A stretch of DNA of 64,000 nucleotides from assembly GCF_002723955.1 (NCBI RefSeq), contig NZ_BEWN01000003.1, positions 186,001-250,000 of the forward strand, read 5' to 3'. Positions 1-64,000 of the stretch are shown piece after piece. A program made the translations under genes and the position numbers. The first letter of the stretch is position 1; the number at the start of each line of letters is the position of its first letter. Source of the DNA: Gluconobacter frateurii. Its GTDB lineage: Bacteria; Pseudomonadota; Alphaproteobacteria; Acetobacterales; Acetobacteraceae. The notes under the pieces are model-generated. The model saw only the letters and a list, made by a program, of their open reading frames with translations. It did not search any database and was not told where the DNA came from.

Positions 1-1
1 C

Positions 2-151
2 GATCTTCTAAGTCTCCGCAAGCTTCTGAACCTGAAACCAGCGCCGGAATTTGCGGGCTGGCTGGAGCGAATGGGCCTGTATGATGCACGGCACGACCGG
101 GTTCTGGACATCCCGCCCGGACAGACTCTTCTTGGTCAGATGGTGCGCTAA
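2..151 (+). CDS. eutB: Ethanolamine ammonia-lyase large subunit, C-terminal fragment
   Basis: The window opens inside this gene; only the last 49 codons and the TAA at 149-151 are present. The frame contains LKPAPEFAGWLERMG, typical of the EutB C-terminus, and it is followed after two bases by eutC, the invariant partner. With EutC it forms the adenosylcobalamin-dependent lyase that converts ethanolamine to acetaldehyde and ammonia. The identification rests on this tail plus the neighbour; the catalytic barrel lies outside the window. Confidence 0.85.
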   Translation, partial: DLLSLRKLLNLKPAPEFAGWLERMGLYDARHDRVLDIPPGQTLLGQMVR

Positions 152-153
152 TC

Positions 154-948
154 ATGACGGATGACCGCATCGCCTCCACGCCATCCCGGATACCAGATCC
201 ATGGCAGGACTTGCGCCAACTCACCCGCGCCCGGATTGGATTGGGTCGCACAGGAAACGCCCTGAAAACCGACGATGTTCTGGATTTTCAGGCGTCCCAC
301 GCCCAGGCACGGGATGCCGTTCATACGCCTCTGAATATTGAAGCTCTGACAGGTTCTCTAGGGAACGAGCCATACTATTGCGTTCAGAGCCGTGCGCCCG
401 ACCGTTCTACCTATTTGCGCCGCCCGGATCTCGGACGGCGGCTTGACCCGGAAGCAGCTGCCACGCTTCCAAAAGGTGACTGGAATGTGGTTTTCGTCGC
501 GGCGGACGGCTTGTCGTCCTTTGCCACACAACAGAGCGCTCTCCCCCTGTTTCGGACCATGCAGGCCTGGCTTTCTGACTGGACCGTGGCGCCTCTGGTC
601 ATCGCCACACAAGCCCGTGTTGCTTTGGGGGATGAGATCGCTGTGACGCTTGGCGCGAGGATGGTCGTCATGATGATTGGCGAGAGACCCGGCCTCAGCG
701 TTGCAGACAGCATGGGCGTTTATTTGACCTACGCGCCCTATGTGGGCTGCCCCGATTCATCCCGGAACTGCCTCTCCAACATCCACCCACACGGCATGAC
801 CGTCCCGGCCGCAGCGGTAAAGCTTTCCTGGCTGATGCGGGAAGCCACGCACCTGAAACTCACAGGCGTGGGCCTCAAAGATGCCGCTCCTGAAACCGCG
901 GCCTTGGAAAATTCCAAAACCCTTCTGGAAAAGGACAACGATCAATGA
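154..948 (+). CDS. eutC: Ethanolamine ammonia-lyase small subunit EutC
   Basis: This 264-residue protein is the small subunit of ethanolamine ammonia-lyase, which helps bind adenosylcobalamin and splits ethanolamine into acetaldehyde and ammonia. The C-terminal part has the family signature SRNCLSNIHPHG at about residues 205-216, followed by AAAVKLSWLM, close to the usual RNCISNIRPEG segment. The length fits EutC. The start follows the eutB stop by two bases and the stop overlaps the permease start (ATGA), so the genes are translationally coupled. No eutA reactivase, aldehyde dehydrogenase or microcompartment shell gene lies downstream, so this is the simple, non-compartment form of the pathway. 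Confidence 0.93.
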   Translation: MTDDRIASTPSRIPDPWQDLRQLTRARIGLGRTGNALKTDDVLDFQASHAQARDAVHTPLNIEALTGSLGNEPYYCVQSRAPDRSTYLRRPDLGRRLDPEAAATLPKGDWNVVFVAADGLSSFATQQSALPLFRTMQAWLSDWTVAPLVIATQARVALGDEIAVTLGARMVVMMIGERPGLSVADSMGVYLTYAPYVGCPDSSRNCLSNIHPHGMTVPAAAVKLSWLMREATHLKLTGVGLKDAAPETAALENSKTLLEKDNDQ

Positions 949-2309
949 GCAATGCGCCCACGCATCTCAACAAGTCCCTGAGTGCATTTCATCTCTGGGG
1001 TATTGCCGTTGGTCTGGTCATTTCCGGGGAGTATTTCGGCTGGAGCTATGGCTGGTCAACAGCCGGAACGCTTGGCTTCCTGATCGCTACCGTGTTTGTC
1101 GCGCTGGTCTATACGAGCTTTATTTTCAGCTTCACGGAACTGACCTGCGCGATCCCACAGGCTGGTGGCCCGTTCGCCTATAGTCATCGTGCCCTTGGTC
1201 GATGGGGTGGGCTCATTGCGGGTCTCGCCACTTTGGTCGAGTTCATTTTTGCACCGCCGGCGATCGCTCTCGCGATTGGTGCTTATCTGAACGTCCAGTT
1301 TCCGCATCTCTCGCCCAAAGTCGCGGCTCTGGGCGCTTATGTGATCTTCATGGCACTCAACATTATCGGCGTGCATATCGCGGCAACGTTCGAACTGTTC
1401 ATTACCATTGCCGCTATCGTTGAGTTGCTCGTCTTCATGGGCGTCGTTGCCCCTGCCTTTTCATGGAACAATTTCCTGCATGATGGCTGGGGCGGGGCGC
1501 CTCATTTCGGCTGGGAAGCTATGGGAGGCATCTTCGCGGCCATCCCGTTTGCCATCTGGTTCTTCCTTGCCATCGAAGGTGTGGCTATGGCGGCTGAAGA
1601 GGCCAGTAATCCGCGCCGTTCCATCCCGATTGCTTATGTCGCGGGTGTTCTCACGCTTGTTATTTTGGCCTTTGGCGTCATGGTTTTTGCTGGAGGGGCC
1701 GGAGACTGGCATGCTCTTGCCAATCTGAATGATCCCCTCCCACAGGCGATGAAGCATGTCGTGGGCGCGCATAGCGGGTGGCTGCATATGCTGGTCTGGC
1801 TGGGACTATTCGGCCTTGTGGCTTCCCTGCATGGCATCATCATGGGTTATGCAAGGCAGATCTTTGCCATGGCACGTGCCGGTTTCCTTCCGGCAGTTCT
1901 GGGAAAAGTTCATCCACGTTTCCACACGCCTTATACGGCTACAATCGCCGGCGGTGTCATTGGGATTGCAGCCATTTTTTCCGATGACGTCATCTCAATC
2001 CACGGTCAGTCCCTGACAGCAACACTTGTAACCATGGCCGTGTTTGGCTCTCTGACGATGTATATCCTCAGCATGGTCAGCCTGTTCCGCCTTCGCCGAA
2101 CAGAGCCTTCCCTGCCGCGCACTTACCGCGCACCATTCTATCCCGTTCTGCCTGGTATTGCCCTGACTGGCGCGGTCATCCTTCTTGTGGCCGTGACGTA
2201 CTGCAACCCAGAAGTCTGCGCGCTCTACATGGTATTCATGGCAGTTCTGAGTGTTTTCTTTATGCGGAAATATCAGAACGCACAGGCTCGGATCCCGTCA
2301 GAGGTCTGA
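945..2309 (+). CDS. eat: Ethanolamine permease (APC family)
   Basis: A 454-residue, very hydrophobic protein with about 12 membrane segments, of the amino acid-polyamine-organocation superfamily, ethanolamine permease (EAT) branch. The N-terminal region with GLVISGEYFGWSYGW and the TELTCAIPQAGGPFAY segment near residues 65-80 are typical of the branch. Its start overlaps the eutC stop by 4 bp. The likely role is proton-coupled ethanolamine uptake across the inner membrane to feed EutBC. Family assignment is strong; the substrate follows from the subfamily resemblance and the eutBC context. Confidence 0.9.
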   Translation: MSNAPTHLNKSLSAFHLWGIAVGLVISGEYFGWSYGWSTAGTLGFLIATVFVALVYTSFIFSFTELTCAIPQAGGPFAYSHRALGRWGGLIAGLATLVEFIFAPPAIALAIGAYLNVQFPHLSPKVAALGAYVIFMALNIIGVHIAATFELFITIAAIVELLVFMGVVAPAFSWNNFLHDGWGGAPHFGWEAMGGIFAAIPFAIWFFLAIEGVAMAAEEASNPRRSIPIAYVAGVLTLVILAFGVMVFAGGAGDWHALANLNDPLPQAMKHVVGAHSGWLHMLVWLGLFGLVASLHGIIMGYARQIFAMARAGFLPAVLGKVHPRFHTPYTATIAGGVIGIAAIFSDDVISIHGQSLTATLVTMAVFGSLTMYILSMVSLFRLRRTEPSLPRTYRAPFYPVLPGIALTGAVILLVAVTYCNPEVCALYMVFMAVLSVFFMRKYQNAQARIPSEV

Positions 2310-2364
2310 GTCTACCTCCCCTCTATATTTTGCTCCTCCCGAAACTTTCAGGAACGGATTTCGC

Positions 2365-3810
2365 GTGTCGGACAAACACGTCCTGGCAGTCTTCTGGCTG
2401 CTTGTTGGAACTGCCCTCCCGTCTTTCGCGCACGCTCAGGCGGCAGCTACGTCGAACACAGCCATTACGCCTGATGGGACACCCAACCCCAATCCACCGA
2501 CCACGCTGCCGTCAACGTCCCATCAGGCTGACAGCACTGATCCGGATATTCCGGCCCTGAAAGCGGGAAACCTGTTCTCACCCAAAGCCGGGCATTCCCT
2601 TTCCTACTGGGATGGTCTGATTGGGCATCTGACTGTTGAAGCTGGCATCACCGGCAATCCGTGGACACGTTCAGGAAGGAATTTCGGCCAGTTCTATCTG
2701 GATCGCGCCAATACCGTGACGCTCAACCAGATCATGGGCTCGATCTCTCATCCCATCACGTCCGTAGGTGGCGGTTACGGGATCGGCTTTGTGGCTGAAG
2801 TCATGTACGGGTCAGACGCGCGGTTCGATCCCACAATCGGCATGGGAGACGGTACGCTTACCGGCCTTTATCAGTGGGCGCCCACACAGGCGCATATCGA
2901 CGTCCACACGCCGTGGATCTTCCGTCATGGCATCGATTTTCAGGCTGGGCAGATGTATGCCCTGATCGGCGCTGAAGGCACGCCTGCCCTCGCCCGTCCG
3001 TTCTACTCCTTCAATTACGCATCAGACTATATCGTTCCTTTCGAAACGGTTGGCGTCATTGCGACAATGCATCTCAGCCAGCATATGGACTGGATCCTCG
3101 GTATCGACGCAGGCAATTCCACGACGTTTGGTCAGGCCGGAAACAACAGTCGCCCCAAAGGGTATTTCGGCTTCGCCTGGAACAATCTGATGGGCGGTAA
3201 ACTAAATCTGCATGCCATCGGTCATTTCGGACCACAGGGAAACAATGGTGCAAGTCGAACCTCCCCCGCCGGCTGGACCAGTTCGGGGATCGGCAAGGCC
3301 GCAAACGGTCTCATGCAGTACAATGCAAGCCTTCTGGCCACCTATCATGTCAACAAAACGCTCTCATTGATGGCGGAAGCACTTTACCTTCATGATGATG
3401 CGTCTCGCGATGATGCTTACGGTGTCACGTCCTACCTGTCGTGGGACATTCATCCGTCTCTGACGTTGAACGTTCGCGGTGAAATTTTCCGCGACAATAC
3501 CGGCGGCATCATCAATCAGTATCCCGGCAATATGTCTTACACGAATGCCCTGAGAAACCGGCCCTATTTCTATTACGGTGCTCCTCCCACAACCTATGGA
3601 GCGCTTACGGTCGGCGTGGCCTATCGACCGCCCTTCATCAACCGACACCTCGGCACTGGCACATTGACTGTTCGGCCGGAAGTTCGTCTGGATAAGTCCC
3701 TGAACGGAACTCACCCCTTCAATCAGGCTGCCACAACGTCTGGGACCGCCGTCAATAACGGGACCAGCAACATGCTCTGGTTCAATCTGGATGCGGTGCT
3801 GAGTTTCTGA
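2365..3810 (+). CDS. Outer-membrane beta-barrel porin (BBP2/OmpL-like)
   Basis: The reading frame is open from 2251, but I place the start at the GTG at 2365. It is preceded by AGGAACGG (2350-2357), and only this start exposes a clean signal peptide (VSDKHVLAVFWLLVGTALP, cleavage after SFAHA). The mature protein of about 460 residues is rich in Gly, Thr and aromatic residues, alternates as beta-strands, and ends in an aromatic residue (VLSF), as outer-membrane barrels do. Segments such as YWDGLIGHLTVEAGI and QAGQMYALIGAEG resemble the putative beta-barrel porin-2 family. It follows the ethanolamine permease directly, so it may let ethanolamine cross the outer membrane; that role is inference. 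Confidence 0.75.
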   Translation: MSDKHVLAVFWLLVGTALPSFAHAQAAATSNTAITPDGTPNPNPPTTLPSTSHQADSTDPDIPALKAGNLFSPKAGHSLSYWDGLIGHLTVEAGITGNPWTRSGRNFGQFYLDRANTVTLNQIMGSISHPITSVGGGYGIGFVAEVMYGSDARFDPTIGMGDGTLTGLYQWAPTQAHIDVHTPWIFRHGIDFQAGQMYALIGAEGTPALARPFYSFNYASDYIVPFETVGVIATMHLSQHMDWILGIDAGNSTTFGQAGNNSRPKGYFGFAWNNLMGGKLNLHAIGHFGPQGNNGASRTSPAGWTSSGIGKAANGLMQYNASLLATYHVNKTLSLMAEALYLHDDASRDDAYGVTSYLSWDIHPSLTLNVRGEIFRDNTGGIINQYPGNMSYTNALRNRPYFYYGAPPTTYGALTVGVAYRPPFINRHLGTGTLTVRPEVRLDKSLNGTHPFNQAATTSGTAVNNGTSNMLWFNLDAVLSF

Positions 3811-3819
3811 TCTGCCACA

Positions 3820-3844
3820 CTTGACGCTTTCGGGAGCAGTCAAG
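3820..3844 (+). terminator. Possible terminator hairpin after the eut/porin operon
   Basis: CTTGACGCT (3820-3828) can pair with AGC-A-GTCAAG (3835-3844) with one bulged A and a TTCGGG loop, ten bases after the porin stop. There is no real U-run after it, so a rho-independent mechanism is uncertain. Confidence 0.35.
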
Positions 3845-3863
3845 CACGAAATTTCTTGACAGG

Positions 3864-3899
3864 TTGTGCGTGTTTATGACGGTTTGCGCGTGTTTTACG
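3864..3899 (+). promoter_or_regulatory. Two direct repeats upstream of the deoR-type gene, candidate operator
   Basis: TTGTGCGTGTTTATGACG (3864-3881) is repeated as TTGCGCGTGTTTTACG (3884-3899), 20 bp apart and hence on the same face of the helix. The pair sits just upstream of the Shine-Dalgarno of the DeoR-family gene. DeoR-type repressors often bind tandem repeats near their own promoter, so autoregulation is a reasonable inference. A TTGACA at 3856-3861 lies next to it but has no good -10 at the right distance. Confidence 0.35.
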
Positions 3900-3918
3900 C
3901 CCTCCCGGAGCAAATCCC

Positions 3919-4683
3919 ATCCTCAAAGACGAACGCCTGAGCCAGATTCGTGCTCGTTTGCAAAGCCACGGACGCGTCCTTGCGTCTGATCTGGCCACTG
4001 AATGGCACGTGCCGGTGGATATGATCCGGCGTGATCTGCGCGAACTTGCGGAAACTGGCGAATGCCGTCGCGTGTATGGTGGCGCGTTGCGTTTGCAGCC
4101 CGATGCATCCCATATCCGCGCGCGAATGGGTGAAAATATTGCCCTCAAAAATGCTCTTGCCCAGCATACCGCGGGCCTTTTCAAGCCCAAACAGGTGGCC
4201 TTCATTGATACAGGCTCCACCAACATTGCTCTGGCGGCCTCTCTTCCACGGGATATGCCTCTTACGGTCGTAACGTCCAGCCCGGCGGTGGCGGTGGCTC
4301 TGAATGATGCAAGCCAGATCGAAACCATCATGATTGGCGGGCGTCTTGATGGCGCGACCGGAGGAGTCATCGGTTCGGTGGCTGTCCAATCGCTCCAGCA
4401 TTACCGGTTCGATCTCTGCTCCCTCGGTGTCTGGGCGATTTCCGCCGAGGGGCCAAGCGTGTGGGACCCCGAAGAAGCTGCCTTCAAACGTGAAGTTCTC
4501 AGCAGGAGCGAAAGCGTCGTGGTGATGGCCGAGGGCAGCAAGATCGGTTCAGGTGGCCGTTTCCCGGTTGCGCCGCTGGATGCCGTTCACACTCTCATTG
4601 TCGCGGAAGATGCCCCTTCCGACGAACTCTCCCGTATGACCGCCTCGGGCGTGTCCATTCTCAAGGTTCCAGTCCATGACTGA
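3919..4683 (+). CDS. DeoR-family transcriptional regulator, probable ATC start
   Basis: A sugar-metabolism type DeoR repressor. The N-terminal winged helix reads DERLSQIRARLQSHG then MIRRDLRELAETGECRRVYGGA. The C-terminal DeoR sensor domain has DTGSTNIALA, VTSSPAVAVAL and MIGGRL, the usual phosphosugar-binding layout. The first conventional start in frame is a TTG at 3958, which would cut off the first helix. The frame is open upstream, and the ATC at 3919 lies 8 bases after GGAG (3907-3910). It gives the standard family opening LKDERLSQIR and a normal 254-residue length. I therefore favour an ATC start. Its stop overlaps the start of the exporter gene by 8 bp, so the two are co-expressed. 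The effector is unknown. Confidence 0.8.
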   Translation: MLKDERLSQIRARLQSHGRVLASDLATEWHVPVDMIRRDLRELAETGECRRVYGGALRLQPDASHIRARMGENIALKNALAQHTAGLFKPKQVAFIDTGSTNIALAASLPRDMPLTVVTSSPAVAVALNDASQIETIMIGGRLDGATGGVIGSVAVQSLQHYRFDLCSLGVWAISAEGPSVWDPEEAAFKREVLSRSESVVVMAEGSKIGSGGRFPVAPLDAVHTLIVAEDAPSDELSRMTASGVSILKVPVHD

Positions 4684-5896
4684 TGCGTCAGCCGAAACAG
4701 CTCGTCCCGCCCAGCGTGACCTCATCATCATTCTGGGGCTTCTGACGTGCCTGGGGCCGCTCAATATCGATATGTATCTGCCCGGTTTTCCAAACATCGG
4801 GCATGACTTCCAGGCCAGTGAAACGGCCGTTCAGTTCAGTCTGACCAGTACGCTCATCGGGCTTGCCGTCGGGCAGCTTATGGTGGGTCCCTTCAGTGAC
4901 TCCCGCGGGCGGAAAATCCCGCTTCTGGGGGCGATGGCTCTTTTTGCCCTGTCGTCCTTGTTCTGTGCGGTGTCATCCAGCATCACTGCCTTCATCATTG
5001 CGCGCTTCCTGCAGGGCCTGACCGCTTCGGCGGGGCTGGTGCTCTCTCGCGCTGTGGTCAGGGACGTGTTCAACGGTCCGGAACTCGCACGATTTTTCTC
5101 ACGTCTCATGATTATCAACGCTGTGGCTCCCATGGTTGCGCCTATGCTGGGTGGAGCAATTTTAGCTTTACCTTCAGCTACATGGCGAACAATGTTCTGG
5201 TTCCTTACCGGGTTTGGTATTCTCGCGCTGGGGCTGGTCGCTGCCCGACTCACCGAAACTCTTGAGTTGCATAGACGTCTTCCAAATTCAGCCCGCGCTA
5301 CAATGGAAACGTTCCATAGCCTGCTGACCGATCGGGAGTTCATTGGCCATGCTCTGACCGTTGGCCTTATCCATGGCGGCAGCTTCGCCTATGTCGCAGG
5401 AACCCCCTTTGTCTATCAGGACATCTACGGTGTAACGCCCCAGACATTCAGCATCCTTTTTGGCATCAACGGTCTGGCACTGGTAGGCGGAAGCTGGCTG
5501 ATCGGGCGCGCTGGCAGCATGGAACGCACCAGTACGTTCCTGCGTGCTTCCGTCATCTGCATCACTGTCGCAGCCGCTCTCATTACACTGATTGCGACCC
5601 TTAAAGGTCCGCTCTTTTTGCTGGTGGCTGCGATCTTCCTCTATATGACCTGTATCGGGATGATCCTGACAGCAACCTTCGTTCTTGCCATTGCAAAACA
5701 GGGACATCGCGCAGGAAGCGCCAGCGCGATCCTTGGGTCTCTGAACCTTCTTGTAGGCGGTGTGGCTGCACCGTTAGTAGGCCTGAGCAAAACCAGCGCT
5801 CTTCCTATGGGGCTGGTTCTGCTGCTGACGTCACTGGCCGGACTGTTCACCTGTTTCCGGCTGGCTTCCCGTCATCAGGATGAAGTAACATCCTGA
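4676..5896 (+). CDS. MFS drug exporter, Bcr/CflA family
   Basis: A 406-residue, 12-helix major facilitator. The first helix contains NIDMYLPGFPNIG, the hallmark of the Bcr/CflA (bicyclomycin/chloramphenicol resistance) drug:H+ antiporters. The loop after helix 2 has GPFSDSRGRKIPLLG, the MFS motif A, and ARFLQGLTASAG follows helix 4. The start overlaps the end of the DeoR-type gene, which suggests that regulator controls it. The probable role is efflux of a small toxic compound or metabolite across the inner membrane; the substrate cannot be read from sequence. Confidence 0.87.
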   Translation: MTDASAETARPAQRDLIIILGLLTCLGPLNIDMYLPGFPNIGHDFQASETAVQFSLTSTLIGLAVGQLMVGPFSDSRGRKIPLLGAMALFALSSLFCAVSSSITAFIIARFLQGLTASAGLVLSRAVVRDVFNGPELARFFSRLMIINAVAPMVAPMLGGAILALPSATWRTMFWFLTGFGILALGLVAARLTETLELHRRLPNSARATMETFHSLLTDREFIGHALTVGLIHGGSFAYVAGTPFVYQDIYGVTPQTFSILFGINGLALVGGSWLIGRAGSMERTSTFLRASVICITVAAALITLIATLKGPLFLLVAAIFLYMTCIGMILTATFVLAIAKQGHRAGSASAILGSLNLLVGGVAAPLVGLSKTSALPMGLVLLLTSLAGLFTCFRLASRHQDEVTS

Positions 5897-5915
5897 TAAT
5901 ACAAGTTATCTCAGG
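5892..5915. terminator. Possible shared terminator between convergent genes
   Basis: CCTGATAA (5892-5899) can pair with TTATctCAGG (5906-5915) with a two-base bulge. It spans the 14-bp gap between the convergent exporter and phosphatase stops. The stem is weak and the U-run is poor. Confidence 0.3.
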
Positions 5916-7506
5916 CTTTCTCGAGCCCCGGATGTCCACGCTCGACGGCGAATCTTGCATAGGTTGAAAGCTGCCCCTCATGGCTGCTCACCTGATCCAG
6001 CGTCTTGAGATCTGCATGCCAGATATCTCGGCCGACATCACAAAGGACATAGCCACGCCTGTCGGTCGTGGCCTTCAGATGCGGGTTTTCACGACGAACG
6101 GACTGGCTATGTGCATCATTATCCCCGACACCGTCACCGCCTGAAGAGATGGACGTCGCCAGAAACTCTACAGAGACTGGCTTCTGCCTGTCTGGATCAA
6201 TCACGAGATTGCCCGCGTAATGCCGGTGCGCATCGCCCGTAACATTGACGACGTTGCCGGGACAATGATCCCCGATGAACTGAAGTAGCCGGTTTCGGCT
6301 GTACATATACCCCGACCACTGATCCATGCTGTAAAGCAGCTCGGAATGGGCCGATTTCCGGTGAGCAAGATCCATCACCATGACCTGATGCGCCAGAAGG
6401 TTCCAACGGGTGTCGGACTTGCTTAACCCGTTGAAGAGCCACTCTTCCTGTTGAGCCCCCATCATCGTGCGGTTTGGAGACCAGACATCCGGCCCCTGTG
6501 GAGCATCCTTGTCGCCATACACCTGGTCACTGCGGTACTGGCGCGTGTCCAGTACGAATGTGTTCATCAGATCACCAAAGCGGAAGCTGCGGTATATCTG
6601 CATGTGGCTCCCATCAGGCAACGAACTCGCGCGTAACGGCATATTCTCGTAATAGGCCTGCATGGCTGCGGCGCGGCGCAGGCGGAACAGGTCTGGCGGG
6701 GTCCCGTCCTGATCCGTGTCCCCTGCCCAGTTATTATCCACTTCATGATCGTCAAAACTGACAAGCCATGGGGCGGCGGCGTGAGCCGCCTGAAGATCGG
6801 GGTCCATCTTGTACTGTGCGTAGCGCCGACGGTATTCGTCCAGCGAGTAGATTTCCGGGCCGAAATGGCGGCGAACTGCCGTAAAGGGCTTGCCGTACAC
6901 CGTGTGAACGCCAGCGCCAATATCCGCGCCTTCGTAAATGTAGTCGCCGTAATGGAAGATAAAATCGACGCTCTCATTAGCGATGGCACGCCATGCGGAA
7001 TAATACCCGAACTCATAATGCTGGCAGCCCGCGGCCACAAACCGGATGCGCTGAACCGAGGCACCTGGAAGAGGCAGCGTCCGCCCGCGGCCGACCGGGC
7101 TTTCATACCCGGCGATGCGAAAGCGATACCAGTAGGGACGATCGGGCTGTAGCCCCTCGACCTCGACATGAACGGAATGCGCCAGTTCAGGGTGAGCGAT
7201 GGTCTGGCCTGTGCGGAGAACCGTGGAGAACTTCGGGTCTTCGCTGATGTCCCAGTCCACCAGAACAGGCTTGAGATGCTCAAGTCCTCCCGCTTCTTCC
7301 ATCGGGCGAGGTGCAAGGCGCGTCCAGATGACGAAGCCGTCCGTTGCCGGGTCTCCGGACGCCACGCCAAGCTGGAACGGAGACACGTCAAACGCGGGTT
7401 TCTTGTCCAGATTATGGGGGGACGCGGCGGAAAGCTGCCTAAGGCGATAGGAGAACAGAAGACCCGCCCCAAGGCCGGTCAGTACGCGTCTGCGGTTCAG
7501 AAACAT
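5911..7506 (-). CDS. phoD: PhoD-type alkaline phosphatase/phosphodiesterase, Tat-exported
   Basis: A 531-residue PhoD-family metallophosphoesterase, which releases phosphate from mono- and diesters in the periplasm using Ca/Fe. The N-terminus has a twin-arginine signal, NRRRVLTGLGAG, consistent with folded export. The PhoD N-terminal domain (FQLGVASGDP, GFVIWTRLAP) is followed by the catalytic domain with FHYGDYIYEG and SFDDHEVDNNW metal-ligand motifs, TGDAHRHYAG, and VEFLATSISSGG. The length is normal. It is divergent from the FecI-type sigma gene. I see no pho box that I would defend. Confidence 0.9.
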   Translation of the reverse strand: MFLNRRRVLTGLGAGLLFSYRLRQLSAASPHNLDKKPAFDVSPFQLGVASGDPATDGFVIWTRLAPRPMEEAGGLEHLKPVLVDWDISEDPKFSTVLRTGQTIAHPELAHSVHVEVEGLQPDRPYWYRFRIAGYESPVGRGRTLPLPGASVQRIRFVAAGCQHYEFGYYSAWRAIANESVDFIFHYGDYIYEGADIGAGVHTVYGKPFTAVRRHFGPEIYSLDEYRRRYAQYKMDPDLQAAHAAAPWLVSFDDHEVDNNWAGDTDQDGTPPDLFRLRRAAAMQAYYENMPLRASSLPDGSHMQIYRSFRFGDLMNTFVLDTRQYRSDQVYGDKDAPQGPDVWSPNRTMMGAQQEEWLFNGLSKSDTRWNLLAHQVMVMDLAHRKSAHSELLYSMDQWSGYMYSRNRLLQFIGDHCPGNVVNVTGDAHRHYAGNLVIDPDRQKPVSVEFLATSISSGGDGVGDNDAHSQSVRRENPHLKATTDRRGYVLCDVGRDIWHADLKTLDQVSSHEGQLSTYARFAVERGHPGLEKA

Positions 7507-7667
7507 CGTTCAGGATCTTTCGCTGAAATCGAGCGGTGATTGTTCACTCAAGACAGCGGATCGGTTCGTTTGCCCATGCCCTGGCATCGTTCTTCATGAA
7601 ACTGTCACAGACCTGCCGACACAATTTCCGTAATGCATCGCCGCACGCTGTCCATCTTTCGAACGGA

Positions 7668-8168
7668 ATGAGACGACCCTTGGCGGAAAACTGGTTTCCC
7701 TGTCAGCAGGAATGGCTGCGTCTGCGCCGTCGCATCAGGACCTTCACGCATCGTGATGATGCCGAGGATCATCTTCAGACCGCTCTTGCGAACTATTACG
7801 AGCGTTCGCAGGGGCAGGTCACGCACCCGGAGGCCTACATCACCAGAAGTGCTCTTAATCTTCATTTGAATGATCTGAAAAAAGCCGCCTCAAGCACTGT
7901 GTCGACCACCGGAGAACAGGAACAGATCCTGGAGCTGCGGGACCCTGCGCCTTCTCAGGAAGAGACTTATGCGTCCAATCAGCGAATGGCGCGCTTTCAT
8001 GCGGGGTGTCAGCAGCTTCCAGAAAGGACGCGTCAGGCATTTCTGCTGAATCGTGTTGAAAAAATGAAATATCGTGAGATTGCCGCAGCCCTAGGAATAA
8101 GCGAAAGCAGCGTTGAAAAACATATCGCCAAGGCTCTCGTCTTTCTTTCCTCATGGATGGACCAGTGA
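7668..8168 (+). CDS. fecI: ECF sigma factor, FecI type
   Basis: An extracytoplasmic-function sigma factor of the iron-transport FecI group. The region 2 core is around DDAEDHLQTALANYYER; region 4 contains LPERTRQAFLLNR and YREIAAALGISESSVEKHIAKAL. The frame is open from a GTG at 7536 and has another ATG at 7596. None has a good Shine-Dalgarno, and I choose 7668 because it gives the usual length of about 166 residues. Its end overlaps the anti-sigma gene by 16 bp, and the TonB receptor with an N-terminal signalling domain follows. This is the classic cell-surface signalling arrangement, in which the receptor reports ligand through FecR to activate this sigma factor. Confidence 0.85.
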   Translation: MRRPLAENWFPCQQEWLRLRRRIRTFTHRDDAEDHLQTALANYYERSQGQVTHPEAYITRSALNLHLNDLKKAASSTVSTTGEQEQILELRDPAPSQEETYASNQRMARFHAGCQQLPERTRQAFLLNRVEKMKYREIAAALGISESSVEKHIAKALVFLSSWMDQ

Positions 8169-9103
8169 TCCCCTCTGAAAATCTGCTCGCCACCCGCGAG
8201 CGTGCAGCGGAGTGGATTGCGCGTCTGCATGCGGATGACTGCACCGACAGTGATCGCACCGAGTTCGTTCAATGGATGCGCGTGGACACACGTAGAGCGG
8301 ACGCGGTGGAGCTTCTCACAGAATACTGGGAGCTGGGTGGTGGGGTTCAGGCAAAAGGCATTCTACAAACTGCCATGGTTCCGGAGGTACGCCCGAGCCA
8401 GATGCGGCGGCGTGTTTTGCTGGCTCTTGCGTCTGTAGGGGCTGTTGCTCTGTTTCCCATGAACAGGAGTGCAAAGGCTTCCCGCATTCTACAGACCACT
8501 GTTGGCCATACGCTTCGAACCCCTTTGCCAGATTACGGGACCTGCCTGCTGGATTCCGGAAGCCGGATGGTTCTGTCTCAAGATGGAAGCCGGGCACGGC
8601 TGGATCAGGGGCAGGTTCTTCTTTCACCTCGCGGCCGTAACGCGTTTCATTTGTCAGCCCGGAACATTACGGTTCATTTGCCGGAGCAGACATCAACGAA
8701 TATCCGCACAGACAGTGCATGCACCGACATCACTGCGGTTCGAGGGCAGGTTCTCCTGCGCAAGGGGGCGGCCTCATCGAACGATGTGTGGATCAAGACG
8801 GGTCAGCGGTTACGGATTTTCCAGAACGGCCGGATGAGTGTCGATTATCCCAATATTGAATCCCTTTTATCGTGGCAGACAGGGAGGCTCATTTTCCGCA
8901 ATACACCCTTGTCGGATGCCATTTCCCAGATCCAGCGATACACAACCCGACAGATCACCATTGCTTCTCCGGCACTGGAAAATCTCAAGCTGAGTGGGGT
9001 CTATTTCGTCTCGCAAGGCGACATGTTTTTACGCATGTTGCCGCGCCTGCTCCCCGTCAGGCTGGAAGAGCACGGCAATCTTTACACGCTTCGGCCATTG
9101 TGA
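8153..9103 (+). CDS. fecR: FecR-type anti-sigma regulator
   Basis: A 316-residue inner-membrane sensor. The cytoplasmic N-terminus (about residues 10-60, RAAEWIARLHADD and RRADAVELLTEYW) is the sigma-binding DUF4880-type segment. One membrane helix follows at about 85-105 (VLLALASVGAVALFPM). The periplasmic FecR domain contains TACTDITAVRGQVLLRKG-like sequence, and the C-terminal STN-like domain has LIFRNTPLSDAISQIQRYT. It overlaps the sigma gene and precedes the receptor. By analogy with FecR it would relay receptor occupancy to the sigma factor. Confidence 0.87.
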   Translation: MDGPVIPSENLLATRERAAEWIARLHADDCTDSDRTEFVQWMRVDTRRADAVELLTEYWELGGGVQAKGILQTAMVPEVRPSQMRRRVLLALASVGAVALFPMNRSAKASRILQTTVGHTLRTPLPDYGTCLLDSGSRMVLSQDGSRARLDQGQVLLSPRGRNAFHLSARNITVHLPEQTSTNIRTDSACTDITAVRGQVLLRKGAASSNDVWIKTGQRLRIFQNGRMSVDYPNIESLLSWQTGRLIFRNTPLSDAISQIQRYTTRQITIASPALENLKLSGVYFVSQGDMFLRMLPRLLPVRLEEHGNLYTLRPL

Positions 9104-9203
9104 CGGTTTCATGAAAACGCCGGAAATGTCCTGAGGTTTTTCGAATTGTAATTGTCTTTCTGTGGAGACCGCCTTCTGCGATCGCCAACAGGATAGAGAA
9201 TAC

Positions 9204-11894
9204 ATGGCCGTGACCGCCCGGTGCCCCCTTCGCGCAGCTTTGCTCCTGACTGTGGGAATGACCATTCTGACCCATACTGCCGTTGCTGCTCCCGCAGTGG
9301 CTGCAAATGTTCATATTGACCGGCAGCCAATGGCACAGGCGCTGGAATCCCTGAGCCGACAGACCGGGCAAAGCATTCTTTTCTCTCCTGATCTGGTCGA
9401 GCATCTTCAGGCCCCTTCTGTCAGTGGCTCACTGACACCGGATGCGGCGGCGGGAAAGTTGCTCAACGGAAGCGGACTGACGGTGGAAGTCGCTCCGGGT
9501 GGCGGTATGATTGTCCGGCGAGCCGCGGGCGCAAAGCGGCCCTCCAAAGCAAGACGTGCCCCGCGCGTCCGGGAAGCAAGCGATATTGAGCAGATTGTTG
9601 CTACGGGCCACAGAACACGGTCTGTCCTGAGCATCAGCGGTGACCAGATGCAGGAGATGATGCCGGGTCAGAACCCTATGCAGGCTCTTGATCTTCTGCC
9701 GGGCGTGACATTCACCAATGTCGACCCATGGGGCAATAACGAGCAGAACTCCAGCATCTACGTGCATGGATTTTCCAACACGCAGATCGGGTACACGCTG
9801 GACGGCGTTCCTCTGGGAGCTGGCGCTTACGGCAATTACAACGGTCTTTCTCCGCAACGTGCTGCGATCAGCGAAGATATCGGCCAGACGTCCCTCTCGT
9901 CGGGTGCTGGTGCCCTCGGAACTGCGTCGACCAGTAATCTCGGCGGAACAATCGAGTTCAATACCCGCGATCCAAAAGCCAAGGCAGGTGCCACGATCCG
10001 TCAGACCTTCGGAAGTTATTCAACGTTCCGAACTTATGCCCGGCTTGATACCGGAAACTTCGGGAATGGCAATTCTGCATACGTCTCTTTTTCACGACAG
10101 GACGCACGACCGTGGAACCTTGGCGAAGGAAACCGGCAGGGTGGGTATCAGGTCGATGGAAAGTTCATCCACAAAGGTGAGAACACAACCATCACGGCTT
10201 ATTTTGACTGGCAGAACAAAGCCGAACCGAACACACAGGGCCTGACTGCTCCAACGGATCTCTATGCCCGCGGTGCATTTTACCCGGACCTGAACGCCGC
10301 GATGGCCAATTATCCTGCCATGACCTCAAAGTCCGCTGCACCTGGAACGCCAAATAACAAATACTATTACTCAGCAGCTCAACGGACGGATTACCTCACC
10401 TATCTGAAAATCTCACATCGGTTCTCTCCGAACCTGACATGGGATAACCAGCTCTACTTTCATTATGATGATGGTGCGGGCGTCGTCGCAACATCGATCC
10501 GGACAAACGCAATCCTGACTATTCTTGGAAGTTACCTTGATCCGACAGGCTCAAAATATATCAAGAACGGTCAGTTCACCTACAGTGTCGCAGGTATTGA
10601 TCCGAAAGTCTGGAATGCAACAGGTGGGACCGGGTTTGCGGTCCGTACTACTGAATACGAAGATTATCGCGGCGGTCTGACCAGCACCCTGCACTATCAT
10701 CTTGGCCACCATAATATTGAAGTTGGTGGCTGGTACGAGCGCAATAACAACACGCAGGGACGCCTCTGGTATCCGCTGACGGCAACAGACACGTTGACAC
10801 CCTACAAGCGTGCGACCAACCCGCTTTTCACGCAGTGGATGAATGCGTTCTATACCAACACGTTCGTCACGCACTTGCAGGATAGCTGGAAGGTTACGCC
10901 TCATCTGACCCTGACAGCAGGGTTCAAATCCGAAATGGTTTATACGAACGGGACGCTTCCGATTGCGGCCCTCCCGCAGTCTCTGGCATCGTCAGTTTCC
11001 GGCGCGAAAACCATCGTTGATACCAGCACCCATACGGTTGCTGGTGGGACGATACCCTCTTACAAGCCGTTTCTCCCGGCTTTTGGCGCTCTGTGGAATT
11101 TCACACCTCATGAGCAGTTCTTCGCCAATATTCAGGAAAACATGAATTCCTTTGCCCAGACGGGCTACAGCACCACCTCACCCTGGGCCGTTACAAGTCA
11201 GGAAGCCTTTGAAGACTTCAAGAAAACCGGGAAGCCGGAAACATCCTGGACCTACGAGACAGGCATTCGTACCAATCGCCCACTGTTTCTAGGCCCGCTG
11301 ACGGGCATTAGTGGCCAGCTTGAATATTACCATGTTGATTTCTTCAACCGTCTTGGTGCGATCAAGCCGCCCAATCAGGGTATTTCAGGCGTGGGCGGGA
11401 CGGTTGCCAATCTTGGCAGCGTTTCAACAAATGGCATGGATCTGTCCTTCACCCTACGCTTCGGGCAACACTTCTCCGTCTATGATGCGGTGTCTTATGT
11501 CAGCAGCATCTACGGAAGCGATTTCATGGATGGGTCGACGCTTTACGCCACAAAGGGCGAAAAAGTCCCGGCTATTCCTGTCTGGTCTGACAAATTTGCT
11601 ATTAATTACAATCAGGCTGGCTTCAATGCCCAGCTTTTCGGAACCTATATGGGCGTCCGGCCCGGCACCATCACGAACACCGTTATGGTGCCGCCGCGGT
11701 TCCAGCTGGGCTTTAGTTCGGGATATACCTTCAAGCATATTCCCCACATGCAGAGCCTCAAGCTCCAGTTCAATGTCAGTAACCTGACGAATACCCGCTC
11801 CTGGTCCACGATTACCGCCGGGGATGGATCAACCTATGTGGGTTATCCAACCCCTCCCCGTATGTTCTTTGGAACAGTAGCGGCCTCGTTCTGA
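9204..11894 (+). CDS. TonB-dependent transducer receptor with STN signalling domain
   Basis: A 896-residue outer-membrane transporter and output of the sigma/anti-sigma pair upstream. I start at ATG 9204, not the GTG at 9162, because AGGATAGAGA lies 5-14 bases upstream and a signal peptide follows (LLLTVGMTILTHTAVAAPAVA). The mature N-terminus is an STN domain (VHIDRQPMAQALESLSRQ, LTPDAAAGKLLNGSGL). The plug follows (QALDLLPGVTF, YVHGFSNTQIGYTLDGVPL, GGTIEFNTRDP), then a 22-strand barrel ending MFFGTVAASF. GGAAAT at 9122-9127 could be part of an ECF-type promoter. The ligand is unknown; siderophore or another metal chelate is most likely from the FecIR linkage. Confidence 0.9.
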   Translation: MAVTARCPLRAALLLTVGMTILTHTAVAAPAVAANVHIDRQPMAQALESLSRQTGQSILFSPDLVEHLQAPSVSGSLTPDAAAGKLLNGSGLTVEVAPGGGMIVRRAAGAKRPSKARRAPRVREASDIEQIVATGHRTRSVLSISGDQMQEMMPGQNPMQALDLLPGVTFTNVDPWGNNEQNSSIYVHGFSNTQIGYTLDGVPLGAGAYGNYNGLSPQRAAISEDIGQTSLSSGAGALGTASTSNLGGTIEFNTRDPKAKAGATIRQTFGSYSTFRTYARLDTGNFGNGNSAYVSFSRQDARPWNLGEGNRQGGYQVDGKFIHKGENTTITAYFDWQNKAEPNTQGLTAPTDLYARGAFYPDLNAAMANYPAMTSKSAAPGTPNNKYYYSAAQRTDYLTYLKISHRFSPNLTWDNQLYFHYDDGAGVVATSIRTNAILTILGSYLDPTGSKYIKNGQFTYSVAGIDPKVWNATGGTGFAVRTTEYEDYRGGLTSTLHYHLGHHNIEVGGWYERNNNTQGRLWYPLTATDTLTPYKRATNPLFTQWMNAFYTNTFVTHLQDSWKVTPHLTLTAGFKSEMVYTNGTLPIAALPQSLASSVSGAKTIVDTSTHTVAGGTIPSYKPFLPAFGALWNFTPHEQFFANIQENMNSFAQTGYSTTSPWAVTSQEAFEDFKKTGKPETSWTYETGIRTNRPLFLGPLTGISGQLEYYHVDFFNRLGAIKPPNQGISGVGGTVANLGSVSTNGMDLSFTLRFGQHFSVYDAVSYVSSIYGSDFMDGSTLYATKGEKVPAIPVWSDKFAINYNQAGFNAQLFGTYMGVRPGTITNTVMVPPRFQLGFSSGYTFKHIPHMQSLKLQFNVSNLTNTRSWSTITAGDGSTYVGYPTPPRMFFGTVAASF

Positions 11895-11904
11895 AGACGC
11901 CAAC

Positions 11905-11931
11905 AAGGGATGGCTTTTATCGCCATCCCTT
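11905..11931. terminator. Bidirectional terminator between two TonB receptor genes
   Basis: AAGGGATGGC (11905-11914) and GCCATCCCTT (11922-11931) form a perfect 10-bp stem with a 7-base loop (TTTTATC). It is flanked by an A-rich left side and TT on the right, exactly between the convergent stops at 11894 and 11938. It can act on both strands. Confidence 0.85.
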
Positions 11932-11937
11932 TTCAAC

Positions 11938-14295
11938 TCAGAAGTCTGCGCGAACGCGGACTTCCCAGGTTGCCGGACGGCCAGCGACAGCAATGTTGTC
12001 GCCGCCTACAAAGTAACCCCGCGTCACGTCGTAGTGCTTGTCAGTAATGTTGCGGCCAATGCCCTCAATTTTCCAGTGTCCCTTATGCGGTGCGAAGGAA
12101 ATATATCCGCCCCACAATGTGTACCCCGGAATGGTATTGGCGGAGTTCAGAGCCGTGCTTGTGGTGCGAAGGCTGTAATCCACACCGGATACAAGATCAT
12201 ATTTCCCGACGCGCCACGTATAATCGACGGAACCGTTGGCCGTGAAATGCGGCACTTCGATACCACGCCCAGAAACGTCCTGCGTCACGCCGACCCATAC
12301 GCCATTGACCTGCTTTGAACTCGTGACAGCACTGAACTTGTCGTACGCGCCCTCAACATAGGCTCCGGATTGCGCCACATGCAGTCCGGGGATCGGGGAC
12401 CATTCGATCTCGTACTCGCCACCGAACATGTGGGAGCGCGGTGCGTTTACGAACAGACCAATCGCAGAGCCCGTCGTCGGGCTGTAGGCGATGGACTGAA
12501 CCTGACGGTCAAAATAGTCATAGTAGAAGAAGTCAGCATTCACCCGCAGGTTATACCTTGGCAGGATCAGCTTGTTTCCGACTTCGAAAGAATAAAGCTG
12601 CTCGGGCTTGAAGGGATTGGTCATCTGCGTGACGTCAGATGAGTTGTACACCGTGAAGCCACCGGATTTCACACCTTTGCTGAAGGTGAAATACGTCATG
12701 TCATGGCTGAACGGATGGTACTGAATGCTGAATTTTGCAGACGGCAACGTATAGGACTGAGACTGCTGGGCGATGGAATTCTGTGGGTTGGTAACCACTC
12801 CGCCGACAAGATAATGCGCATAAACGTTGTCCAGAGTACGTTTTTCATGCTCCAGTCGAATTCCGCCCACAAGTTGCAGTTTGGGTGTCAGATCGTATGT
12901 CACCTGACCGAAGCCACTGATGGTATTGACCGTCTGAGAGTAACGAACGTCCCCGTCCGTGTTGTATAGTGCCTGAAATCCTGACTGGTATCGGTCATTC
13001 AACCATTGGTGACCGTAATAAATGCCGCCGATCCAGTGTAGCCGCCCCGATGTGTTGGATGAGAACCGAAGTTCGTCAGCTACGACGTTTGCACGTGTGT
13101 TGAACTTTACGTCTGCCAGCGACAACGATGAGTCATCGAAGTTGTCATATTCATCACGCTGCATGTAGTCGTAACTGGCGAGATTCGTGATGGTGAAATC
13201 ACGAAGATGCTTCTCTACCCGCAGGCTGCTACCACCCGTATCGATGTGGCTGTACGGCTTCTGATCTGGCGTTAGACCCGTTTCCTTGGCAAACTGCTCG
13301 GACGTTCCCCAACGCGTATTATAGCGGCTGCTGGATGCGGGCATGGGATTGGTGGAACTCAGGCTGGTAATCGGCTCCCAGGCGTACACACCCGTTCCGT
13401 CAGACCGGTCCCGACTTCCATGCAGGTTCCACTCCAGTTTCCAGCTCTCTGACGGCGCATAATCGACCAAAAGTCGTGCAGCGCCCCGGTCAACATTACC
13501 GAGATGGGCCTTCGCTTCCGGATTATACTGCCATGCGCCGCCCTGCTGGGTTTCTCCAGACAGGCGGAACTTGAGTTTGTCGTTGATTGGGCCGGAAATA
13601 TAACCGTCAATTTTGCCGCTGTCGAAGCGACCATACTGAACAGCCACGCCCCCTGCCAGCTTATCGGTTGGCTTGTTCGTGATGTAGTTGATCGCCCCGC
13701 CCGTCGTGTTACGTCCATAAAGCGTGCCCTGAGGTCCGCGCAGGACTTCAACGCGCTGCATGTCAAACATCATCCCGTTAATGCCGAACGGAACAGGATT
13801 GGCGACTTCATCGATATAGATGCCAACAGTCGGGGAGTTGTTGCTGGCATAGTTGTTAAATCCGACGCCTCGGATCGTATAAGTATATTGGCCGCTCCCA
13901 TAAGACGGCTGGATCTGAAGCGACGGGGTAGCATACTGAAGATCGAACACATTGTTGATGTTCCGATTTTCCAGCATCTTGGCGGAAACGACGCTGATGG
14001 ACGTTCCGATATTCTGCGGACTGTCTGCACGTCGTTCAGATGTCACGACCACATTTTCTACACGTGAGGCTTCGTGATCCTGGGTTTTTGGTGCCGGGCG
14101 CACATGAGCGGTTTTGGAGGGAAGCGTCTCCCCTTTTCGCGTGCTAATCTGCGCGGGCTTTTTGGCTGGAGCGCTATCCTCCGCAGCTGCCGCAACATTC
14201 CAGAATGGCAGCAGTGCTACACTGGAGATAAGGGCAACCCGCCCACGGACAAGGAGGGCATTTCTGCGGTACGGAGCAGTGTGAACGTCGTGCAT
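11938..14295 (-). CDS. TonB-dependent receptor divergent from monooxygenase operon
   Basis: A 785-residue outer-membrane TonB-dependent receptor. It has an N-terminal signal (VALISSVALLPFWNVAAAAE), a linker rich in Lys/Pro/Ser, then a TonB box-like VENVVVTSERR. The plug carries QNIGTSISVVSAKML, YTIRGVGFNNYASN, VEVLRGPQGTLYGRNTTGGAINY. The barrel ends VRVRADF. It has no STN domain, so it is a plain transporter. GGCGGA precedes the start. It shares its upstream region with the nine-gene monooxygenase/ABC operon, so it probably imports that pathway's substrate across the outer membrane (inference). The type resembles receptors for non-siderophore organics as much as iron chelates. Confidence 0.88.
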   Translation of the reverse strand: MHDVHTAPYRRNALLVRGRVALISSVALLPFWNVAAAAEDSAPAKKPAQISTRKGETLPSKTAHVRPAPKTQDHEASRVENVVVTSERRADSPQNIGTSISVVSAKMLENRNINNVFDLQYATPSLQIQPSYGSGQYTYTIRGVGFNNYASNNSPTVGIYIDEVANPVPFGINGMMFDMQRVEVLRGPQGTLYGRNTTGGAINYITNKPTDKLAGGVAVQYGRFDSGKIDGYISGPINDKLKFRLSGETQQGGAWQYNPEAKAHLGNVDRGAARLLVDYAPSESWKLEWNLHGSRDRSDGTGVYAWEPITSLSSTNPMPASSSRYNTRWGTSEQFAKETGLTPDQKPYSHIDTGGSSLRVEKHLRDFTITNLASYDYMQRDEYDNFDDSSLSLADVKFNTRANVVADELRFSSNTSGRLHWIGGIYYGHQWLNDRYQSGFQALYNTDGDVRYSQTVNTISGFGQVTYDLTPKLQLVGGIRLEHEKRTLDNVYAHYLVGGVVTNPQNSIAQQSQSYTLPSAKFSIQYHPFSHDMTYFTFSKGVKSGGFTVYNSSDVTQMTNPFKPEQLYSFEVGNKLILPRYNLRVNADFFYYDYFDRQVQSIAYSPTTGSAIGLFVNAPRSHMFGGEYEIEWSPIPGLHVAQSGAYVEGAYDKFSAVTSSKQVNGVWVGVTQDVSGRGIEVPHFTANGSVDYTWRVGKYDLVSGVDYSLRTTSTALNSANTIPGYTLWGGYISFAPHKGHWKIEGIGRNITDKHYDVTRGYFVGGDNIAVAGRPATWEVRVRADF

Positions 14296-14323
14296 CGGTT
14301 CCGCCTAATAACTAATATTTATC

Positions 14324-14341
14324 GTTGTTATATAAAACAAC
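14324..14341. promoter_or_regulatory. Inverted repeat in the divergent promoter region
   Basis: GTTGTT-ATATAA-AACAAC is a perfect 6+6 palindrome with a 6-base AT spacer. It lies 29 bases upstream of the receptor start and about 110 upstream of the monooxygenase start. The size and position suit a repressor or activator site controlling both directions. No regulator gene lies in the operon. Confidence 0.4.
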
Positions 14342-14373
14342 TATCTATTTGCGTTTAAGGGATAGAAAAACGA

Positions 14374-14396
14374 TTCACAACAGGTTATGCTGTGAA
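14374..14396. promoter_or_regulatory. Second inverted repeat upstream of the monooxygenase gene
   Basis: TTCACA (14374-14379) and TGTGAA (14391-14396) form an inverted repeat with an 11-base spacer, about 50 bases upstream of the preferred start of the monooxygenase gene. The TGTGA half-site resembles CRP/FNR-type or other helix-turn-helix sites, but this is only a pattern. Confidence 0.3.
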
Positions 14397-14448
14397 CGCA
14401 ACATTTTTTTGTGTTTCTGATCGTGACAAAGCAAGAGATCGAACGTCC

Positions 14449-15777
14449 ATGGCTCCCCAGATGAAACTCGCCGCATTCCTTCTCCCAACCGGCCATCATG
14501 CGGCAGCCTGGCGCCATCCTGGTTCGGCCCCGGACGCTGGCAGCAACTTTCAGCGGCAGCTCGAACAGGCGCGCCTTGCCGAGAGTGGGCTCTTCGATGC
14601 AGTATTTATTGCTGATTTTACAAGCTCCATCGACGAAGCCACCCTCGATGGTTTCCGCCGCATGACCTATGCCGCGTCCTTTGAGCCTCTGACGCTTCTT
14701 TCTGCTCTCGCAGCCACCACCAACAAGATTGGGCTGATCGGTACGGTCAGTACAACCTATTCCGTACCCTATCATCTGGCCCGACAGTTTTTGTCTCTGG
14801 ACCAGATCAGTGGCGGCCGTGCGGGATGGAATCTTGTCACAACCGCTAACGTCAAAGAGTCCATCCATTACGGCCGCCCAAGCCACGTCCCTCACGCAGA
14901 TCGCTATCGGCAGGCGCGCGAATTTGCTCAAATCGTGCAGAATTTCTGGGATAGCTGGGACGATGACGCTTTCCTGCGCGACACGGACAGCGGAGAGTTT
15001 TTTAAGCCACAAGGCAGACGTCCCTTCGAGTTCAAGGGGGAATTCCTTTCAGCTGCAGGGCAGATCGATATTCCCCGCTCTCCGCAAGGTAGGCCTGTGC
15101 TCGTTCAGGCTGGATCTTCCGAGCCGGGCCGTCAGCTTGCCGCGGAGACCGCTGAAATGGTCTTCACGGCCCAGCAGACCCTTGAAGAAGCAAAGGCATT
15201 CCGCCTCGATCTGCATCGTCGTATGCGGAACATTGGCCGAGATCCGGCATCCCTGAAGGTCATGCCCGGCGTCTACCCGCTCGTGGGACGTACACAGATG
15301 GAAGCGGAAGATCTGCGGGCACAGCTCGATGATCTGACACATCCGGATGTCGGACTATTTCTTTTGGGTGGCATGACTGGCACTGATCTTCGCGGATTGC
15401 CTCTTGATGGCCCGCTCCCGGACGCTCCGGCCGACTTCAATGGAAATCGCAGCCGGCAGACGCTTCTGGTCGAGATGGCAAAGCGCCGGAACATGACATT
15501 GCGTGACCTGTATCTGGAAGTCAGCGGTGCACGCGGGCACTGGTCCATTTATGGTGGCCCGAAGGAGATTGCGGATCAGCTTGAAGAGTGGTTTGTGGAG
15601 GGTGCAGCTGATGGCTTCAACGTGATGCCGCCGATCCTGCCGCAGAGTCTGGAGATCTTCGTGGATCATGTCGTGCCTGAGCTACAGCGTCGCGGTCTCT
15701 TCCGCACGGCTTATGAGGGCTCGACCCTGCGCGAGCATCTGGGCCTGAAGCGCCCGGCACCCGGCGAGACCCCATGA
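14449..15777 (+). CDS. FMN-dependent monooxygenase, NtaA/SnaA/DszA family
   Basis: A 442-residue luciferase-like (LLM) flavin monooxygenase of the nitrilotriacetate/pristinamycin/dibenzothiophene-sulfone type, which uses FMNH2 and O2 supplied by a separate reductase. Visible family segments are MKLAAFLLPTGHHAAAWRHP, ESGLFDAVFIADF, RFL/QFLSLDQISGGRAGWNLVTT near residue 120, and ADGFNVMPPILP near the C-terminus. I start at ATG 14449 (AAGAGA upstream); an upstream GTG at 14392 falls inside an inverted repeat and adds no homologous sequence. It is the first gene of the operon and overlaps the next by 4 bp. No flavin reductase is present here. The substrate is unknown. Confidence 0.88.
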   Translation: MAPQMKLAAFLLPTGHHAAAWRHPGSAPDAGSNFQRQLEQARLAESGLFDAVFIADFTSSIDEATLDGFRRMTYAASFEPLTLLSALAATTNKIGLIGTVSTTYSVPYHLARQFLSLDQISGGRAGWNLVTTANVKESIHYGRPSHVPHADRYRQAREFAQIVQNFWDSWDDDAFLRDTDSGEFFKPQGRRPFEFKGEFLSAAGQIDIPRSPQGRPVLVQAGSSEPGRQLAAETAEMVFTAQQTLEEAKAFRLDLHRRMRNIGRDPASLKVMPGVYPLVGRTQMEAEDLRAQLDDLTHPDVGLFLLGGMTGTDLRGLPLDGPLPDAPADFNGNRSRQTLLVEMAKRRNMTLRDLYLEVSGARGHWSIYGGPKEIADQLEEWFVEGAADGFNVMPPILPQSLEIFVDHVVPELQRRGLFRTAYEGSTLREHLGLKRPAPGETP

Positions 15778-17252
15778 AATCAGCCTGCGTTCTGTTGGCC
15801 GTAGCGGGCCTAAGATTTGTATCATCAGCCTCAGCTGATCCGCGAGAAACCATGAGCATCGGTGTTTCCATCGAGCCGCCCGGCCTGGACCCAACCCGCA
15901 CACCGAGTGAGGCGGTGGGTACGATCACATATAACAATATCTACGAGGGCCTGACCCGCCTGGACCGGGAGGGGCATGTGCAACCACTCCTCGCCCGTGA
16001 ATGGACTGTCTCCGACGACGGGCGCGTCTATCACTTCACCTTGCAGGATAATGTTCATTTTCACGATGGGTCCCTCTTAACCTGCGAGAATGTCCGCTTT
16101 TCGCTTCTTCGTGCGGGCGCATCCACAAGCACCAACCCGGATCGCAGTTTCTTCACGAATATTGTGGACGTTGCCTGCCCGGATGCATCACATGCGGACG
16201 TCACGCTGAAGAAGCCTCATGGCAGCTTTACCTATGAGCTGGCATGGAATGACGCTTCCATTCTCTCACCGGCATCGGCAGACAAAAACGTCAGCCACCC
16301 GATTGGAACCGGTCCGTTCCAGTTTCAGGAATGGCAACGGGGAGATCATGTCACCCTGTCCCGAAATCCGGATTACTGGGGCAAAGCCCCGCTTTTAAAG
16401 ACGGTGATATTCCGGTTCATGCCTGACCCGCTGGCTGCGAGTAATGCCCTTCTCGCCGGAGAACTGGATGCCTATCCGTCTTTTCCCGCACCAGAGGTTC
16501 TGAGCCGTTTTATCGATCATCCGAGTATCCGGATCGTTCGCGGCACATTTCCGTTCAAGGCCATTCTGGCTCTGAACAACGCCCGCCGGCCCTTTAACGA
16601 CATCCGGGTCCGTCAGGCAGTTGCCTACGCCATTGATCGCAAGGCCCTTGTTCAGGCAGGGGCAGACGGTGAAGGCACGGTTCTGCAATCACATATGGCG
16701 CCTAATGATCCGGATTATGCAGCGCTACCTGACCGTTATCCTTACAATCCTGAAAGAGCACGCGCGCTTCTGAAGGAAGCGGGTATACGGCCGGGGACGC
16801 AGCTCACCCTCTCCTATCCGCCCATCACTTATGCGCGTGATACCAGTGAAATCGTCGCCGCGTATCTCGAACAGGTCGGGCTGATCGTGACGTTACAGCC
16901 GCTTGAATGGCCAGCCTGGCTGGGTCAGGTCTTCGGAAAGGGTAAGTTCGACATGACGGTCATTGCCCATACGGAGCCCCATGACATCGGTATCTATGAT
17001 CGGGAGGCCATATACTTCCACTACAAGAGTCCGGAGTTCCACAGCCTCTTCGAACAGTATGAGGCGACGGAAAATCCCGAAGAGAGACATCGTTTGTCAG
17101 TTGCCATGCAGGACCGTCTTGCACAGGATGAACCCAATGTTTTCCTGTACTCCCGCCCGCGGGACACGGTCATGAACAGTCACATCTTAGGTCTCTGGAC
17201 AGATCAGCAGATCGCCGCTTGCCCCATGGGTGATGTTTCCTGGGAACCATGA
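15774..17252 (+). CDS. Periplasmic substrate-binding protein of peptide-type ABC importer
   Basis: A 492-residue solute-binding protein of SBP family 5 (dipeptide/oligopeptide/nickel). A signal peptide (SACVLLAVAGLRFVSSASA) is followed by SIGVSIEPPGLDPTRT and YNNIYEGLTRLD. Later come NVHFHDGS and GTGPFQFQEW...RNPDYWGKAP, and RRPFNDIRVRQAVAYAIDR in the second lobe, all typical of the family. It overlaps the monooxygenase stop and the permease start by 4 bp each. It would capture the substrate in the periplasm. Family 5 proteins also bind sugars, opines and metal chelates, so a peptide ligand is not assured. Confidence 0.9.
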   Translation: MKSACVLLAVAGLRFVSSASADPRETMSIGVSIEPPGLDPTRTPSEAVGTITYNNIYEGLTRLDREGHVQPLLAREWTVSDDGRVYHFTLQDNVHFHDGSLLTCENVRFSLLRAGASTSTNPDRSFFTNIVDVACPDASHADVTLKKPHGSFTYELAWNDASILSPASADKNVSHPIGTGPFQFQEWQRGDHVTLSRNPDYWGKAPLLKTVIFRFMPDPLAASNALLAGELDAYPSFPAPEVLSRFIDHPSIRIVRGTFPFKAILALNNARRPFNDIRVRQAVAYAIDRKALVQAGADGEGTVLQSHMAPNDPDYAALPDRYPYNPERARALLKEAGIRPGTQLTLSYPPITYARDTSEIVAAYLEQVGLIVTLQPLEWPAWLGQVFGKGKFDMTVIAHTEPHDIGIYDREAIYFHYKSPEFHSLFEQYEATENPEERHRLSVAMQDRLAQDEPNVFLYSRPRDTVMNSHILGLWTDQQIAACPMGDVSWEP

Positions 17253-18199
17253 TGATTGGTCTTGCTCAAACCATTTTTGGACGGCTCGCCGTACTGGCGA
17301 TTGCCAGTGTGATTGTTTTCGCCCTCCTCAGCGTCCTTCCGGGTGATCCCGCGACTGTGATGCTGGGTCTGGACGCCAGCCCTGAAAGTATTGCTGCTCT
17401 TCACCATCAGCTTGGCCTCGATGCGTCTCCCATCACCCGCTATTTTCGCTGGATCTTCGGCCTTTTCCGTGGAAACGCAGGAACGAGTTACGTCTATGAC
17501 GTACCGGTTTCTGGTCTGATCCTTGAGCGCTTTCAAAGCACTTTGCCTCTCATCATCCTTGCGACCATTCTGGCGCTTCTGATCGGCCTTCCGGTTGGAG
17601 CTGTTGCAGCAACCAACCGTGGAAAACGGCTGGATCTGACACTCATGGCAACACTCCAGCTCCTGAAATCCATTCCGGATTTCTGGCTGGCCATGATGAT
17701 GACGTTTCTTTTTTCTTTGACCCTGCACTGGTTTCCCGCTGGTGGGTTCAGTGGTTGGAACAATGGCGTTATTTCCGGCCTTCGTGCCCTCACCCTGCCA
17801 GCAATTGCTCTCGCCATTCCACAGGCTGCGATCATCGCCCGGTTTATGCGATCATCCCTGATCGATACACTGGAACAGGACTTCATCCGCACTGCTCGTG
17901 CCCAGGGTTATAGTCGCCAAGGTATGCTGTGGCAGGTTGCAATCCCGAATGCGGTTATCCCGGTTCTGACGTTGATCGGAATTCAGCTTCCTGTTCTTGT
18001 AACAGGCTCGATCATTGTTGAAAATGTGTTCAACATTCCCGGCTGCGGAAAGCTGCTTCTGGAAGCCGTCAATCAGCGGGATATTCCGGTTGTGCAGAAC
18101 CTTGTCATGCTGATTGTCGCTGGCGTGCTGCTGTTGAACCTGGGTCTTTCGGTTATCATCCGCTGGCTGGACCCGCGCTTGGCAGGAGGCAACACATGA
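17249..18199 (+). CDS. ABC importer permease, DppB type
   Basis: A 316-residue inner-membrane permease with six predicted helices. The N-terminal SVLPGDPATVMLG and the loop HQLGLDASPITRYFRWI are typical of DppB/OppB. The cytoplasmic EAA-type loop is near DFIRTARAQGYSRQGMLWQVAIPNA. It overlaps its neighbours by 4 bp on both sides. With the next gene it forms the membrane channel of the importer. Confidence 0.9.
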   Translation: MMIGLAQTIFGRLAVLAIASVIVFALLSVLPGDPATVMLGLDASPESIAALHHQLGLDASPITRYFRWIFGLFRGNAGTSYVYDVPVSGLILERFQSTLPLIILATILALLIGLPVGAVAATNRGKRLDLTLMATLQLLKSIPDFWLAMMMTFLFSLTLHWFPAGGFSGWNNGVISGLRALTLPAIALAIPQAAIIARFMRSSLIDTLEQDFIRTARAQGYSRQGMLWQVAIPNAVIPVLTLIGIQLPVLVTGSIIVENVFNIPGCGKLLLEAVNQRDIPVVQNLVMLIVAGVLLLNLGLSVIIRWLDPRLAGGNT

Positions 18200-19029
18200 C
18201 GTTGCATCGCGCTCCAAAGAGCCTGCTCGCCGGGAGTGTCCTGCTTCTTGGGTGCCTGATTCCGGCAACGATTGTCTGGATCTGGCACGGCGGTCATGCA
18301 CCGTTCATCGATATTCCGAACCGTTATGCTCCGCCCTCTCTGACCCACCCTCTGGGAACCGATCCCTTCGGACGAGACCTTGCCAGCTATGTTCTGACCG
18401 GCGCGTTCAATACGACGGCGATTGCAGTGCTTTCCGTCGCACTTGCGACGGTTATCGGAACCATTCTCGGACTGGTTGGCGCGAACGGTGGAAAACGAGG
18501 CTGGGCCGTGATGAGCGCTGCCGATCTTGGCTTGGCATTCCCCCCTATTCTTATCGCGGCCATGCTCGTGACCGCACAGGGCGCCTCTGCGACAGGTGAG
18601 ATTCTGGCGATCGCTCTGTTCGGTATTCCCGCACAGATCCGCATTACGAAGCAGGCCGCGCAGTCCATCCTTGTGCTGGATTACATCTCCGCCGCGCGCA
18701 TGGCGGGCTTTGGCTCCGTCGCTGTGACAATCCGCCATGTTCTTCCCAACATCGCGCCGATCCTGATTGTTCATGCCTCGACGTCCCTGGCTCTAGCTAT
18801 CCTGTCTGAAGCAGGTCTGTCCTATCTGGGTCTCGGCGCTCCTCCGCCGCAGCCGGATCTGGGACGGGCTTTGGCGTCCTATCAGATCCACATTTTTGAT
18901 CATCCCTTTCTGGTTGCTGCGCCCGGTGTCACGGTCATGGTGCTCGTTCTCGGCTTCAACCTCCTTGGAGACGGTCTGAGGGACCTTCTTGAGCGCCCCT
19001 TTGCCCGTAACGAGGAGAGCCTGTCATGA
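18196..19029 (+). CDS. ABC importer permease, DppC type
   Basis: A 277-residue second permease. The segment PPSLTHPLGTDPFGRDLAS is the DppC/OppC N-terminal signature, and the EAA loop reads LDYISAARMAGFGSVAVTIRHV. LSEAGLSYLGLGAPPPQPDLG near residue 200 is also diagnostic. It pairs with the DppB-type permease and overlaps the ATPase gene by 4 bp. Confidence 0.9.
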   Translation: MTLHRAPKSLLAGSVLLLGCLIPATIVWIWHGGHAPFIDIPNRYAPPSLTHPLGTDPFGRDLASYVLTGAFNTTAIAVLSVALATVIGTILGLVGANGGKRGWAVMSAADLGLAFPPILIAAMLVTAQGASATGEILAIALFGIPAQIRITKQAAQSILVLDYISAARMAGFGSVAVTIRHVLPNIAPILIVHASTSLALAILSEAGLSYLGLGAPPPQPDLGRALASYQIHIFDHPFLVAAPGVTVMVLVLGFNLLGDGLRDLLERPFARNEESLS

Positions 19030-19859
19030 CAGCATGCCTTTCTGTTCGGGATCTGTCGGTTCTGGCAAGTGCGAAGCCCATTCTTCATCCCATTTCCTTT
19101 ACGGTAAGCCCTGGCGAGACAGTCGCTGTGACGGGTGAATCCGGGTCCGGAAAATCGACGCTGGCCCGTGCGCTGATGGGGCTGCTTCCAAACGGTTTCA
19201 AAACCTGCGGACAGATTATTTTTGAAGGGAAGGATCTTACCACCCTGCCCGAGAGCGCATTTCGTGATCTCCGTGGTTGTCGCATCGCCATGGTGTTTCA
19301 GGAGCCCATGACCGCGCTTAACCCGATCCGCCGTATTGGCAAACAGATCAGTGATACGCTCAGACTTCACGGCGCGGTTCCATCGCGCGACATTGCGCCG
19401 CATGTCCAGCAGTTGCTGGATCGTGTTGGCCTGCGTCGCGCTGGCGTGTCGGCACAAGCCTATCCACACGCACTGTCAGGTGGGCAACGTCAGCGTGTTC
19501 TTCTGGCAATGGCAATTGCCTGCAAACCTGCCCTTCTCATTGCCGACGAATTCACGACCGCGCTCGATAGCAGGACGCAGGCAGAGATGATGGATCTTGT
19601 GAAGGAGCTTGCGGTCGAACATGAGATGGGTGTTCTGATGATTTCTCATGACCTCGGTGTCATCAGGCGTCAGGCGCAGCGCGTTCTGGTTCTTCAGCAA
19701 GGCTATCTCGTTGAAAGCAACGAGACAGAACAGCTATTTGATGCCCCCCGACATCCCTACACGCGTGCGCTTCTCAGCATGTCCCTGCATGGGACCAGCC
19801 ATCCTCCTTTGACCCGTATTCCTGTTCCCACGGATGTTTCTAAAGGCGTTCAGCGATGA
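19026..19859 (+). CDS. ABC importer ATPase, DppD type
   Basis: A 277-residue nucleotide-binding subunit. Walker A is GESGSGKSTLA (about residue 38), the Q-loop is in VFQEPMTALNP, the signature is LSGGQRQRVLLAMAIA, Walker B is ALLIADEFTTALD, and the switch His is in MISHDLG. The C-terminus is shorter than in typical DppD, which usually continues into an oligopeptide-transporter C-terminal region of about 50 residues with cysteines. The gene overlaps the neighbouring ATPase by 4 bp. Confidence 0.9.
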   Translation: MTACLSVRDLSVLASAKPILHPISFTVSPGETVAVTGESGSGKSTLARALMGLLPNGFKTCGQIIFEGKDLTTLPESAFRDLRGCRIAMVFQEPMTALNPIRRIGKQISDTLRLHGAVPSRDIAPHVQQLLDRVGLRRAGVSAQAYPHALSGGQRQRVLLAMAIACKPALLIADEFTTALDSRTQAEMMDLVKELAVEHEMGVLMISHDLGVIRRQAQRVLVLQQGYLVESNETEQLFDAPRHPYTRALLSMSLHGTSHPPLTRIPVPTDVSKGVQR

Positions 19860-20629
19860 GTGCTCTACTGGAAGCAAAGAACATCGCATACAGCGTGCCC
19901 GAACGTGGCTCTTCTGTTTTCGGTTCTCGCAAAAAAACAGTTCTGCAGGACGTCAGCCTTCATGTGGCTGAGCGCGAAACATTGGGCATCGTCGGGTCTT
20001 CCGGCAGTGGAAAATCCACCCTCTCCCGTATTCTGACCGGGCTTATAAGGCCGGAAAAGGGTAAGATCCTGTTTCAGGGTCAGGATCTGCGCGATGCTAA
20101 CAGGCAGGTCAGGAAAGACATCCGGCCCAGCATTCAGATGATTTTCCAGGACCCTCAGGGGGCGCTCGATCCTCGCCAGACCGTGCGGCAGATTGTGAAA
20201 GAGCCGCTCCATCAGATGGCCCTGAGCAACGACGAAAAAGAACGTCGGGTTCTTGAGGCGCTGGCAGATGTTGCTCTTCCTCAGGATGCTGCCGATCGGT
20301 ACCCGAGGATGTTCTCCGGTGGCCAGAGACAGCGGATTGCCATCGCCCGTGCCCTCGTGACACGTCCCTCAGTCATTGTCGCAGATGAGGCAGTCTCCGC
20401 TTTGGATGTCTCGACGCAAGCTGTGGTTCTGAACCTGCTGCTGGACCTTCAGAAGCGGCATGGCCTTTCCTATATTTTTGTTAGTCACGATCTGGCAGTT
20501 ATCCGCCATATTTCCCATCGTGTTGCCGTCCTTGACGAGGGCAAGATTGTGGAAACCGGTCCTACCCTGTCAGTGATGGATCATCCTCAGCATGCCGCCA
20601 CCCAAGACCTTATTGACGCCAGCCTTTGA
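19856..20629 (+). CDS. ABC importer ATPase, DppF type
   Basis: A 257-residue second ATPase of the heterodimer. Walker A is GSSGSGKSTLS, the Q-loop is in IFQDPQGALDPRQTV, the signature is FSGGQRQRIAIARALV, Walker B is SVIVADEAVSALD, and the switch His is in FVSHDLAVI. The QDPxxALxPR segment marks the DppF branch. It completes the importer: one binding protein, two permeases and two ATPases. Confidence 0.9.
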   Translation: MSALLEAKNIAYSVPERGSSVFGSRKKTVLQDVSLHVAERETLGIVGSSGSGKSTLSRILTGLIRPEKGKILFQGQDLRDANRQVRKDIRPSIQMIFQDPQGALDPRQTVRQIVKEPLHQMALSNDEKERRVLEALADVALPQDAADRYPRMFSGGQRQRIAIARALVTRPSVIVADEAVSALDVSTQAVVLNLLLDLQKRHGLSYIFVSHDLAVIRHISHRVAVLDEGKIVETGPTLSVMDHPQHAATQDLIDASL

Positions 20630-20642
20630 AACGACGCCAATC

Positions 20643-21683
20643 ATGATTTCCAGACCACGCAATAACCTTATTACAGACGTGCCGGGCATCCGCGTCGGTA
20701 ATGTTCAGAACCTTGACCAGAGAACGGGGGTGACAGCCCTGCTTTTTGATCAGCCAGCAGTCGCATCCGGAAGCTTTCCGGGAGGTGCCCCGGCATTGCG
20801 GGAAAGTGCATTACTGGAACCGGAAATGATCGTGAGTGGCATTGATGCGGTCGTGCTGTCAGGCGGATCTACCTACGGCCTGGATGCGACTTCGGGTGTG
20901 CAGGCCTGGTTACGGGAACAGGCGGCACATCTGCCCATCCCCGAAAAACAGGTCCGCGTGCCCATCGTTGTTCAGGCAAGCCTGTTTGATCTCGTGAATG
21001 GCGGTGACAAAGACTGGGGCCGGTACTCCCCCTATGCAGAACTGGGCTATCAGGCCGCTCAAGCCGCACAAAATGGCGATTTTGCACTTGGAACCACAGG
21101 AGCCGGAACCGGGGCGACCACCACGCCGCTAAGGGGTGGTCTGGGGTCTGCGAGCGCAATGACGCCTTCAGGCCATACCGTTGCTGCCCTGATGGTGGTC
21201 AATGCGGTCGGGACGGCGACAATCGGCGATGGACCACATTTTTGGAGCGCCCCTTTTGAGCAGGATAATGAATTCGGCGGCTTAGGCTTTCCATCACGCC
21301 TGACAGAAAATGATCTTCGTTTGCGCATGAAGCCGAACTATGTGGCGGGAACGACGATCGGTGTCATCGCTACCGATGCGATTTTGACAAAAGCTGAGGC
21401 CAAGCGTCTTGCCATTCTGGCGCAAGATGGCATCGCGCGCGGGGTCTTTCCAGCTCATCTGCCGCAGGATGGCGATGCGGTCTTCGGTGTCTCAACGGGC
21501 CATGCGCCAGCGCCAGCGTCTGTAGAAGTATGGACGGAAATTCTGCACGCAGCGACGCAGGTCACGGCCCGCGCCATTGCCCGGGGTGTCTATGAAGCCT
21601 CGCCCTTGCCGGGAGAGCCGTTCCTTCCGACATGGAGCGAACGGTTTGGTGCCCTGAAACAGGGAAATGCGAATCATGGCTGA
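20643..21683 (+). CDS. P1-family aminopeptidase (DmpA/beta-aminopeptidase-like)
   Basis: A P1-family N-terminal-nucleophile hydrolase, related to L-aminopeptidase D-Ala-esterase/amidase DmpA and BapA. These enzymes are made as precursors that cut themselves. Family segments are NLITDVPGIRVGN, TGVTALLFD, VVLSGGSTYGLDATSGVQ, GTTGAGTGATT and, in the probable catalytic subunit, AGTTIGVIATDA with FGVSTGHA. The autocleavage site should be at the Gly-Thr of AGTTIG (inferred from the family). The frame is open from 20592, overlapping the ATPase gene; the ATG at 20643 gives the normal family start. No signal peptide is seen, so it is probably cytoplasmic. It would hydrolyse an amide or peptide brought in by the importer. 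Confidence 0.85.
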   Translation: MISRPRNNLITDVPGIRVGNVQNLDQRTGVTALLFDQPAVASGSFPGGAPALRESALLEPEMIVSGIDAVVLSGGSTYGLDATSGVQAWLREQAAHLPIPEKQVRVPIVVQASLFDLVNGGDKDWGRYSPYAELGYQAAQAAQNGDFALGTTGAGTGATTTPLRGGLGSASAMTPSGHTVAALMVVNAVGTATIGDGPHFWSAPFEQDNEFGGLGFPSRLTENDLRLRMKPNYVAGTTIGVIATDAILTKAEAKRLAILAQDGIARGVFPAHLPQDGDAVFGVSTGHAPAPASVEVWTEILHAATQVTARAIARGVYEASPLPGEPFLPTWSERFGALKQGNANHG

Positions 21684-22539
21684 TGTTCTTCCTGCGCCTA
21701 CGGCTTTCTTCCGTGTTCCGGGGCGTCGTCTGGCACTTTCCACGCTTGAAAAAGGCAGTGACACGACGCTGGTCTTTGTTCATGGGCTAGGAGGAAACCG
21801 GCAGCAATGGCGGTTGCAATGGGAGCGTTTTTCTCAGGAAAACGTCAATCTTGTTGCGTGGGATGCGTACGGTCATGGCGAGAGTGCGCGCTCCCAGCAT
21901 GAGCAGGCTTTCCTCAGCACCTATGTGGTTGAGGATCTCGCTACGATCCTGAAGGATCACCCGTCTTCAAAACGCATTCTGGTGGCTCATTCATTCGGTT
22001 GCCGAGTGACGCTGGAATGGATTGCGGGTCTGCTCCAGGCTGGAAAGACTGTCCCTGTCGATGAACTCATCCTTCTCGGGCCAGCGTCTCTCACGCCGTC
22101 CCTTAAAGGGCCGATGTTTGGGAATTGGATGGACCGGCTGCCCTTCTGGCTGGCCTCTTTCGCACGACCTTTCCTGCAGAAGCGCTTTGAAGCTCTGGCG
22201 TGGGGGCCAAATGTTGATCCGGCCATTTTGAAGGCCGAACGCAAGGCAACGAAACGGAACAGCCTGTTCATGATCAATGCGGTCCGCTCAGGTGCCCAAC
22301 CCATTGATACCCAGATTTTGCGACAGTTCGGAAAGCCCGTGCATATTCTCGCGGGACAGGACGACGGTATTGTCCCTCTCGCAGAAATACAGAAAATTCA
22401 TGACCTTATTCCGGCAAGCTCTCTCGATGTCCTTTCCGATTGCGGGCATCAGATCATGCTGGAGCAACCTGCCATCGTGAACCACGTCATCGAAAGTGCC
22501 CTCAACCGCCTCTCCTCTGGGCAGGATACGCATTCATGA
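21676..22539 (+). CDS. Alpha/beta hydrolase
   Basis: A 287-residue alpha/beta-fold hydrolase. The oxyanion region is FVHGLGGNRQQW, the nucleophile elbow is AHSFG (a variant of GxSxG with Ser at about residue 100), an Asp occurs in LAGQDDGIVPL, and the catalytic His is in DCGHQIMLEQP near the C-terminus. I prefer ATG 21676 because AGGGAA (21661-21666) is 9 bases upstream; ATG 21667 would abut it. It overlaps the peptidase stop by 8 bp and the TPR gene by 4 bp. It could be an esterase, amidase or C-C hydrolase in the same pathway. Confidence 0.82.
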   Translation: MADVLPAPTAFFRVPGRRLALSTLEKGSDTTLVFVHGLGGNRQQWRLQWERFSQENVNLVAWDAYGHGESARSQHEQAFLSTYVVEDLATILKDHPSSKRILVAHSFGCRVTLEWIAGLLQAGKTVPVDELILLGPASLTPSLKGPMFGNWMDRLPFWLASFARPFLQKRFEALAWGPNVDPAILKAERKATKRNSLFMINAVRSGAQPIDTQILRQFGKPVHILAGQDDGIVPLAEIQKIHDLIPASSLDVLSDCGHQIMLEQPAIVNHVIESALNRLSSGQDTHS

Positions 22540-23753
22540 GTCAGGACGCTCTCGGGAACGAAGTTTCGACAACCGATGAGAAGACGCTGCAAGGGATCAA
22601 CGCCTTTATCCTCGGCTATCTAGGCTATGATCTCAGACTGGTGGAAATCCTTGGTATTGCAGATCAATCCGATGATTGTCTGGCGAACACCTATGCCGGG
22701 CTTCTCTGGATGCTGTCTGAAACTGGAGATATTCCTGCCGAAGCGCTTCGCTATCGAGACCGGGCAAAAGCTTCGTATGATCAGGCCCTGCCGCGGGAAA
22801 AACTGCTTTTCGCCGTGCTGGAAGCATCCATTGCAGAAGATCCAGACCAGATTGTCGAACTGACGGATATCATTCTGTCGCAGTGGCCACGCGACTTGGT
22901 AACGCTGAAGCTCCGGCAATATCATGATTTCATTCGTGGGCGCTTCACGGACATGCTGGCTATCGCCCAGAACAGCGAGGAGGCTGCCGGAGATGTGGCC
23001 GCGCTGCATGGAATGCTCGCGTTCGGTTTCGAGCAGTGTCATGACCTGGACGCGGCTGAAGGGTCGGCCCGACGCGCACTTGAAATGGACCCGTCCGAGC
23101 CTTGGGCGCAACACGCACTGGCGCATGTGTTCCTGACGCAAGGGCGGATCGAGGAAGGTATCGCGTTTCTGGAAGCCCGATCAGCAGGCTGGGAACGCCT
23201 GACGTCTTTCATGTACACGCATCTCTGGTGGCATCTCGCCCTGTTCTATCTGGCTCAGAACCGAGTAACAGACGCGCTTAAGATCTATGATGAGCACTGC
23301 TGGAGCAGAGAGCGCAGTTTTTCACAGGATCAGGTGGGCGCGGTGTCCCTGCTCGTGCGACTTGAGCTTGCAGATGCAGATGTGGGACAACGTTGGGCAG
23401 ATCTCGCAGACTGGCTTGCTCCCCGACAGGACGATGTTAGCCAGCCCTTCCTGAGTTTGCAGTATCTCTATGGCCTGCTGAAAGCTGGCAGGCCGGAAGG
23501 AGAGCATCTGCTCCAGCGCATTGAAAATCTCTCGGGCAAGAACCTTCCCGATCAGCGGGCCTGGGATCTTGTCGGTATTCCACTGGCGCGTGGCTTGAAG
23601 GCTTATCTGGGCCATGATCCCCTTACGGCTCAGGGATATTTTGAAACGGCGCTCCCTCACCTTCAGGATATTGGGGGAAGCCATGCACAACGTGATCTCT
23701 TCCTGCAAATTCAAAAGGATATCACACGTCAGCTATCAGGGCTGTCAGACTGA
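22536..23753 (+). CDS. TPR protein, TTC38/StaR-like
   Basis: A 405-residue, probably cytoplasmic helical-repeat protein. The frame is open from 22440, but ATG 22536 overlaps the hydrolase stop as ATGA and has AGGAT upstream. The middle region (about residues 150-290) has repeats such as [20 protein letters not shown] and [19 protein letters not shown], matching the TTC38/StaR-like TPR family. StaR is known only as a regulatory or accessory factor in staurosporine synthesis; the biochemical role of the family is unclear. It is the last gene of the operon and its end overlaps the convergent monooxygenase by 9 bp. Confidence 0.75.
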
Positions 23754-24743
23754 AATCTCGGATTTGATTTTGGCAGCCAACTCCAGCGAGCGGCAACGGC
23801 TGTCATGGTCATGAACAGGGACAGCGATCATGAGTTCATCAGGTCTGTGGCGGTTTACAAACGCCTGGATCTGCTCAGAGACGGTCTCCCTTGAGCCTGC
23901 AAAGGTGTAGGATAATGTCTGTTCAAGCATGATCTGCTCTTCAGCAGACCAGAGGGACAGAACATTGCTGACGGGCGGAGGAAACGCCATCGGCCGTCCG
24001 CGCCTTAGTGCCATGAAGTATTGATAAAGCGACGTAGCAAGGCGCTTCCCTTCGGCTTCTTCATCAGCGGCGATGACGTTTACTGTTAGCATTACATGGG
24101 GTTTGGCACAGCGTTCTGAAGGCACGAAACGTGAGCGATAAAGCGTAATGGCCTCTTCCATCTGTGCCGGCGCAAAGTGGGAAGCAAACGCATATGGGAG
24201 CCCCAGTTGCGCTGCCAGAACTGCGGAAAACAACGAAGAGCCCAAAATCCAGACGGGGACACGCAGGCCCATACCCGGGACCGCCTTTATCAGATGAGTA
24301 TCGTCGTCAGTGGCAGGCTCAAAATAGTGCAGCAGTTCCACGACATCTTCGGGGAAACGATCAGGGGCAGCAGGATCACGACGCAAAGCACGAGCGGTCT
24401 TCTGATCGGCACCGGGGGCGCGGCCCAGCCCAAGATCTATCCGTCCGGGAAACAGCGTTTCCAGCGTTCCGAATTGTTCGGCAATAACAAGTGGAGAATG
24501 GTTGGGAAGCATGATGCCGCCCGATCCTACCCTGATGCGGGTGGTCGCGCCTGCAACCTGCCCGATCAGAACAGCGGTCGCAGCAGATGCAATTCCCGGC
24601 ATCGCATGATGCTCGGCCAGCCAGTATCGATGGAAGCCGAGACTTTCAGCACGTTTTGCAAAATCTATCGAATGGCGGAACGCCTCCCGTGGACCAGAAC
24701 CCTGCGTAATGATCGACAGATCAAGAACAGAAAATGGGATCAT
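23745..24743 (-). CDS. Luciferase-like flavin monooxygenase, MsnO8 type
   Basis: A 332-residue LLM-class oxidoreductase. It opens [14 protein letters not shown] and contains [45 protein letters not shown] cut into the usual FMN-binding pattern, and [14 protein letters not shown], typical of the MsnO8 subgroup. A second in-frame start three codons upstream (24749) exists; AAGGA has better spacing to 24743. It converges on the TPR gene, so both flavin enzymes of this region flank the same operon. The substrate and reductase are unknown. Confidence 0.85.
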
Positions 24744-24749
24744 GGTCAT

Positions 24750-25064
24750 TGTCCTTGAAAGCTAAGGTTCCGGGCCCTTGAGGGTAACATGGAATAACCA
24801 ATAGCACGGCATGATGTTGGCTTCTTCAGAGTCCTGACGCCGGGTAATCGCGTATGTTGCGTTCAAAATCCTGTCATCGTCAGGTTTTCCCGACTGACGA
24901 AATAAATGAAGAGAAATGCAGGAAGAATTTGAGAAAACTCGCCTCTTCCATATTTCCCGCCTTCCACTCTTCCGTCATTGAGAAAGCCGTGTTCAGGCCT
25001 CTACGGCGTTCATGACGCAGACTTTACAGCAGAATTTTCAGGTATTGGGCGTATGGGTCTGAGA
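24750..25064. other. Intergenic region upstream of gntP
   Basis: About 315 bp without a convincing gene. The only structure I see is an inverted repeat, CGTCAG (24878-24883) and CTGACG (24894-24899) with a 10-base spacer, which could be an operator or a small hairpin for gntP expression. I found no strong -35/-10 pair. Confidence 0.4.
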
Positions 25065-25160
25065 ATGATGCTGGCAATGTTCGGGAGATCTGATTTCGCT
25101 GTTCTTTTACTCTCGTTTCTGAACCTCTTTCTCGTTCTGACAGGGCTGCGTTCCATATGA
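25065..25160 (+). CDS. Possible 31-residue hydrophobic leader peptide of gntP
   Basis: An ATG-ATG at 25065 opens a 31-codon frame encoding a hydrophobic single-helix peptide (about residues 11-28, FAVLLLSFLNLFLVLTGL). Its TGA overlaps the gntP ATG in ATATGA. The exact ATGA overlap and membrane character suggest translational coupling. Only a weak ribosome site (CTGAG) precedes it, so it may be chance. Confidence 0.35.
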   Translation: MMLAMFGRSDFAVLLLSFLNLFLVLTGLRSI

Positions 25161-26497
25161 CAACAACCTTTGCCATTCTGCTGGCGACAGCCGCAATCAT
25201 TGCTGTGGTCGTCCTTATTGCCCGTTTTCGTCTGAATCCCTTTATCGTTCTCTTTAGCGTTTCACTTCTCCTCGCCCTATGCGCTGGAATGCCTCCCAAT
25301 CAGGTTGTGGCCTCCTTTGAAGCTGGTGCGGGGCATGTGCTGGGTCACGTTGGCACCATCATCGCTCTGGGCACCATGCTTGGAAAAATGCTTGCAGAGT
25401 CTGGCGGTGCAGACCGCATTGCTCTCACCATTTCCGAACGGGCCGGCCGGCAGAGGATTGACTGGGCCATGATGGTCATCGGGCTATTGGTCGGGTTGCC
25501 GGTCTTCTTCGAAGTTGGCGTTGTTCTGCTGTTCCCACTGGCCTTTGTGCTGGCTGCGCGAACCGATACGTCCATCCTTCGGGTTGCACTTCCAATGGGG
25601 GCGGCGTTGTCTGTCACGCACGCCATGATCCCCCCGCACCCCGCTACACTTCTGGCGCTCTCCGCCTATCATGCGAACACAGGAACGACGATTTTCTGGG
25701 GTGTTCTCCTGGGAACACCTATCGCCGCTATTGCCGGCCCACTTTTTGCGCGGTTCATCAGCCCGCGGGTAGCAATTACCGAAAAGAACGCTTTGGCAGA
25801 ACAGTTTGTCCGACGTGAAATTCCTACTGACCTGCCTGGGTTCACCATCACGGTTCTTACCATCACCTGCCCGGTCATTCTTATGCTGATCGGATCGGCA
25901 GCAGACCTTTTCACGACGCCGAAGGGCACGCTCAACACGTTCCTGCATTTCATCGGCAACACTGACATCGCACTGCTTCTGGCAACGGTCATGTCCTTTT
26001 ATGTGCTTGGGTTGGCACGCGGCTTTTCCCGCGAAACGATCCTGCGCTTTACCAATGAATGCCTTGGTCCGACTGCGCTTATCATGCTGCTAGTTGGTGC
26101 AGGCGTTGGCTTCGGACGCGAACTGATCGACAGCGGCGTTTCCAAGGCCATTACCGATGCGGCTGTCAGTGCGCATGTGCCCCTGCTGGTTCTGGCATGG
26201 CTTCTGGCAGCAATCGTCCGTGTAGCTTGCGGTTCGTCCACCGTTGCCATGAGCACGGCCTCCGGTATTGCGGGACCAATTCTTGCTCATTCACAGGGTG
26301 TGTCACCTGAACTGATGGTTATTGCTACCGGCGCGGGCTCGGTTGCTTTTGGTCCGATGAATGATGCCGGCTTCTGGCAGATGAAGGAATATCTGGGCCT
26401 GACCGTCCCTCAGACGATCAAGACATGGTCGGTTCTGGAAACGATCATTGCCGTTCTGGGGCTGACATTCTGTCTCGGTGCGTCACTGGTCATCTGA
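25157..26497 (+). CDS. gntP: Gluconate permease, GntP family
   Basis: A 446-residue, 12-14 helix permease of the gluconate:H+ symporter family. Segments GAGHVLGHVGTIIALGTMLGKMLAESGGADRIA, here quoted in part (GTMLGKMLAESGGADRIA), ALSVTHAMIPPHPATLLAL, RVACGSSTVAMSTASGI and GPMNDAGFWQMKEY are strong GntP signatures. It lies immediately upstream of the gluconate dehydrogenase-type SDR, giving an uptake-and-oxidation pair. Substrates could also be related aldonates. Confidence 0.92.
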   Translation: MTTTFAILLATAAIIAVVVLIARFRLNPFIVLFSVSLLLALCAGMPPNQVVASFEAGAGHVLGHVGTIIALGTMLGKMLAESGGADRIALTISERAGRQRIDWAMMVIGLLVGLPVFFEVGVVLLFPLAFVLAARTDTSILRVALPMGAALSVTHAMIPPHPATLLALSAYHANTGTTIFWGVLLGTPIAAIAGPLFARFISPRVAITEKNALAEQFVRREIPTDLPGFTITVLTITCPVILMLIGSAADLFTTPKGTLNTFLHFIGNTDIALLLATVMSFYVLGLARGFSRETILRFTNECLGPTALIMLLVGAGVGFGRELIDSGVSKAITDAAVSAHVPLLVLAWLLAAIVRVACGSSTVAMSTASGIAGPILAHSQGVSPELMVIATGAGSVAFGPMNDAGFWQMKEYLGLTVPQTIKTWSVLETIIAVLGLTFCLGASLVI

Positions 26498-26537
26498 CGG
26501 CGGCTCTCATGAACATGGACAGGGAGAAGATTTTGCG

Positions 26538-27293
26538 ATGAGTACCTCTCTTTTTGATCTAACGGGCCGTCGGGCCCTTGTGACGGGTTCATCTCAAGGC
26601 ATTGGTTTCAGCCTCGCACAGGGCCTTCAGGCAGCGGGAGCCGAAATTGTTCTCAATGGTCGGGACCCTCAAAAACTGACCGCTGCGGCTGAAAAATTGG
26701 GTGGAGTGAAAACGCTACCTTTTGATGTGACAGATCATGCTGCCGTTAAGGCTGCCATTGATCGCTTTGAAGCGGAAACTGGCCCGATCGACATTCTCGT
26801 CAACAATGCCGGAATGCAGTACCGTGCGCCGCTGGAGGATTTCCCACCGGAGATGTTCCAGAAGGTTCTCCAGACAAATCTGACCTCCATCTTCAATGTT
26901 GGTCAGGCTGTTGCAAAGCACATGCTGGGCCGGAAGAGTGGTAAGATCATCAATGTTGCGAGTGTACAGACAGCCCTCGCCCGCCCGAATATTTCGCCGT
27001 ACACCGCGACCAAAGGGGCCGTGGGCAATCTGACCAAAGGTATGGCCACCGAGTGGGCAAGGCATGGCCTGCAGTGCAACGCGATTGCACCGGGGTATTT
27101 TGATACCCCTTTGAATGCCGCTCTCGTCAATGATGCAGAGTTCTCACAATGGCTGGAGAAGCGCACTCCCGCCGGACGCTGGGGTCAATTGGAAGAACTC
27201 ACCGGAGCATGCATTTTTCTGGCATCCTCGGCATCCTCTTTTGTAAACGGTCACGTCTTATATGTTGATGGCGGGATCACCGTCTCTCTTTGA
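26538..27293 (+). CDS. gno: Gluconate 5-dehydrogenase-type SDR (5-ketogluconate reductase)
   Basis: A 251-residue short-chain dehydrogenase. The Rossmann motif is TGSSQGIGFSLA, then NNAG in DILVNNAGMQYRAPLE, and the catalytic Ser-Tyr-Lys in NVASVQTALARPNISPYTATKGA. It ends NGHVLYVDGGITVSL. The ASVQ...YTATKGAV and RTPAGRWGQ segments are those of the Gluconobacter gno/IdnO group, which interconverts gluconate and 5-ketogluconate with NADP(H). The frame is open from 26478, inside gntP, but ATG 26538 follows GGGAG at 26522-26526 and gives the family start. Confidence 0.88.
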   Translation: MSTSLFDLTGRRALVTGSSQGIGFSLAQGLQAAGAEIVLNGRDPQKLTAAAEKLGGVKTLPFDVTDHAAVKAAIDRFEAETGPIDILVNNAGMQYRAPLEDFPPEMFQKVLQTNLTSIFNVGQAVAKHMLGRKSGKIINVASVQTALARPNISPYTATKGAVGNLTKGMATEWARHGLQCNAIAPGYFDTPLNAALVNDAEFSQWLEKRTPAGRWGQLEELTGACIFLASSASSFVNGHVLYVDGGITVSL

Positions 27294-27300
27294 GAGAGCA

Positions 27301-28296
27301 TTATCGGCGCAGTAGCAGAACCAGTAGAAACGCTGCGCCGATTGCCGAAATAACGATCCCGACTGGCAATTCCTGAGACGGCAGCACGCAGCGGCTGAGG
27401 ATATCTGCCATGACCGTCAGCATGCCTCCGGCAACCATCGCAGGCATGAAGCTCCCTTTCAAAGAGCTACCCCAGATTGGACGGACAAGATGCGGTACAA
27501 TCAGGCCTACAAAACCGATCGGGCCACAAAGGGCGACGGTCATGGCGCAGCCAAAGGCACAGAGCGCGAGAACGCATAACCTGAGCTTTTGAATATGGAT
27601 CCCCAGAGAAGCGGCCGTCTCTTCGCCGGCCATCAAGGCATCAAGTTCTCTTCGATAGGCAAGGCCACCCAACAATACCGGCAGGAAGCCAAGACCGACA
27701 ACAGGAAGCGCTGACCAGGACGCTCCTGAAAAACTTCCCATTGTCCAGAACAGAACCGACTGCGCCGTATTTCGATCCCCCCAGAAGATCAGGAGGTTGG
27801 TCAGTGTTGAAAAAATAAACGACACAGCAAGCCCCGACAGCAAGACGCGTTCTGTCGAAACGGCAAGGTTGTTCTTTCGTCTGAACACAATCAAAAGAAG
27901 CAGTGCGCCTGTTGCGAGGAAAGCTCCCACTGAGGCACCCACAGCAGCCGTCCAGATCCCCAATAGATCGCCACAGAGTACAATGACTGCGACGGCCCCT
28001 GTCGCGGCCCCGGAAGACAGGCCGAAGAGAAAGGGATCTGCCAGAGGATTGCGGGTGGCAGCCTGAAGAAGAGCCCCTGCGCCGGCCAGAGTAGCGCCGG
28101 TCAGGAAGGCAAGAAAAAATCGGGGTATTCGCAGAGACCAGAGAATACGAGCGGCGATATCATGACTATGCGGGCCAGCCCAGAAACCTGTCTTCAGTGC
28201 TCCCCAGGACATGGAAGCGCTGCCAAGCACAGTTTCGAGCACACCCAGCCCCACAATGACGGGGATGGCAACATAAAGACTGATCTGCCGGATCAC
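27301..28296 (-). CDS. btuC: FecCD-family ABC permease, probable cobalamin importer
   Basis: A 331-residue permease of the FecCD/BtuC family. Family segments are LRIPRFFLAFLTGATLAGAGALLQ, NPLADPFLFGLSSGAATG, GPIGFVGLIVPHLVR, and the ending SQELPVGIVISAIGAAFLLVLLLRR. It is the last of four genes (receptor, ATPase, binding protein, permease) read from a cobalamin riboswitch, so B12 or a cobinamide precursor is the likely cargo. On sequence alone, an iron chelate would be equally possible. Confidence 0.87.
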   Translation of the reverse strand: MIRQISLYVAIPVIVGLGVLETVLGSASMSWGALKTGFWAGPHSHDIAARILWSLRIPRFFLAFLTGATLAGAGALLQAATRNPLADPFLFGLSSGAATGAVAVIVLCGDLLGIWTAAVGASVGAFLATGALLLLIVFRRKNNLAVSTERVLLSGLAVSFIFSTLTNLLIFWGDRNTAQSVLFWTMGSFSGASWSALPVVGLGFLPVLLGGLAYRRELDALMAGEETAASLGIHIQKLRLCVLALCAFGCAMTVALCGPIGFVGLIVPHLVRPIWGSSLKGSFMPAMVAGGMLTVMADILSRCVLPSQELPVGIVISAIGAAFLLVLLLRR

Positions 28297-29243
28297 GGTT
28301 TGGTCTCTGGATGCAGAAATACAGATATTTTTTCGATTGCATCAATGTTGGCCGGAGACGGCGTCATCTCATCATAGCGTACTGCCAGAATGCGATTGGC
28401 TTTTAGGGCAGCATTCTCGATCAGAAGAGGATGGCTCCGCAGAAACGCCAGGCTCTCTGAAATGCCACTGCCGTAATCCACGATGAGAATAGCCTCAGGG
28501 TCTCTGACAGCCACATTCTCCCAAGATGCTGAACCCCAGTTTGTCGGTAGATCGCTGAAGATGTTCTGGCCGCCTCCGAGCCAGATCAGCTCCGTTGCCA
28601 GAGCATATTTCCCGGCCGTAAAGGGACGATCACGTCCGCTATCGTAGAGAAACACGCGCAAAGGGTGATGCCCAACAAGCCGGCTCTGGACTGCCCGAAC
28701 GCGATTTTTCCAGCCTTCTACAAGACTCTGGGCTTCTGCGGTGCGGTCAAAGACCTGCCCCAGACGCTCCTCATCGTCATAGAGTAAGTCTAGCGTGGGG
28801 CGTCCAGAAGTCTGTCCCACCCTCATGCAGCTTTCGGAGAGAACAAGGGTTGGAATCCCTTGTGCGGCCAGCGTTTCCGGTGTGACGTCTCCTCCGACAT
28901 GCATTCCGTAGTTCCAGCCGGCAAAGAAGAAATCCGTTCCAGCATTCAGAAGCTGCTCAAGCGTCGGGTAATGTGTAGCGATCTCCGGAAGAGCGCCGAG
29001 TTTTTTTTGAAATGCAGGTGTGCGCTTGTTCCAGCCGGAAATGCCCGTCACCCCTGCCATGAAAGGCTGCAAGTGAAGCGCAAAGGCCATTTCTGCCATG
29101 TTGACGTCGTGAATGACGGCGTGGGTCGGTCTGTGGGTGATCGTCACAGGCTTGCCGCAGCTCTGGATCGTTATCGGGTAAGAAAAAGCATTCTGAACAC
29201 TCAAAAGCGCTCCCAGGCCCATAGCCCATAAGGAATTTTTCAA
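28293..29243 (-). CDS. btuF: Periplasmic binding protein, FecB/BtuF-like
   Basis: A 316-residue cluster-III (helical backbone) binding protein. A signal peptide (LWAMGLGALLSVQNAFSYP) is followed by ITIQSCGKPVTITHRPTHAVIHD and YPTLEQLLNAGTDFFFAGWNYG. Its gene overlaps the ATPase gene and the permease gene by 4 bp each. The upstream riboswitch points to corrinoid binding. Two cysteines (SCGKP, SCMRVG) may form a disulfide. Confidence 0.83.
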   Translation of the reverse strand: MKNSLWAMGLGALLSVQNAFSYPITIQSCGKPVTITHRPTHAVIHDVNMAEMAFALHLQPFMAGVTGISGWNKRTPAFQKKLGALPEIATHYPTLEQLLNAGTDFFFAGWNYGMHVGGDVTPETLAAQGIPTLVLSESCMRVGQTSGRPTLDLLYDDEERLGQVFDRTAEAQSLVEGWKNRVRAVQSRLVGHHPLRVFLYDSGRDRPFTAGKYALATELIWLGGGQNIFSDLPTNWGSASWENVAVRDPEAILIVDYGSGISESLAFLRSHPLLIENAALKANRILAVRYDEMTPSPANIDAIEKISVFLHPETKP

Positions 29244-29998
29244 GGCTTTACGGACCTGAACAGGAGCGACACGTGCCCATCGTCGAGCGTAATCTGATGC
29301 GTGTTCAACCTGAACGTTTCTTCAAACATTTTTGAAAACAAGATCTGGCGGGACGGTCCATCCATGAGCAGGTGGCCATTACTCAAAAGAAGCGTTCTGG
29401 CTGCGAAGTCAGGAATGAAAGACAGATCGTGTAGGACCGCCAGAATAGTCATAGGGAGTGTTCGTAACAGAGTCAGAAGCTCTGATCGTGCCGCGAGGTC
29501 CAGATGATTTGTGGGTTCATCCAGCAGCAGGATACGGGGTGTCTGTGCCAGACATCGCGCCAGCATAACCCGCTGACGCTCCCCGCCTGAAAGGCTTCCC
29601 ATGGTGCGCTTCATCAGCGAACTGACACTACAATGGTCAACAGCACTTTGTATTGTCACGTCATCTTCGACATGAGTGGACGTCCCCTGAAATGGGAGGC
29701 GCCCAAGCGCAATGTAATCAGACACCAGAAACTCGGACGCAACGTCATCGCTCTGGGACAACCACGCGATCTGACGGGCGATCTCACGCCGCGAAAGATT
29801 TTTGAGTGGCTGACCCACCAGCGCAACATGCCCCTGAGAGGGTGTTAGCAAGCCTGCCAAAAGTTTCAACAGAGTGCTTTTTCCGGCTCCGTTCGGGCCG
29901 ATAACCGCGATATGCTCGCCAGCTCTGACGGAGAGATCCGCCAGAGCCAGCGCGCCGTCATATCCCAACTCTTTAGCCTGTAATATGACGTCCGACAC
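29240..29998 (-). CDS. btuD: ABC ATPase, FecE/BtuD-like
   Basis: A 252-residue ATPase. Walker A is GPNGAGKSTLLKLL, the Q-loop region is IAWLSQSDDV, the signature is LSGGERQRVMLARCLA, Walker B is ILLLDEPTNHLD, and the switch His is in AVLHDLSF. It follows the receptor stop by two bases and powers the FecCD permease. The LDEPTNHLD form is usual for the FecE/BtuD branch. Confidence 0.88.
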   Translation of the reverse strand: MSDVILQAKELGYDGALALADLSVRAGEHIAVIGPNGAGKSTLLKLLAGLLTPSQGHVALVGQPLKNLSRREIARQIAWLSQSDDVASEFLVSDYIALGRLPFQGTSTHVEDDVTIQSAVDHCSVSSLMKRTMGSLSGGERQRVMLARCLAQTPRILLLDEPTNHLDLAARSELLTLLRTLPMTILAVLHDLSFIPDFAARTLLLSNGHLLMDGPSRQILFSKMFEETFRLNTHQITLDDGHVSLLFRSVKP

Positions 29999-30000
29999 TG

Positions 30001-32226
30001 TCAGAAACCGGCCTGAAGACTGATTGAGAAAGACCGTGGTGCGCCCAGCATCACTTCGCTCGGGTAGCTGGTATCAGCCCACTGGATGAAATGCTTGTTC
30101 CCCACATTATCAATCCGACCATACACCGTAATGCCCCGATAGGCATGCCAGGCGGCGAAAAGATTGACCAGAGAATAATCTTTCAAACTCAATGTGTTAG
30201 CATAGTCTCCTTTGCGTGCGGAGACATAGCGCATCCCGGCACCCAGATCGACAGGTAGATCAGCCACGCGGGACCAGACGCCCCAGAGATTGGCTGTCAC
30301 CGCCGGGACGTTCGGCACTTCGTTACCTGAGGCATTAACCGTCGCCGACGGATAGAAAGACCCATACCGGGACCATGTATATGCGACGTTCCCGGAAAGG
30401 CTCCAGTGCTTACCGAGCGTCAGATCACCCTGCCATTCCACACCGCGCGACTTCTGCACCCCCGCCGTGGCAACGGTATCAACCCCGGTTGCCACCAGAA
30501 CCCGCGTTCGTCGGATATCGTAAAGAGACAACGTCGATGTGAGATGCCCTTTCCAGAATGACCCTTTGGCCCCGATCTCACCCTGTCGAGAGCGGCTCAA
30601 CTGGCTGAACTGACCTTTGTTAACAAGGAAAATGTTGGAACCTGGCGGATCTTCAGCAGTCGTGTAAACGCCGTAGAGGCTAATGTTGTCCGTCAGATCA
30701 TAAACCGGGCCAATCCGGAAATTGGCGGGATGATAGGTTCCTTTGAAGCTTGTCCCTGCGTTGAAGGTACCATTCTGATTGTAGTTCTGCCGGTCCAGCT
30801 TCAGCCAGTCATACCGGAAGCCGCCTACAAGGCGGAGGTTGTCGCGGATTGTCAGGACGTCTTCCATGAAAATGCCGGCATCCAGCATTGTCGTGGGTGA
30901 CTTCGTATAGGGATACTCGCCAGCAAAGCTTCCCGTAGATGTCTGCTCCGGATCGGCCAGCGAGACGCTGTCCGCATAATCGGCGCTGGGAAACCCGCGG
31001 TTTCGGATCAACCGCACGTAATAGGCATCTCCACCCACAACCAGACGGTTCTTCATTCCGAACAGACGGAAATCGAACTGTCCGTCCACGGTGTCTCCAA
31101 CCTGATGCTGGTTCATGTAAACATAGAACCTGTCACGACCTACGCGCCCCGGAGCGATCGCATTTCCAGAAGCATCTGTCTGACCCGGAGTGCTGATGTA
31201 GCTGTAGGACTCAGCGTTGTTCCAGCTACGATTGGCATACACGACGTAGGTCTTGTTATGAAAAGCCGTATTTACAGTGGGTTGCCACGTTAAATGTAGG
31301 GTGGGTGTTACGTTGACTGAGCCTGCTTTGGCGTCCTTGGTATTATAATATCGCCATAGTGAAGACCGGCTAACCCCAAGCCCTTTGGAGGAAGACAGGA
31401 GGCCGCCGACCCCATCATGCACCTGAGAGAGTGGGACAAGAGGCGTTCCGTAATAGGTTGAAAGCCGATCTGTCAGATAGTCCACGCCAAGGCGGGCGGT
31501 GAATTTGCTTGACGGGTGCCAAAGCAGCGTTGTTGTAAAATCGTTACTGTGCGGGTCCGCCCCCGACACATATCCATCTGAAGATGTTCGGCTGAAATCA
31601 CTGCGGATCGCCAGAGTATCGGTGATGGGGATAGAGCCGCCAACACCTGCGTTCCAGGTATTGAAGCTGCCATAGGACACGAGCGCGTTGGCATGTGGGC
31701 CATCGAACGCAGGATCGCGTGTTCGCATATCCACGGTTCCACCTACGGCGCCCTGTCCATAAAGAACCGACGACGGGCCCTTGAGAACCTGAACGCTTTC
31801 CAGATTGAAGCTGTTGAGCGGCCGGTTCACCATTGTCGTCGGGCCGTAATAGATCCCGTCCCGCAGGATCAGAACCTGATTGCCACTAAATCCACGCATC
31901 ATCATTTGAGCGGGGCTGCCGGGAGAGCCGCCGGATGACACACCCGGGGCACTATCGGCAGCGTCTTCAGCATGAACATAGCCCCGCTGCTCCATGACAC
32001 TCCGCTGGATCACGTTGATGGTCGCGGGATTATGCTGGACTGTGAGCCCAAGTCGGCCGCCGATCGCTGCTGTGTCCTTAAGAGACTGCACCCGGCCATG
32101 CGCGGTGATGTGCTCTTCTTTGGCTCTGGTGCCAGCCTTGCGGACGTCGTCAGTCTGGGCAAATGCCGGTTGAAATACGGTGAGCGCCGCAACAGGCAGA
32201 ACACCGACAAAACTCTTTTTCCTCAT
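30001..32226 (-). CDS. btuB: TonB-dependent receptor under a cobalamin riboswitch
   Basis: A 741-residue outer-membrane receptor. I start at ATG 32226, which gives the signal peptide MRKKSFVGVLPVAALTVFQP; a GTG six codons upstream (32244) is also possible. The plug carries INVIQRSVMEQRGY, MMMRGFSGNQVLILRDGIYYG and VEVLKGPSSVLYGQGAVGGTVD, and the barrel ends FSISLQAGF. On family features it resembles siderophore receptors (FhuA/FepA-like) more than E. coli BtuB. Its leader holds a full cobalamin riboswitch and it heads a BtuDFC-like operon, so B12 uptake is the best inference. The gene symbol is by function, not by close orthology. Confidence 0.82.
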   Translation of the reverse strand: MRKKSFVGVLPVAALTVFQPAFAQTDDVRKAGTRAKEEHITAHGRVQSLKDTAAIGGRLGLTVQHNPATINVIQRSVMEQRGYVHAEDAADSAPGVSSGGSPGSPAQMMMRGFSGNQVLILRDGIYYGPTTMVNRPLNSFNLESVQVLKGPSSVLYGQGAVGGTVDMRTRDPAFDGPHANALVSYGSFNTWNAGVGGSIPITDTLAIRSDFSRTSSDGYVSGADPHSNDFTTTLLWHPSSKFTARLGVDYLTDRLSTYYGTPLVPLSQVHDGVGGLLSSSKGLGVSRSSLWRYYNTKDAKAGSVNVTPTLHLTWQPTVNTAFHNKTYVVYANRSWNNAESYSYISTPGQTDASGNAIAPGRVGRDRFYVYMNQHQVGDTVDGQFDFRLFGMKNRLVVGGDAYYVRLIRNRGFPSADYADSVSLADPEQTSTGSFAGEYPYTKSPTTMLDAGIFMEDVLTIRDNLRLVGGFRYDWLKLDRQNYNQNGTFNAGTSFKGTYHPANFRIGPVYDLTDNISLYGVYTTAEDPPGSNIFLVNKGQFSQLSRSRQGEIGAKGSFWKGHLTSTLSLYDIRRTRVLVATGVDTVATAGVQKSRGVEWQGDLTLGKHWSLSGNVAYTWSRYGSFYPSATVNASGNEVPNVPAVTANLWGVWSRVADLPVDLGAGMRYVSARKGDYANTLSLKDYSLVNLFAAWHAYRGITVYGRIDNVGNKHFIQWADTSYPSEVMLGAPRSFSISLQAGF

Positions 32227-32265
32227 GGATAACGCAAACTTCACTCAACAATGCGTCACTACGAT

Positions 32266-32290
32266 GAGTGAGAGCAAAAAGACCCTCACT
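32266..32290 (-). promoter_or_regulatory. Hairpin between riboswitch and receptor start
   Basis: AGTGAG (32266-32271) and CTCACT (32285-32290) form a 6-bp inverted repeat with a 13-base spacer. It lies between the riboswitch aptamer and the receptor start, where an expression platform would sit. It lacks a following U-run on the minus strand, so translational control is more likely than termination. Confidence 0.35.
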
Positions 32291-32334
32291 GCGTCCGGTG
32301 CACCCCGCCCTTCCGCCTCGTCTGTAACCATTTT

Positions 32335-32510
32335 CGATGGCAGGTCTCCTGGCTCGCGGATCAATGACGGGTCACAAACCTTCCCAAAGCAAGCGCTTCA
32401 GTGGTCGGGCGTAAAAGCCTCCGTGTGACACGTCTCACCACTTACAGTTGCGGGGGCAGCCACAGCATTTCACTGCGTTCCCTTTTCATCCTCTTTCGAG
32501 GAACCATCCG
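32335..32510 (-). promoter_or_regulatory. Cobalamin riboswitch upstream of the receptor/ABC operon
   Basis: On the minus strand the aptamer begins with GGTTCCTC...GAGGATGAAAAGGGAA and contains the conserved CCCCCGCAACTGTAAG core (32441-32456). It ends in the B12 box GAGCCAGGAGACCTGCC (32339-32355). The length of about 176 nt is normal. Bound adenosylcobalamin would shut down expression of the downstream receptor, ATPase, binding protein and permease. Confidence 0.95.
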
Positions 32511-32519
32511 TGAGCAAAG

Positions 32520-32547
32520 GACATAACCAAAACTCTCAAACAGTCAA
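32520..32547 (-). promoter_or_regulatory. Promoter of the cobalamin-riboswitch operon
   Basis: On the minus strand TTGACT (32542-32547) and TATGTC (32520-32525) are separated by 16 bases. Transcription would begin about 8 bases further on, just at the 5' edge of the riboswitch. The position fits very well; the hexamers are only fair. Confidence 0.5.
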
Positions 32548-32552
32548 ACACG

Positions 32553-32566
32553 TATGTTATAACATA
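32553..32566. repeat. Perfect 14-bp palindrome
   Basis: TATGTTATAACATA is a perfect palindrome just upstream of the predicted promoter of the receptor/ABC operon. It may be a protein-binding site or part of a promoter. Confidence 0.45.
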
Positions 32567-32684
32567 TCAATAATTTTTCTTGGTTTCGTAAAGCAACATT
32601 ACGGTTACCAAACGGTTTCAGGTGCGCTAATAGCAGTTGGTCACCAACGATTCCCCCATGGGGTATATATAACAAAGGTTTTCT

Positions 32685-32827
32685 GCGGTTTCTGACTTCA
32701 TAGGAAATGCGTGAAAAATCTTGTCGTTGCGTTTTGATATTGAAAAAACATTTAGTTTTGATATTGCGGTTTCTGCAAGTGCGTATCAATCTCACAAAAA
32801 GTTCCGGAAACATATATAACTTTTCCG
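32685..32827 (+). promoter_or_regulatory. Repeat-rich AT-rich upstream region of the second receptor
   Basis: This stretch of an otherwise gene-free 355 bp gap is clearly AT-rich. GCGGTTTCTG occurs at 32685-32694 and 32766-32775. GTTTTGATATTG occurs at 32731-32742 and 32755-32766, 24 bp apart. CGGAAA (32805-32810) and TTTCCG (32822-32827) form an inverted repeat around TATATAAC, a likely -10 region. These are candidate operator sites for the receptor gene that starts at 32866. I do not recognise a Fur box. Confidence 0.45.
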
Positions 32828-32865
32828 CGAACTGTCATTCTCGCTGGAGGTAGTCAGACCATTCC

Positions 32866-35181
32866 ATGAAATCTGTGTTGTCGGGTTCGTCACCCCGGAA
32901 GAAGCTCTATCCTGCGGTGTTCACGGCTATACTGCTGTCCGGGTCATGGACAGGCGCATTTGCCGCTACGTCTGACGATACGACGGCGTCTGAAGAAGGA
33001 CGCAAAAAGGCGCTCCTTGCACCCTCTTCCAAAACATCCTCTGTTCCTCCGGATCGGCACGCCCACCCACATCCCAGGCATCAGGATGACAATCAGACCC
33101 CCAGCAGCATCGAACAGCTTCTTGTTGAAGGGCACCACCGGAATGCCTCGACGGACGGGACTGGCACTTACACTGTATCGGCTGTCTCGACGACCAAGAT
33201 GCTTCTCAAGCCCATGGATGTTCCGCAGTCCATCTCGGTGCTGAGCAGCCAGCAGATGAAGGATCAGAACCTCAACACGGTCGATGCGGCGCTCAAGCAG
33301 GTCGCAGGCGTTAACGTCAACCTGTACGGAGACGGCACCGGCGGCTACACGGCCCGTGGCTTCACCCTTCAGGCACAGTATGACGGGGTCCCCTCAACTG
33401 GCGGCCTGTCGTTGAGCCAGCAGTACGATCTGGCGATCTACGACCGGATTGAGGTGCTGCGCGGCCCCGATGGAATGCTTCAGGGCTCCAGCACACCAGG
33501 CGGTAGCGTTAACTTCGTGCATAAGCGACCGACTGACGACTTTCAGGGCAATGCCTCTTTCTCAGCAGGGTCCTGGAACAACTACCACGCCACACTTGAT
33601 GTCGGCGGCCCTATCGCGCATTCAAAGATTATCTCCGCTCGTCTTGTTTTTGCAGGAACAGATCGCAATCAGTTCTATAACAACGCCTATGATCGTCGCT
33701 GGACAATCTATGGCGTGACAGACGTCCACCTGAGCCGACGCGACACGCTAACTGTCTCCGTCACATCCCAGACCAACGACACGACGCGCTACATGGGCCT
33801 TCCCCGCGCAAGCAATGGTGCGGATCTGAACCTGCCAACCAGCACGTTCGTGGGGGCCAACTGGGGCAAGTCCGAAGTGCCCATGACTGAAGTTGAAGCC
33901 CAGTTGGAGCATCTGTTCTCACACGGATGGCGCGGACGCATTAACTACCGTCACCGGACGGCAGATACGACGCTGCAATATGCGTATCTCAACGCCTATA
34001 ATGCCACAGCCAAAACCGGGAATTTCGTAGCGGCCAATACCCGATATGACGAAACCAATGATGGTCTGGACGCATACGTCACCGGCCCGCTTCACCTGTT
34101 CGGGCAGCGGCATGTTCTGATGATGGGCGCCAATTATGACCGTTACGTCTATGAAGGCGGCGGAGCCAGCGCGAACTCCCGTACCTACGCCGCTTTGGGT
34201 GGAATACCGCTGACAGCGTCCGGGTCCGTTCCGTCCCTCGCCTTGCCTGCCATCAGCACCCGCTATTGGGAGCCTTCCACGCAATGGGGTGTCTATGGGC
34301 AGGCGCAGATCAAGCCGATTTCGCCTTTCGCTATTCTGATTGGTGGCCGTGTCAGCGGTTATGTCAGCAAGACACGACGTATTTCACCGACCGTTGGCGC
34401 AACCAGTACCGACATCGACCAGCAAGGCATTCTGACGCCCTATATCGGCGGGGTCCTGCATCTGCGGCCAAACGTAACGGCCTACGTCAGCTACGTTTCG
34501 ACTTTCTCGCCGCAGTCAGCTTTCGACACAACCGGTCGGCTTGCCCCTGTCCGTGGCAACCAGCTTGAGGGTGGCATCAAGGGCGAGTTCTTCAAAGGCC
34601 ATCTTGGCATGACGCTGTCAGGCTACAAGATCATCCAGAAGAACGAAGCGCTCTATAACAGCACCATCGGTGCCATCTGTGGCCCCGGAGGCGTGGATGA
34701 CTGCTACGTCGCTACTGGCAAAACCCGCAGTCAGGGCGCTGAGGCTGAACTGATCGGTCGTCCGCTGGAAGGCTGGGATATTAACGCCAGCTATACTTAC
34801 AACGACAACAGGATCGTCAATAACGGCAGCGCGACCCAGGCTGGCCTGACTTATGCTGGCAACTCGCCCAAGCACCTGTGGAAGCTCTGGACGCATTATC
34901 GCTTCGAGCCCTACCACGGCGCACAGAAGAATATCTGGAGCATTGGAGGCGGTCTGAACGCCCAGACCAGCACCTTCGGGACGAACCGTACCGTTACGCA
35001 GGGTGGCTACATTATTGGTTCCGTCCAGGTCAGCTACCAGTGGAACAAGTACCTGTCTCTCTCCGCGACACTGAATAATATCGCTAACAAGCGTTATTAC
35101 CAGCGCCTCGGAAATCTCTATTATTACAACTACTACGGAGAGCCCAGAAACTTCATGTTCACGCTCAGATCCAACTTCTGA
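32866..35181 (+). CDS. TonB-dependent siderophore receptor
   Basis: A 771-residue TonB-dependent receptor of the siderophore (FhuE/FepA-like) group. A signal peptide (AVFTAILLSGSWTGAFA) is followed by a His/Pro/Lys-rich linker, then the plug with MDVPQSISVLSSQQMKDQNL, TVDAALKQVAGVNVN, YTARGFTLQAQYDGVPS and EVLRGPDGMLQGSSTPGGSVN. The barrel ends FMFTLRSNF. GGAGG lies about 15 bases before the ATG. It is monocistronic and has no riboswitch. It probably imports a hydroxamate or related ferric siderophore; the exact ligand is unknown. Confidence 0.9.
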   Translation: MKSVLSGSSPRKKLYPAVFTAILLSGSWTGAFAATSDDTTASEEGRKKALLAPSSKTSSVPPDRHAHPHPRHQDDNQTPSSIEQLLVEGHHRNASTDGTGTYTVSAVSTTKMLLKPMDVPQSISVLSSQQMKDQNLNTVDAALKQVAGVNVNLYGDGTGGYTARGFTLQAQYDGVPSTGGLSLSQQYDLAIYDRIEVLRGPDGMLQGSSTPGGSVNFVHKRPTDDFQGNASFSAGSWNNYHATLDVGGPIAHSKIISARLVFAGTDRNQFYNNAYDRRWTIYGVTDVHLSRRDTLTVSVTSQTNDTTRYMGLPRASNGADLNLPTSTFVGANWGKSEVPMTEVEAQLEHLFSHGWRGRINYRHRTADTTLQYAYLNAYNATAKTGNFVAANTRYDETNDGLDAYVTGPLHLFGQRHVLMMGANYDRYVYEGGGASANSRTYAALGGIPLTASGSVPSLALPAISTRYWEPSTQWGVYGQAQIKPISPFAILIGGRVSGYVSKTRRISPTVGATSTDIDQQGILTPYIGGVLHLRPNVTAYVSYVSTFSPQSAFDTTGRLAPVRGNQLEGGIKGEFFKGHLGMTLSGYKIIQKNEALYNSTIGAICGPGGVDDCYVATGKTRSQGAEAELIGRPLEGWDINASYTYNDNRIVNNGSATQAGLTYAGNSPKHLWKLWTHYRFEPYHGAQKNIWSIGGGLNAQTSTFGTNRTVTQGGYIIGSVQVSYQWNKYLSLSATLNNIANKRYYQRLGNLYYYNYYGEPRNFMFTLRSNF

Positions 35182-35189
35182 TGTGACTT

Positions 35190-35390
35190 TCAGGCTGCTT
35201 CGCAGGGAGACTGGATAACAGCGTGGCTCAGTGGATAGGGAGCCACCATGTTCAGTGCCTGTGGGGCAGTTTTCTCCGTATGCGTATCTGGGCCTGTGGT
35301 GCCGGGATCGGTTTGTCTGGACCACAGTAACAACATGATGAGCGCGGCAAGGACGATAACGATCGTCAGAATAACCCAGCGTTTTTCCAT
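35190..35390 (-). CDS. Small single-pass membrane protein
   Basis: A 66-residue protein starting at 35390 after GGAGAAAG. It has one hydrophobic helix (about residues 5-24, WVILTIVIVLAALIMLLLW) and a soluble tail rich in Thr/Pro, ending with a Cys. It converges on the receptor gene with an 8-bp gap. The longer frame from 35420 lacks a ribosome site. No family is recognised. Confidence 0.6.
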   Translation of the reverse strand: MEKRWVILTIVIVLAALIMLLLWSRQTDPGTTGPDTHTEKTAPQALNMVAPYPLSHAVIQSPCEAA

Positions 35391-35469
35391 GATCTTTCTC
35401 CACGCAGTCCTAAAGCACAAAGGATGTGCTGCGACCGCTTGGAATCAGAAACCAGCATAGGGTTAAGGG

Positions 35470-35490
35470 TTTCCTTCACACAGAAGGAAA
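35470..35490 (-). terminator. Possible terminator after the CHAD gene
   Basis: TTTCCTTC (35470-35477) and GAAGGAAA (35483-35490) form a perfect 8-bp stem with a 5-base loop, eight bases past the end of the CHAD gene on the minus strand. It is AT-rich and lacks a strong U-run, so the function is uncertain. Confidence 0.4.
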
Positions 35491-35498
35491 TAAGCTCG

Positions 35499-36992
35499 CT
35501 AGCTCCAGAATGGTACAGTTTTCGAGAAAGCTTTCCACTTTTTGGGAAGCTTGGTCAGGATTTTCTTTTTTGAATGGTGCGCGGTCTTCACGATTGTACG
35601 ACCCGTTTCTGCAAGCTCGGGAGCTTTCTTCACAGCTTGCTCGACAAGCCTTTCTGCAGTCGCAGAATCATTAAACTGGCCGAAGATCTCCTGTAGATCC
35701 TTACAATGCTCTATATAGGCTTCCAGCCGTTTCCCTGGATAAAGTCCTGCGACACCGTCAACGCTGTATCGCAGTCCTTTTAACGCCTTGCGGACACCGT
35801 GAAGATGCCGGTCCGAAAGCCGGGTAATATGCTCACCTCGATGCTGAACCTTTCGGGCCATCCGATCCAGCAAGTCCGGGGCGTGCTCTTCAAGCAACGA
35901 GGAAGACACATCTTTTCCAAAGAGGTCGTCTACCTTTTCTATACTGGCCCCAAGAGACAGAATTGCCGCTGTGACAGACGGATCTGTCATGCGCTGGCAC
36001 ATCTCTTTTCGCGCTTCATGGCGGCTATTTTCAGCAAATATCCTGAAGGTCTCAGAAGCTGGCGGTTCAAGAAAGTCAGGAAGCATTTCTGCGAGGAAAA
36101 CATCCCAGTCCCTGACGTTTCCAAGGCTTTGTCCCAGTTTTTGAAGCGTTATGCCTTCGTGCGCGAATGCATTTTTTGGCAGAATGGGGCGGAAGAATTT
36201 CAGGACAGTCCGAATGCGCCGGATCGCCACACGCATTTGATGCACCCCCTCGATACTTCCGTGCGCGGCCATCGCCTGATGGCGCAACAATGCATTCAGT
36301 GCGGAAGTCACCGATAGCGCCCACGCGGTCCCCACCGTAATATCTGCTTTAGGCAGATTAGGTTTGGACGTTGTTAAAGAGGGTAATTTCGCATTGGCCA
36401 GTCGGGCACCCTGCATGGAAATGCTCTCGCCAATCAGCCAGATCGGAAGATCTGCAAGCCTTTCTGCCATTTCATACAGACCAGAAACCTGACCGTCCGC
36501 CAGTACGAGGTCCAACATGCAGACTGTTTCAGAGTGCTTTCCCGCGAGTACGGATCCTCGCGAAAGTGTGAGCTGTATGGCACTCTTGCCGGTGCTCTGC
36601 TGTCCTCTCAGCTCCCAGAAATCAGAGTGATAGATCGGAAAAACATTTGCCCCGAGGTTCATGTCGGCCAAGGGTGTCTGTTTCAGCAAAACCGGATCAG
36701 GCCGCAGGCCCTTTCGAAACCAGATCCAGTATTCAGAGGGTTTGGTGTCCGGTAATCCCCCCCAAAAAGCGGGTAACAGTTTCTGAACTGACTGGCGGCC
36801 GTTACGCCCGGTGCATAAAGCCCAGCCATGGAGAGACAGATCGGCCGCGGGAGTATCGTAAAAAGTCCAGACCCGGTGTCGCGGCCTGACACTTTTTAAA
36901 CAGGGCGCGATTGCCACATGATAGCGGATGGCTGGCCATGCCTCTGGCAGAAAGCGGAATGTCAGGCGTGCCGGCATAACATTTCGAATCAT
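35499..36992 (-). CDS. CYTH-like/CHAD domain protein
   Basis: A 497-residue protein, probably cytoplasmic. Residues about 1-200 resemble a CYTH fold only loosely: FYDTPAADLSLHGWALC corresponds to the strand after the first loop, but the ExExK motif that binds metal and triphosphate is missing (RLTFRF). Residues about 215-490 are a CHAD helical domain with the hallmark EGVHQMRVAIRRIRTVLKFF and HGVRKALKGLRYSVD. CHAD domains bind polyphosphate. I start at ATG 36992, where GGGAG sits 7 bases upstream; the frame is open to 37025. It follows the glucan phosphorylase gene by about 50 bp on the same strand, so they may be co-transcribed. Confidence 0.82.
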   Translation of the reverse strand: MIRNVMPARLTFRFLPEAWPAIRYHVAIAPCLKSVRPRHRVWTFYDTPAADLSLHGWALCTGRNGRQSVQKLLPAFWGGLPDTKPSEYWIWFRKGLRPDPVLLKQTPLADMNLGANVFPIYHSDFWELRGQQSTGKSAIQLTLSRGSVLAGKHSETVCMLDLVLADGQVSGLYEMAERLADLPIWLIGESISMQGARLANAKLPSLTTSKPNLPKADITVGTAWALSVTSALNALLRHQAMAAHGSIEGVHQMRVAIRRIRTVLKFFRPILPKNAFAHEGITLQKLGQSLGNVRDWDVFLAEMLPDFLEPPASETFRIFAENSRHEARKEMCQRMTDPSVTAAILSLGASIEKVDDLFGKDVSSSLLEEHAPDLLDRMARKVQHRGEHITRLSDRHLHGVRKALKGLRYSVDGVAGLYPGKRLEAYIEHCKDLQEIFGQFNDSATAERLVEQAVKKAPELAETGRTIVKTAHHSKKKILTKLPKKWKAFSKTVPFWS

Positions 36993-37041
36993 TCTTTTCT
37001 CCCGCCCTGGATGACTTTCGACCAATCATGAACCCGTGTTT

Positions 37042-39549
37042 CTAGCGTTGCCAGAGAATAAAAGGTGCTTCCAGAGGTACGTACAGAGTGCCCATCGCGG
37101 GAATGATACGAAGCGTATAGTCAGAGGCCTCCCCCTTCAGATCAGCGTCCGTTTCGTAGGCGATCCAGCCTTCCTGAAGATTTTCAGTACGGCGAAGAGA
37201 TACGACACGCGCGCTGCCCTCCAGGGGTTCGGCGTAAAACTGAACATCGAGCCAGGTCGGGTCGAGCGATCCCGGATGTATGAACGCGTGAGCAACTTTT
37301 CCGCGTCCAGCCTCGGGAATGACGACTTCTCCAATCTGCAGACTTTTCCACCCTTCCCTCAGTTTCTTGACCTGATCAAGAATGTCGATGGGAACGTTCC
37401 CCATGCCCGCACAACGGTCCCTGTAGCGTTGTGACAATGGTAGATAAAACGTCTCGGTATACTCGCGTACAGTGCGGTTGGCAGAAAACTGGGGTGTAAG
37501 GCGTGCCATGCTCTCACGGATTTTTGCCACCCACGCATGCGGAATACCGTTGTCATTCCGGTCGAAGAATTCTGGCAAAACATGCTCTTCCAGCAGACGA
37601 TACAGTTCCTGCGCATCACTGTGATCAAAAGCCGGGTCGCCTCCATGCTCCAGACCGTCTCCCAGTGCCCATCCAACCTCTGGCGTATACGCCTCGGCCC
37701 ACCATCCATCCCTTTCAGACAAATTAAGGCCCCCATTGACCAGAACCTTCATCCCGCTCGTGCCACTGGCTTCCCATGGGCGACGCGGGGTATTCAGCCA
37801 GAGATCAACGCCCTGCACCATTTTTTGGGCAAGAGCCATGTCGTAATCTGCAAGGAAAACGACTTTCCCAGCGATGTCCTGACGCTGGCAGAAATTGATC
37901 CATCGCGTAATCATAGCCTGCCCCTCCATGTCTTTCGGATGGGCCTTACCAGCAAGAATGATCTGCACCGGACGATTGGTGTCTTTCAGGAGACGGACAA
38001 GGCGTTCTTCATCATGCAGAAGGAGATCCGGGCGCTTGTAAGTCGCAAATCGCCGCGCAAAACCGATCGTCAGGGCATCCGGCCGGAGGGCGGGACTTGG
38101 CAGGCACCACAACCCGTTCTCTCCGACCGTACATTGCCGTGACCTGAGTTCCTCTGACAGCGCCTGTATCAACCCACAACGCGACGCACATCGCATTTGC
38201 CACAACGCATCATCATCCAACTGCCGAATAGCATCTCCCAGACCTTCAAGTGTTCCCTCCCAGCGCCCCTTTCCTCCGGCCTTTGTCCAGAGTTCATCAG
38301 CCGCAACGCAATCCCACGTCGGCGTATGAACGCCGTTTGTTACAAAGGACACCGGAACTTCCGCTTTGGGCCACCGTGGAAACAAAGGAGCAAACAGGGA
38401 CCGGCTGACCTCTCCGTGCAACTGACTGACTCCATTCACGGCACAACTGCTTCTCACGGCGAGATAGGCCATGTTGAAAAACTCATCCCTGTTCGACGGA
38501 TCGAGCCTTCCAAGTGCCAGAAACTCCTGAATGGGAAGGCCCAGGCGTTCTTCGGAGTAGAACGTCAAATGGCTTTCGATCAGTTTGGGTGGAAAAAGGT
38601 CAAATCCGGCGGGGACAGCCGTGTGCGTTGTGAAAAGAGTTCCCGCTCTGGCGATGACCTGCGCCTGTGAGAACGGGATGCCTAACTCTTCCGCGAGACA
38701 TCTTGCTCTTTCCAGCGCAGCAAAGGCTGCGTGTCCTTCATTGAGATGGCAGATTTCCGGCCGATGCCCGAGAGCGTACAAGAGCCTCCAGCCGGCAATA
38801 CCCAACACCATTTCCTGCCGCAGCCGTAGCTCCGCGTCTCCACCATAAAGCTGGGTGGTAATGCAGCGGATGGCAGGTGGATTGGAAGGATCGTTCGTAT
38901 CCAGAAGATACAGGGTTGCGCGCCCTATGACCGCTTTCCATGCTCTGAGCCAGATTTCACCGGTCGCTGTCTGGACCGACAGCCGAAACCAGTCACCTTC
39001 CGGGGTCAGAACCGGCTGAATGGGAAGATGAGCCGGATCATTGAAGGGATAGAGGGCTTTCTGTGCGCCCTCTGGCGTAATTTCCTGCCGGAAATAGCCC
39101 TGGGCATACAAAAGTCCTACCGCGACAACCGGTACACCCAAGTCACTGGCCGCCTTCAGTTGATCTGCGGCCACATTCCCCAACCCGCCCGAATAGATGG
39201 GAAGCGCTTCGCTCAGCATGAACTCCATACTGAAATAAGCAACTTCGGACAGGCTGCTTTCCGGATACTTCTCACCAAACCAGGTGGAGCGTTCAAGTTC
39301 ATACTTTCGTCGCCCCATGCCGGCCTTTATCAAGGCCTTTGTGTCCGGATCAGCCAAGGCCTTGGCAAGGTCGGATCTGGCCGTTCGGGTCAATGTAATC
39401 CACGGATTACGGGTTTTCTCCCAAAGGTCAGGATTAATGCTTTGCCACAGAAGATCGGCTTCATGATTCCACGTCCAGTGAAGATCCAGAGCCAGCGTTT
39501 TCAAGGCAGTTTCTGTAGCCCGTAACGGGCGGGATGATGTTGTAGCCAT
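37042..39549 (-). CDS. glgP: Alpha-glucan phosphorylase
   Basis: An 835-residue phosphorylase of the alpha-glucan (MalP-like, TIGR02094) type, releasing glucose 1-phosphate from glycogen or maltodextrin with PLP. The N-terminal DUF3417-type segment contains LDLHWTWNHEADLLWQSI. The catalytic core has YSGGLGNVAADQLKAASDLG, LNEGHAAFAALE, FVTNGVHTPTW and GFARRFATYKRPDLLL. The PLP lysine lies in EASGTSGMKVLVNGGLNLS near residue 620. The length is normal. It is followed by the CHAD gene. No glycogen synthase or branching enzyme is in the window. Confidence 0.9.
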   Translation of the reverse strand: MATTSSRPLRATETALKTLALDLHWTWNHEADLLWQSINPDLWEKTRNPWITLTRTARSDLAKALADPDTKALIKAGMGRRKYELERSTWFGEKYPESSLSEVAYFSMEFMLSEALPIYSGGLGNVAADQLKAASDLGVPVVAVGLLYAQGYFRQEITPEGAQKALYPFNDPAHLPIQPVLTPEGDWFRLSVQTATGEIWLRAWKAVIGRATLYLLDTNDPSNPPAIRCITTQLYGGDAELRLRQEMVLGIAGWRLLYALGHRPEICHLNEGHAAFAALERARCLAEELGIPFSQAQVIARAGTLFTTHTAVPAGFDLFPPKLIESHLTFYSEERLGLPIQEFLALGRLDPSNRDEFFNMAYLAVRSSCAVNGVSQLHGEVSRSLFAPLFPRWPKAEVPVSFVTNGVHTPTWDCVAADELWTKAGGKGRWEGTLEGLGDAIRQLDDDALWQMRCASRCGLIQALSEELRSRQCTVGENGLWCLPSPALRPDALTIGFARRFATYKRPDLLLHDEERLVRLLKDTNRPVQIILAGKAHPKDMEGQAMITRWINFCQRQDIAGKVVFLADYDMALAQKMVQGVDLWLNTPRRPWEASGTSGMKVLVNGGLNLSERDGWWAEAYTPEVGWALGDGLEHGGDPAFDHSDAQELYRLLEEHVLPEFFDRNDNGIPHAWVAKIRESMARLTPQFSANRTVREYTETFYLPLSQRYRDRCAGMGNVPIDILDQVKKLREGWKSLQIGEVVIPEAGRGKVAHAFIHPGSLDPTWLDVQFYAEPLEGSARVVSLRRTENLQEGWIAYETDADLKGEASDYTLRIIPAMGTLYVPLEAPFILWQR

Positions 39550-39735
39550 TAGACCGGAACTCCCATGGCTTTGACCTGAAGGTAATCACCGCAGGAGACC
39601 GCGTTGACCAGAGGCATAACGCACCAAAGATGGAGAAGGACATTTTCAAGGCTACATAGACATACTTCGTGACATTACAATTGATCGTGATGCTACCAAT
39701 GCGTCTGGTAGACGTCTCGAAAAAAGCTGACTTGC

Positions 39736-39855
39736 TTACATCTCTCCAAGTGCGGTCCGCGAGAGGCGAATGCCAGATACTGTCTGGATCGAAATCTGAC
39801 GGAGCCAAAAACGCGTGACGGCTGCTCCAAGAAGAAGCAATAGGAAATAGCGCAT
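39736..39855 (-). CDS. 39-residue hydrophobic small protein
   Basis: A short frame starting at ATG 39855 with AAAGGGGAAC 4-6 bases upstream. It has a hydrophobic N-terminus (RYFLLLLLGAAVTRFWL) and a basic, polar tail. A longer frame from 39933 lacks a ribosome site. It is divergent from another 39-residue hydrophobic gene at 39973. No family is recognised. Confidence 0.45.
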   Translation of the reverse strand: MRYFLLLLLGAAVTRFWLRQISIQTVSGIRLSRTALGEM

Positions 39856-39972
39856 GGTGTTCCCCTTTTCAGAGGCTATCATGAAGCACAAATCTGTCAG
39901 ATATGCGCAGGAAACGTGGCAAACGTGCTTCAAAGCGTAAAAGTTTCCCGTTTTAAAATGGAGAAAAGCAAT

Positions 39973-40092
39973 ATGTCGTTTGGTGTTATTATTTTGATAG
40001 GAATTGTGGCCGCGCTTTTTATTCTTGGTCCAATTCTTGTTGCCGTGGGAGCTGCGGCATGGATCAATGATCGTTTTCTGAGCCGGAAATAA
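39973..40092 (+). CDS. 39-residue single-helix membrane protein
   Basis: An ATG at 39973 follows GGAGAAAAG by about 6 bases and opens a 39-codon frame ending TAA at 40090-40092. The product is one long hydrophobic helix (FGVIILIGIVAALFILGP, then VAVGAAAW) with a charged tail (NDRFLSRK). It converges on the phosphatase-like gene with a 2-bp gap. The strong ribosome site and the helix with positive tail argue that it is real. The shape resembles small membrane stress proteins or type I toxins, but no function can be assigned. Confidence 0.55.
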   Translation: MSFGVIILIGIVAALFILGPILVAVGAAAWINDRFLSRK

Positions 40093-40094
40093 TT

Positions 40095-40646
40095 TCAGAA
40101 AAATACTTTATCTGGCGGCAGGGATAATGCCTGAAGCCGCCAGCTCCGGACATAAGACAGGATGCTCCAGCTCGACGGCAGGATATCCAAGCGATCTGCC
40201 AATGTCACATCAAGCCCGAGGCAAATCAGAACAAGAATTCGAACGATATCGGCGTCGACAATCAGAATGACGGTCTCATTTTCGATGCCAGAATTTCTAA
40301 ACCAGTGGGCAACACGATCAATCACCATAGAGCGGCTTTCTCCGCCCGGCGGGACAAATTCCGGATCACGAAGCCAAAGAGACAGATCTTCTGTAGGAAC
40401 CGCCTTCAGGGAACGACCGCTCCATTCTCCGTATTGGCACGCAGCCAGCTCAGGCACGACCGTAACCTGTTTTCCAATAAGCGTTTCAAGCCGGTCTGCA
40501 TCTTCAATATTTCCAGCAACCCCGCGATCAGCCTTTGGCCATCTGATAATATTCATCCCTGAGAAATTGCGATGCGGCTCTGGACCCGGAAAGACGCCCT
40601 GCTTCATGCAGAAATATGCTGGCAACGCGAAACAGAGAAGCTTCAT
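40095..40646 (-). CDS. Degenerate histidine phosphatase-like protein in the cob cluster
   Basis: A 183-residue protein whose middle matches CobC/phosphoglycerate mutase-type histidine phosphatases (PELAACQYGEWSGRSL, then WLRDPEFVPPGGESRSM). The active site is gone: the N-terminal RHG is absent (KLLCFALPAYFCMKQGVF instead), and the second histidine region reads VILIVDADIVR instead of the usual SHGG. The start at 40646 overlaps the stop of the threonine-phosphate decarboxylase gene (ATGA). It may be a pseudoenzyme or a decaying paralogue of the intact CobC at 63 kb. Alternative frame 40528-40719 also shows weak phosphatase-like sequence, so an old frameshift is possible. Confidence 0.6.
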   Translation of the reverse strand: MKLLCFALPAYFCMKQGVFPGPEPHRNFSGMNIIRWPKADRGVAGNIEDADRLETLIGKQVTVVPELAACQYGEWSGRSLKAVPTEDLSLWLRDPEFVPPGGESRSMVIDRVAHWFRNSGIENETVILIVDADIVRILVLICLGLDVTLADRLDILPSSWSILSYVRSWRLQALSLPPDKVFF

Positions 40647-41680
40647 CGGAAACAAAGTGCCCATTCAGAGAGGGCATTTTCAAGTCGCGTCCAGCCTTCC
40701 TGACTCCGGGGTAAACCAAATCTCAGTTCTGTAGGCCGTTCGGGAAAGGCTCGCGTGACGATCCCTTTTCTGCATAGAAATATCCAGAGGTCGGACGCCC
40801 GTTCCGACCTGACCAGAGTGAACAGACGCGTATATCCGTGTACGACAAGTCCAGCCTGCGTCAGAGCGTCATTGAGCCTTATACTGTCAGCTTCAAGGCG
40901 TGTTTTGATCTGGCCCAGCCACGTCGCGTCCGCCAGCGCCTGACGCCCCGCAGAAAGCGCAAGCGCACTGACAGCCCAATCTCCCATCATTGTCCGCATC
41001 TGGCGTGCCACTCCACTGGATGCAGCCAGAAAACCTAACCGTACCCCTGGCAATCCATAGCTTTTGCCAAAAGACCGTAGAACGATCAGCCCACGTTCCG
41101 GAAGAAGCGACATAGCCGTTTCGGATTCAAAGTCGGCAAAGGCCTCATCCACGATCAGGTACGATCCTGATCGTGCACACCTGTCCAGAAGCTTCGGAAG
41201 CTGTTCAACAGAAAGACGCCGCCCGTCCGGGTTGTTAGGATTGCAGACCACACAAACATGGTCTTTCTGATCGGCTGAATCTTCGAATGTCTGGAAATCT
41301 GTCACGATCGAGACGTCTATCCCGGCATTGCGCCAGGACTGCTCATGCCCGGAATATGTCGGGCCAAAAATCGTGACGTGTTCGACTTTTAGCACTAGCG
41401 GCAGAAGCGCAATGAGCATCTGCGTTCCCGGCCCCGCAACAATCATGTCCGGAGACGGAACACCGTAAGTCTTGGCTGCGGCCTGGCGGAGCGCCTCTTC
41501 TTCCTCAGCTTCCGGTAGTCGTGTCCAATCTCCCATTTCCACGTAATCCACAGGGTATGCGTATGGGCTGATCCCTGTCGAAAGATCGACGAACGGCTGG
41601 GGAGCATCCGGAAAATGCTGCATTACCTCACGGACCTGCCCTCCATGGGCCGGCATGTTTTTCAGCATGGTGAACGTCAT
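40643..41680 (-). CDS. cobC: Threonine-phosphate decarboxylase (aminotransferase fold)
   Basis: A 345-residue class I/II PLP enzyme. In B12 synthesis it decarboxylates L-threonine O-3-phosphate to (R)-1-aminopropan-2-yl phosphate for the nucleotide loop (CobD in Salmonella, CobC in Pseudomonas naming). Sequence shows FVDLSTGISPYAYPV at the N-terminus, VVCNPNNPDGRRLS, LIVDEAFADFE and the PLP lysine in LRSFGKSYGLPGVRLGF. It is divergent from the cbiB-type gene, which acts in the next step, with only about 36 bp between starts. Confidence 0.87.
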   Translation of the reverse strand: MTFTMLKNMPAHGGQVREVMQHFPDAPQPFVDLSTGISPYAYPVDYVEMGDWTRLPEAEEEEALRQAAAKTYGVPSPDMIVAGPGTQMLIALLPLVLKVEHVTIFGPTYSGHEQSWRNAGIDVSIVTDFQTFEDSADQKDHVCVVCNPNNPDGRRLSVEQLPKLLDRCARSGSYLIVDEAFADFESETAMSLLPERGLIVLRSFGKSYGLPGVRLGFLAASSGVARQMRTMMGDWAVSALALSAGRQALADATWLGQIKTRLEADSIRLNDALTQAGLVVHGYTRLFTLVRSERASDLWIFLCRKGIVTRAFPERPTELRFGLPRSQEGWTRLENALSEWALCFR

Positions 41681-41716
41681 GCTAGATCACGACATCCGGA
41701 TGAAATATGCAGGTCC

Positions 41717-42709
41717 ATGAGCGTCTCCTTCCTGTCCCACACGTTTTTCGTTGCCTGTCTCGCCTGTGTTGCCGAGGTTGTCTTTGGCTATCCGGCCTGG
41801 CTGTTTCGTCTGATCGGCCATCCCGTGACGTGGGTAGGCGCTCTTATCGCCCGACTGGACCGCGGGCTCAACCATTCCAAGGACACTTCAGGGCGACGAA
41901 AGCTCTACGGCGTTATTGCTCTTGGCGTCCTGACGGCCACACCGGTCCTGATCGTCTCACTGTGCCTCAAGCTTTTGAGCTGGATGTTCACACCTCTGGA
42001 AACCCATATTATGGAAGGGCTGGCTGCGAGCACACTGATTGCTCAGAGATCCCTTTGGGAACACGTCCGCGCTGTTCTCGATGGCTTTGAAAGCAATGGC
42101 CTGATGGGGGGCAGACACGCTGTTTCCATGATCGTGGGACGTGACCCGGAGCAGCTGGGCGAAGCCGGGGTGGTCAGGGCCGCCATCGAGAGTCTGGCTG
42201 AAAATTTCTCGGATGGGATTGTCGCCCCCCTGTTCTGGGCGGCTCTTGGTGGCCTTCCCGGGGCTACAGCCTACAAATCCATCAATACGGCTGACAGCAT
42301 GATCGGGCACCTAACATCCCGTCATGCCGCATTCGGTTGGGCCTCCGCAAAGCTGGATGATCTGGTCAACCTCCCTGCTTCACGCCTGTCTGCGCTTTGG
42401 ATTATCCTCGGAGCGATGACAATGCGCGGTGCCAGCCCGTCCCGCGCCTTTCGCGCTGTCAGGCGAGATGCCCGTCATCATCGCTCACCCAATGCGGGCT
42501 GGCCCGAAGCCGCCATGGCAGGTGCATTAGGGCTCAGACTTGCAGGTCCCCGCGTTTATGCTGGCGTGAGGGTTGAGGATCACTGGATGGGCGATGGCCG
42601 GTCTGAGGCCACACCGGACGACCTTGCGAAAGCACTCCGGCTTTATCGTCGGGCTTGCGTTGTTCAGGGCGCCGTTCTTATCAGCCTGACTTCGCTGCTT
42701 TGGCTCTGA
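41717..42709 (+). CDS. cbiB: Adenosylcobinamide-phosphate synthase (CbiB/CobD)
   Basis: A 330-residue membrane protein that attaches the aminopropanol arm to adenosylcobyric acid. The start is ATG 41717 with AGG just upstream; the frame is open further back. Typical segments are ACVAEVVFGYPAWLFRLIGHPV, DPEQLGEAGVVRAAIESLAEN, FSDGIVAPLFWAALGG and KSINTADSMIGH. The C-terminus has DDLVNLPASRLSAL and PNAGWPEAAMAGALGLRL. It converges on cobQ. Confidence 0.92.
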   Translation: MSVSFLSHTFFVACLACVAEVVFGYPAWLFRLIGHPVTWVGALIARLDRGLNHSKDTSGRRKLYGVIALGVLTATPVLIVSLCLKLLSWMFTPLETHIMEGLAASTLIAQRSLWEHVRAVLDGFESNGLMGGRHAVSMIVGRDPEQLGEAGVVRAAIESLAENFSDGIVAPLFWAALGGLPGATAYKSINTADSMIGHLTSRHAAFGWASAKLDDLVNLPASRLSALWIILGAMTMRGASPSRAFRAVRRDARHHRSPNAGWPEAAMAGALGLRLAGPRVYAGVRVEDHWMGDGRSEATPDDLAKALRLYRRACVVQGAVLISLTSLLWL

Positions 42710-42715
42710 CGGGTA

Positions 42716-44188
42716 TCAAACAGGCTGAGCTAGAGACAGAAGCGCTTCCAGATCCAGACATTTTTCCAGATGATCGGCCCACTCATCGAGGGCAGCTTCA
42801 ACACGTAAGTCCTGATCCTGCAAGGGACTGAGCGGCATCCCGAGACGTGTAAGAAGTGCCGCACGGGCCTTGCCGCCCGAAAGCAGGCCATGCAGATAGG
42901 TTCCCCAGACCTGCCCGTTTGCAGAAACAGCGCCATCAGGCTGTCCGTCAAGATCAGCAAAGGGTCTACCGCAATCGGGGCCTGTTGTACGCCCGATATG
43001 AATTTCATAGCCAGACATCGCGATCTTTTCGGGTAAGAGCATCCCGCGCACTTCAGTGAGACATTTATCTTTTGTCAGAACCGTCTCAACGTCCAGCAGA
43101 CCCAGTCCTTCTGTTATTCCAGAGGGGCCTTCAATCCCCTCGCGATCTTCAATCGTCCGGCCAAGCATCTGGTAGCCACCACAGATCCCGAGAACACGTC
43201 CTCCCCGCCGCACATGGGCTTTGAGATCAATATCCCATCCCTGCTCCTTGAAAACCTTCAGGTCAGAGATGGTCGCTTTAGATCCTGGGAGGATCACGAG
43301 ATCACAGACGGGTAAAGGCTGACCCGGAGGAATAATGTCCAGAGAAACGCCCGGATCAGATTTCAAAGGATCGAGATCATCAAAATTGGCAATTGTCGGC
43401 AGATGCGGCACGACAATCCGGAGCCCACCGGAGACATTGATGCTGGCAATGAGATCTGAGGCATCTTCTGCGGGAAGGTCTCCCACACGCGCCAGATGCG
43501 TGACAAGCCCAAGGGGAGCCCACCCTGTCTGTTGAGCAACAACAGCCATGCCTGCTGAGAACAGCGAGGCGTCTCCCCTCATTTTGTTGACAATGAATCC
43601 CTTGATACGAGCGGCATCTCCATCAGGCAGAACAGTGTTAGTCCCCACCAGACTGGCAATCACGCCGCCACGATCTATATCGCCAACCAGAATGACATTG
43701 ACATTCGCCGCTTCTGCAAAGCCCATATTGGCAATATCGTTGGCCCGGAGGTTAACTTCCGACGCTGACCCCGCCCCTTCAATCAGAACGATATCCGCCT
43801 CAGCCGCCAGCCTTCGAAAGGCGCCTAAAACCTCAGGCATGAGGGCTTTCTTGACGTCCTGGTACTCGCGGGCGCGAACGGTTCCGCGCACCTTTCCACA
43901 GACGACCAGTTGTGAGCCGGTTTCGCTCTGCGGTTTCAGCAGAACGGGGTTCATGTCAACCGTCGGTGCGACGCCGCAGGCCCGGGCCTGAAGAGCTTGT
44001 GCCCGCCCGATTTCGCCTCCATCGCGTGTCACGGCGGCGTTATTGGACATGTTCTGGGGCTTGAAGGGTCTTACCTTGAGGCCGCGCCGCGTCAAAGCGC
44101 GGGCAATGCCCGCAACCAGCACCGATTTTCCAACGCTGGAACCGGTTCCCTGAAACATCAGAGCCCGCGTCTTCGGTGCAGTATCCAT
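42716..44188 (-). CDS. cobQ: Cobyric acid synthase
   Basis: A 490-residue glutamine-dependent amidotransferase that amidates four side chains of adenosylcobyrinic a,c-diamide. The N-terminal synthase has a P-loop-like [14 protein letters not shown] and [12 protein letters not shown]. The C-terminal glutaminase domain has the nucleophile Cys in [11 protein letters not shown] and a catalytic His in GTYLHGLL. Its ATG overlaps the cobO stop by one base (TGATG). Order cobB-cobO-cobQ matches the pathway. Confidence 0.93.
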
Positions 44189-44796
44189 CAGAATTCGAAC
44201 CCGGCCTGTGCTTTCACACCTGCGCTGAAATGATGCTTCACCAATGTCATTTCCGTCACAAGATCCGCCGCTTCCACCAAGGCGGGTTTAGCGTTTCGGC
44301 CTGTAATCACGACGTGCTGCATGGCTGGTCGGCTCTTGAGATCAGCCAGAACCTGCTCCAGCGGCAGGTAGTCATACCGCAGCGCAATATTCAGCTCGTC
44401 GAGAACCACCAGACCGACATCGTCCCGCGCGAGGGCAGCTTTCGCAACCTCCCAGGCGCGTTCACAGGCCGCGACATCCCGTGACCGATCCTGCGTCTCC
44501 CATGTGAATCCTTCGCCCATGGTGTGCCACTCAAGAAGGTCATCAAACCGCTCCAAAGCAGCGCGCTCCCCCGTGATCCAGGCCCCCTTGATGAACTGCA
44601 CCACAACTACCCGCTTGCCATGGCCCAAAGCTCTCAGCGCAAGGCCGAAAGCCGCTGTGGACTTGCCTTTTCCGGGCCCGGTGTGAACAGCCAGAACACC
44701 TTTTTCCACGGTCTTGGACGCGACTTCCTGATCCTGCACGTCCTTGCGTTTCTGCATTTTTTCCCGATGCCGGGCGTTTTCATCCGTATTGCTCAT
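44188..44796 (-). CDS. cobO: Cob(I)yrinic acid a,c-diamide adenosyltransferase
   Basis: A 202-residue CobA/CobO-type ATP:corrinoid adenosyltransferase, attaching the 5'-deoxyadenosyl ligand to cobalt. The P-loop is [21 protein letters not shown], quoted in part as [24 protein letters not shown] and [10 protein letters not shown] are also characteristic. The start at 44796 overlaps the cobB stop (ATGA); an upstream in-frame start at 44817 is less likely. Confidence 0.92.
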
Positions 44797-46115
44797 GCCG
44801 CGTTCCTGTCCCTGCATGCCATGACGTGAAAAAATGAGCCTGACACGTGCCCGCGATACCCGCCCGCCTGTCCCAGATCGTTGCCATTGCCGTCCCGGAG
44901 CGTTGCCAACGGATTATCTGTTCCAGCATTCGTCACGCGGGCATAGTGGAATTCGTGCCCGCGGAAAACTGTCCCTTTCATGCCCAGAGCACAGTCCGTT
45001 TGAAGGGCCGCCTCCCGATAGCCGAGGTTCATTTTCCGCTTTGCAAAGCTGGTTTCGTGGCCAAGCAGACCGGCCATCCGATGTGTTGTGCCATTGGCAT
45101 CCTCAAGCGTCTGCCCCAGAACCATGAAACCTCCACACTCTCCGTGAACGGGGCGTGTTCTGGAAAAAATCTCCAGACGGCTGAGAAATTGATTCGCCGT
45201 CGCCAAAGAGCCTGCATGTAGTTCCGGATATCCGCCGGGAAGCCAGCAGGCATCACAACTGTCGTCCGGCCCTTCATTGGCGAGCGGAGAAAACGGGACC
45301 AGCTCCGCCCCCGCTTGCCGCCAGCTTTTTGCAACATGCCCATAGAGAAACGAAAATGCCGCATCATCCGCAATAGCGATCCGTTGTCCCGGCGGCAAAA
45401 CGGCAAGCTCCCCCTTGTCGTGCGCGTTCAATGGGGCCGCGGCCTGAAGAATCCCATCGAGATCAAGCGCCTCCTCCGTTCGGGTTCGAAGACGTTCTAG
45501 AAGTTCTGTTAATGTCGTCTGTTCGCGCGCCTGGACCAGACCAAGATGGCGCTCTGGCAACGCCAGAGAGGGATCACGCATGAAGGCCCCGAGAACCGGA
45601 ATTCCTGCGGCCAGTACGGCCTCATGAGCCATGGACAGATGCCGGGGAGAAGCGACCTGATTCAGCACAACACCCGCGACATGGACGTCCGGGTCAAGCG
45701 TTGCGAAGCCATGCGCGATGGCTGCGGCAGACTGCCCCTGCCCCGAAACATCCAGAACCAGTACAACCGGAATACCGAAACGTGCCGCGATATCCGATGG
45801 CGCTCCACGCGATTTCTCCGGCCCGAGTAGCCCGTCGAACAATCCCATGGCCGATTCAACCACGAGTAGATCGGCACCCTCCGCGGACCGGGCCAGTATG
45901 GTTTCCAGCAGGTCGGGCGTCATAGCCCAGCTATCCAGATTGAGGCTGGGACGTCCCGTCACAACCTCATGAAACGCAGGGTCAATATAGTCCGGCCCGG
46001 TTTTCGCGGCCTGCACGGCAACGTTTCTTGCGCGCAGTGCAGCCAGTAGCCCAAGGGTCGTCGTCGTTTTCCCCCCACCTGAGCGAGGGGCGGCAATCAT
46101 GATAGCGCGTGTCAT
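44793..46115 (-). CDS. cobB: Cobyrinic acid a,c-diamide synthase
   Basis: A 440-residue amidotransferase that amidates the a and c side chains. The N-terminal ATP-binding domain opens IAAPRSGGGKTTTTLGLL, then AKTGPDYIDPAFHE and VESAMGLFDGL. The C-terminal glutaminase has WLPGGYPEL, the nucleophile Cys in HGECGGFMVLG and GHEFHYARV. In aerobic organisms the substrate is hydrogenobyrinic acid, before cobalt insertion by CobNST. It is divergent from cbiD. Confidence 0.93.
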   Translation of the reverse strand: MTRAIMIAAPRSGGGKTTTTLGLLAALRARNVAVQAAKTGPDYIDPAFHEVVTGRPSLNLDSWAMTPDLLETILARSAEGADLLVVESAMGLFDGLLGPEKSRGAPSDIAARFGIPVVLVLDVSGQGQSAAAIAHGFATLDPDVHVAGVVLNQVASPRHLSMAHEAVLAAGIPVLGAFMRDPSLALPERHLGLVQAREQTTLTELLERLRTRTEEALDLDGILQAAAPLNAHDKGELAVLPPGQRIAIADDAAFSFLYGHVAKSWRQAGAELVPFSPLANEGPDDSCDACWLPGGYPELHAGSLATANQFLSRLEIFSRTRPVHGECGGFMVLGQTLEDANGTTHRMAGLLGHETSFAKRKMNLGYREAALQTDCALGMKGTVFRGHEFHYARVTNAGTDNPLATLRDGNGNDLGQAGGYRGHVSGSFFHVMACRDRNAA

Positions 46116-46177
46116 TTTTGGCCTCCGCTCAGAGAGTGTGGCTCGCTTTCAGGTTGAAATATCGTATTCTGCACCCA

Positions 46178-47281
46178 ATGACTGCCCACGCGCCCCCACT
46201 CCGATATGGCTGGACGACCGGAAGCTGCGCGACTGCGGCGGCCAAGGCGGCATGGACGGCTTTGAAGACGGGTCAGTTCCCCGACCCGGTCGTTATTACG
46301 CTGCCCGGTGGCAAATCTGTCAGCTTTGCTCTGGCCGGTCACGGATTCAACGAAAATGGCGCATGGGCGGCGGTCGTCAAGGACGCGGGTGATGACCCAG
46401 ACGTCACGCATGGTGCTCTCATTCATGCTGCGGTCCGACAGCCGCCAGAGGGCCAAGGCGTTACGTTTATAGCAGGTGCTGGCGTCGGTACGATCACCCG
46501 CCCCGGTCTGCCTTTGCCGCCCGGAGAACCTGCCATCAATCCTGTCCCCCGCCAGATGATTATCCGAGCCCTCGAAGACGTATCCGGCCCGGATGTTTGT
46601 GCAGAAGTGACGGTATCCGTCGAAAACGGCGTGGCTTTGGCCCAGAAGACGCTGAACAGCCGCCTGGGTATTCTCGGGGGCCTTTCCATTCTGGGCACGA
46701 CCGGAATTGTCGTGCCCTTCTCCTGTTCCGCATGGATCGACAGCATCCACCGGGGCATTGACGTGGCACGGGCCCTGAATCTTCCCCATTTGGCGGCGAC
46801 CACCGGAAATGTGTCCGAACGTGCGGTTCAGGCTCTTTACGGGTTGCCTGAGACGGCTCTGATCGAAATGGGAGATTTCGCAGGCGGCGTTCTCAAATAT
46901 ATCCGGCGCCATCCTGTCCCGCGCCTGACGATCGGGGGCGGTATTGCGAAAATGACCAAGCTGGCTCAGGGCCGAATGGATCTGCATTCCAAACGTGGAA
47001 GCGCCGATATGCCTGCCCTCGCGGCGCTTGCTACTACTGCCGGTGCCGATATGGAGCTTGCCGCGTCCATTGCGGCTGCGCCCACCGTCGCGGAGGCGTT
47101 TCTGCTCGCATCCCATGCGGAGATTCCGCTTGGAGATCATATCGCTCAGGCTGCTCGGCAATTTGCGCTCAGCGTGCTGGAAGGCAGTGATGTCGTGCTG
47201 GACGTTCTGGTGTTTGACCGGCATGGTCAATGCGTTGGGCGCAGTCATCCAGTGGGTAATCCACCTCTGAAGCGTCTTTGA
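46178..47281 (+). CDS. cbiD: C1-methyltransferase CbiD
   Basis: A 367-residue CbiD. Signatures are [18 protein letters not shown] at the N-terminus, [21 protein letters not shown] near residue 110, and [16 protein letters not shown]. The frame is open from 46109, but ATG 46178 gives the family start. CbiD methylates C1 of cobalt-precorrin-5B in the anaerobic pathway. Here it sits among aerobic-pathway genes while cobF, which does the C1 methylation aerobically, is absent from the window. I infer that it fills the CobF step. Its 3' end overlaps the convergent cobM by 37 bp. Confidence 0.9.
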
Positions 47282-48012
47282 TACTCGGGATCGTACAGCG
47301 CACTTTCGCGAAACCCCTCGGCCCCCAGAGCCGAACCGACCAGCACAAGCGCGGTGCGTTCAACCGGGTTTTCAGCAGCTTTTTCCAGCAGTGTGCCGAG
47401 TGTTGCCCGTACAGTGATCTGGTCCGGCCAGCTGGCCCGCGCGACAACGGCCACAGGGCAATCTGCACCATAAAACGGCAGCAGTTCCGTCACGATCCGC
47501 TCAAGCGCATGAACCGCGAGATGAATGGCGAGCGTCGCCCCTGTCGCGGCGTAAGCGGCCAGCGTTTCGCGGGCAGGCATAGACGACGCCCGCCCGCTGA
47601 CACGTGTGAGCACGACAGTCTGCGCCACTTCCGGGACTGTGAGTTCTTTACCAAGAACAGACGCTGCCGCAGCGAAGGCGGGAACACCCGGTGTCATGGT
47701 CCAGGGGATACCAAGCCTGTCCAGACGGCGCGTCTGTTCGGCGATTGCGCTGTAAATGGAGAGATCACCGGAATGTAGACGCGCAACGTCCTGCCCGGCT
47801 TCGTGGGCGCGGACGTATTCCTGCTCGATCTGGTCGAGGGAAAGTGGTGCAGTGTTCACTTTGCGGGCATCCTGAGGACAATGCTCCAGCATGTCCTCAG
47901 GTACAATGGAGCCCGCATACAGACAGACCGGGCAGGACGCCAGAAGGTCACGTCCACGCAGGGTCAGAAGGTCAGCAGCGCCCGGACCGGCACCAATGAA
48001 ATGAACCGTCAT
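47245..48012 (-). CDS. cobM: Precorrin-4 C11-methyltransferase
   Basis: A 255-residue SAM-dependent corrin methyltransferase. The N-terminal [20 protein letters not shown] and [13 protein letters not shown], the GDLSIYSA loop near residue 100, and [18 protein letters not shown] are typical of CobM/CbiF. It overlaps cobE by 4 bp and ends a small minus-strand operon cobL-cobE-cobM. Confidence 0.92.
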
Positions 48013-48395
48013 CCGTTCTCTATTCCTGTCATGTCTGATGATGTTGCGAGAGCGCAGGTCACGTCTCTGTCGCTTTGGCGCGTGACCAGAAGACGGCTCT
48101 TAGGTCCTGCACCGGCAAGAGCACAGGCCTCTGCAACGGAACTGAAGCCGGTTTTTTCAAAGGCAATTGCGGAATGCGTTTCACATTCCACCTGCCGTTC
48201 GGTCATGTCCAGAGCACCGACCCAGATAAGCTCGACCTTCAAAGCTTTTGCAAGGTCGGGAATGGCCGCCTCTCCCTGTCGAAACGACGGTGCAGCCAGC
48301 CTGTCCAGTGTGTGACGTCCCGCGACACGCTGAACGAGAGCCAATAGGGCGTCTGTAGTGATATCCGGCCGACAGCCAATTCCTGCGACAATCAC
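48009..48395 (-). CDS. cobE: CobE/CbiG C-terminal-like protein
   Basis: A 128-residue stand-alone CobE, equivalent to the C-terminal domain of CbiG. It opens [18 protein letters not shown] and has the [12 protein letters not shown] segment near the C-terminus. CobE is a small B12-pathway protein of unclear exact role, possibly intermediate hand-over near the C-ring contraction. It overlaps cobL and cobM by 4 bp. Confidence 0.87.
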
Positions 48396-49612
48396 GCTCC
48401 GTCTCCTGATACCGTGGTCGCGTACTGGGTCACACGCATGGCTGGTCGGAACGCATGCAGACGGCCAACTGTATCAAGCCGTTCAATGCCAATGCGCGTT
48501 AGGGTGCCACCATATTTCGCATGTTGAGACGCCAGTATGGCCTCCCCTTCGAGGGTCACGGCATTGGCAACGAGACGCCCTCCAATACGAAGCGCCTCCC
48601 TCACCTGTATGAAGATGTCTTCGCTGGTCAGGCCGCCGCCAATGAAAACGACGTCCGGTCGCTCCAGAGACCGCAGGACATCTGGCGCACGCCCTTCGAC
48701 AACCTGCAAACCAGGAACGCCGAGCGTCAGTGCGTTGCGGCCAATACGGGCGACACGATCCGAATTCTGTTCAATGGCAATCGCGCGATTAGACGGATGA
48801 CGCAGCATCCATTCAATAGCGATAGACCCAGCACCGGCGCCGACATCCCATAAAACCTCACCAGCTTTCGGAGCGAGTGTAGACAGCGTGATGGCACGGA
48901 TTTCGCGTTTCGTAATCTGCCCGTCATGCTCGAACAGGTCGTCATCAAGCCCGGACACCAGAGGAATGACCCGCGCGTTTTCGTGCGCCTCAACTTCAAT
49001 GCCCATTAGATTTAAAGCGGCGACAGAAGAGAAACCGTCTTCGGCCAGGCAACTCTGTGTACGTTCGTCAGGTCCGCCCAAATGCTCTATGACGTGCACT
49101 TTGGATTTTCCAAAGCCGCGATCAGCAAGAAAACGACAGACGGTGTCTGGCGTCGAACCGTCTGCGGAAAGAACAATCAGTCTTGCGGCCGGTTGTAATT
49201 GCGGTGCAAGCGTCTCGATGGGCCGACCACATAGCGAGATGATGCGCACGTCCTGTTGTGCCCATCCAAGACGAGCACAGGCCCATGAAATCGACGATGG
49301 CGCAGGCACGCAGAACAGTTCTCCGGGCTCAAGATGCTTTGCAAGCGTGCTTCCGACGCCAAAAAAGAATGGGTCTCCCGATGCGAGAACGGTAACCGGC
49401 CTTCCCCGCATTGCGAGAACGCGATGCACCCCATCAGAGAATGGAGTACCCCAGATCTCAGTCGTCCCCCGGATCAGGCTGGCCGCCAGCTTCAGATGAC
49501 GCTCTCCACCGATAACGCTCTCGGCCTGAGCAATGATCTGGCGCGCCAGAGACGAAAGTCCCTCGACACCATCCTCGCCAATTCCGATAACGCTGAGCCA
49601 CGGAGCTTTCAT
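48392..49612 (-). CDS. cobL: Precorrin-6Y C5,15-methyltransferase/decarboxylase
   Basis: A 406-residue fusion of CbiE and CbiT. The N-terminal half (SVIGIGEDGVEGLSS, VTVLASGDPFFFGVG) is the CbiE methyltransferase. The C-terminal half, from about residue 225, is the CbiT methylase/decarboxylase with LSTLAPKAGEVLWDVGAGAGS and IFIGGG-like VVFIGGGLTSEDIF. It methylates C5 and C15 and removes the C12 acetate carboxyl group. It is divergent from cobK. Confidence 0.93.
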   Translation of the reverse strand: MKAPWLSVIGIGEDGVEGLSSLARQIIAQAESVIGGERHLKLAASLIRGTTEIWGTPFSDGVHRVLAMRGRPVTVLASGDPFFFGVGSTLAKHLEPGELFCVPAPSSISWACARLGWAQQDVRIISLCGRPIETLAPQLQPAARLIVLSADGSTPDTVCRFLADRGFGKSKVHVIEHLGGPDERTQSCLAEDGFSSVAALNLMGIEVEAHENARVIPLVSGLDDDLFEHDGQITKREIRAITLSTLAPKAGEVLWDVGAGAGSIAIEWMLRHPSNRAIAIEQNSDRVARIGRNALTLGVPGLQVVEGRAPDVLRSLERPDVVFIGGGLTSEDIFIQVREALRIGGRLVANAVTLEGEAILASQHAKYGGTLTRIGIERLDTVGRLHAFRPAMRVTQYATTVSGDGA

Positions 49613-49641
49613 CGGCCCGCTCCGATAAAGGAACCAATCCT

Positions 49642-50403
49642 ATGCGCGTCCTGATCCTTGGGGGCACCACCCAGGCCAGCCAGTTGGCTCAGCAGCTTGG
49701 CTCTCATGAGGGTTATGAGACCGTTTTTTCCCTTGCCGGAGTAACTAAAAATCCGGTTTTGCCAAACACTTCGGTCAGAATTGGCGGGTTCGGCGGCGTG
49801 GACGGTCTGCGTGATTTCCTGCGGGTTCAGAACATAGAGGCTGTTGTAGATGCCACTCACCCTTTTGCAGCCCAGATGAGTCGCCATGCTGCGATGGCCT
49901 GTGCCAGCAGCGGTGTTCCTGTGTTGCGCATAGACCGCCCAGCCTGGACGGAAGGTGCGGGAGATCGATGGACGCATGTTTCGAGCATTGAAGACGCCGC
50001 GGCAGCCCTTGGAGACAGCCCTCGGACTGTCTTCCTGACAACCGGCCGAAAGGATCTCGGCCCGTTTCAGCGCGCCTCTCAGCATCACTACATTCTGCGC
50101 AGCATCGACGCGCCCGAGCCATCGTCCTTGCCACGAAAGGTGACGCTTCTCCTCGCCCGTCCGCCATTTACCGTTGCCAGTGAAATGGCGCTTATGAAAG
50201 ACCATGCGGTGACCGTGCTCGTTACGAAAAATGCCGGAGCTGAGGCTACGGCCGCCAAGCTTGTTGCTGCCAAGATGCTTGGTCTGCCGGTCATCATGAT
50301 TGATCGCCCTGTATTGCCCCCAGTGAAGACGGTTTCGACCATTGAGAGTGCCATCGCATGGCTGTGTGAGCGTCGTCATGCTGGGACAGACCGGGACGTG
50401 TAG
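49642..50403 (+). CDS. cobK: Precorrin-6A reductase
   Basis: A 253-residue NADPH-dependent reductase of the CobK/CbiJ family. It opens RVLILGGTTQASQLAQQL and contains VVDATHPFAAQMSRHA, IDRPAW, VFLTTGRKDL and a C-terminal MIDRPV segment. It reduces precorrin-6A to precorrin-6B, the substrate of CobL. Its end overlaps the convergent cobJ by 28 bp. Confidence 0.92.
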   Translation: MRVLILGGTTQASQLAQQLGSHEGYETVFSLAGVTKNPVLPNTSVRIGGFGGVDGLRDFLRVQNIEAVVDATHPFAAQMSRHAAMACASSGVPVLRIDRPAWTEGAGDRWTHVSSIEDAAAALGDSPRTVFLTTGRKDLGPFQRASQHHYILRSIDAPEPSSLPRKVTLLLARPPFTVASEMALMKDHAVTVLVTKNAGAEATAAKLVAAKMLGLPVIMIDRPVLPPVKTVSTIESAIAWLCERRHAGTDRDV

Positions 50404-51128
50404 AGCCACGCCTCTCCCTGCGGGCGATCAATCTTCCGGGTCAGTTCGCTACCAATCAGAACCAGCGTGCTCATATCCACAAGCTCCGGATCAGCATGCG
50501 TAAGATCCGTCAGAACCAGCCGCTCGTCCGGGCGGCCGATGGCGCGGGCAAACGCGACGGGTACCGTGTCGGGCAGGCTTTTCCGCAGAACGTCCAGCGC
50601 CTCGCCAAGCTGCCAGGGTCTGGCTTTGGAGCGCGGGTTGTACAATGCGATCACGAACCCGGCCTCTGCCGCCAGTGTCAGCCTGCGACAGACCATGTTC
50701 CACGGTTTGAGATTGTCCGAGAGGGACATGACGCAGAAATCACCGCCCAAAGGTGCACCCATCCGGGCTGCCGCAGCAAGTACGGCCGAAACGCCGGGAA
50801 CAACAGTCACGTCTGTGGCACGCCAGTGCTCCGGTCCTTGATCTATGGCCTCAAACAGAGCGCTGGCCATGCCAAACACGCCCGCATCGCCTCCAGAAAC
50901 AATCGCTACACAGCGTCCTTGCTCCGCGAGTTCCAAGGCATGGCGGGCACGATCCAGTTCCACCCGATTATCGGACGGATGGCGCACAACAGTCTCAGGC
51001 AAATCCACTCGATCCACGTAAGGACCGTAGCCAATCACGTCCGTTGCCAGAGACAATGCATTTCGCGCTTCCGGAGTCTGCTGATCCGGATTGCCCGGAC
51101 CAAGACCGATGACGAAAATTCGGCTCAT
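50376..51128 (-). CDS. cobJ: Precorrin-3B C17-methyltransferase
   Basis: A 250-residue corrin methyltransferase that methylates C17 with ring contraction. It opens RIFVIGLGPGNPDQQTPEAR and contains VAIVSGGDAGVFGMA, VVPGVSAVLAAAARMGAPLG, and VIALYNPRSKARPWQL, all typical. It overlaps cobI by 4 bp. Confidence 0.93.
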   Translation of the reverse strand: MSRIFVIGLGPGNPDQQTPEARNALSLATDVIGYGPYVDRVDLPETVVRHPSDNRVELDRARHALELAEQGRCVAIVSGGDAGVFGMASALFEAIDQGPEHWRATDVTVVPGVSAVLAAAARMGAPLGGDFCVMSLSDNLKPWNMVCRRLTLAAEAGFVIALYNPRSKARPWQLGEALDVLRKSLPDTVPVAFARAIGRPDERLVLTDLTHADPELVDMSTLVLIGSELTRKIDRPQGEAWLYTSRSVPA

Positions 51129-51850
51129 CTAACGCCTCGGCGCCCCGGCAGGAGAGCAAGAGAAAAATATGGTGCAGGTTCACACATGTCGGCCAAAGGC
51201 ATGACGCGGGCATCGTCCTGTGTGCCGCGCTCGACATAGACTGCGTCCTGCATTCTGCCTGCGCGTTTCAGGGCCGTCTGAAGTTTGGGAAGGTTACGCC
51301 CAAGCTTCATCACTACTGCTGCATCTGCCCGTTCAAGCCAGTGAGCCAGATCATCTTCCGGCATGGTGGCAGGCAGGACGCAGAGCACGTCATCGCCATG
51401 GGTCATGGGAAGCGCGGCTTCCGTCCAGCACCCGCTCATGCCCGTGATGCCCGGAATGACTTCACAGGAAATACCCGCTTTCAGACGATCAAACAGATAC
51501 ATGGCGGACCCATACAGGAACGGATCTCCCTCACACAGGATCGCTACATCTCGTCCAAGCCGGATTTCAGCTTCGATCCGGCTCGCACATTCGTCATAAA
51601 AAGATGACATATCAGGATGATAGGACGGATCATTCACCAGACGCTCTGTGGTGAACGGATAGGCAAATCTCAGCTCCCGCGTCCCTTCCGCAATATGAGC
51701 GTCAGCGATGCGACGAGCGTGACCCATCCGGTCATGGCGGCAGAAATACGCCACAGTGGGAGATCGGGCGATGACCCGCGCCGCTTTGAGCGTCATGAGT
51801 TCCGGATCGCCCGGGCCCACACCCACAACATAGACCGTAGCGTCTGTCAT
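51125..51850 (-). CDS. cobI: Precorrin-2 C20-methyltransferase
   Basis: A 241-residue SAM-dependent enzyme, adding the C20 methyl group. VYVVGVGPGDPELMTLKA, VAILCEGDPFLYGSAMYL and VIPGITGMSGCW are characteristic. It overlaps cobH and cobJ by 4 bp each. Confidence 0.93.
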   Translation of the reverse strand: MTDATVYVVGVGPGDPELMTLKAARVIARSPTVAYFCRHDRMGHARRIADAHIAEGTRELRFAYPFTTERLVNDPSYHPDMSSFYDECASRIEAEIRLGRDVAILCEGDPFLYGSAMYLFDRLKAGISCEVIPGITGMSGCWTEAALPMTHGDDVLCVLPATMPEDDLAHWLERADAAVVMKLGRNLPKLQTALKRAGRMQDAVYVERGTQDDARVMPLADMCEPAPYFSLALLPGRRGVR

Positions 51851-52488
51851 TCGGCTTCACTGGCCAGTGCATTAATGGCTCCAGCAGCCATTGCACTTCC
51901 CCCCAGACGTCCACGAACGATCACATGCGGTAGATCAGGCCTCTCGGCGAGCGCGTCCTTTGATTCAGCCGCTCCAACAAATCCTACCGGCATCCCGATA
52001 ATGGCCGCAGGTCGTGGGCCGCCTGCGTCAATCAGTTCCAGAAGATGGAACAAGGCAGTGGGTGCATTTCCGATTGCAACAACGGCGCCCTCAAGCTGGT
52101 CTCCCCACAGATCAAGTGCCGCCGCAGAGCGTGTATTACCGATCTCCCGGGCAAGGTCAGGGGTGCGAGGATCACGAAGGGTACAGATCACAGCGTTATT
52201 CGCTGGAAGCCGCGCCCGGGTGACACCATGCGCGACCATCTCTGAATCACACAAAATGGGCTTTCCAGCCTTCAAGGCATTTCGCGCGGCACTCACAAGA
52301 TCGGCTGTCATACTGACCGACCCCGCAACATCCACCATCCCGCAGGCATGAATGATGCGAACCACGATCTGTGCCTGCTCAGGGGTGAAGGCAGACAGGT
52401 CAGCTTCGGCCCGGATGGTGGCAAAGGATCGGGCGTAAATGGCTGCGCCATCCCGGATGTAGTCGTAAGAATAAGGTCCGGCGCTCAA
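51847..52488 (-). CDS. cobH: Precorrin-8X methylmutase
   Basis: A 213-residue methylmutase that moves a methyl from C11 to C12, giving hydrogenobyrinic acid. It has the RDGAAIYARSFATIRAEAD segment, the catalytic His in VVRIIHACGMVDVAGSV, and IGMPVGFVGAAESKDAL near the C-terminus. It overlaps cobG and cobI by 4 bp. Confidence 0.93.
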   Translation of the reverse strand: MSAGPYSYDYIRDGAAIYARSFATIRAEADLSAFTPEQAQIVVRIIHACGMVDVAGSVSMTADLVSAARNALKAGKPILCDSEMVAHGVTRARLPANNAVICTLRDPRTPDLAREIGNTRSAAALDLWGDQLEGAVVAIGNAPTALFHLLELIDAGGPRPAAIIGMPVGFVGAAESKDALAERPDLPHVIVRGRLGGSAMAAGAINALASEAE

Positions 52489-53669
52489 GCCTGTATCTCC
52501 TTCAGTTCGCGGGACAGGAGGGCCCGGATGTCGGGTAAGTCCCTGTTACCCCATGAGATTATATCTTTCGTGCACCCATTGCGCACAACATCATATCGTC
52601 CGTTCCTGGCAATGAGCGTCATATCCGCTCCGCCGGGATGAGCGCATCCTTTTACGCAGCCTGAAACATGCAGCACACAGCCAGGAGGGACGTCAGATGC
52701 CAGAGCCAAGGCGGTTTCGGCAACATCCTCTGTTGCTCTTTCACATCCGGAAACGCCTACACAAGCCTCAACACGAAGACGCGGGTCAGTAGCGTCCATG
52801 ATGAAACCCGGATGATCCATGGTTTTGTCTGGCATGATGACATTTCGCCATGGCGTAACACGCAGGCGGTCTTCTCCCTGCTGTTTAGCAAGAAAATAAA
52901 AATCGGATGCAGGAAGGCGCCCAAACGGAACCCCGAGGCCAACCCTGTGTCCAGGTAATTTCCCTACAGGAAGGGCAAAAGTCGGGGGCATCGTGGATTG
53001 GAGGCAGCCCTGCAACCCTGCCTTTTCCAGAACCTTCTTCGTAATGTTCGCATCGTGTGCAGGGCGTTTGACCTCAGGCTGCCGCGCGAACGTAAAGGAA
53101 ATAGCCTGCACAGCGTTTACAGCCTGAGCTTCGTTGAGGGCTTCCGTAACAACCTCCCCGCAGCGCACTGACCACCCGTCTTGTCCGGCCTGAAGAACGA
53201 GATCGGCGGAAATCGCTCTCACAGGCAGTAATCCGCCGCCGTCCACACCCCAGCCAAATTTTCCCGGAAGGCTTGCAAGACGATCATCCGCAAGAAGTGC
53301 GGCCTGAAGTTTCCGGGCGACCGCGATTGTGTCAGGGTGACAGGCAGGGTCATATCCAGCCAGCGGCGAGACCAGAACCGCCCGTTTCCGCTCTCGTGCC
53401 GGGTCGGGATCGGCAAGTCCGCATTCTATCGCAGTTCTGCCCGCCAGACGCGCACTGTCCCGCGAAAAGCCACGCAGTTGCAGATTGCCCCGGTTTGTCA
53501 GTTCAATCGTACCATTGCCGTGATCGGACGCCAGGGCGGCTATGGTCTGCACCTGACCAGCATCAAGCCCTTCTATGGGAGGCCTGATCCGCACAAGAAA
53601 ACCATCGCGGGCCTGCATTGGAGCAAACAGATCGGGACACCAGCCACGGACCAGAGGCGCATCGCTCAT
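52485..53669 (-). CDS. cobG: Precorrin-3B synthase
   Basis: A 394-residue monooxygenase, a nitrite/sulfite reductase-like Fe-S protein that uses O2 to form precorrin-3B. IELTNRGNLQLRGF is the substrate motif. The cluster cysteines are in CVGVSGCERA and, after 20-25 residues, HVSGCVKGCAHPG (C-x5-C and C-x3-C). This enzyme marks the aerobic branch of the pathway. It overlaps cobN and cobH by 4 bp. Confidence 0.92.
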   Translation of the reverse strand: MSDAPLVRGWCPDLFAPMQARDGFLVRIRPPIEGLDAGQVQTIAALASDHGNGTIELTNRGNLQLRGFSRDSARLAGRTAIECGLADPDPARERKRAVLVSPLAGYDPACHPDTIAVARKLQAALLADDRLASLPGKFGWGVDGGGLLPVRAISADLVLQAGQDGWSVRCGEVVTEALNEAQAVNAVQAISFTFARQPEVKRPAHDANITKKVLEKAGLQGCLQSTMPPTFALPVGKLPGHRVGLGVPFGRLPASDFYFLAKQQGEDRLRVTPWRNVIMPDKTMDHPGFIMDATDPRLRVEACVGVSGCERATEDVAETALALASDVPPGCVLHVSGCVKGCAHPGGADMTLIARNGRYDVVRNGCTKDIISWGNRDLPDIRALLSRELKEIQA

Positions 53670-56600
53670 CCCTGCCCGTCCTCCAGAAGTGCTGCTACAC
53701 TGTTAAGTCGGGGGTGCCACAGACCTCGAAGCATCATGTCGTGAAAGCGCTTTTGCATCGCACGTCTTGCCTGCGGGTTAGCGCTCCGCAGAAACACGTC
53801 GCACGTCTCATCCCCAAGCGTTGCTGCAAAGACAAGATCGAACTGATGATCGAACCTCGTCGGTAAAGTTGCGGCGAACGCACACAGTCCGTCCAGCCCA
53901 CGCGCTATTTCCGCCGCCCCGCGATAATCATGTCGCTGCATGCCCTCAAGCCATCGCGGGTTCGCCAGACGCCCGCGTACGATCCGCGCAACTTCAGCTT
54001 CGGTATCGCGCAGACGTGGTGCTTCCGGGCGAGACGTGTCGCCATGCCAAAGGACGGGGTCTGCGCCTAGCAGCTCGGCCGCCGCTGAGAGACCACCCTC
54101 ATGAGCCGCCACGTCGGGGCTTTCCAGAATATCGGTTTCTGCATGATCCTGAACATGCAGAATGGCATCTGTCCGTGCGAGCTTTTCTGCCAGCGCATCT
54201 GCATTCCGTGTGCCGTCCCGGCCTCCCCCATACATCCAGTCATTGCCATCAAGATAGGACTGACCGAGTTCAGACCGGTTCTCCCATGTTCCCCTTGCCA
54301 GCGTCTCCTCGATGCCGGTTCCATACGTTCCTGGAGCAGCCCCGAAGATCCGCGCCGTTGCCGCTTTGCGCTCTTCGCCTTCAAGGTGGAGGACACTGGC
54401 AGCAAGGGGATTCCACTCTTCCCCTTCTTCACGGGCTGCGACCGCCTGAACGGCCTGATCGAAAAGCGCGATCTGCCCCGGAAAAGCATCCCGGAAAAGG
54501 CCGGAAATCCTGAGTGTCACGTCCACACGCGGCCGATCCAGAACAGGCAGAGGCGTAACCTCAATTCCGGAGACACGTCCGCTTGAGGCATCCCAGACAG
54601 GCTCAACGCCCATCAGGAGAAGTGCCAGTGCCAGATCTTCGCCACCGGTTCTGAGCGTGGAGGAACCCCATAGGTCCATGACGATGCGCTGAAGTGGCTC
54701 TCCCTCTTCCTGAAGGTGCCGCAACAGGATCTGCTGGGCCTGCGCTTTCGCCAGTTCGACGGCAGACGCTGTGGGGACGGCCCGTGGGTCCATGGTAAAC
54801 AGATTGCGACCAGTTGGAAGAACATCCACCCGCCCCCGCGTCGGCGCACCAGACGGCCCTGGCTGAACGAAACGTCCCTCCAGCCCAGCAAGCAGCGCAT
54901 TCATTTCCGCGCCTGCGCTGGCTTCGATCAGTGCGGTTATGTCCTCCTTGGGCACCTGAGCAATTGAGGACACCATTGTCGCAAGCCTGTCTGCATGCGG
55001 AGCGACTTTTCCGAAGACGTGCAATCCATCGCGGATCTGCAGGTCCTTCACGTCACAGAGATAGGCATCCAGTCGGGCCAAAGCCTCGGCTTCATCGCCT
55101 TCGCCCGGCTTGACACCGGTCTCCGCCAGCAGACCCATTCCGGAAGCACGGTCCAGAATATCACGCCGCAGGATTGCCCCACGCCGGCGGTCCAGACCGT
55201 CTGCTTCCGCGAATTCGTCAATCAACTGCTCCAGATCAGCCATGCCAGCGTCCAGTCCGGCCTTCATGACGGGTGGGGTCATGTGCCCAATGGTCACAGC
55301 GCCAAGGCGTCGCTTGGCGGCGGCTGCTTCGCCGGGATTGTTGACGATAAAGGGATAGAGAACTGGCACTGAACCCCTTAGAACGGCAGGAGCACAGTTT
55401 TCCGACAATGCGACGGCTTTTCCGGGTAGCCATTCCAGAGTGCCGTGCGTTCCAAGATGGACCATCGCGTGGATCTGGCAAACCTGACGAAGCCAGATAT
55501 GAAACGCGACATAGGCATGTCGGGGCGGCGTATCGGGGTCGTGATACTGCGTCTTGCGATCCTGTGGTGCGCCACGATCCGGCTGCACTGCGATGGTGAT
55601 GTTCCCCAGCGTCAGGATTTTCAGGCAGAACGCTTCCCCCTGAACCGCCGCATCGTCCTGTGGCTCGCCCCATGCGGATAGAACAGCTTGCCGGAACTTA
55701 TCCGGTAGCGCTTCAAACGCAGTCCGATAATCTTTCAGGCTGAGAACCTGCTTTGGTGGTTCCCCACAGAGCGACTGCACCAATGCCGCTTTGTTGGACC
55801 AGGCTCCGACCTGACCGCAGTCGTATCCAGCGTTCTTCAGCGTCCCAAGAATGGAGCAAAGGCTGGCAAATGTATCCAGCCCGACAGCATGTGCGGACTG
55901 ACCTTCTGCGCCCGGATAGTCGGACAGGATCAAAGCCAGATGTTTGTTTGCAGGCTTGAGATGTCTCAGCCTCGCCCAGGCGCGCGCCTGGGCAACGATA
56001 GCCGATATGCCCGCGTGATAAGGGGCATGTCTGGCCGCATCACCGGGAGCTGTTTCCGACTTGAACGAAATTGGCCCTGCGGAGAGGCGTCCGTCCAGTT
56101 CCGGCAGAACGACCTGCATGGCGAGGTCGGACTGAGACAGGCCTCGGCCACTCTCTTCCCATGACTGATGGGTTGATCCGGGTTGCAGGACCTGAAGAAC
56201 GGGCGCATCCGCATGGTCCAACGGGGAAGATCCTGTCTCGCCCCGGGCGGAAAAAAATGTTGCGTTCAGGATGATGTCTGGGCGCGTCTGTGCCAGATGA
56301 CTGCGGACATATTCTACGGCGTCAGGGTTCTTGAGGGACGAGACGTACAGCACATCTGCTGACAGACCAGCCTCTTCCAACGCGTGCGCCAGGCAATCGA
56401 TGGGAGCTGTATCAGCAGCGAGAAGATGGGCACGATAAAAGACAACAGTCGCACGCAAGGAAAGATCAGGCTTCCCGGCGCGATAGAGCCCAGCAAGCGG
56501 TAGAGGCTCTGGCGTCCCGACCAGATCCTCGCCACGACCAGCCAGATGCGCCATCAGAAGTAGTGCACGACGGGCGTTGTCCGGGCCTCCCTCTTTCAGA

Positions 56601-57037
56601 AAGCCGGTCAGACGTTCATGGATACCCACGTCAACATTGGACCAGTCTTCCAGTCGCGCATCCTGACGCGCATCTCCTGGAAGCAGGGCCAGCGGGATAG
56701 AGTTTCTGGCGCAGGAGTTTCGTACTTCTTCCGCACCATAGCGCCAGTAATCGACGCCTCCCAAGAGACGCACCACGACACAACGCGCTTCTGAAAGAGT
56801 CTGCTCCACATACAGATCAACAGACATCGGGTGCCTGAGCCGGGAGAGGCTTACTAATCTCAGCGAGAAACCAGCGCCTTCTGGCGACAGCGCGCTCAGG
56901 TCTTCATACGCTCGCTCAAGCGCCAGAAGGTCGCTATCCGAAAAAGACAGGAACACGACGTCAGCAGGCGCATGACCGAGATCCTCGGCCACGTCCTGGT
57001 CGTCTATTCCATGTCTTTCCCGGACGAGCAGATGCAT
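53666..57037 (-). CDS. cobN: Cobaltochelatase subunit CobN
   Basis: A 1123-residue large subunit of the aerobic ATP-dependent cobaltochelatase, which inserts Co2+ into hydrogenobyrinic a,c-diamide. Motifs include MVHLGTHGTLEWLPGKAVAL, CAPAVLRGSVPVLYPFIVNNPGEAAAAKRR, quoted in part (YPFIVNNPGEAAAAKRR), and RNADALAEKLA...DQ-like WMYGGGRDGTRNADA near residue 945. It is somewhat shorter than the 1275 residues of Pseudomonas CobN. I start at ATG 57037, eight bases after the cobW stop; the frame is open to 57100. The partners CobS and CobT are not in the window. Confidence 0.92.
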   Translation of the reverse strand: MHLLVRERHGIDDQDVAEDLGHAPADVVFLSFSDSDLLALERAYEDLSALSPEGAGFSLRLVSLSRLRHPMSVDLYVEQTLSEARCVVVRLLGGVDYWRYGAEEVRNSCARNSIPLALLPGDARQDARLEDWSNVDVGIHERLTGFLKEGGPDNARRALLLMAHLAGRGEDLVGTPEPLPLAGLYRAGKPDLSLRATVVFYRAHLLAADTAPIDCLAHALEEAGLSADVLYVSSLKNPDAVEYVRSHLAQTRPDIILNATFFSARGETGSSPLDHADAPVLQVLQPGSTHQSWEESGRGLSQSDLAMQVVLPELDGRLSAGPISFKSETAPGDAARHAPYHAGISAIVAQARAWARLRHLKPANKHLALILSDYPGAEGQSAHAVGLDTFASLCSILGTLKNAGYDCGQVGAWSNKAALVQSLCGEPPKQVLSLKDYRTAFEALPDKFRQAVLSAWGEPQDDAAVQGEAFCLKILTLGNITIAVQPDRGAPQDRKTQYHDPDTPPRHAYVAFHIWLRQVCQIHAMVHLGTHGTLEWLPGKAVALSENCAPAVLRGSVPVLYPFIVNNPGEAAAAKRRLGAVTIGHMTPPVMKAGLDAGMADLEQLIDEFAEADGLDRRRGAILRRDILDRASGMGLLAETGVKPGEGDEAEALARLDAYLCDVKDLQIRDGLHVFGKVAPHADRLATMVSSIAQVPKEDITALIEASAGAEMNALLAGLEGRFVQPGPSGAPTRGRVDVLPTGRNLFTMDPRAVPTASAVELAKAQAQQILLRHLQEEGEPLQRIVMDLWGSSTLRTGGEDLALALLLMGVEPVWDASSGRVSGIEVTPLPVLDRPRVDVTLRISGLFRDAFPGQIALFDQAVQAVAAREEGEEWNPLAASVLHLEGEERKAATARIFGAAPGTYGTGIEETLARGTWENRSELGQSYLDGNDWMYGGGRDGTRNADALAEKLARTDAILHVQDHAETDILESPDVAAHEGGLSAAAELLGADPVLWHGDTSRPEAPRLRDTEAEVARIVRGRLANPRWLEGMQRHDYRGAAEIARGLDGLCAFAATLPTRFDHQFDLVFAATLGDETCDVFLRSANPQARRAMQKRFHDMMLRGLWHPRLNSVAALLEDGQG

Positions 57038-57044
57038 GATGGGC

Positions 57045-58097
57045 TCAGGCGGCCAGTAGCGCTGCTTCGATGGCAGCCCGATCCAGACCGGTCTGACCAA
57101 TCACGACAAGGCGTCCGTCACGCGTGTCGCCTGTCAGGGGCACATCGAATTCATGGCGGAAACGCGTGCCGACGCCCTGCACAGCCAGGCGCATTTTTTT
57201 GCCCTGTACGGCCATGAAGCCCTTCATCCGCAGGATATCGAACGTTCCAGCCACGTCGCTGAGACGCTTCAGCACTGCGTCAGCACTGGTTTGCTCCGGC
57301 AGAACGACAACAAAGCTTTCGAAATCATCGTGTTCATGATCATCCGCGCCATCATGATTGGATGGCCGCCCCTCAAGGTCATCTTCAGCGCCCGCTCCAA
57401 TTCCGAGAAGCACAGCCGGGTCCAGTCGCCCTTCCACGGCCCGAAGTGTCACCACCTTGCGCGGCACAGCTTTGACGATCGCCGCCTCAACAGCATCCGT
57501 TTCGGTGCTGTCCAGCAGATCGGTCTTGTTGAGGACGATCAGATCCGCAGCGTTCAGCTGATCCTCATAAACTTCGGCGAGAGGGTTATCGTGATCAAGG
57601 GAAGGATCAGCCGCGCGCTGGGCTGCGACGGCAGCCGGATCATCAGCAAAACGGCCAGCCGCCACCGCAGGGGCATCGACCAGCGTGATCACGCCGTCCA
57701 CTGTCATACGAGTGCGGATTGCGGGCCAACTGAAGGCTTTCAGAAGAGGCTTGGGCAATGCGAGGCCGGACGTCTCAATGACGATATGCTCTGGCGGATC
57801 TGCGCGATCAATCAGAGCCTGCATAGTGGGGATAAAGTCGTCTGCGACGGTGCAGCACAGGCAGCCATTTGTCAGCTCGACGATATCTTCGTCAGGGCAG
57901 TTTTCGATGCCGCAGGACCGCAGAACCTCGCCATCAATCCCCAGAGAACCAAACTCATTGACCACAATGGCAATCCGGCGACCATTCGCCTGCGCCAGGA
58001 GGTTCCGGAGAAGCGTGGTTTTCCCAGCCCCGAGGAAGCCTGTGATAATCGTGACCGGAATCTTGCGACCGGCACCTGAAACAGATTGGGACATCAT
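57045..58097 (-). CDS. cobW: Cobalamin-cluster metallochaperone CobW
   Basis: A 350-residue G3E-family GTPase, thought to deliver Co2+ to CobN. The P-loop is ITGFLGAGKTTLLRNLL, the metal-binding motif is NGCLCCTVADDF, the Walker B region is VIETSGLALPKPLL, and the guanine-binding motif is LNKTDLLD. The His-rich loop SNHDGADDHEHDD near residue 245 can bind metal. It lies between DUF1636 and cobN and overlaps the former by 4 bp. Confidence 0.93.
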   Translation of the reverse strand: MMSQSVSGAGRKIPVTIITGFLGAGKTTLLRNLLAQANGRRIAIVVNEFGSLGIDGEVLRSCGIENCPDEDIVELTNGCLCCTVADDFIPTMQALIDRADPPEHIVIETSGLALPKPLLKAFSWPAIRTRMTVDGVITLVDAPAVAAGRFADDPAAVAAQRAADPSLDHDNPLAEVYEDQLNAADLIVLNKTDLLDSTETDAVEAAIVKAVPRKVVTLRAVEGRLDPAVLLGIGAGAEDDLEGRPSNHDGADDHEHDDFESFVVVLPEQTSADAVLKRLSDVAGTFDILRMKGFMAVQGKKMRLAVQGVGTRFRHEFDVPLTGDTRDGRLVVIGQTGLDRAAIEAALLAA

Positions 58098-58486
58098 GAA
58101 AGTTCCTGTGAGGCAGAAAGAGATGCTGGCAAACGGGCGAGGATCATATCAGAAAGAGACGCAGGCCGCTTCGATGGCATGACTGTTCCTGTTTTCGAAG
58201 TCCGATAGACGTTCAGGAATGTTAGCAGATCCTCGACCTTCTCAGGGCCAAGCTGCCCCAGAAGCAAGGTCCATTTTTTCGGCATGGAAACAGCCGCAAC
58301 ACACCCGCGGCTGCATGTGGCCATACATTCCACAGGCTCAACGCTGAAATCGCCGTTCTCAGCGTGGCTGGTCAGGGCATCGTAAAGCTGGCGCCCCTGA
58401 ACGGGATCGTCCGTCAGTGGCAATCCGCGGCGGCATGTTATGCAGACATGCAGGACAGGCCTGGTCTGAGGCAGGTTTTCTGCCAT
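58094..58486 (-). CDS. DUF1636 cysteine-rich (Fe-S/metal-binding) protein
   Basis: A 130-residue thioredoxin-like ferredoxin-type protein of the DUF1636 family. Cysteines lie in HVCITCRRG and ECMATCSRGC, spaced as in 2Fe-2S thioredoxin-like ferredoxins. It is the first gene after the riboswitch and is coupled to cobW (ATGA). DUF1636 is often beside cobW/cobN. Its role is unknown; electron supply or metal handling for cobalt insertion is inference. Confidence 0.8.
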   Translation of the reverse strand: MAENLPQTRPVLHVCITCRRGLPLTDDPVQGRQLYDALTSHAENGDFSVEPVECMATCSRGCVAAVSMPKKWTLLLGQLGPEKVEDLLTFLNVYRTSKTGTVMPSKRPASLSDMILARLPASLSASQELS

Positions 58487-58620
58487 GGTTTCGTCTCTCT
58501 TGCAGCCCGAAGAGGCATAACAAAAGGCGCGACAGAAGGCCTCCGCAGTTCGGAGGGGACGTGCCTGTATTGGCGCGACCTCACAGTCCGGGCACCCCGC
58601 CGGATCATGACACTCGGCTC

Positions 58621-58828
58621 AGATGGCAGGTCTCCTGACTTACGGTCGAGACGCCTTCAGCGCCTCCTCTCCTGCCAGACCTTCCCGGACTCAAGCCCAG
58701 TGGTCGCACACCCCAAAAAGATATGCCGACAGGACAGATAACCGTCCACAGTTGCGGGGGCAGTGCCGGATTTGACCAGTTTGGCCGCACCGGCTTCCCT
58801 TTTCATCCTCCTTTCGGAGGAACCATCA
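58621..58828 (-). promoter_or_regulatory. Cobalamin riboswitch upstream of the DUF1636-cobW-cobN operon
   Basis: On the minus strand the aptamer opens GGTTCCTCCGAAAGGAGGATG, quoted in part as GGTTCCTCCGAAAGG, then AAAAGGGAAGC. It contains the core CCCCCGCAACTGTG and ends with the B12 box AAGTCAGGAGACCTGCC (58625-58641). The long variable arm gives about 208 nt. It would repress DUF1636, cobW, cobN and probably cobG-H-I-J when adenosylcobalamin is plentiful. Confidence 0.95.
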
Positions 58829-58834
58829 CGTTCT

Positions 58835-58863
58835 TTCCTATCGCTGGTCTAGCAGAGTGTCAA
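58835..58863 (-). promoter_or_regulatory. Promoter of the DUF1636-cobW-cobN operon
   Basis: A perfect -35 TTGACA (minus strand, 58858-58863) is 17 bases from TAGGAA (58835-58840), placing the start of transcription right before the riboswitch. The -10 is only partly like TATAAT. Confidence 0.55.
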
Positions 58864-58879
58864 AAGCCTTGGTGGTCGC

Positions 58880-59467
58880 TCATTTGAGTTTCACTGGCAA
58901 ACCGGCGGCAACGAAGAGCACCTCGTCTGCGATGGCGGCAATCCGCTGGTGAAGCAGACCCGCCTCGTCCCGGAAACGTCGTGCAAGTGCATTGTCGGGA
59001 ACAATCCCCAGCCCAACTTCATTGCCCACGAGCACGGTCTGATGCTGACGCTCGCAAAGCGCCGATAACAGCCCCTCCGTTGCAGCGCTGATGTCCCTCT
59101 CATCCAGAATAAGGTTCGTGAGCCAAAGCGTGAGGCAATCAACCAGAACAGGTTCTGGCCCTGCCTTTTGAAGCACGGTCGTGATGTCATAGGGCTCTTC
59201 AATTGTCTGCCAACCCAGCTCGCCACGGCTGGCGCGGTGCAAGTTAATCCGGCTCTGCATTTCGTCATCATAAGCACGGCCAGTGGCCAGATAAATCCAC
59301 GGTGCGGGCTGACTTGTGATCAGGGCCTCGGCAACGCGGCTTTTCCCAGATCTTGCACCACCGAGAACCAGCGAAACCTGCCCACGCCCTGCTGGCTCAG
59401 CCGAATGCACCACGATCTCTCCCTCTTCCTCATCTTGCATGCGCCCGAATAACAGCACAAAAGACAT
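58880..59467 (-). CDS. cobU: Adenosylcobinamide kinase/guanylyltransferase
   Basis: A bifunctional enzyme (CobU/CobP) that phosphorylates adenosylcobinamide and adds GMP. The P-loop is LVLGGARSGKSRVAEAL. Other signatures are IYLATGRAYDDEM, VLVDCLTLWLTNLI and VGNEVGLGIVPDNALARRF. The start at 59467 lies three bases from cobT on the other strand; a second ATG nine codons in (59440) is also possible, giving a shorter protein with the P-loop still near the N-terminus. Confidence 0.92.
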   Translation of the reverse strand: MSFVLLFGRMQDEEEGEIVVHSAEPAGRGQVSLVLGGARSGKSRVAEALITSQPAPWIYLATGRAYDDEMQSRINLHRASRGELGWQTIEEPYDITTVLQKAGPEPVLVDCLTLWLTNLILDERDISAATEGLLSALCERQHQTVLVGNEVGLGIVPDNALARRFRDEAGLLHQRIAAIADEVLFVAAGLPVKLK

Positions 59468-59470
59468 CTC

Positions 59471-60532
59471 ATGCCGACTGATGCCGCATTTTCCGTGTCC
59501 GAATTACAATTCACCAGCATGGCAGCCCTTCGGGCCGCCTGTCTGTCCTTGCCTGAACGGGATCTGGCCTGTGGAGATCGTATCAGACAACGGGATGCGG
59601 CGCTGACCAAGCCTCCCGGCAGTTTGGGTAGGCTTGAAGAACTGGCAGTTTGGCTGGGTGAATGGCAGGGCACTGACCGGCCCGCGCTGGATAAAGTCCA
59701 GATTACGATTTTCGCAGGCAATCACGGTGTTGTTCAACGCGGGGTGTCGCCTTGGCCCTCTGACGTTACACGCCAGATGGTCGCGAATTTCGAGCATGGT
59801 GGCGCGGCCATTAATCAGCTTGCGCGCAATGCCGGGGCTAAACTCAACGTGGTTTGCCTTCAGAATCTAAAGCCGACTGAAGACCTCTCTCAAACGGCCG
59901 CGATGACGGAAAAGGATTTTCTGTCTGCTGTTTCAGCCGGGTATAGGGCTGTTCCTAAAGATGCTGATCTGTTTTGCCCCGGTGAAATGGGAATTGGGAA
60001 TACAACGCCGGCTGCATCGCTGTGTGCGGCGCTCCTGGGCGGAAGGGGCAGCGACTGGGCTGGTCGTGGAACAGGTCTCGATAATGACGGGGTGAGGCTG
60101 AAAGCCGCAGTCATTGATGACGCTCTTGCTCTTCACAGTCCCATCCTGAGTGATCCATTGGAGGTCGCCCGTAGCCTCGGTGGGTATGAACTGGCAGCTA
60201 TTATGGGAAGCGTTCTGGCAGCGCGCCACTATGGCATTCCCGTACTTCTGGATGGATTTGTCTGTACGGCCGCAGTGTTGCCTTTTGTAAAGATAACGCC
60301 AGAAGCACTTGATCATACACGTCTTTCTCATTGTTCCGCAGAGGCAGGGCACCGCAGATTAGCAGCAGCTCTTGCGCTGAAGCCTCTTCTGGATTTCGGA
60401 CTAAGGCTGGGAGAAGCGTCGGGCTCAGGTCTGGTTGTTCCACTTTTGCGTGGCGCTATAGCCTGTCACAATGGCATGGCGACATTTGCAGAAGCTGCCG
60501 TCTCCCAGCAGTCAGCTCCCCCCACAGAATGA
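59471..60532 (+). CDS. cobT: Nicotinate-nucleotide-dimethylbenzimidazole phosphoribosyltransferase
   Basis: Makes alpha-ribazole 5'-phosphate for the lower ligand. LTKPPGSLGRLEELAVWL, ITIFAGNHGVVQRGVSPWP, GEMGIGNTTPAASLCAAL and GLRLGEASGSGLVVPLLRGA are diagnostic. The starting ATG at 59471 gives 353 residues; an internal ATG at 59519 would suit families that begin later. Its stop overlaps cobS as ATGA. This is the CobT of the nucleotide loop, not the chelatase subunit of the same name. Confidence 0.92.
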   Translation: MPTDAAFSVSELQFTSMAALRAACLSLPERDLACGDRIRQRDAALTKPPGSLGRLEELAVWLGEWQGTDRPALDKVQITIFAGNHGVVQRGVSPWPSDVTRQMVANFEHGGAAINQLARNAGAKLNVVCLQNLKPTEDLSQTAAMTEKDFLSAVSAGYRAVPKDADLFCPGEMGIGNTTPAASLCAALLGGRGSDWAGRGTGLDNDGVRLKAAVIDDALALHSPILSDPLEVARSLGGYELAAIMGSVLAARHYGIPVLLDGFVCTAAVLPFVKITPEALDHTRLSHCSAEAGHRRLAAALALKPLLDFGLRLGEASGSGLVVPLLRGAIACHNGMATFAEAAVSQQSAPPTE

Positions 60533-61296
60533 AACTCTGGCGCATTATCCGAGAGGATATTGCCTGCGGTGCGGGGCTATTGACGCGCCTTCCGCTCGGA
60601 TGGTTGCGCGTCAGGGGCCAGGCGTGGTCTTTGCCCAGATCTGTCTGGTGCTGGCCGCTGGTTGGAGCTTTTACGGGCGTTCTGGCCGGAACCGTATTTC
60701 TGATCCTCCGTGCCCTGCATGTTCCTGCCACCATTGCGGCTGTTTGGAGCATCGGGATACAGGTTCTTCTGACGGGCGGTCTCCATGAAGATGGTTTGGC
60801 GGATATGGCTGATGGCTGTGGCGGTGGTTCCACGTTGGAGCGACGGCTGGAGATCATGCGCGATAGCCGGATCGGAAGTTACGGGGCATTGGCCCTAGGG
60901 ATATGCTTACTGATCCGTGTCACAGCACTTGCCGCCTTACCGGTCATGCTGGTCCTTCCTGCCCTTGCCTTGGCGGGCGCGTTATCTCGAGCCATGCTGC
61001 CGCTCCTGCCGTTCACTCTGCGTCCTGCCCGGGAGAATGGACTGGCACGTCAGCTGATAGGCCTGACACGGGATCAGGTATTGGGATGCCTTTTCTCAGC
61101 ATTCTGTGTTGCGTTGCTCTGCGTCTCGTCACACGTCGCTCTGTTGGCCTGTCTGCTGGCTTTATGTGTGGCATGCGTCTTGAGAGCCACGGCCAAGCGG
61201 CTTCTGAACGGTTACACGGGTGACGTTCTCGGGGCCACCGCAAGCATTACCGACTGTGTGGTGCTGACGGCCCTCGTCGCTGTATGGAACGGTTGA
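60529..61296 (+). CDS. cobS: Adenosylcobinamide-GDP ribazoletransferase (cobalamin synthase)
   Basis: A 255-residue multi-pass membrane enzyme that joins adenosylcobinamide-GDP and alpha-ribazole. The motif GGLHEDGLADMADGCGGG at about residue 80 carries the acidic residues for Mg2+. The preferred ATG at 60529 overlaps the cobT stop (ATGA); the frame is open from 60331 inside cobT. The TGA is embedded in a strong -35 element for the next transcript. Confidence 0.9.
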   Translation: MKLWRIIREDIACGAGLLTRLPLGWLRVRGQAWSLPRSVWCWPLVGAFTGVLAGTVFLILRALHVPATIAAVWSIGIQVLLTGGLHEDGLADMADGCGGGSTLERRLEIMRDSRIGSYGALALGICLLIRVTALAALPVMLVLPALALAGALSRAMLPLLPFTLRPARENGLARQLIGLTRDQVLGCLFSAFCVALLCVSSHVALLACLLALCVACVLRATAKRLLNGYTGDVLGATASITDCVVLTALVAVWNG

Positions 61297-61320
61297 CACT
61301 TCACAGCGGAAGACTACTCT
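61293..61320 (+). promoter_or_regulatory. Promoter of the cbtBA-bluB transcript
   Basis: A perfect TTGACA (61293-61298) and TACTCT (61315-61320) with a 16-base spacer. The -35 overlaps the cobS stop codon (61294-61296). Transcription would start near 61327, just before the riboswitch. Confidence 0.55.
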
Positions 61321-61325
61321 CGCAA

Positions 61326-61412
61326 CACGCAGAACAAGGGGAAACCGGTGGAAACCCGGTGCGGTCGCGCCACTGTAACGCTTTTGCTGTCGCAATGCGG
61401 AGCCAGACCTCC
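61326..61412 (+). promoter_or_regulatory. Compact cobalamin riboswitch upstream of cbtB
   Basis: The leader has GGGGAAACCGGTGGAAACC, then GGTCGCGCCACTGTAACG (61363-61380) and the closing GGAGCCAGACCTCC (61399-61412). It is a short variant, less than half the length of the other two, as is common before cbtBA genes. CCGCA (61433-61437) can pair with TGCGG (61454-61458) and hide the ribosome site of cbtB, so control may be translational. Confidence 0.92.
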
Positions 61413-61466
61413 TTTTTCAAAACAGTTTTTCACCGCAGAACGCGCATCTTCCTTGCGGAGTCCATC

Positions 61467-61691
61467 ATGAGCCAAAGCCTCTCCTCTAATTCTCATTCCG
61501 GCAGTATCGTTGCTCCCGTAGCCATCCCGATCAGCGCTCTTGTGCCATGGGCCATCTTCACAATCGTGCTGAGCCTCCTGCTGCTTTATTTTGTGGGAGC
61601 CGAACAGGGCGCGACGTCGCTGATCTCCGGGCACGAGGTCCACGAATTTGTTCATGATGGCCGCCATCTTCTTGGATTTCCCTGCCACTAA
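61467..61691 (+). CDS. cbtB: Cobalt transporter subunit CbtB
   Basis: A 74-residue protein with one membrane helix (about residues 26-45, PWAIFTIVLSLLLLYFVG) and a C-terminal His-rich tail, HEVHEFVHDGRHLLGFPCH, likely binding Co2+. The ATG at 61467 has GGAG six bases upstream. It is preceded by a cobalamin riboswitch and followed by cbtA, the fixed order of this predicted cobalt uptake system. Confidence 0.92.
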   Translation: MSQSLSSNSHSGSIVAPVAIPISALVPWAIFTIVLSLLLLYFVGAEQGATSLISGHEVHEFVHDGRHLLGFPCH

Positions 61692-61706
61692 GGGCTGGGT
61701 TTTATA

Positions 61707-62450
61707 ATGGCTGGTCGTCTTCTGACCCGTGGCATGATCGCCGGGGTTGTTGCCGCTTTTCTTGCGTTCCTGTTTGCCCGCATCTTTGGCGAACCTCAGG
61801 TCAATCTGGCGATTGCCTTTGAAAGTGCAAAAGATCTCGCTGCTGGAGAACCTCCGGAAGCTGAACTGGTCAGCCGAGGCGTGCAGGCGTCCTTTGGACT
61901 TCTGACGGCTGCCGTCATGTATGGTGCGGCTTATGGTGGAATTTTCGCGACGGTTTTCGCATTCGCCTATGGCCGAGTGGGGCGTTTCTCACCGCGTGCT
62001 CTTTCAGCACTACTGGCTGCTGCTGCGTTTGTAGTGTTCGTGCTTGTCCCGGATTTGAAATACCCTCCCAATCCACCTGCTGTTGGCTTGCCGGGAACGA
62101 TCAATTTGCGGACCGAAACCTATTTCGGAATGATCCTTCTTTCCCTGTGTGCAGCCGTGGCATCCTTTATGACCGGTCGGCCGCTTGTCCGGCGTCTTGG
62201 TGCGTGGAATGGAACACTTGTGTCCATAGTCATGTTCATTGCTCTCATCGCGGCGGTACAGTCTGGAATGCCGGATATCAATGAAGTACCGACGGACCTC
62301 CCTGCAACAGTTCTCTGGCGCTTTCGTGAAGCAGCCCTTGGAATGCAGATCGTTCTCTGGGCCACGATCGGGCTGATTTTTGGTCCGATGGCCGGTCGTA
62401 TTCTCGATGAACAAGCTGGCCGTACCGGTTCGGCTATGGAAAAATTGTGA
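61707..62450 (+). CDS. cbtA: Cobalt transporter subunit CbtA
   Basis: A 247-residue membrane protein with about five helices. It opens LLTRGMIAGVVAAFLAF and contains FARIFGEPQVNLAIAFE and FVLVPDLKYPPNPPAVG, typical of CbtA. With CbtB it is predicted to import cobalt for the cobalamin pathway. Its stop overlaps the bluB start (GTGA). Confidence 0.9.
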   Translation: MAGRLLTRGMIAGVVAAFLAFLFARIFGEPQVNLAIAFESAKDLAAGEPPEAELVSRGVQASFGLLTAAVMYGAAYGGIFATVFAFAYGRVGRFSPRALSALLAAAAFVVFVLVPDLKYPPNPPAVGLPGTINLRTETYFGMILLSLCAAVASFMTGRPLVRRLGAWNGTLVSIVMFIALIAAVQSGMPDINEVPTDLPATVLWRFREAALGMQIVLWATIGLIFGPMAGRILDEQAGRTGSAMEKL

Positions 62451-63085
62451 CGTCTCCTGTGTTTTCTGACGAATTTCGGCTCGATCTCGAGCGTCTTTTC
62501 ACCTGGCGCCGGGATGTCCGTCATTTCAGGCGGGATCCTGTTGTGCCTGCACTCCTTGATGATCTGCTTCAGGCGTCAACACTGGCGCCATCCGTAGGGT
62601 TGAGCGAGCCTTGGCGTTTTGTTCTGGTAGAGGATCAAGCTCGGAAAGCGGCAGTTCGTAACAGCTTTGAGGTGTGCAACGCACGGGCGCTGGAAGGTTA
62701 TGAGGGCGAACAGGCAGCGGGGTATGCTGCCCTCAAACTTGCCGGGTTGGATGATGCCCCTCATCATGTTGCCGTCTTCTGTGAGACTGCTCCAGATCAG
62801 GGGCACGGGCTGGGGCGTGCGACCATGCCTGAAACCACCACATGGTCTGCCGTCATGGCGATCCACACGTTTTGGCTTGCCGCAACAGCATCGGGGGTCG
62901 GGCTCGGGTGGGTGTCCATTCTGGAGCCTGAAGCCGTTTCAACAATGCTGGATGCTGAACCGGGCTGGGATCTCGTCGCCTATCTTTGTGTCGGGTACCC
63001 GATGGAACAGGCCAATACGCCTGAACTGGAACGCATGGGGTGGGAAAAGCGAAACCCTGAACGCCGCCAGTGGATCAGACGCTGA
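62447..63085 (+). CDS. bluB: 5,6-dimethylbenzimidazole synthase BluB
   Basis: A 212-residue nitroreductase-fold enzyme that cuts FMNH2 with O2 to make the lower ligand base. WRRDVRHFRRDPVVPALLDDLL, LAPSVGLSEPWRFVLV and ASGVGLGWVSILEPEAV are characteristic. It starts with GTG 62447 overlapping cbtA. Its requirement for O2 agrees with the aerobic pathway. It overlaps the convergent cobC by 11 bp. Confidence 0.92.
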   Translation: MTSPVFSDEFRLDLERLFTWRRDVRHFRRDPVVPALLDDLLQASTLAPSVGLSEPWRFVLVEDQARKAAVRNSFEVCNARALEGYEGEQAAGYAALKLAGLDDAPHHVAVFCETAPDQGHGLGRATMPETTTWSAVMAIHTFWLAATASGVGLGWVSILEPEAVSTMLDAEPGWDLVAYLCVGYPMEQANTPELERMGWEKRNPERRQWIRR

Positions 63086-63638
63086 CGTAGTATAACCTGC
63101 TGCTTCCCTGGGGCATTGATGGAGCAAGAAGATCGGGGCGAATTCCCCGTGCCAAGCCATCCAGCAGACGTAACGGTCCCCCATGGGAAATAACCAACGC
63201 CGGCCGCGCGGCGCGGATCAGGTCTTCCCAGAAAGACTGCACTCGCTCGCGCAGGTTAGTGCCACTCTCCCCTCCTGGAGGAGAAAAGCCTTCCGGATCG
63301 GCGGCCCAGCTATCCAATGCCTCACGCGGCACATCAGCCCAGGTCATTCCTTCCCACTGGCCGAAATTCAGTTCCTGAAGACGCTCATCCTGCGAAACTG
63401 GCAAACTACTATGCTCTGCCAGCTTCCGTGCGACAGCCAAACAGCGCATGGAGGGCGAAGTATAGACGATGGAACAACCAATCCCCTTTGCCAAGGTTAG
63501 CAGACCGGATGCAATAGGCTCCCAGCCCGCCTTTAGCGTCATGTTCTGTCGGCCGTAACAAACGCCTTCGGCACTCTCAACCTGTGGATGACGGGATAGG
63601 AGAACCGGAAGAGTGGAAATTTTCATGTGAAGAAACAT
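63075..63638 (-). CDS. Alpha-ribazole phosphatase (histidine phosphatase)
   Basis: A 187-residue phosphatase of the CobC type, removing the phosphate from alpha-ribazole phosphate or cobalamin 5'-phosphate. The catalytic His is in LLSRHPQVESAEGVCYGRQ and the second in LVISHGGPLRLLDGLA, with ELNFGQWEGMTW between. It is the intact counterpart of the degenerate protein at 40.1 kb. A second ATG at 63626 is possible. The symbol cobC would be used in Salmonella naming; I leave it blank to avoid confusion with the decarboxylase. Confidence 0.88.
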   Translation of the reverse strand: MFLHMKISTLPVLLSRHPQVESAEGVCYGRQNMTLKAGWEPIASGLLTLAKGIGCSIVYTSPSMRCLAVARKLAEHSSLPVSQDERLQELNFGQWEGMTWADVPREALDSWAADPEGFSPPGGESGTNLRERVQSFWEDLIRAARPALVISHGGPLRLLDGLARGIRPDLLAPSMPQGSSRLYYVSV

Positions 63639-63764
63639 GGGGTGGGCGTCTGTTTTCCGTCAACCCACCATGCAAGCGATTTTATCCCATTTCCGGAACA
63701 GCCGTGTGATGTGTAAAGTGCTCGTCATCTCATCAGAACTGCCGTTAAGACATACACTGAGGAC

Positions 63765-64000
63765 ATGATGCACACACTGTCTTTCCGCCTTCGCCTACAA
63801 CTCGCTACGGGTCTGGCAGCTTTCGCTTTCGCGCCTCTGGCAGCAGGTCTTTCCGCTGCACAGGCAGCGACGAACACTGGTGCCTCCGGGCCAATTGATC
63901 CGGCTCGCATGTCCGAGACAATGCGTGTGCTGTCGTCGGATGAATTCGAGGGCCGCGCACCGGGCACGCCAGGAGAAGCTGTTACAGTCAAATGGCTGAT
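63765..64000 (+). CDS. M28-type secreted peptidase, N-terminal fragment
   Basis: The window ends inside this gene. The ATG-ATG at 63765 follows GAGGA. A signal peptide (LATGLAAFAFAPLAAGLSAAQA) is followed by RMSETMRVLSSDEFEGRAPG, the typical opening of M28-family metallopeptidases. The zinc ligands lie beyond the edge, so the assignment rests on the N-terminus alone. Confidence 0.72.
   Translation, partial: MMHTLSFRLRLQLATGLAAFAFAPLAAGLSAAQAATNTGASGPIDPARMSETMRVLSSDEFEGRAPGTPGEAVTVKWL

Follow-up and report, generated by a model that had tools for sequence, protein, structure and literature searches.

Gene content and arrangement of the locus

The window (the whole stretch of 64,000 nucleotides that was analysed) contains nine genes on the + strand, from 14449 to 23753, that form a genuine operon as read from the gene layout (Table 1). 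Six of the junctions are overlaps of 4 bp, a gap of 13 bp precedes the P1 gene, and the P1 gene shares 17 bp with the hydrolase gene (8 bp if the hydrolase starts at its second ATG). The TPR gene and the convergent LLM gene overlap by 9 bp. Coordinates and family profiles bore out the gene anatomy given in the original prediction: nine co-directional genes, with a TonB receptor gene diverging from them and a second LLM gene converging on them.

Table 1. Genes and other features of the locus, with the supporting family models or sequence.
Feature	Position	Strand	Models or sequence
TonB-dependent receptor, divergent	11938..14295	-	PF07715 + PF00593
Operator-like inverted repeat, divergent promoter region	14374..14396	.	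TTCACAACA-n5-TGCTGTGAA
NtaA/DmoA-family FMN-dependent LLM monooxygenase, first gene	14449..15777	+	PF00296, TIGR03860
Family 5 substrate-binding protein of importer	15774..17252	+	PF00496
Importer permease B	17249..18199	+	PF00528 + PF19300
Importer permease C	18196..19029	+	PF00528
Importer ATPase D	19026..19859	+	PF00005
Importer ATPase F	19856..20629	+	PF00005
P1/S58 hydrolase, ThnT-like	20643..21683	+	PF03576
Alpha/beta hydrolase	21667..22539 (or from 21676)	+	PF12697
TPR protein	22536..23753	+	PF14559
MsnO8-family LLM oxidoreductase, convergent	23745..24749	-	TIGR03558

The inverted repeat in the divergent promoter region may function as an operator. Its arms are complementary at 8 of 9 positions. 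The pattern that we searched for was derived from this site, so its match there is by construction; with up to 3 mismatches allowed, the window had one other match, at 51633 with 3. The pattern was matched in 8 of 288 loci, all of which are copies of the window locus. It was found in three relatives (G205, G213, and G204), had two substitutions in G219, and was degenerate in G221.

The gene set is not a chance assembly. Five other Gluconobacter genomes also have it (all 11 genes in four, and 10 in the fifth, which is without the second LLM gene), and dN/dS was low wherever dS was computable. Thus, 6 of 26 Gluconobacter genomes, including that of the window, have the full set. The importer is present in 20 of the 26, and 14 of these 20 carry only the importer and P1 from the window's gene set (a count that includes one region, L296, that stops at a contig end). 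Two other Acetobacteraceae genera keep the importer, P1, hydrolase, and TPR genes as a group, in one case with an amidase gene ahead of the importer. Gene order, which was originally expected to be conserved, is therefore kept in full within a Gluconobacter subgroup, and what is kept beyond the genus is a core without the LLM gene.

The TonB receptor belongs to the unit because in relatives it is co-directional with P1 or importer genes: the order is receptor-amidase-P1-symporter in G056 and G001, and receptor-amidase-importer-P1-alpha/beta hydrolase-TPR in G181. The receptor is 77-95% identical across five other Gluconobacter loci, and in G181, G056, G001, G037, and G022 homologues (48-54% identical) precede P1 or the importer. 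This linkage supports the earlier proposal that outer-membrane import, inner-membrane import, oxidation, and amide hydrolysis are parts of a single unit. The alpha/beta hydrolase is kept with P1 and the TPR protein in G181 and G001 (36-37% identity), and the TPR gene also adjoins P1 in three Devosia loci (46-48%). TPR homologues (41-46%) occur in ten other Acetobacteraceae genomes in which the fetched stretch has neither importer nor P1 (two of the stretches, L064 and L067, end close by at contig ends), so the TPR protein alone is no marker of the system.

The P1 hydrolase, the importer, and the gene context of their relatives

The P1 protein is a member of the P1/S58 family and is related to ThnT. 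It scored 190.8 bits against PF03576 (curated cut-off 23.9), and its best solved relative was ThnT, the pantetheinyl hydrolase of thienamycin biosynthesis (E 3.6e-47), followed by nylon hydrolases. The protein had been described as DmpA-like; the family assignment stood, but we rejected a DmpA-type aminopeptidase because the aminopeptidase structure 1b65, which we take to be DmpA, matched with an E value of only 2.6 and the beta-peptidyl aminopeptidase 3n2w with 0.64. Thr237 falls at the ThnT position occupied by Cys in the 3s3u/4ihd chain, and Thr at this nucleophile position was invariant in all 55 aligned rows, as in a ThnT-like enzyme with a Thr nucleophile. From the alignment we predict self-cleavage between Gly236 and Thr237 (codon 21351-21353); the residue before the nucleophile is Gly in the operon P1 and Asn in ThnT. 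According to a published account (PMC6097109), ThnT degrades a pantetheinyl group to cysteamine, and only the carbapenem-bound group is its substrate. We propose that P1 is a pantetheine or pantothenamide hydrolase. ThnT cuts the amide between pantothenate and cysteamine, which resembles this proposed role, but ThnT serves antibiotic synthesis, which does not.

The importer has the five-part build and the Pfam domains of the Dpp/Opp/Gsi/Nik-type ABC importers. Unlike in those types, its binding protein did not reach the cut-off of any of the listed models (NikA, GsiB, DppA, OppA, SapA, CntA, and others), and the genes around its relatives include panB-panC, amidase, ALDH/SDR, and P1. Against the DppA equivalog model NF043070 the binding protein scored 112.1 bits (cut-off 1005), and two positions that make salt bridges in DppA fall in or beside gaps of the alignment.

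Relatives of the importer are linked to pantothenate biosynthesis genes in Rhodobacterales and Agrobacterium. The panB-panC pair adjoins the importer at 3 of 80 importer loci (L143, L154, and L157), and also in Ruegeria (L234), in Tateyamaria (L284; panB is 144 bp from the binding-protein gene), and, differently arranged, in Agrobacterium (L233). On two Tritonibacter plasmids panB is near an importer relative by coordinates (only panB was seen).

Many importer loci also have hydrolase and dehydrogenase genes. An amidase (at least 50% identity; three weaker ones at L102, L116, and L124 were kept apart) or P1 was present in 51 of the 80 loci, and the two co-occurred in 1 of these 51, or in 4 of 80 when weaker amidases were counted. 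ALDH and SDR genes were found together in 30 of the 80, with the importer and an amidase in 24, and with P1 in 3 plus L285. These loci fit a pathway in which hydrolysis of a pantothenate-like amide is followed by oxidation of the pantoate alcohol. The amidase matches profile NF005450, and the family also occurs away from the importer, beside purine catabolism genes in the one Pseudosulfitobacter record inspected (45 of 64 plasmid records are from Pseudosulfitobacter). The LeuB of the Ensifer loci passes the ordinary leuB cut-off and therefore cannot be claimed as a dimethylmalate dehydrogenase. In the sequence examined, 24 of the 80 loci had none of amidase, P1, ALDH, SDR, and panB, and no B5-type partner was seen at plasmid importer loci in Thalassococcus, Rhizobium, Sulfitobacter, and Thioclava.

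A single importer family is partnered by P1 proteins from different clades; in another P1 group, the partners are a symporter and a receptor of the type seen here. PanF, the sodium/pantothenate symporter, brings B5 into the cell, and the P1-linked symporter of some Gluconobacter is weakly similar to it (25.3 bits against 328.05 for the PanF model). The monocarboxylate permease model scored best for this symporter; both scores were far below cut-off.

Pantothenate genes in the host genomes

The window genome (99.97% complete) has no panB (PF02548) and no panC (PF02569) but does have a pantothenate kinase (PF03309), as expected of a host that salvages B5. The pantothenate requirement of Gluconobacter is an old observation, as noted in a published account (PMC9682679). 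PanF is unsupported as a B5 route, with 0 of 26 Gluconobacter genomes above the TIGR02119 cut-off.

P1 and panB were anti-correlated among 200 Acetobacteraceae genomes, and this is partly a lineage effect. We found panB in 17 of the 84 P1-bearing genomes, as against 71 of the 116 others (Fisher 5.7e-9), counting P1 as present at E <= 1e-40 (the truncated G190 and weak matches in G051, G142, G171, and G189 were negative) and panB at E <= 1e-30 (six weak matches near E 1e-4 were negative, as was a weak panC match of G180). With one genome for each of 101 of the 102 genera (one was left out), the counts were 12 of 44 and 37 of 57 (p 2.6e-4). In three size classes, which left out two further genomes, the anti-correlation was significant only for genomes of at least 4.2 Mb. 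The control genes were also anti-correlated with panB, more weakly (TPR, p 6e-4; LLM, p 7e-3). Within Gluconobacter alone the association was not significant (p 0.086); every one of the 18 genomes without panB had P1, and the only two genomes that lacked P1 have panB and panC.

The importer does not track auxotrophy. Four of the six importer-less Gluconobacter genomes also lack panB and panC, and 6 of the 20 with the importer have both. Among importer-bearing Rhizobiales (hand-picked genomes, completeness not given), 9 of 13 lacked panB, compared with 8.4% of 84 rhizobial genomes in a published count (Fisher 4e-6; PMC7142369). We had predicted that genomes in which the importer locus is linked to ALDH, SDR, or panBC would carry panB, and this failed: 9 of 17 such genomes lacked it (20 were hand-picked from the 80 loci, and L082, L083, and L135 were left out).

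Possible functions of the locus

Based on these results, we tentatively favor the view that the locus serves to acquire a compound of the vitamin B5 class in a bacterium without panB and panC, and we give this view close to an even chance of being right. The substrate (pantetheine, pantethine, CoA fragments, or a pantothenate amide), the direction of use, and the reaction of each enzyme we infer. The TonB receptor would carry a pantothenate compound that is too large or too scarce for porins across the outer membrane, and the importer, of the Opp/Dpp fold and recruited for B5-type cargo instead of dipeptides, would bring it into the cytoplasm. The ThnT-like P1, active after self-cleavage before Thr237, would cut the amide bond between pantothenate and the moiety attached to it, and the freed pantothenate would pass to the type III pantothenate kinase of the genome. 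The LLM oxygenase, the alpha/beta hydrolase (a proposed esterase or lactonase), and the TPR protein may prepare or handle modified forms.

A broader version of this proposal is possible but rather doubtful: the receptor, Opp-type importer, and ThnT-type hydrolase might constitute an undescribed B5 route by which pantothenate-auxotrophic acetic acid bacteria use CoA breakdown products, with the LLM unblocking modified pantetheine, and sister loci in Ensifer, Devosia, and Rhodobacterales might hold the long-missing pantothenase together with pantoate-oxidising enzymes. The NF005450 amidases of the sister loci are candidates for pantothenase, the protein identity of which was given as unknown in a passage from 2023 (PMC10393543). 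Pantothenase (EC 3.5.1.22, Pseudomonas fluorescens) hydrolyzes the amide of a pantothenate compound, as proposed for the system; unlike the sister loci, the window operon has no amidase. A search of open-access PMC articles with a few terms returned no pantothenate ABC importer of this kind and no cloned bacterial pantothenase. If correct, the view of the locus as a B5 acquisition system would provide a concrete system for uptake and release of B5-class compounds in auxotrophs, would re-assign a family of 'dipeptide' importers found across Alphaproteobacteria, and would give a testable gene family for pantothenase.

It is also conceivable, though on the unlikely side, that the locus serves, in line with the original suggestion, for general import and degradation of a natural amide or beta-peptide to supply nitrogen, sulfur, or carbon. 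P1, amidase, ALDH, and SDR would then be an amide-catabolism kit unrelated to B5. The P1 and amidase families accept a broad range of amides, and the nylon hydrolases in the kinship of P1, the frequency of amidase or P1 and of ALDH with SDR at importer loci, and an importer-amidase set in Aureimonas beside 5-oxoprolinase and urea amidolyase genes are all consistent with such a kit. It would leave unexplained the linkage of panB-panC to importer relatives, the missing panB and panC, and the P1/panB anti-correlation.

The first LLM has no clear place in the B5 scheme. It scored 530.6 bits against TIGR03860 (cut-off 279.7), as an NtaA/DmoA-family FMN monooxygenase, and its nearest solved chains were 3sdo (NTA monooxygenase), YtnJ, DszA, and EDTA monooxygenase. 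We propose oxygenolytic cleavage of a substituted pantetheine or amide; the enzyme may open a blocked amide, C-S, or C-N bond, because its gene immediately precedes the importer genes, a position held by an amidase in G181.

That the LLM leads a degradation operon of the EDTA/NTA or S-succinocysteine type, in which a chelate or S-conjugate enters through the importer and is cut first by the LLM, with P1 and the alpha/beta hydrolase completing its breakdown, appears improbable. The EDTA/NTA operons (the EppABCD-EmoAB importer-monooxygenase) and the S-conjugate operons ytm/yxe of B. subtilis combine a binding-protein importer with an NtaA-family LLM, as here, and EDTA monooxygenase and YtnJ are among the solved kin of the operon LLM. 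The LLM gene is first in the operon, in each of five comparisons its dN was lower than that of the other eight genes (dN/dS 0.019-0.034 in four), and the family forms sets with binding-protein importers elsewhere (L221, L223, and L226). For the beta-peptides, opines, chelates, and sulfonates originally suggested as substrates we found no direct support, but plasmid kin of the LLM (~55% identical) do adjoin genes for a sulfonate-binding protein, sulfite dehydrogenase, or rhodanese. Unlike the EDTA/NTA and ytm/yxe operons, the window operon adds P1, alpha/beta hydrolase, TPR, and a TonB receptor, and no flavin reductase was found among its nine genes, the receptor, and the convergent LLM. Its core also exists without the LLM, in G181, G001, and the 14 Gluconobacter genomes with importer and P1 only. 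Of the 20 Gluconobacter genomes with the importer, 6 have the LLM, which was absent from every related operon inspected outside this subgroup, so the importer and P1 did not evolve around it. We therefore rejected the original placing of the LLM in the core of the unit (it was in 0 of 20 related regions and, among the 80 importer loci, only in L082, a Gluconobacter), and the original interpretation as a whole is partly supported.

Catabolism of pantothenate itself, with P1 equal in function to the Ensifer-type amidase, is very improbable: amidase and P1 seldom occur together and both occur with ALDH and SDR, as this would have it, but the nine operon genes include neither ALDH nor SDR, and destroying pantothenate would be harmful because the host lacks panB and panC.

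Membership of the convergent LLM in the unit is uncertain. It scored 435.5 bits against TIGR03558 (cut-off 166.95). It is missing at the corresponding place in G221, and in five Microvirga loci a homologue (52-54% identical) converges on an importer of this family.

Organization and conservation of the operon

The nine-gene operon of the original prediction was borne out by gene starts and stops and by gene types. By these coordinates, six junctions overlap by 4 bp, the gene for the P1/S58 hydrolase (P1) comes after a gap of 13 bp, and P1 and the alpha/beta hydrolase (ABH) gene share a short overlap; the gene types agree with Pfam and NCBIfam matches. The binding protein is far under the cut-off of all NCBIfam models listed, DppA, GsiB, OppA, and NikA included, and is 91% identical to its counterpart in Gluconobacter thailandicus F149-1, on which basis we place the host in Gluconobacter. 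The window genome is 3.31 Mb and 99.97% complete.

Importer genes were present in 20 of 26 Gluconobacter genomes (binding-protein search, E <= 1e-60), and all 20 loci were examined. Six (the window, G219, G205, G213, G204, and G221) had the TonB receptor, the NtaA/DmoA-family monooxygenase (LLM), importer, P1, ABH, and TPR genes in one shared order, with the convergent MsnO8-family LLM absent solely from G221; the remaining 14 had importer and P1 alone of this gene set. In the five relatives, junctions were mostly 4-bp overlaps (two were 1 bp in G221), P1 started 10-14 bp past the second ATPase gene, and dN/dS was 0.02-0.16 where dS was computable. An inverted repeat in the receptor-LLM spacer was kept in three relatives, had two substitutions in G219, and was degenerate in G221. 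The window also holds a vitamin-B12-type uptake set ~2.5 kb past the convergent LLM gene, and a second cobalamin riboswitch upstream of two ORFs.

Coordinates of features (window positions unless a locus is named)
Feature	Position	Strand	Basis or remark
Inverted repeat	14374-14396		receptor-LLM spacer
Vitamin-B12-type uptake set	27301-32523		riboswitch match and ORF reading
ABC importer genes of the set	27301-29998	shared with its TonB receptor	ORF reading
TonB receptor of the set	30001-32244		behind cobalamin riboswitch; ORF reading
Cobalamin riboswitch	32322-32523		riboswitch match
Second cobalamin riboswitch	58608-58842	-	upstream of the two ORFs below
ORF	57045-58097	-	
ORF	53666-57100	-	
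Ensifer amidase	L232:15436-16827		beside importer; passes NF005450

Gene contexts of P1 and of the importer family

Receptor and P1 accompany two different inner-membrane carriers, as seen in two gene arrangements. A TPR homologue was found in 96 of 200 Acetobacteraceae genomes. We took 20 regions (13 around TPR homologues that rank among the best outside Gluconobacter, and seven P1 regions) and found the order binding protein, two permeases, two ATPases, P1, ABH, TPR only in G181 and G001; LLM was not found in either operon. In G181, a receptor gene and an amidase-signature gene lie upstream of and co-directional with the binding protein gene, and G130 has binding protein, permeases, and amidase with P1 convergent. 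Twenty further P1 regions were then examined, and a second arrangement, with a symporter, emerged: receptor-amidase-P1-symporter (G056 and another place in G001), receptor-P1-symporter (G037, G022), and P1-symporter (G025 and Gluconobacter G054, G131, and G180, all three without importer). The symporter is divergent from P1 in G042, and none was found near P1 within the stretch examined in G218. The symporter resembles PanF only remotely, scoring 25.3 bits with the sodium/pantothenate symporter model (cut-off 328.05); its best model was MctP (94.6 bits, cut-off 625). Amidase or LLM appears to be an interchangeable extra. G001 holds importer-P1-ABH-TPR (L063) and the symporter arrangement (L272) at separate places.

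The best solved relative of P1 was ThnT, followed by nylon hydrolases. Matches to the beta-peptidyl aminopeptidase 3n2w (E 0.64) and the aminopeptidase 1b65 (E 2.6), which we take to be DmpA, were far poorer. All 55 P1 sequences in the alignment, among them ThnT, have the nucleophile Thr. In the tree, P1 proteins of Acetobacteraceae importer operons formed one supported group, and symporter-linked P1 proteins another. Those from the remaining importer loci fell into two further groups, which suggests that P1 became associated with the importer family on more than one occasion. ThnT is described as degrading a pantetheinyl group to cysteamine (PMC6097109).

We counted importer contexts over the best 80 of 581 loci from a scan of genome contigs. 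An amidase (at least 50% identity) was present in 32 and P1 in 20; 51 had one or the other and one had both (four if three weaker amidases are included). ALDH and SDR genes were present in 30, panB-panC (pantothenate synthesis) in three, an MsnO8-type LLM in six, and an NtaA-type LLM in one (G. thailandicus); 24 had none of amidase, P1, ALDH, SDR, or panB. Examples are GntR-ALDH-SDR-importer-amidase-leuB (Ensifer, L232), importer-ALDH-SDR-P1 (Qingshengfaniella), permeases with downstream SDR, cupin, and P1 (Roseobacter ponti), and importer-amidase-amidase (Paracoccus). In Tateyamaria, panC-panB is divergent from the binding protein gene, with permeases, ATPase, and ALDH further along; similar neighbourhoods occur in Ruegeria, Roseivivax (L143), Defluviimonas (L157), an alphaproteobacterial MAG (L154), and, by coordinates only, two Tritonibacter plasmids. 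Agrobacterium L233 has panB-panC, amidase, and importer, differently ordered.

Some contexts do not fit the pantothenate-related function proposed below. On Thalassococcus, Rhizobium tumorigenes, Sulfitobacter, and Thioclava plasmids, the binding protein had no vitamin B5 (pantothenate)-type partners. Importer and amidase adjoin 5-oxoprolinase and urea amidolyase genes in Aureimonas, and the amidase adjoins purine catabolism genes on the one plasmid examined from Pseudosulfitobacter, the source of 45 of 64 plasmid records in the amidase search. Plasmid near kin of LLM adjoin sulfonate and sulfite genes, or other ABC importers.

In five Microvirga loci (L148, L152, L156, L160, L161), an MsnO8-family LLM converges on the importer family as in the window. 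In three Devosia loci (L140, L147, L151), importer-ALDH-SDR is followed by P1 with a TPR homologue (46-48%) next to it, and the two proteins may therefore act jointly.

Pantothenate synthesis genes and P1 across genomes

Neither panB nor panC was found in the window genome, and a type III pantothenate kinase was present. None of the five genomes that carry all 11 genes has either panB or panC, and G221 has both. P1 was present in 24 of 26 Gluconobacter genomes, absent only from G208 and G212, which both have panB and panC (p 0.086). Nine Gluconobacter genomes retain panC without panB and would thus need pantoate or pantothenate from outside. Around 1949, coenzyme A was reported to stimulate the growth of Acetobacter suboxydans (a former name of Gluconobacter). 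One report describes a pantothenic acid requirement in G. oxydans 621H and in 58% of 95 Gluconobacter strains (PMC9682679).

Across 200 Acetobacteraceae genomes, panB was present in 17 of 84 with P1 versus 71 of 116 without (p 5.7e-9); taking a single genome per genus (101 genera) gave 12 of 44 versus 37 of 57 (p 2.6e-4). Kinship was ignored in these and the following counts. Control genes were likewise associated with panB (TPR gave p 6e-4 across the 200 genomes and 0.07 by genus, LLM 7e-3 and 0.005), indicating that the signal is partly lineage. The sole significant size class was genomes of at least 4.2 Mb (panB in 3/26 with P1 versus 9/17 without, p 0.005), in which the controls were non-significant (TPR p 0.73; LLM p 0.18, with only three genomes lacking LLM); p was 1.0 and 0.17 in the two smaller classes.

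We predicted that genomes whose importer locus is linked to ALDH, SDR, or panBC would be able to make pantothenate. This failed: among 17 such genomes, hand-picked, including three Devosia and four Microvirga and taken without completeness figures, panB was present in eight and absent from nine. Judged by their names, all nine belong to the Rhizobiales; for this order, one survey gives panB as absent from only 8.4% of 84 genomes (PMC7142369). By this comparison the importer is common in panB-less genomes, which fits uptake, but the case for seeing the ALDH/SDR loci as purely catabolic becomes weaker.

Proposed function

We propose that receptor and importer would take up a pantothenate-containing compound, that P1 would cleave the amide bond at the carboxyl end of pantothenate, and that the freed pantothenate would enter CoA synthesis through pantothenate kinase. 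A pantothenate-destroying enzyme makes little sense in the window genome, and we therefore prefer pantetheine or pantothenamide hydrolase over pantothenase for P1.

LLM is the least explained part of the operon. Its superfamily members RutA, DszA, and HcbA1 are described as using flavin-N5 oxygen adducts to cut bonds, amides among them (PMC7662398), and LLM directly precedes the importer, the position of the amidase in G181. Based on these two points, an unblocking step by LLM is plausible but unproven.

All protein families of the operon are already known; a search of the open-access literature with a few terms found no published description of the gene combination or of a link between the importer family and vitamin B5. 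The pantothenase protein is stated to be unknown in one article (PMC10393543), and the importer-linked amidases of sister loci (NF005450), such as that of Ensifer, are candidates for it.
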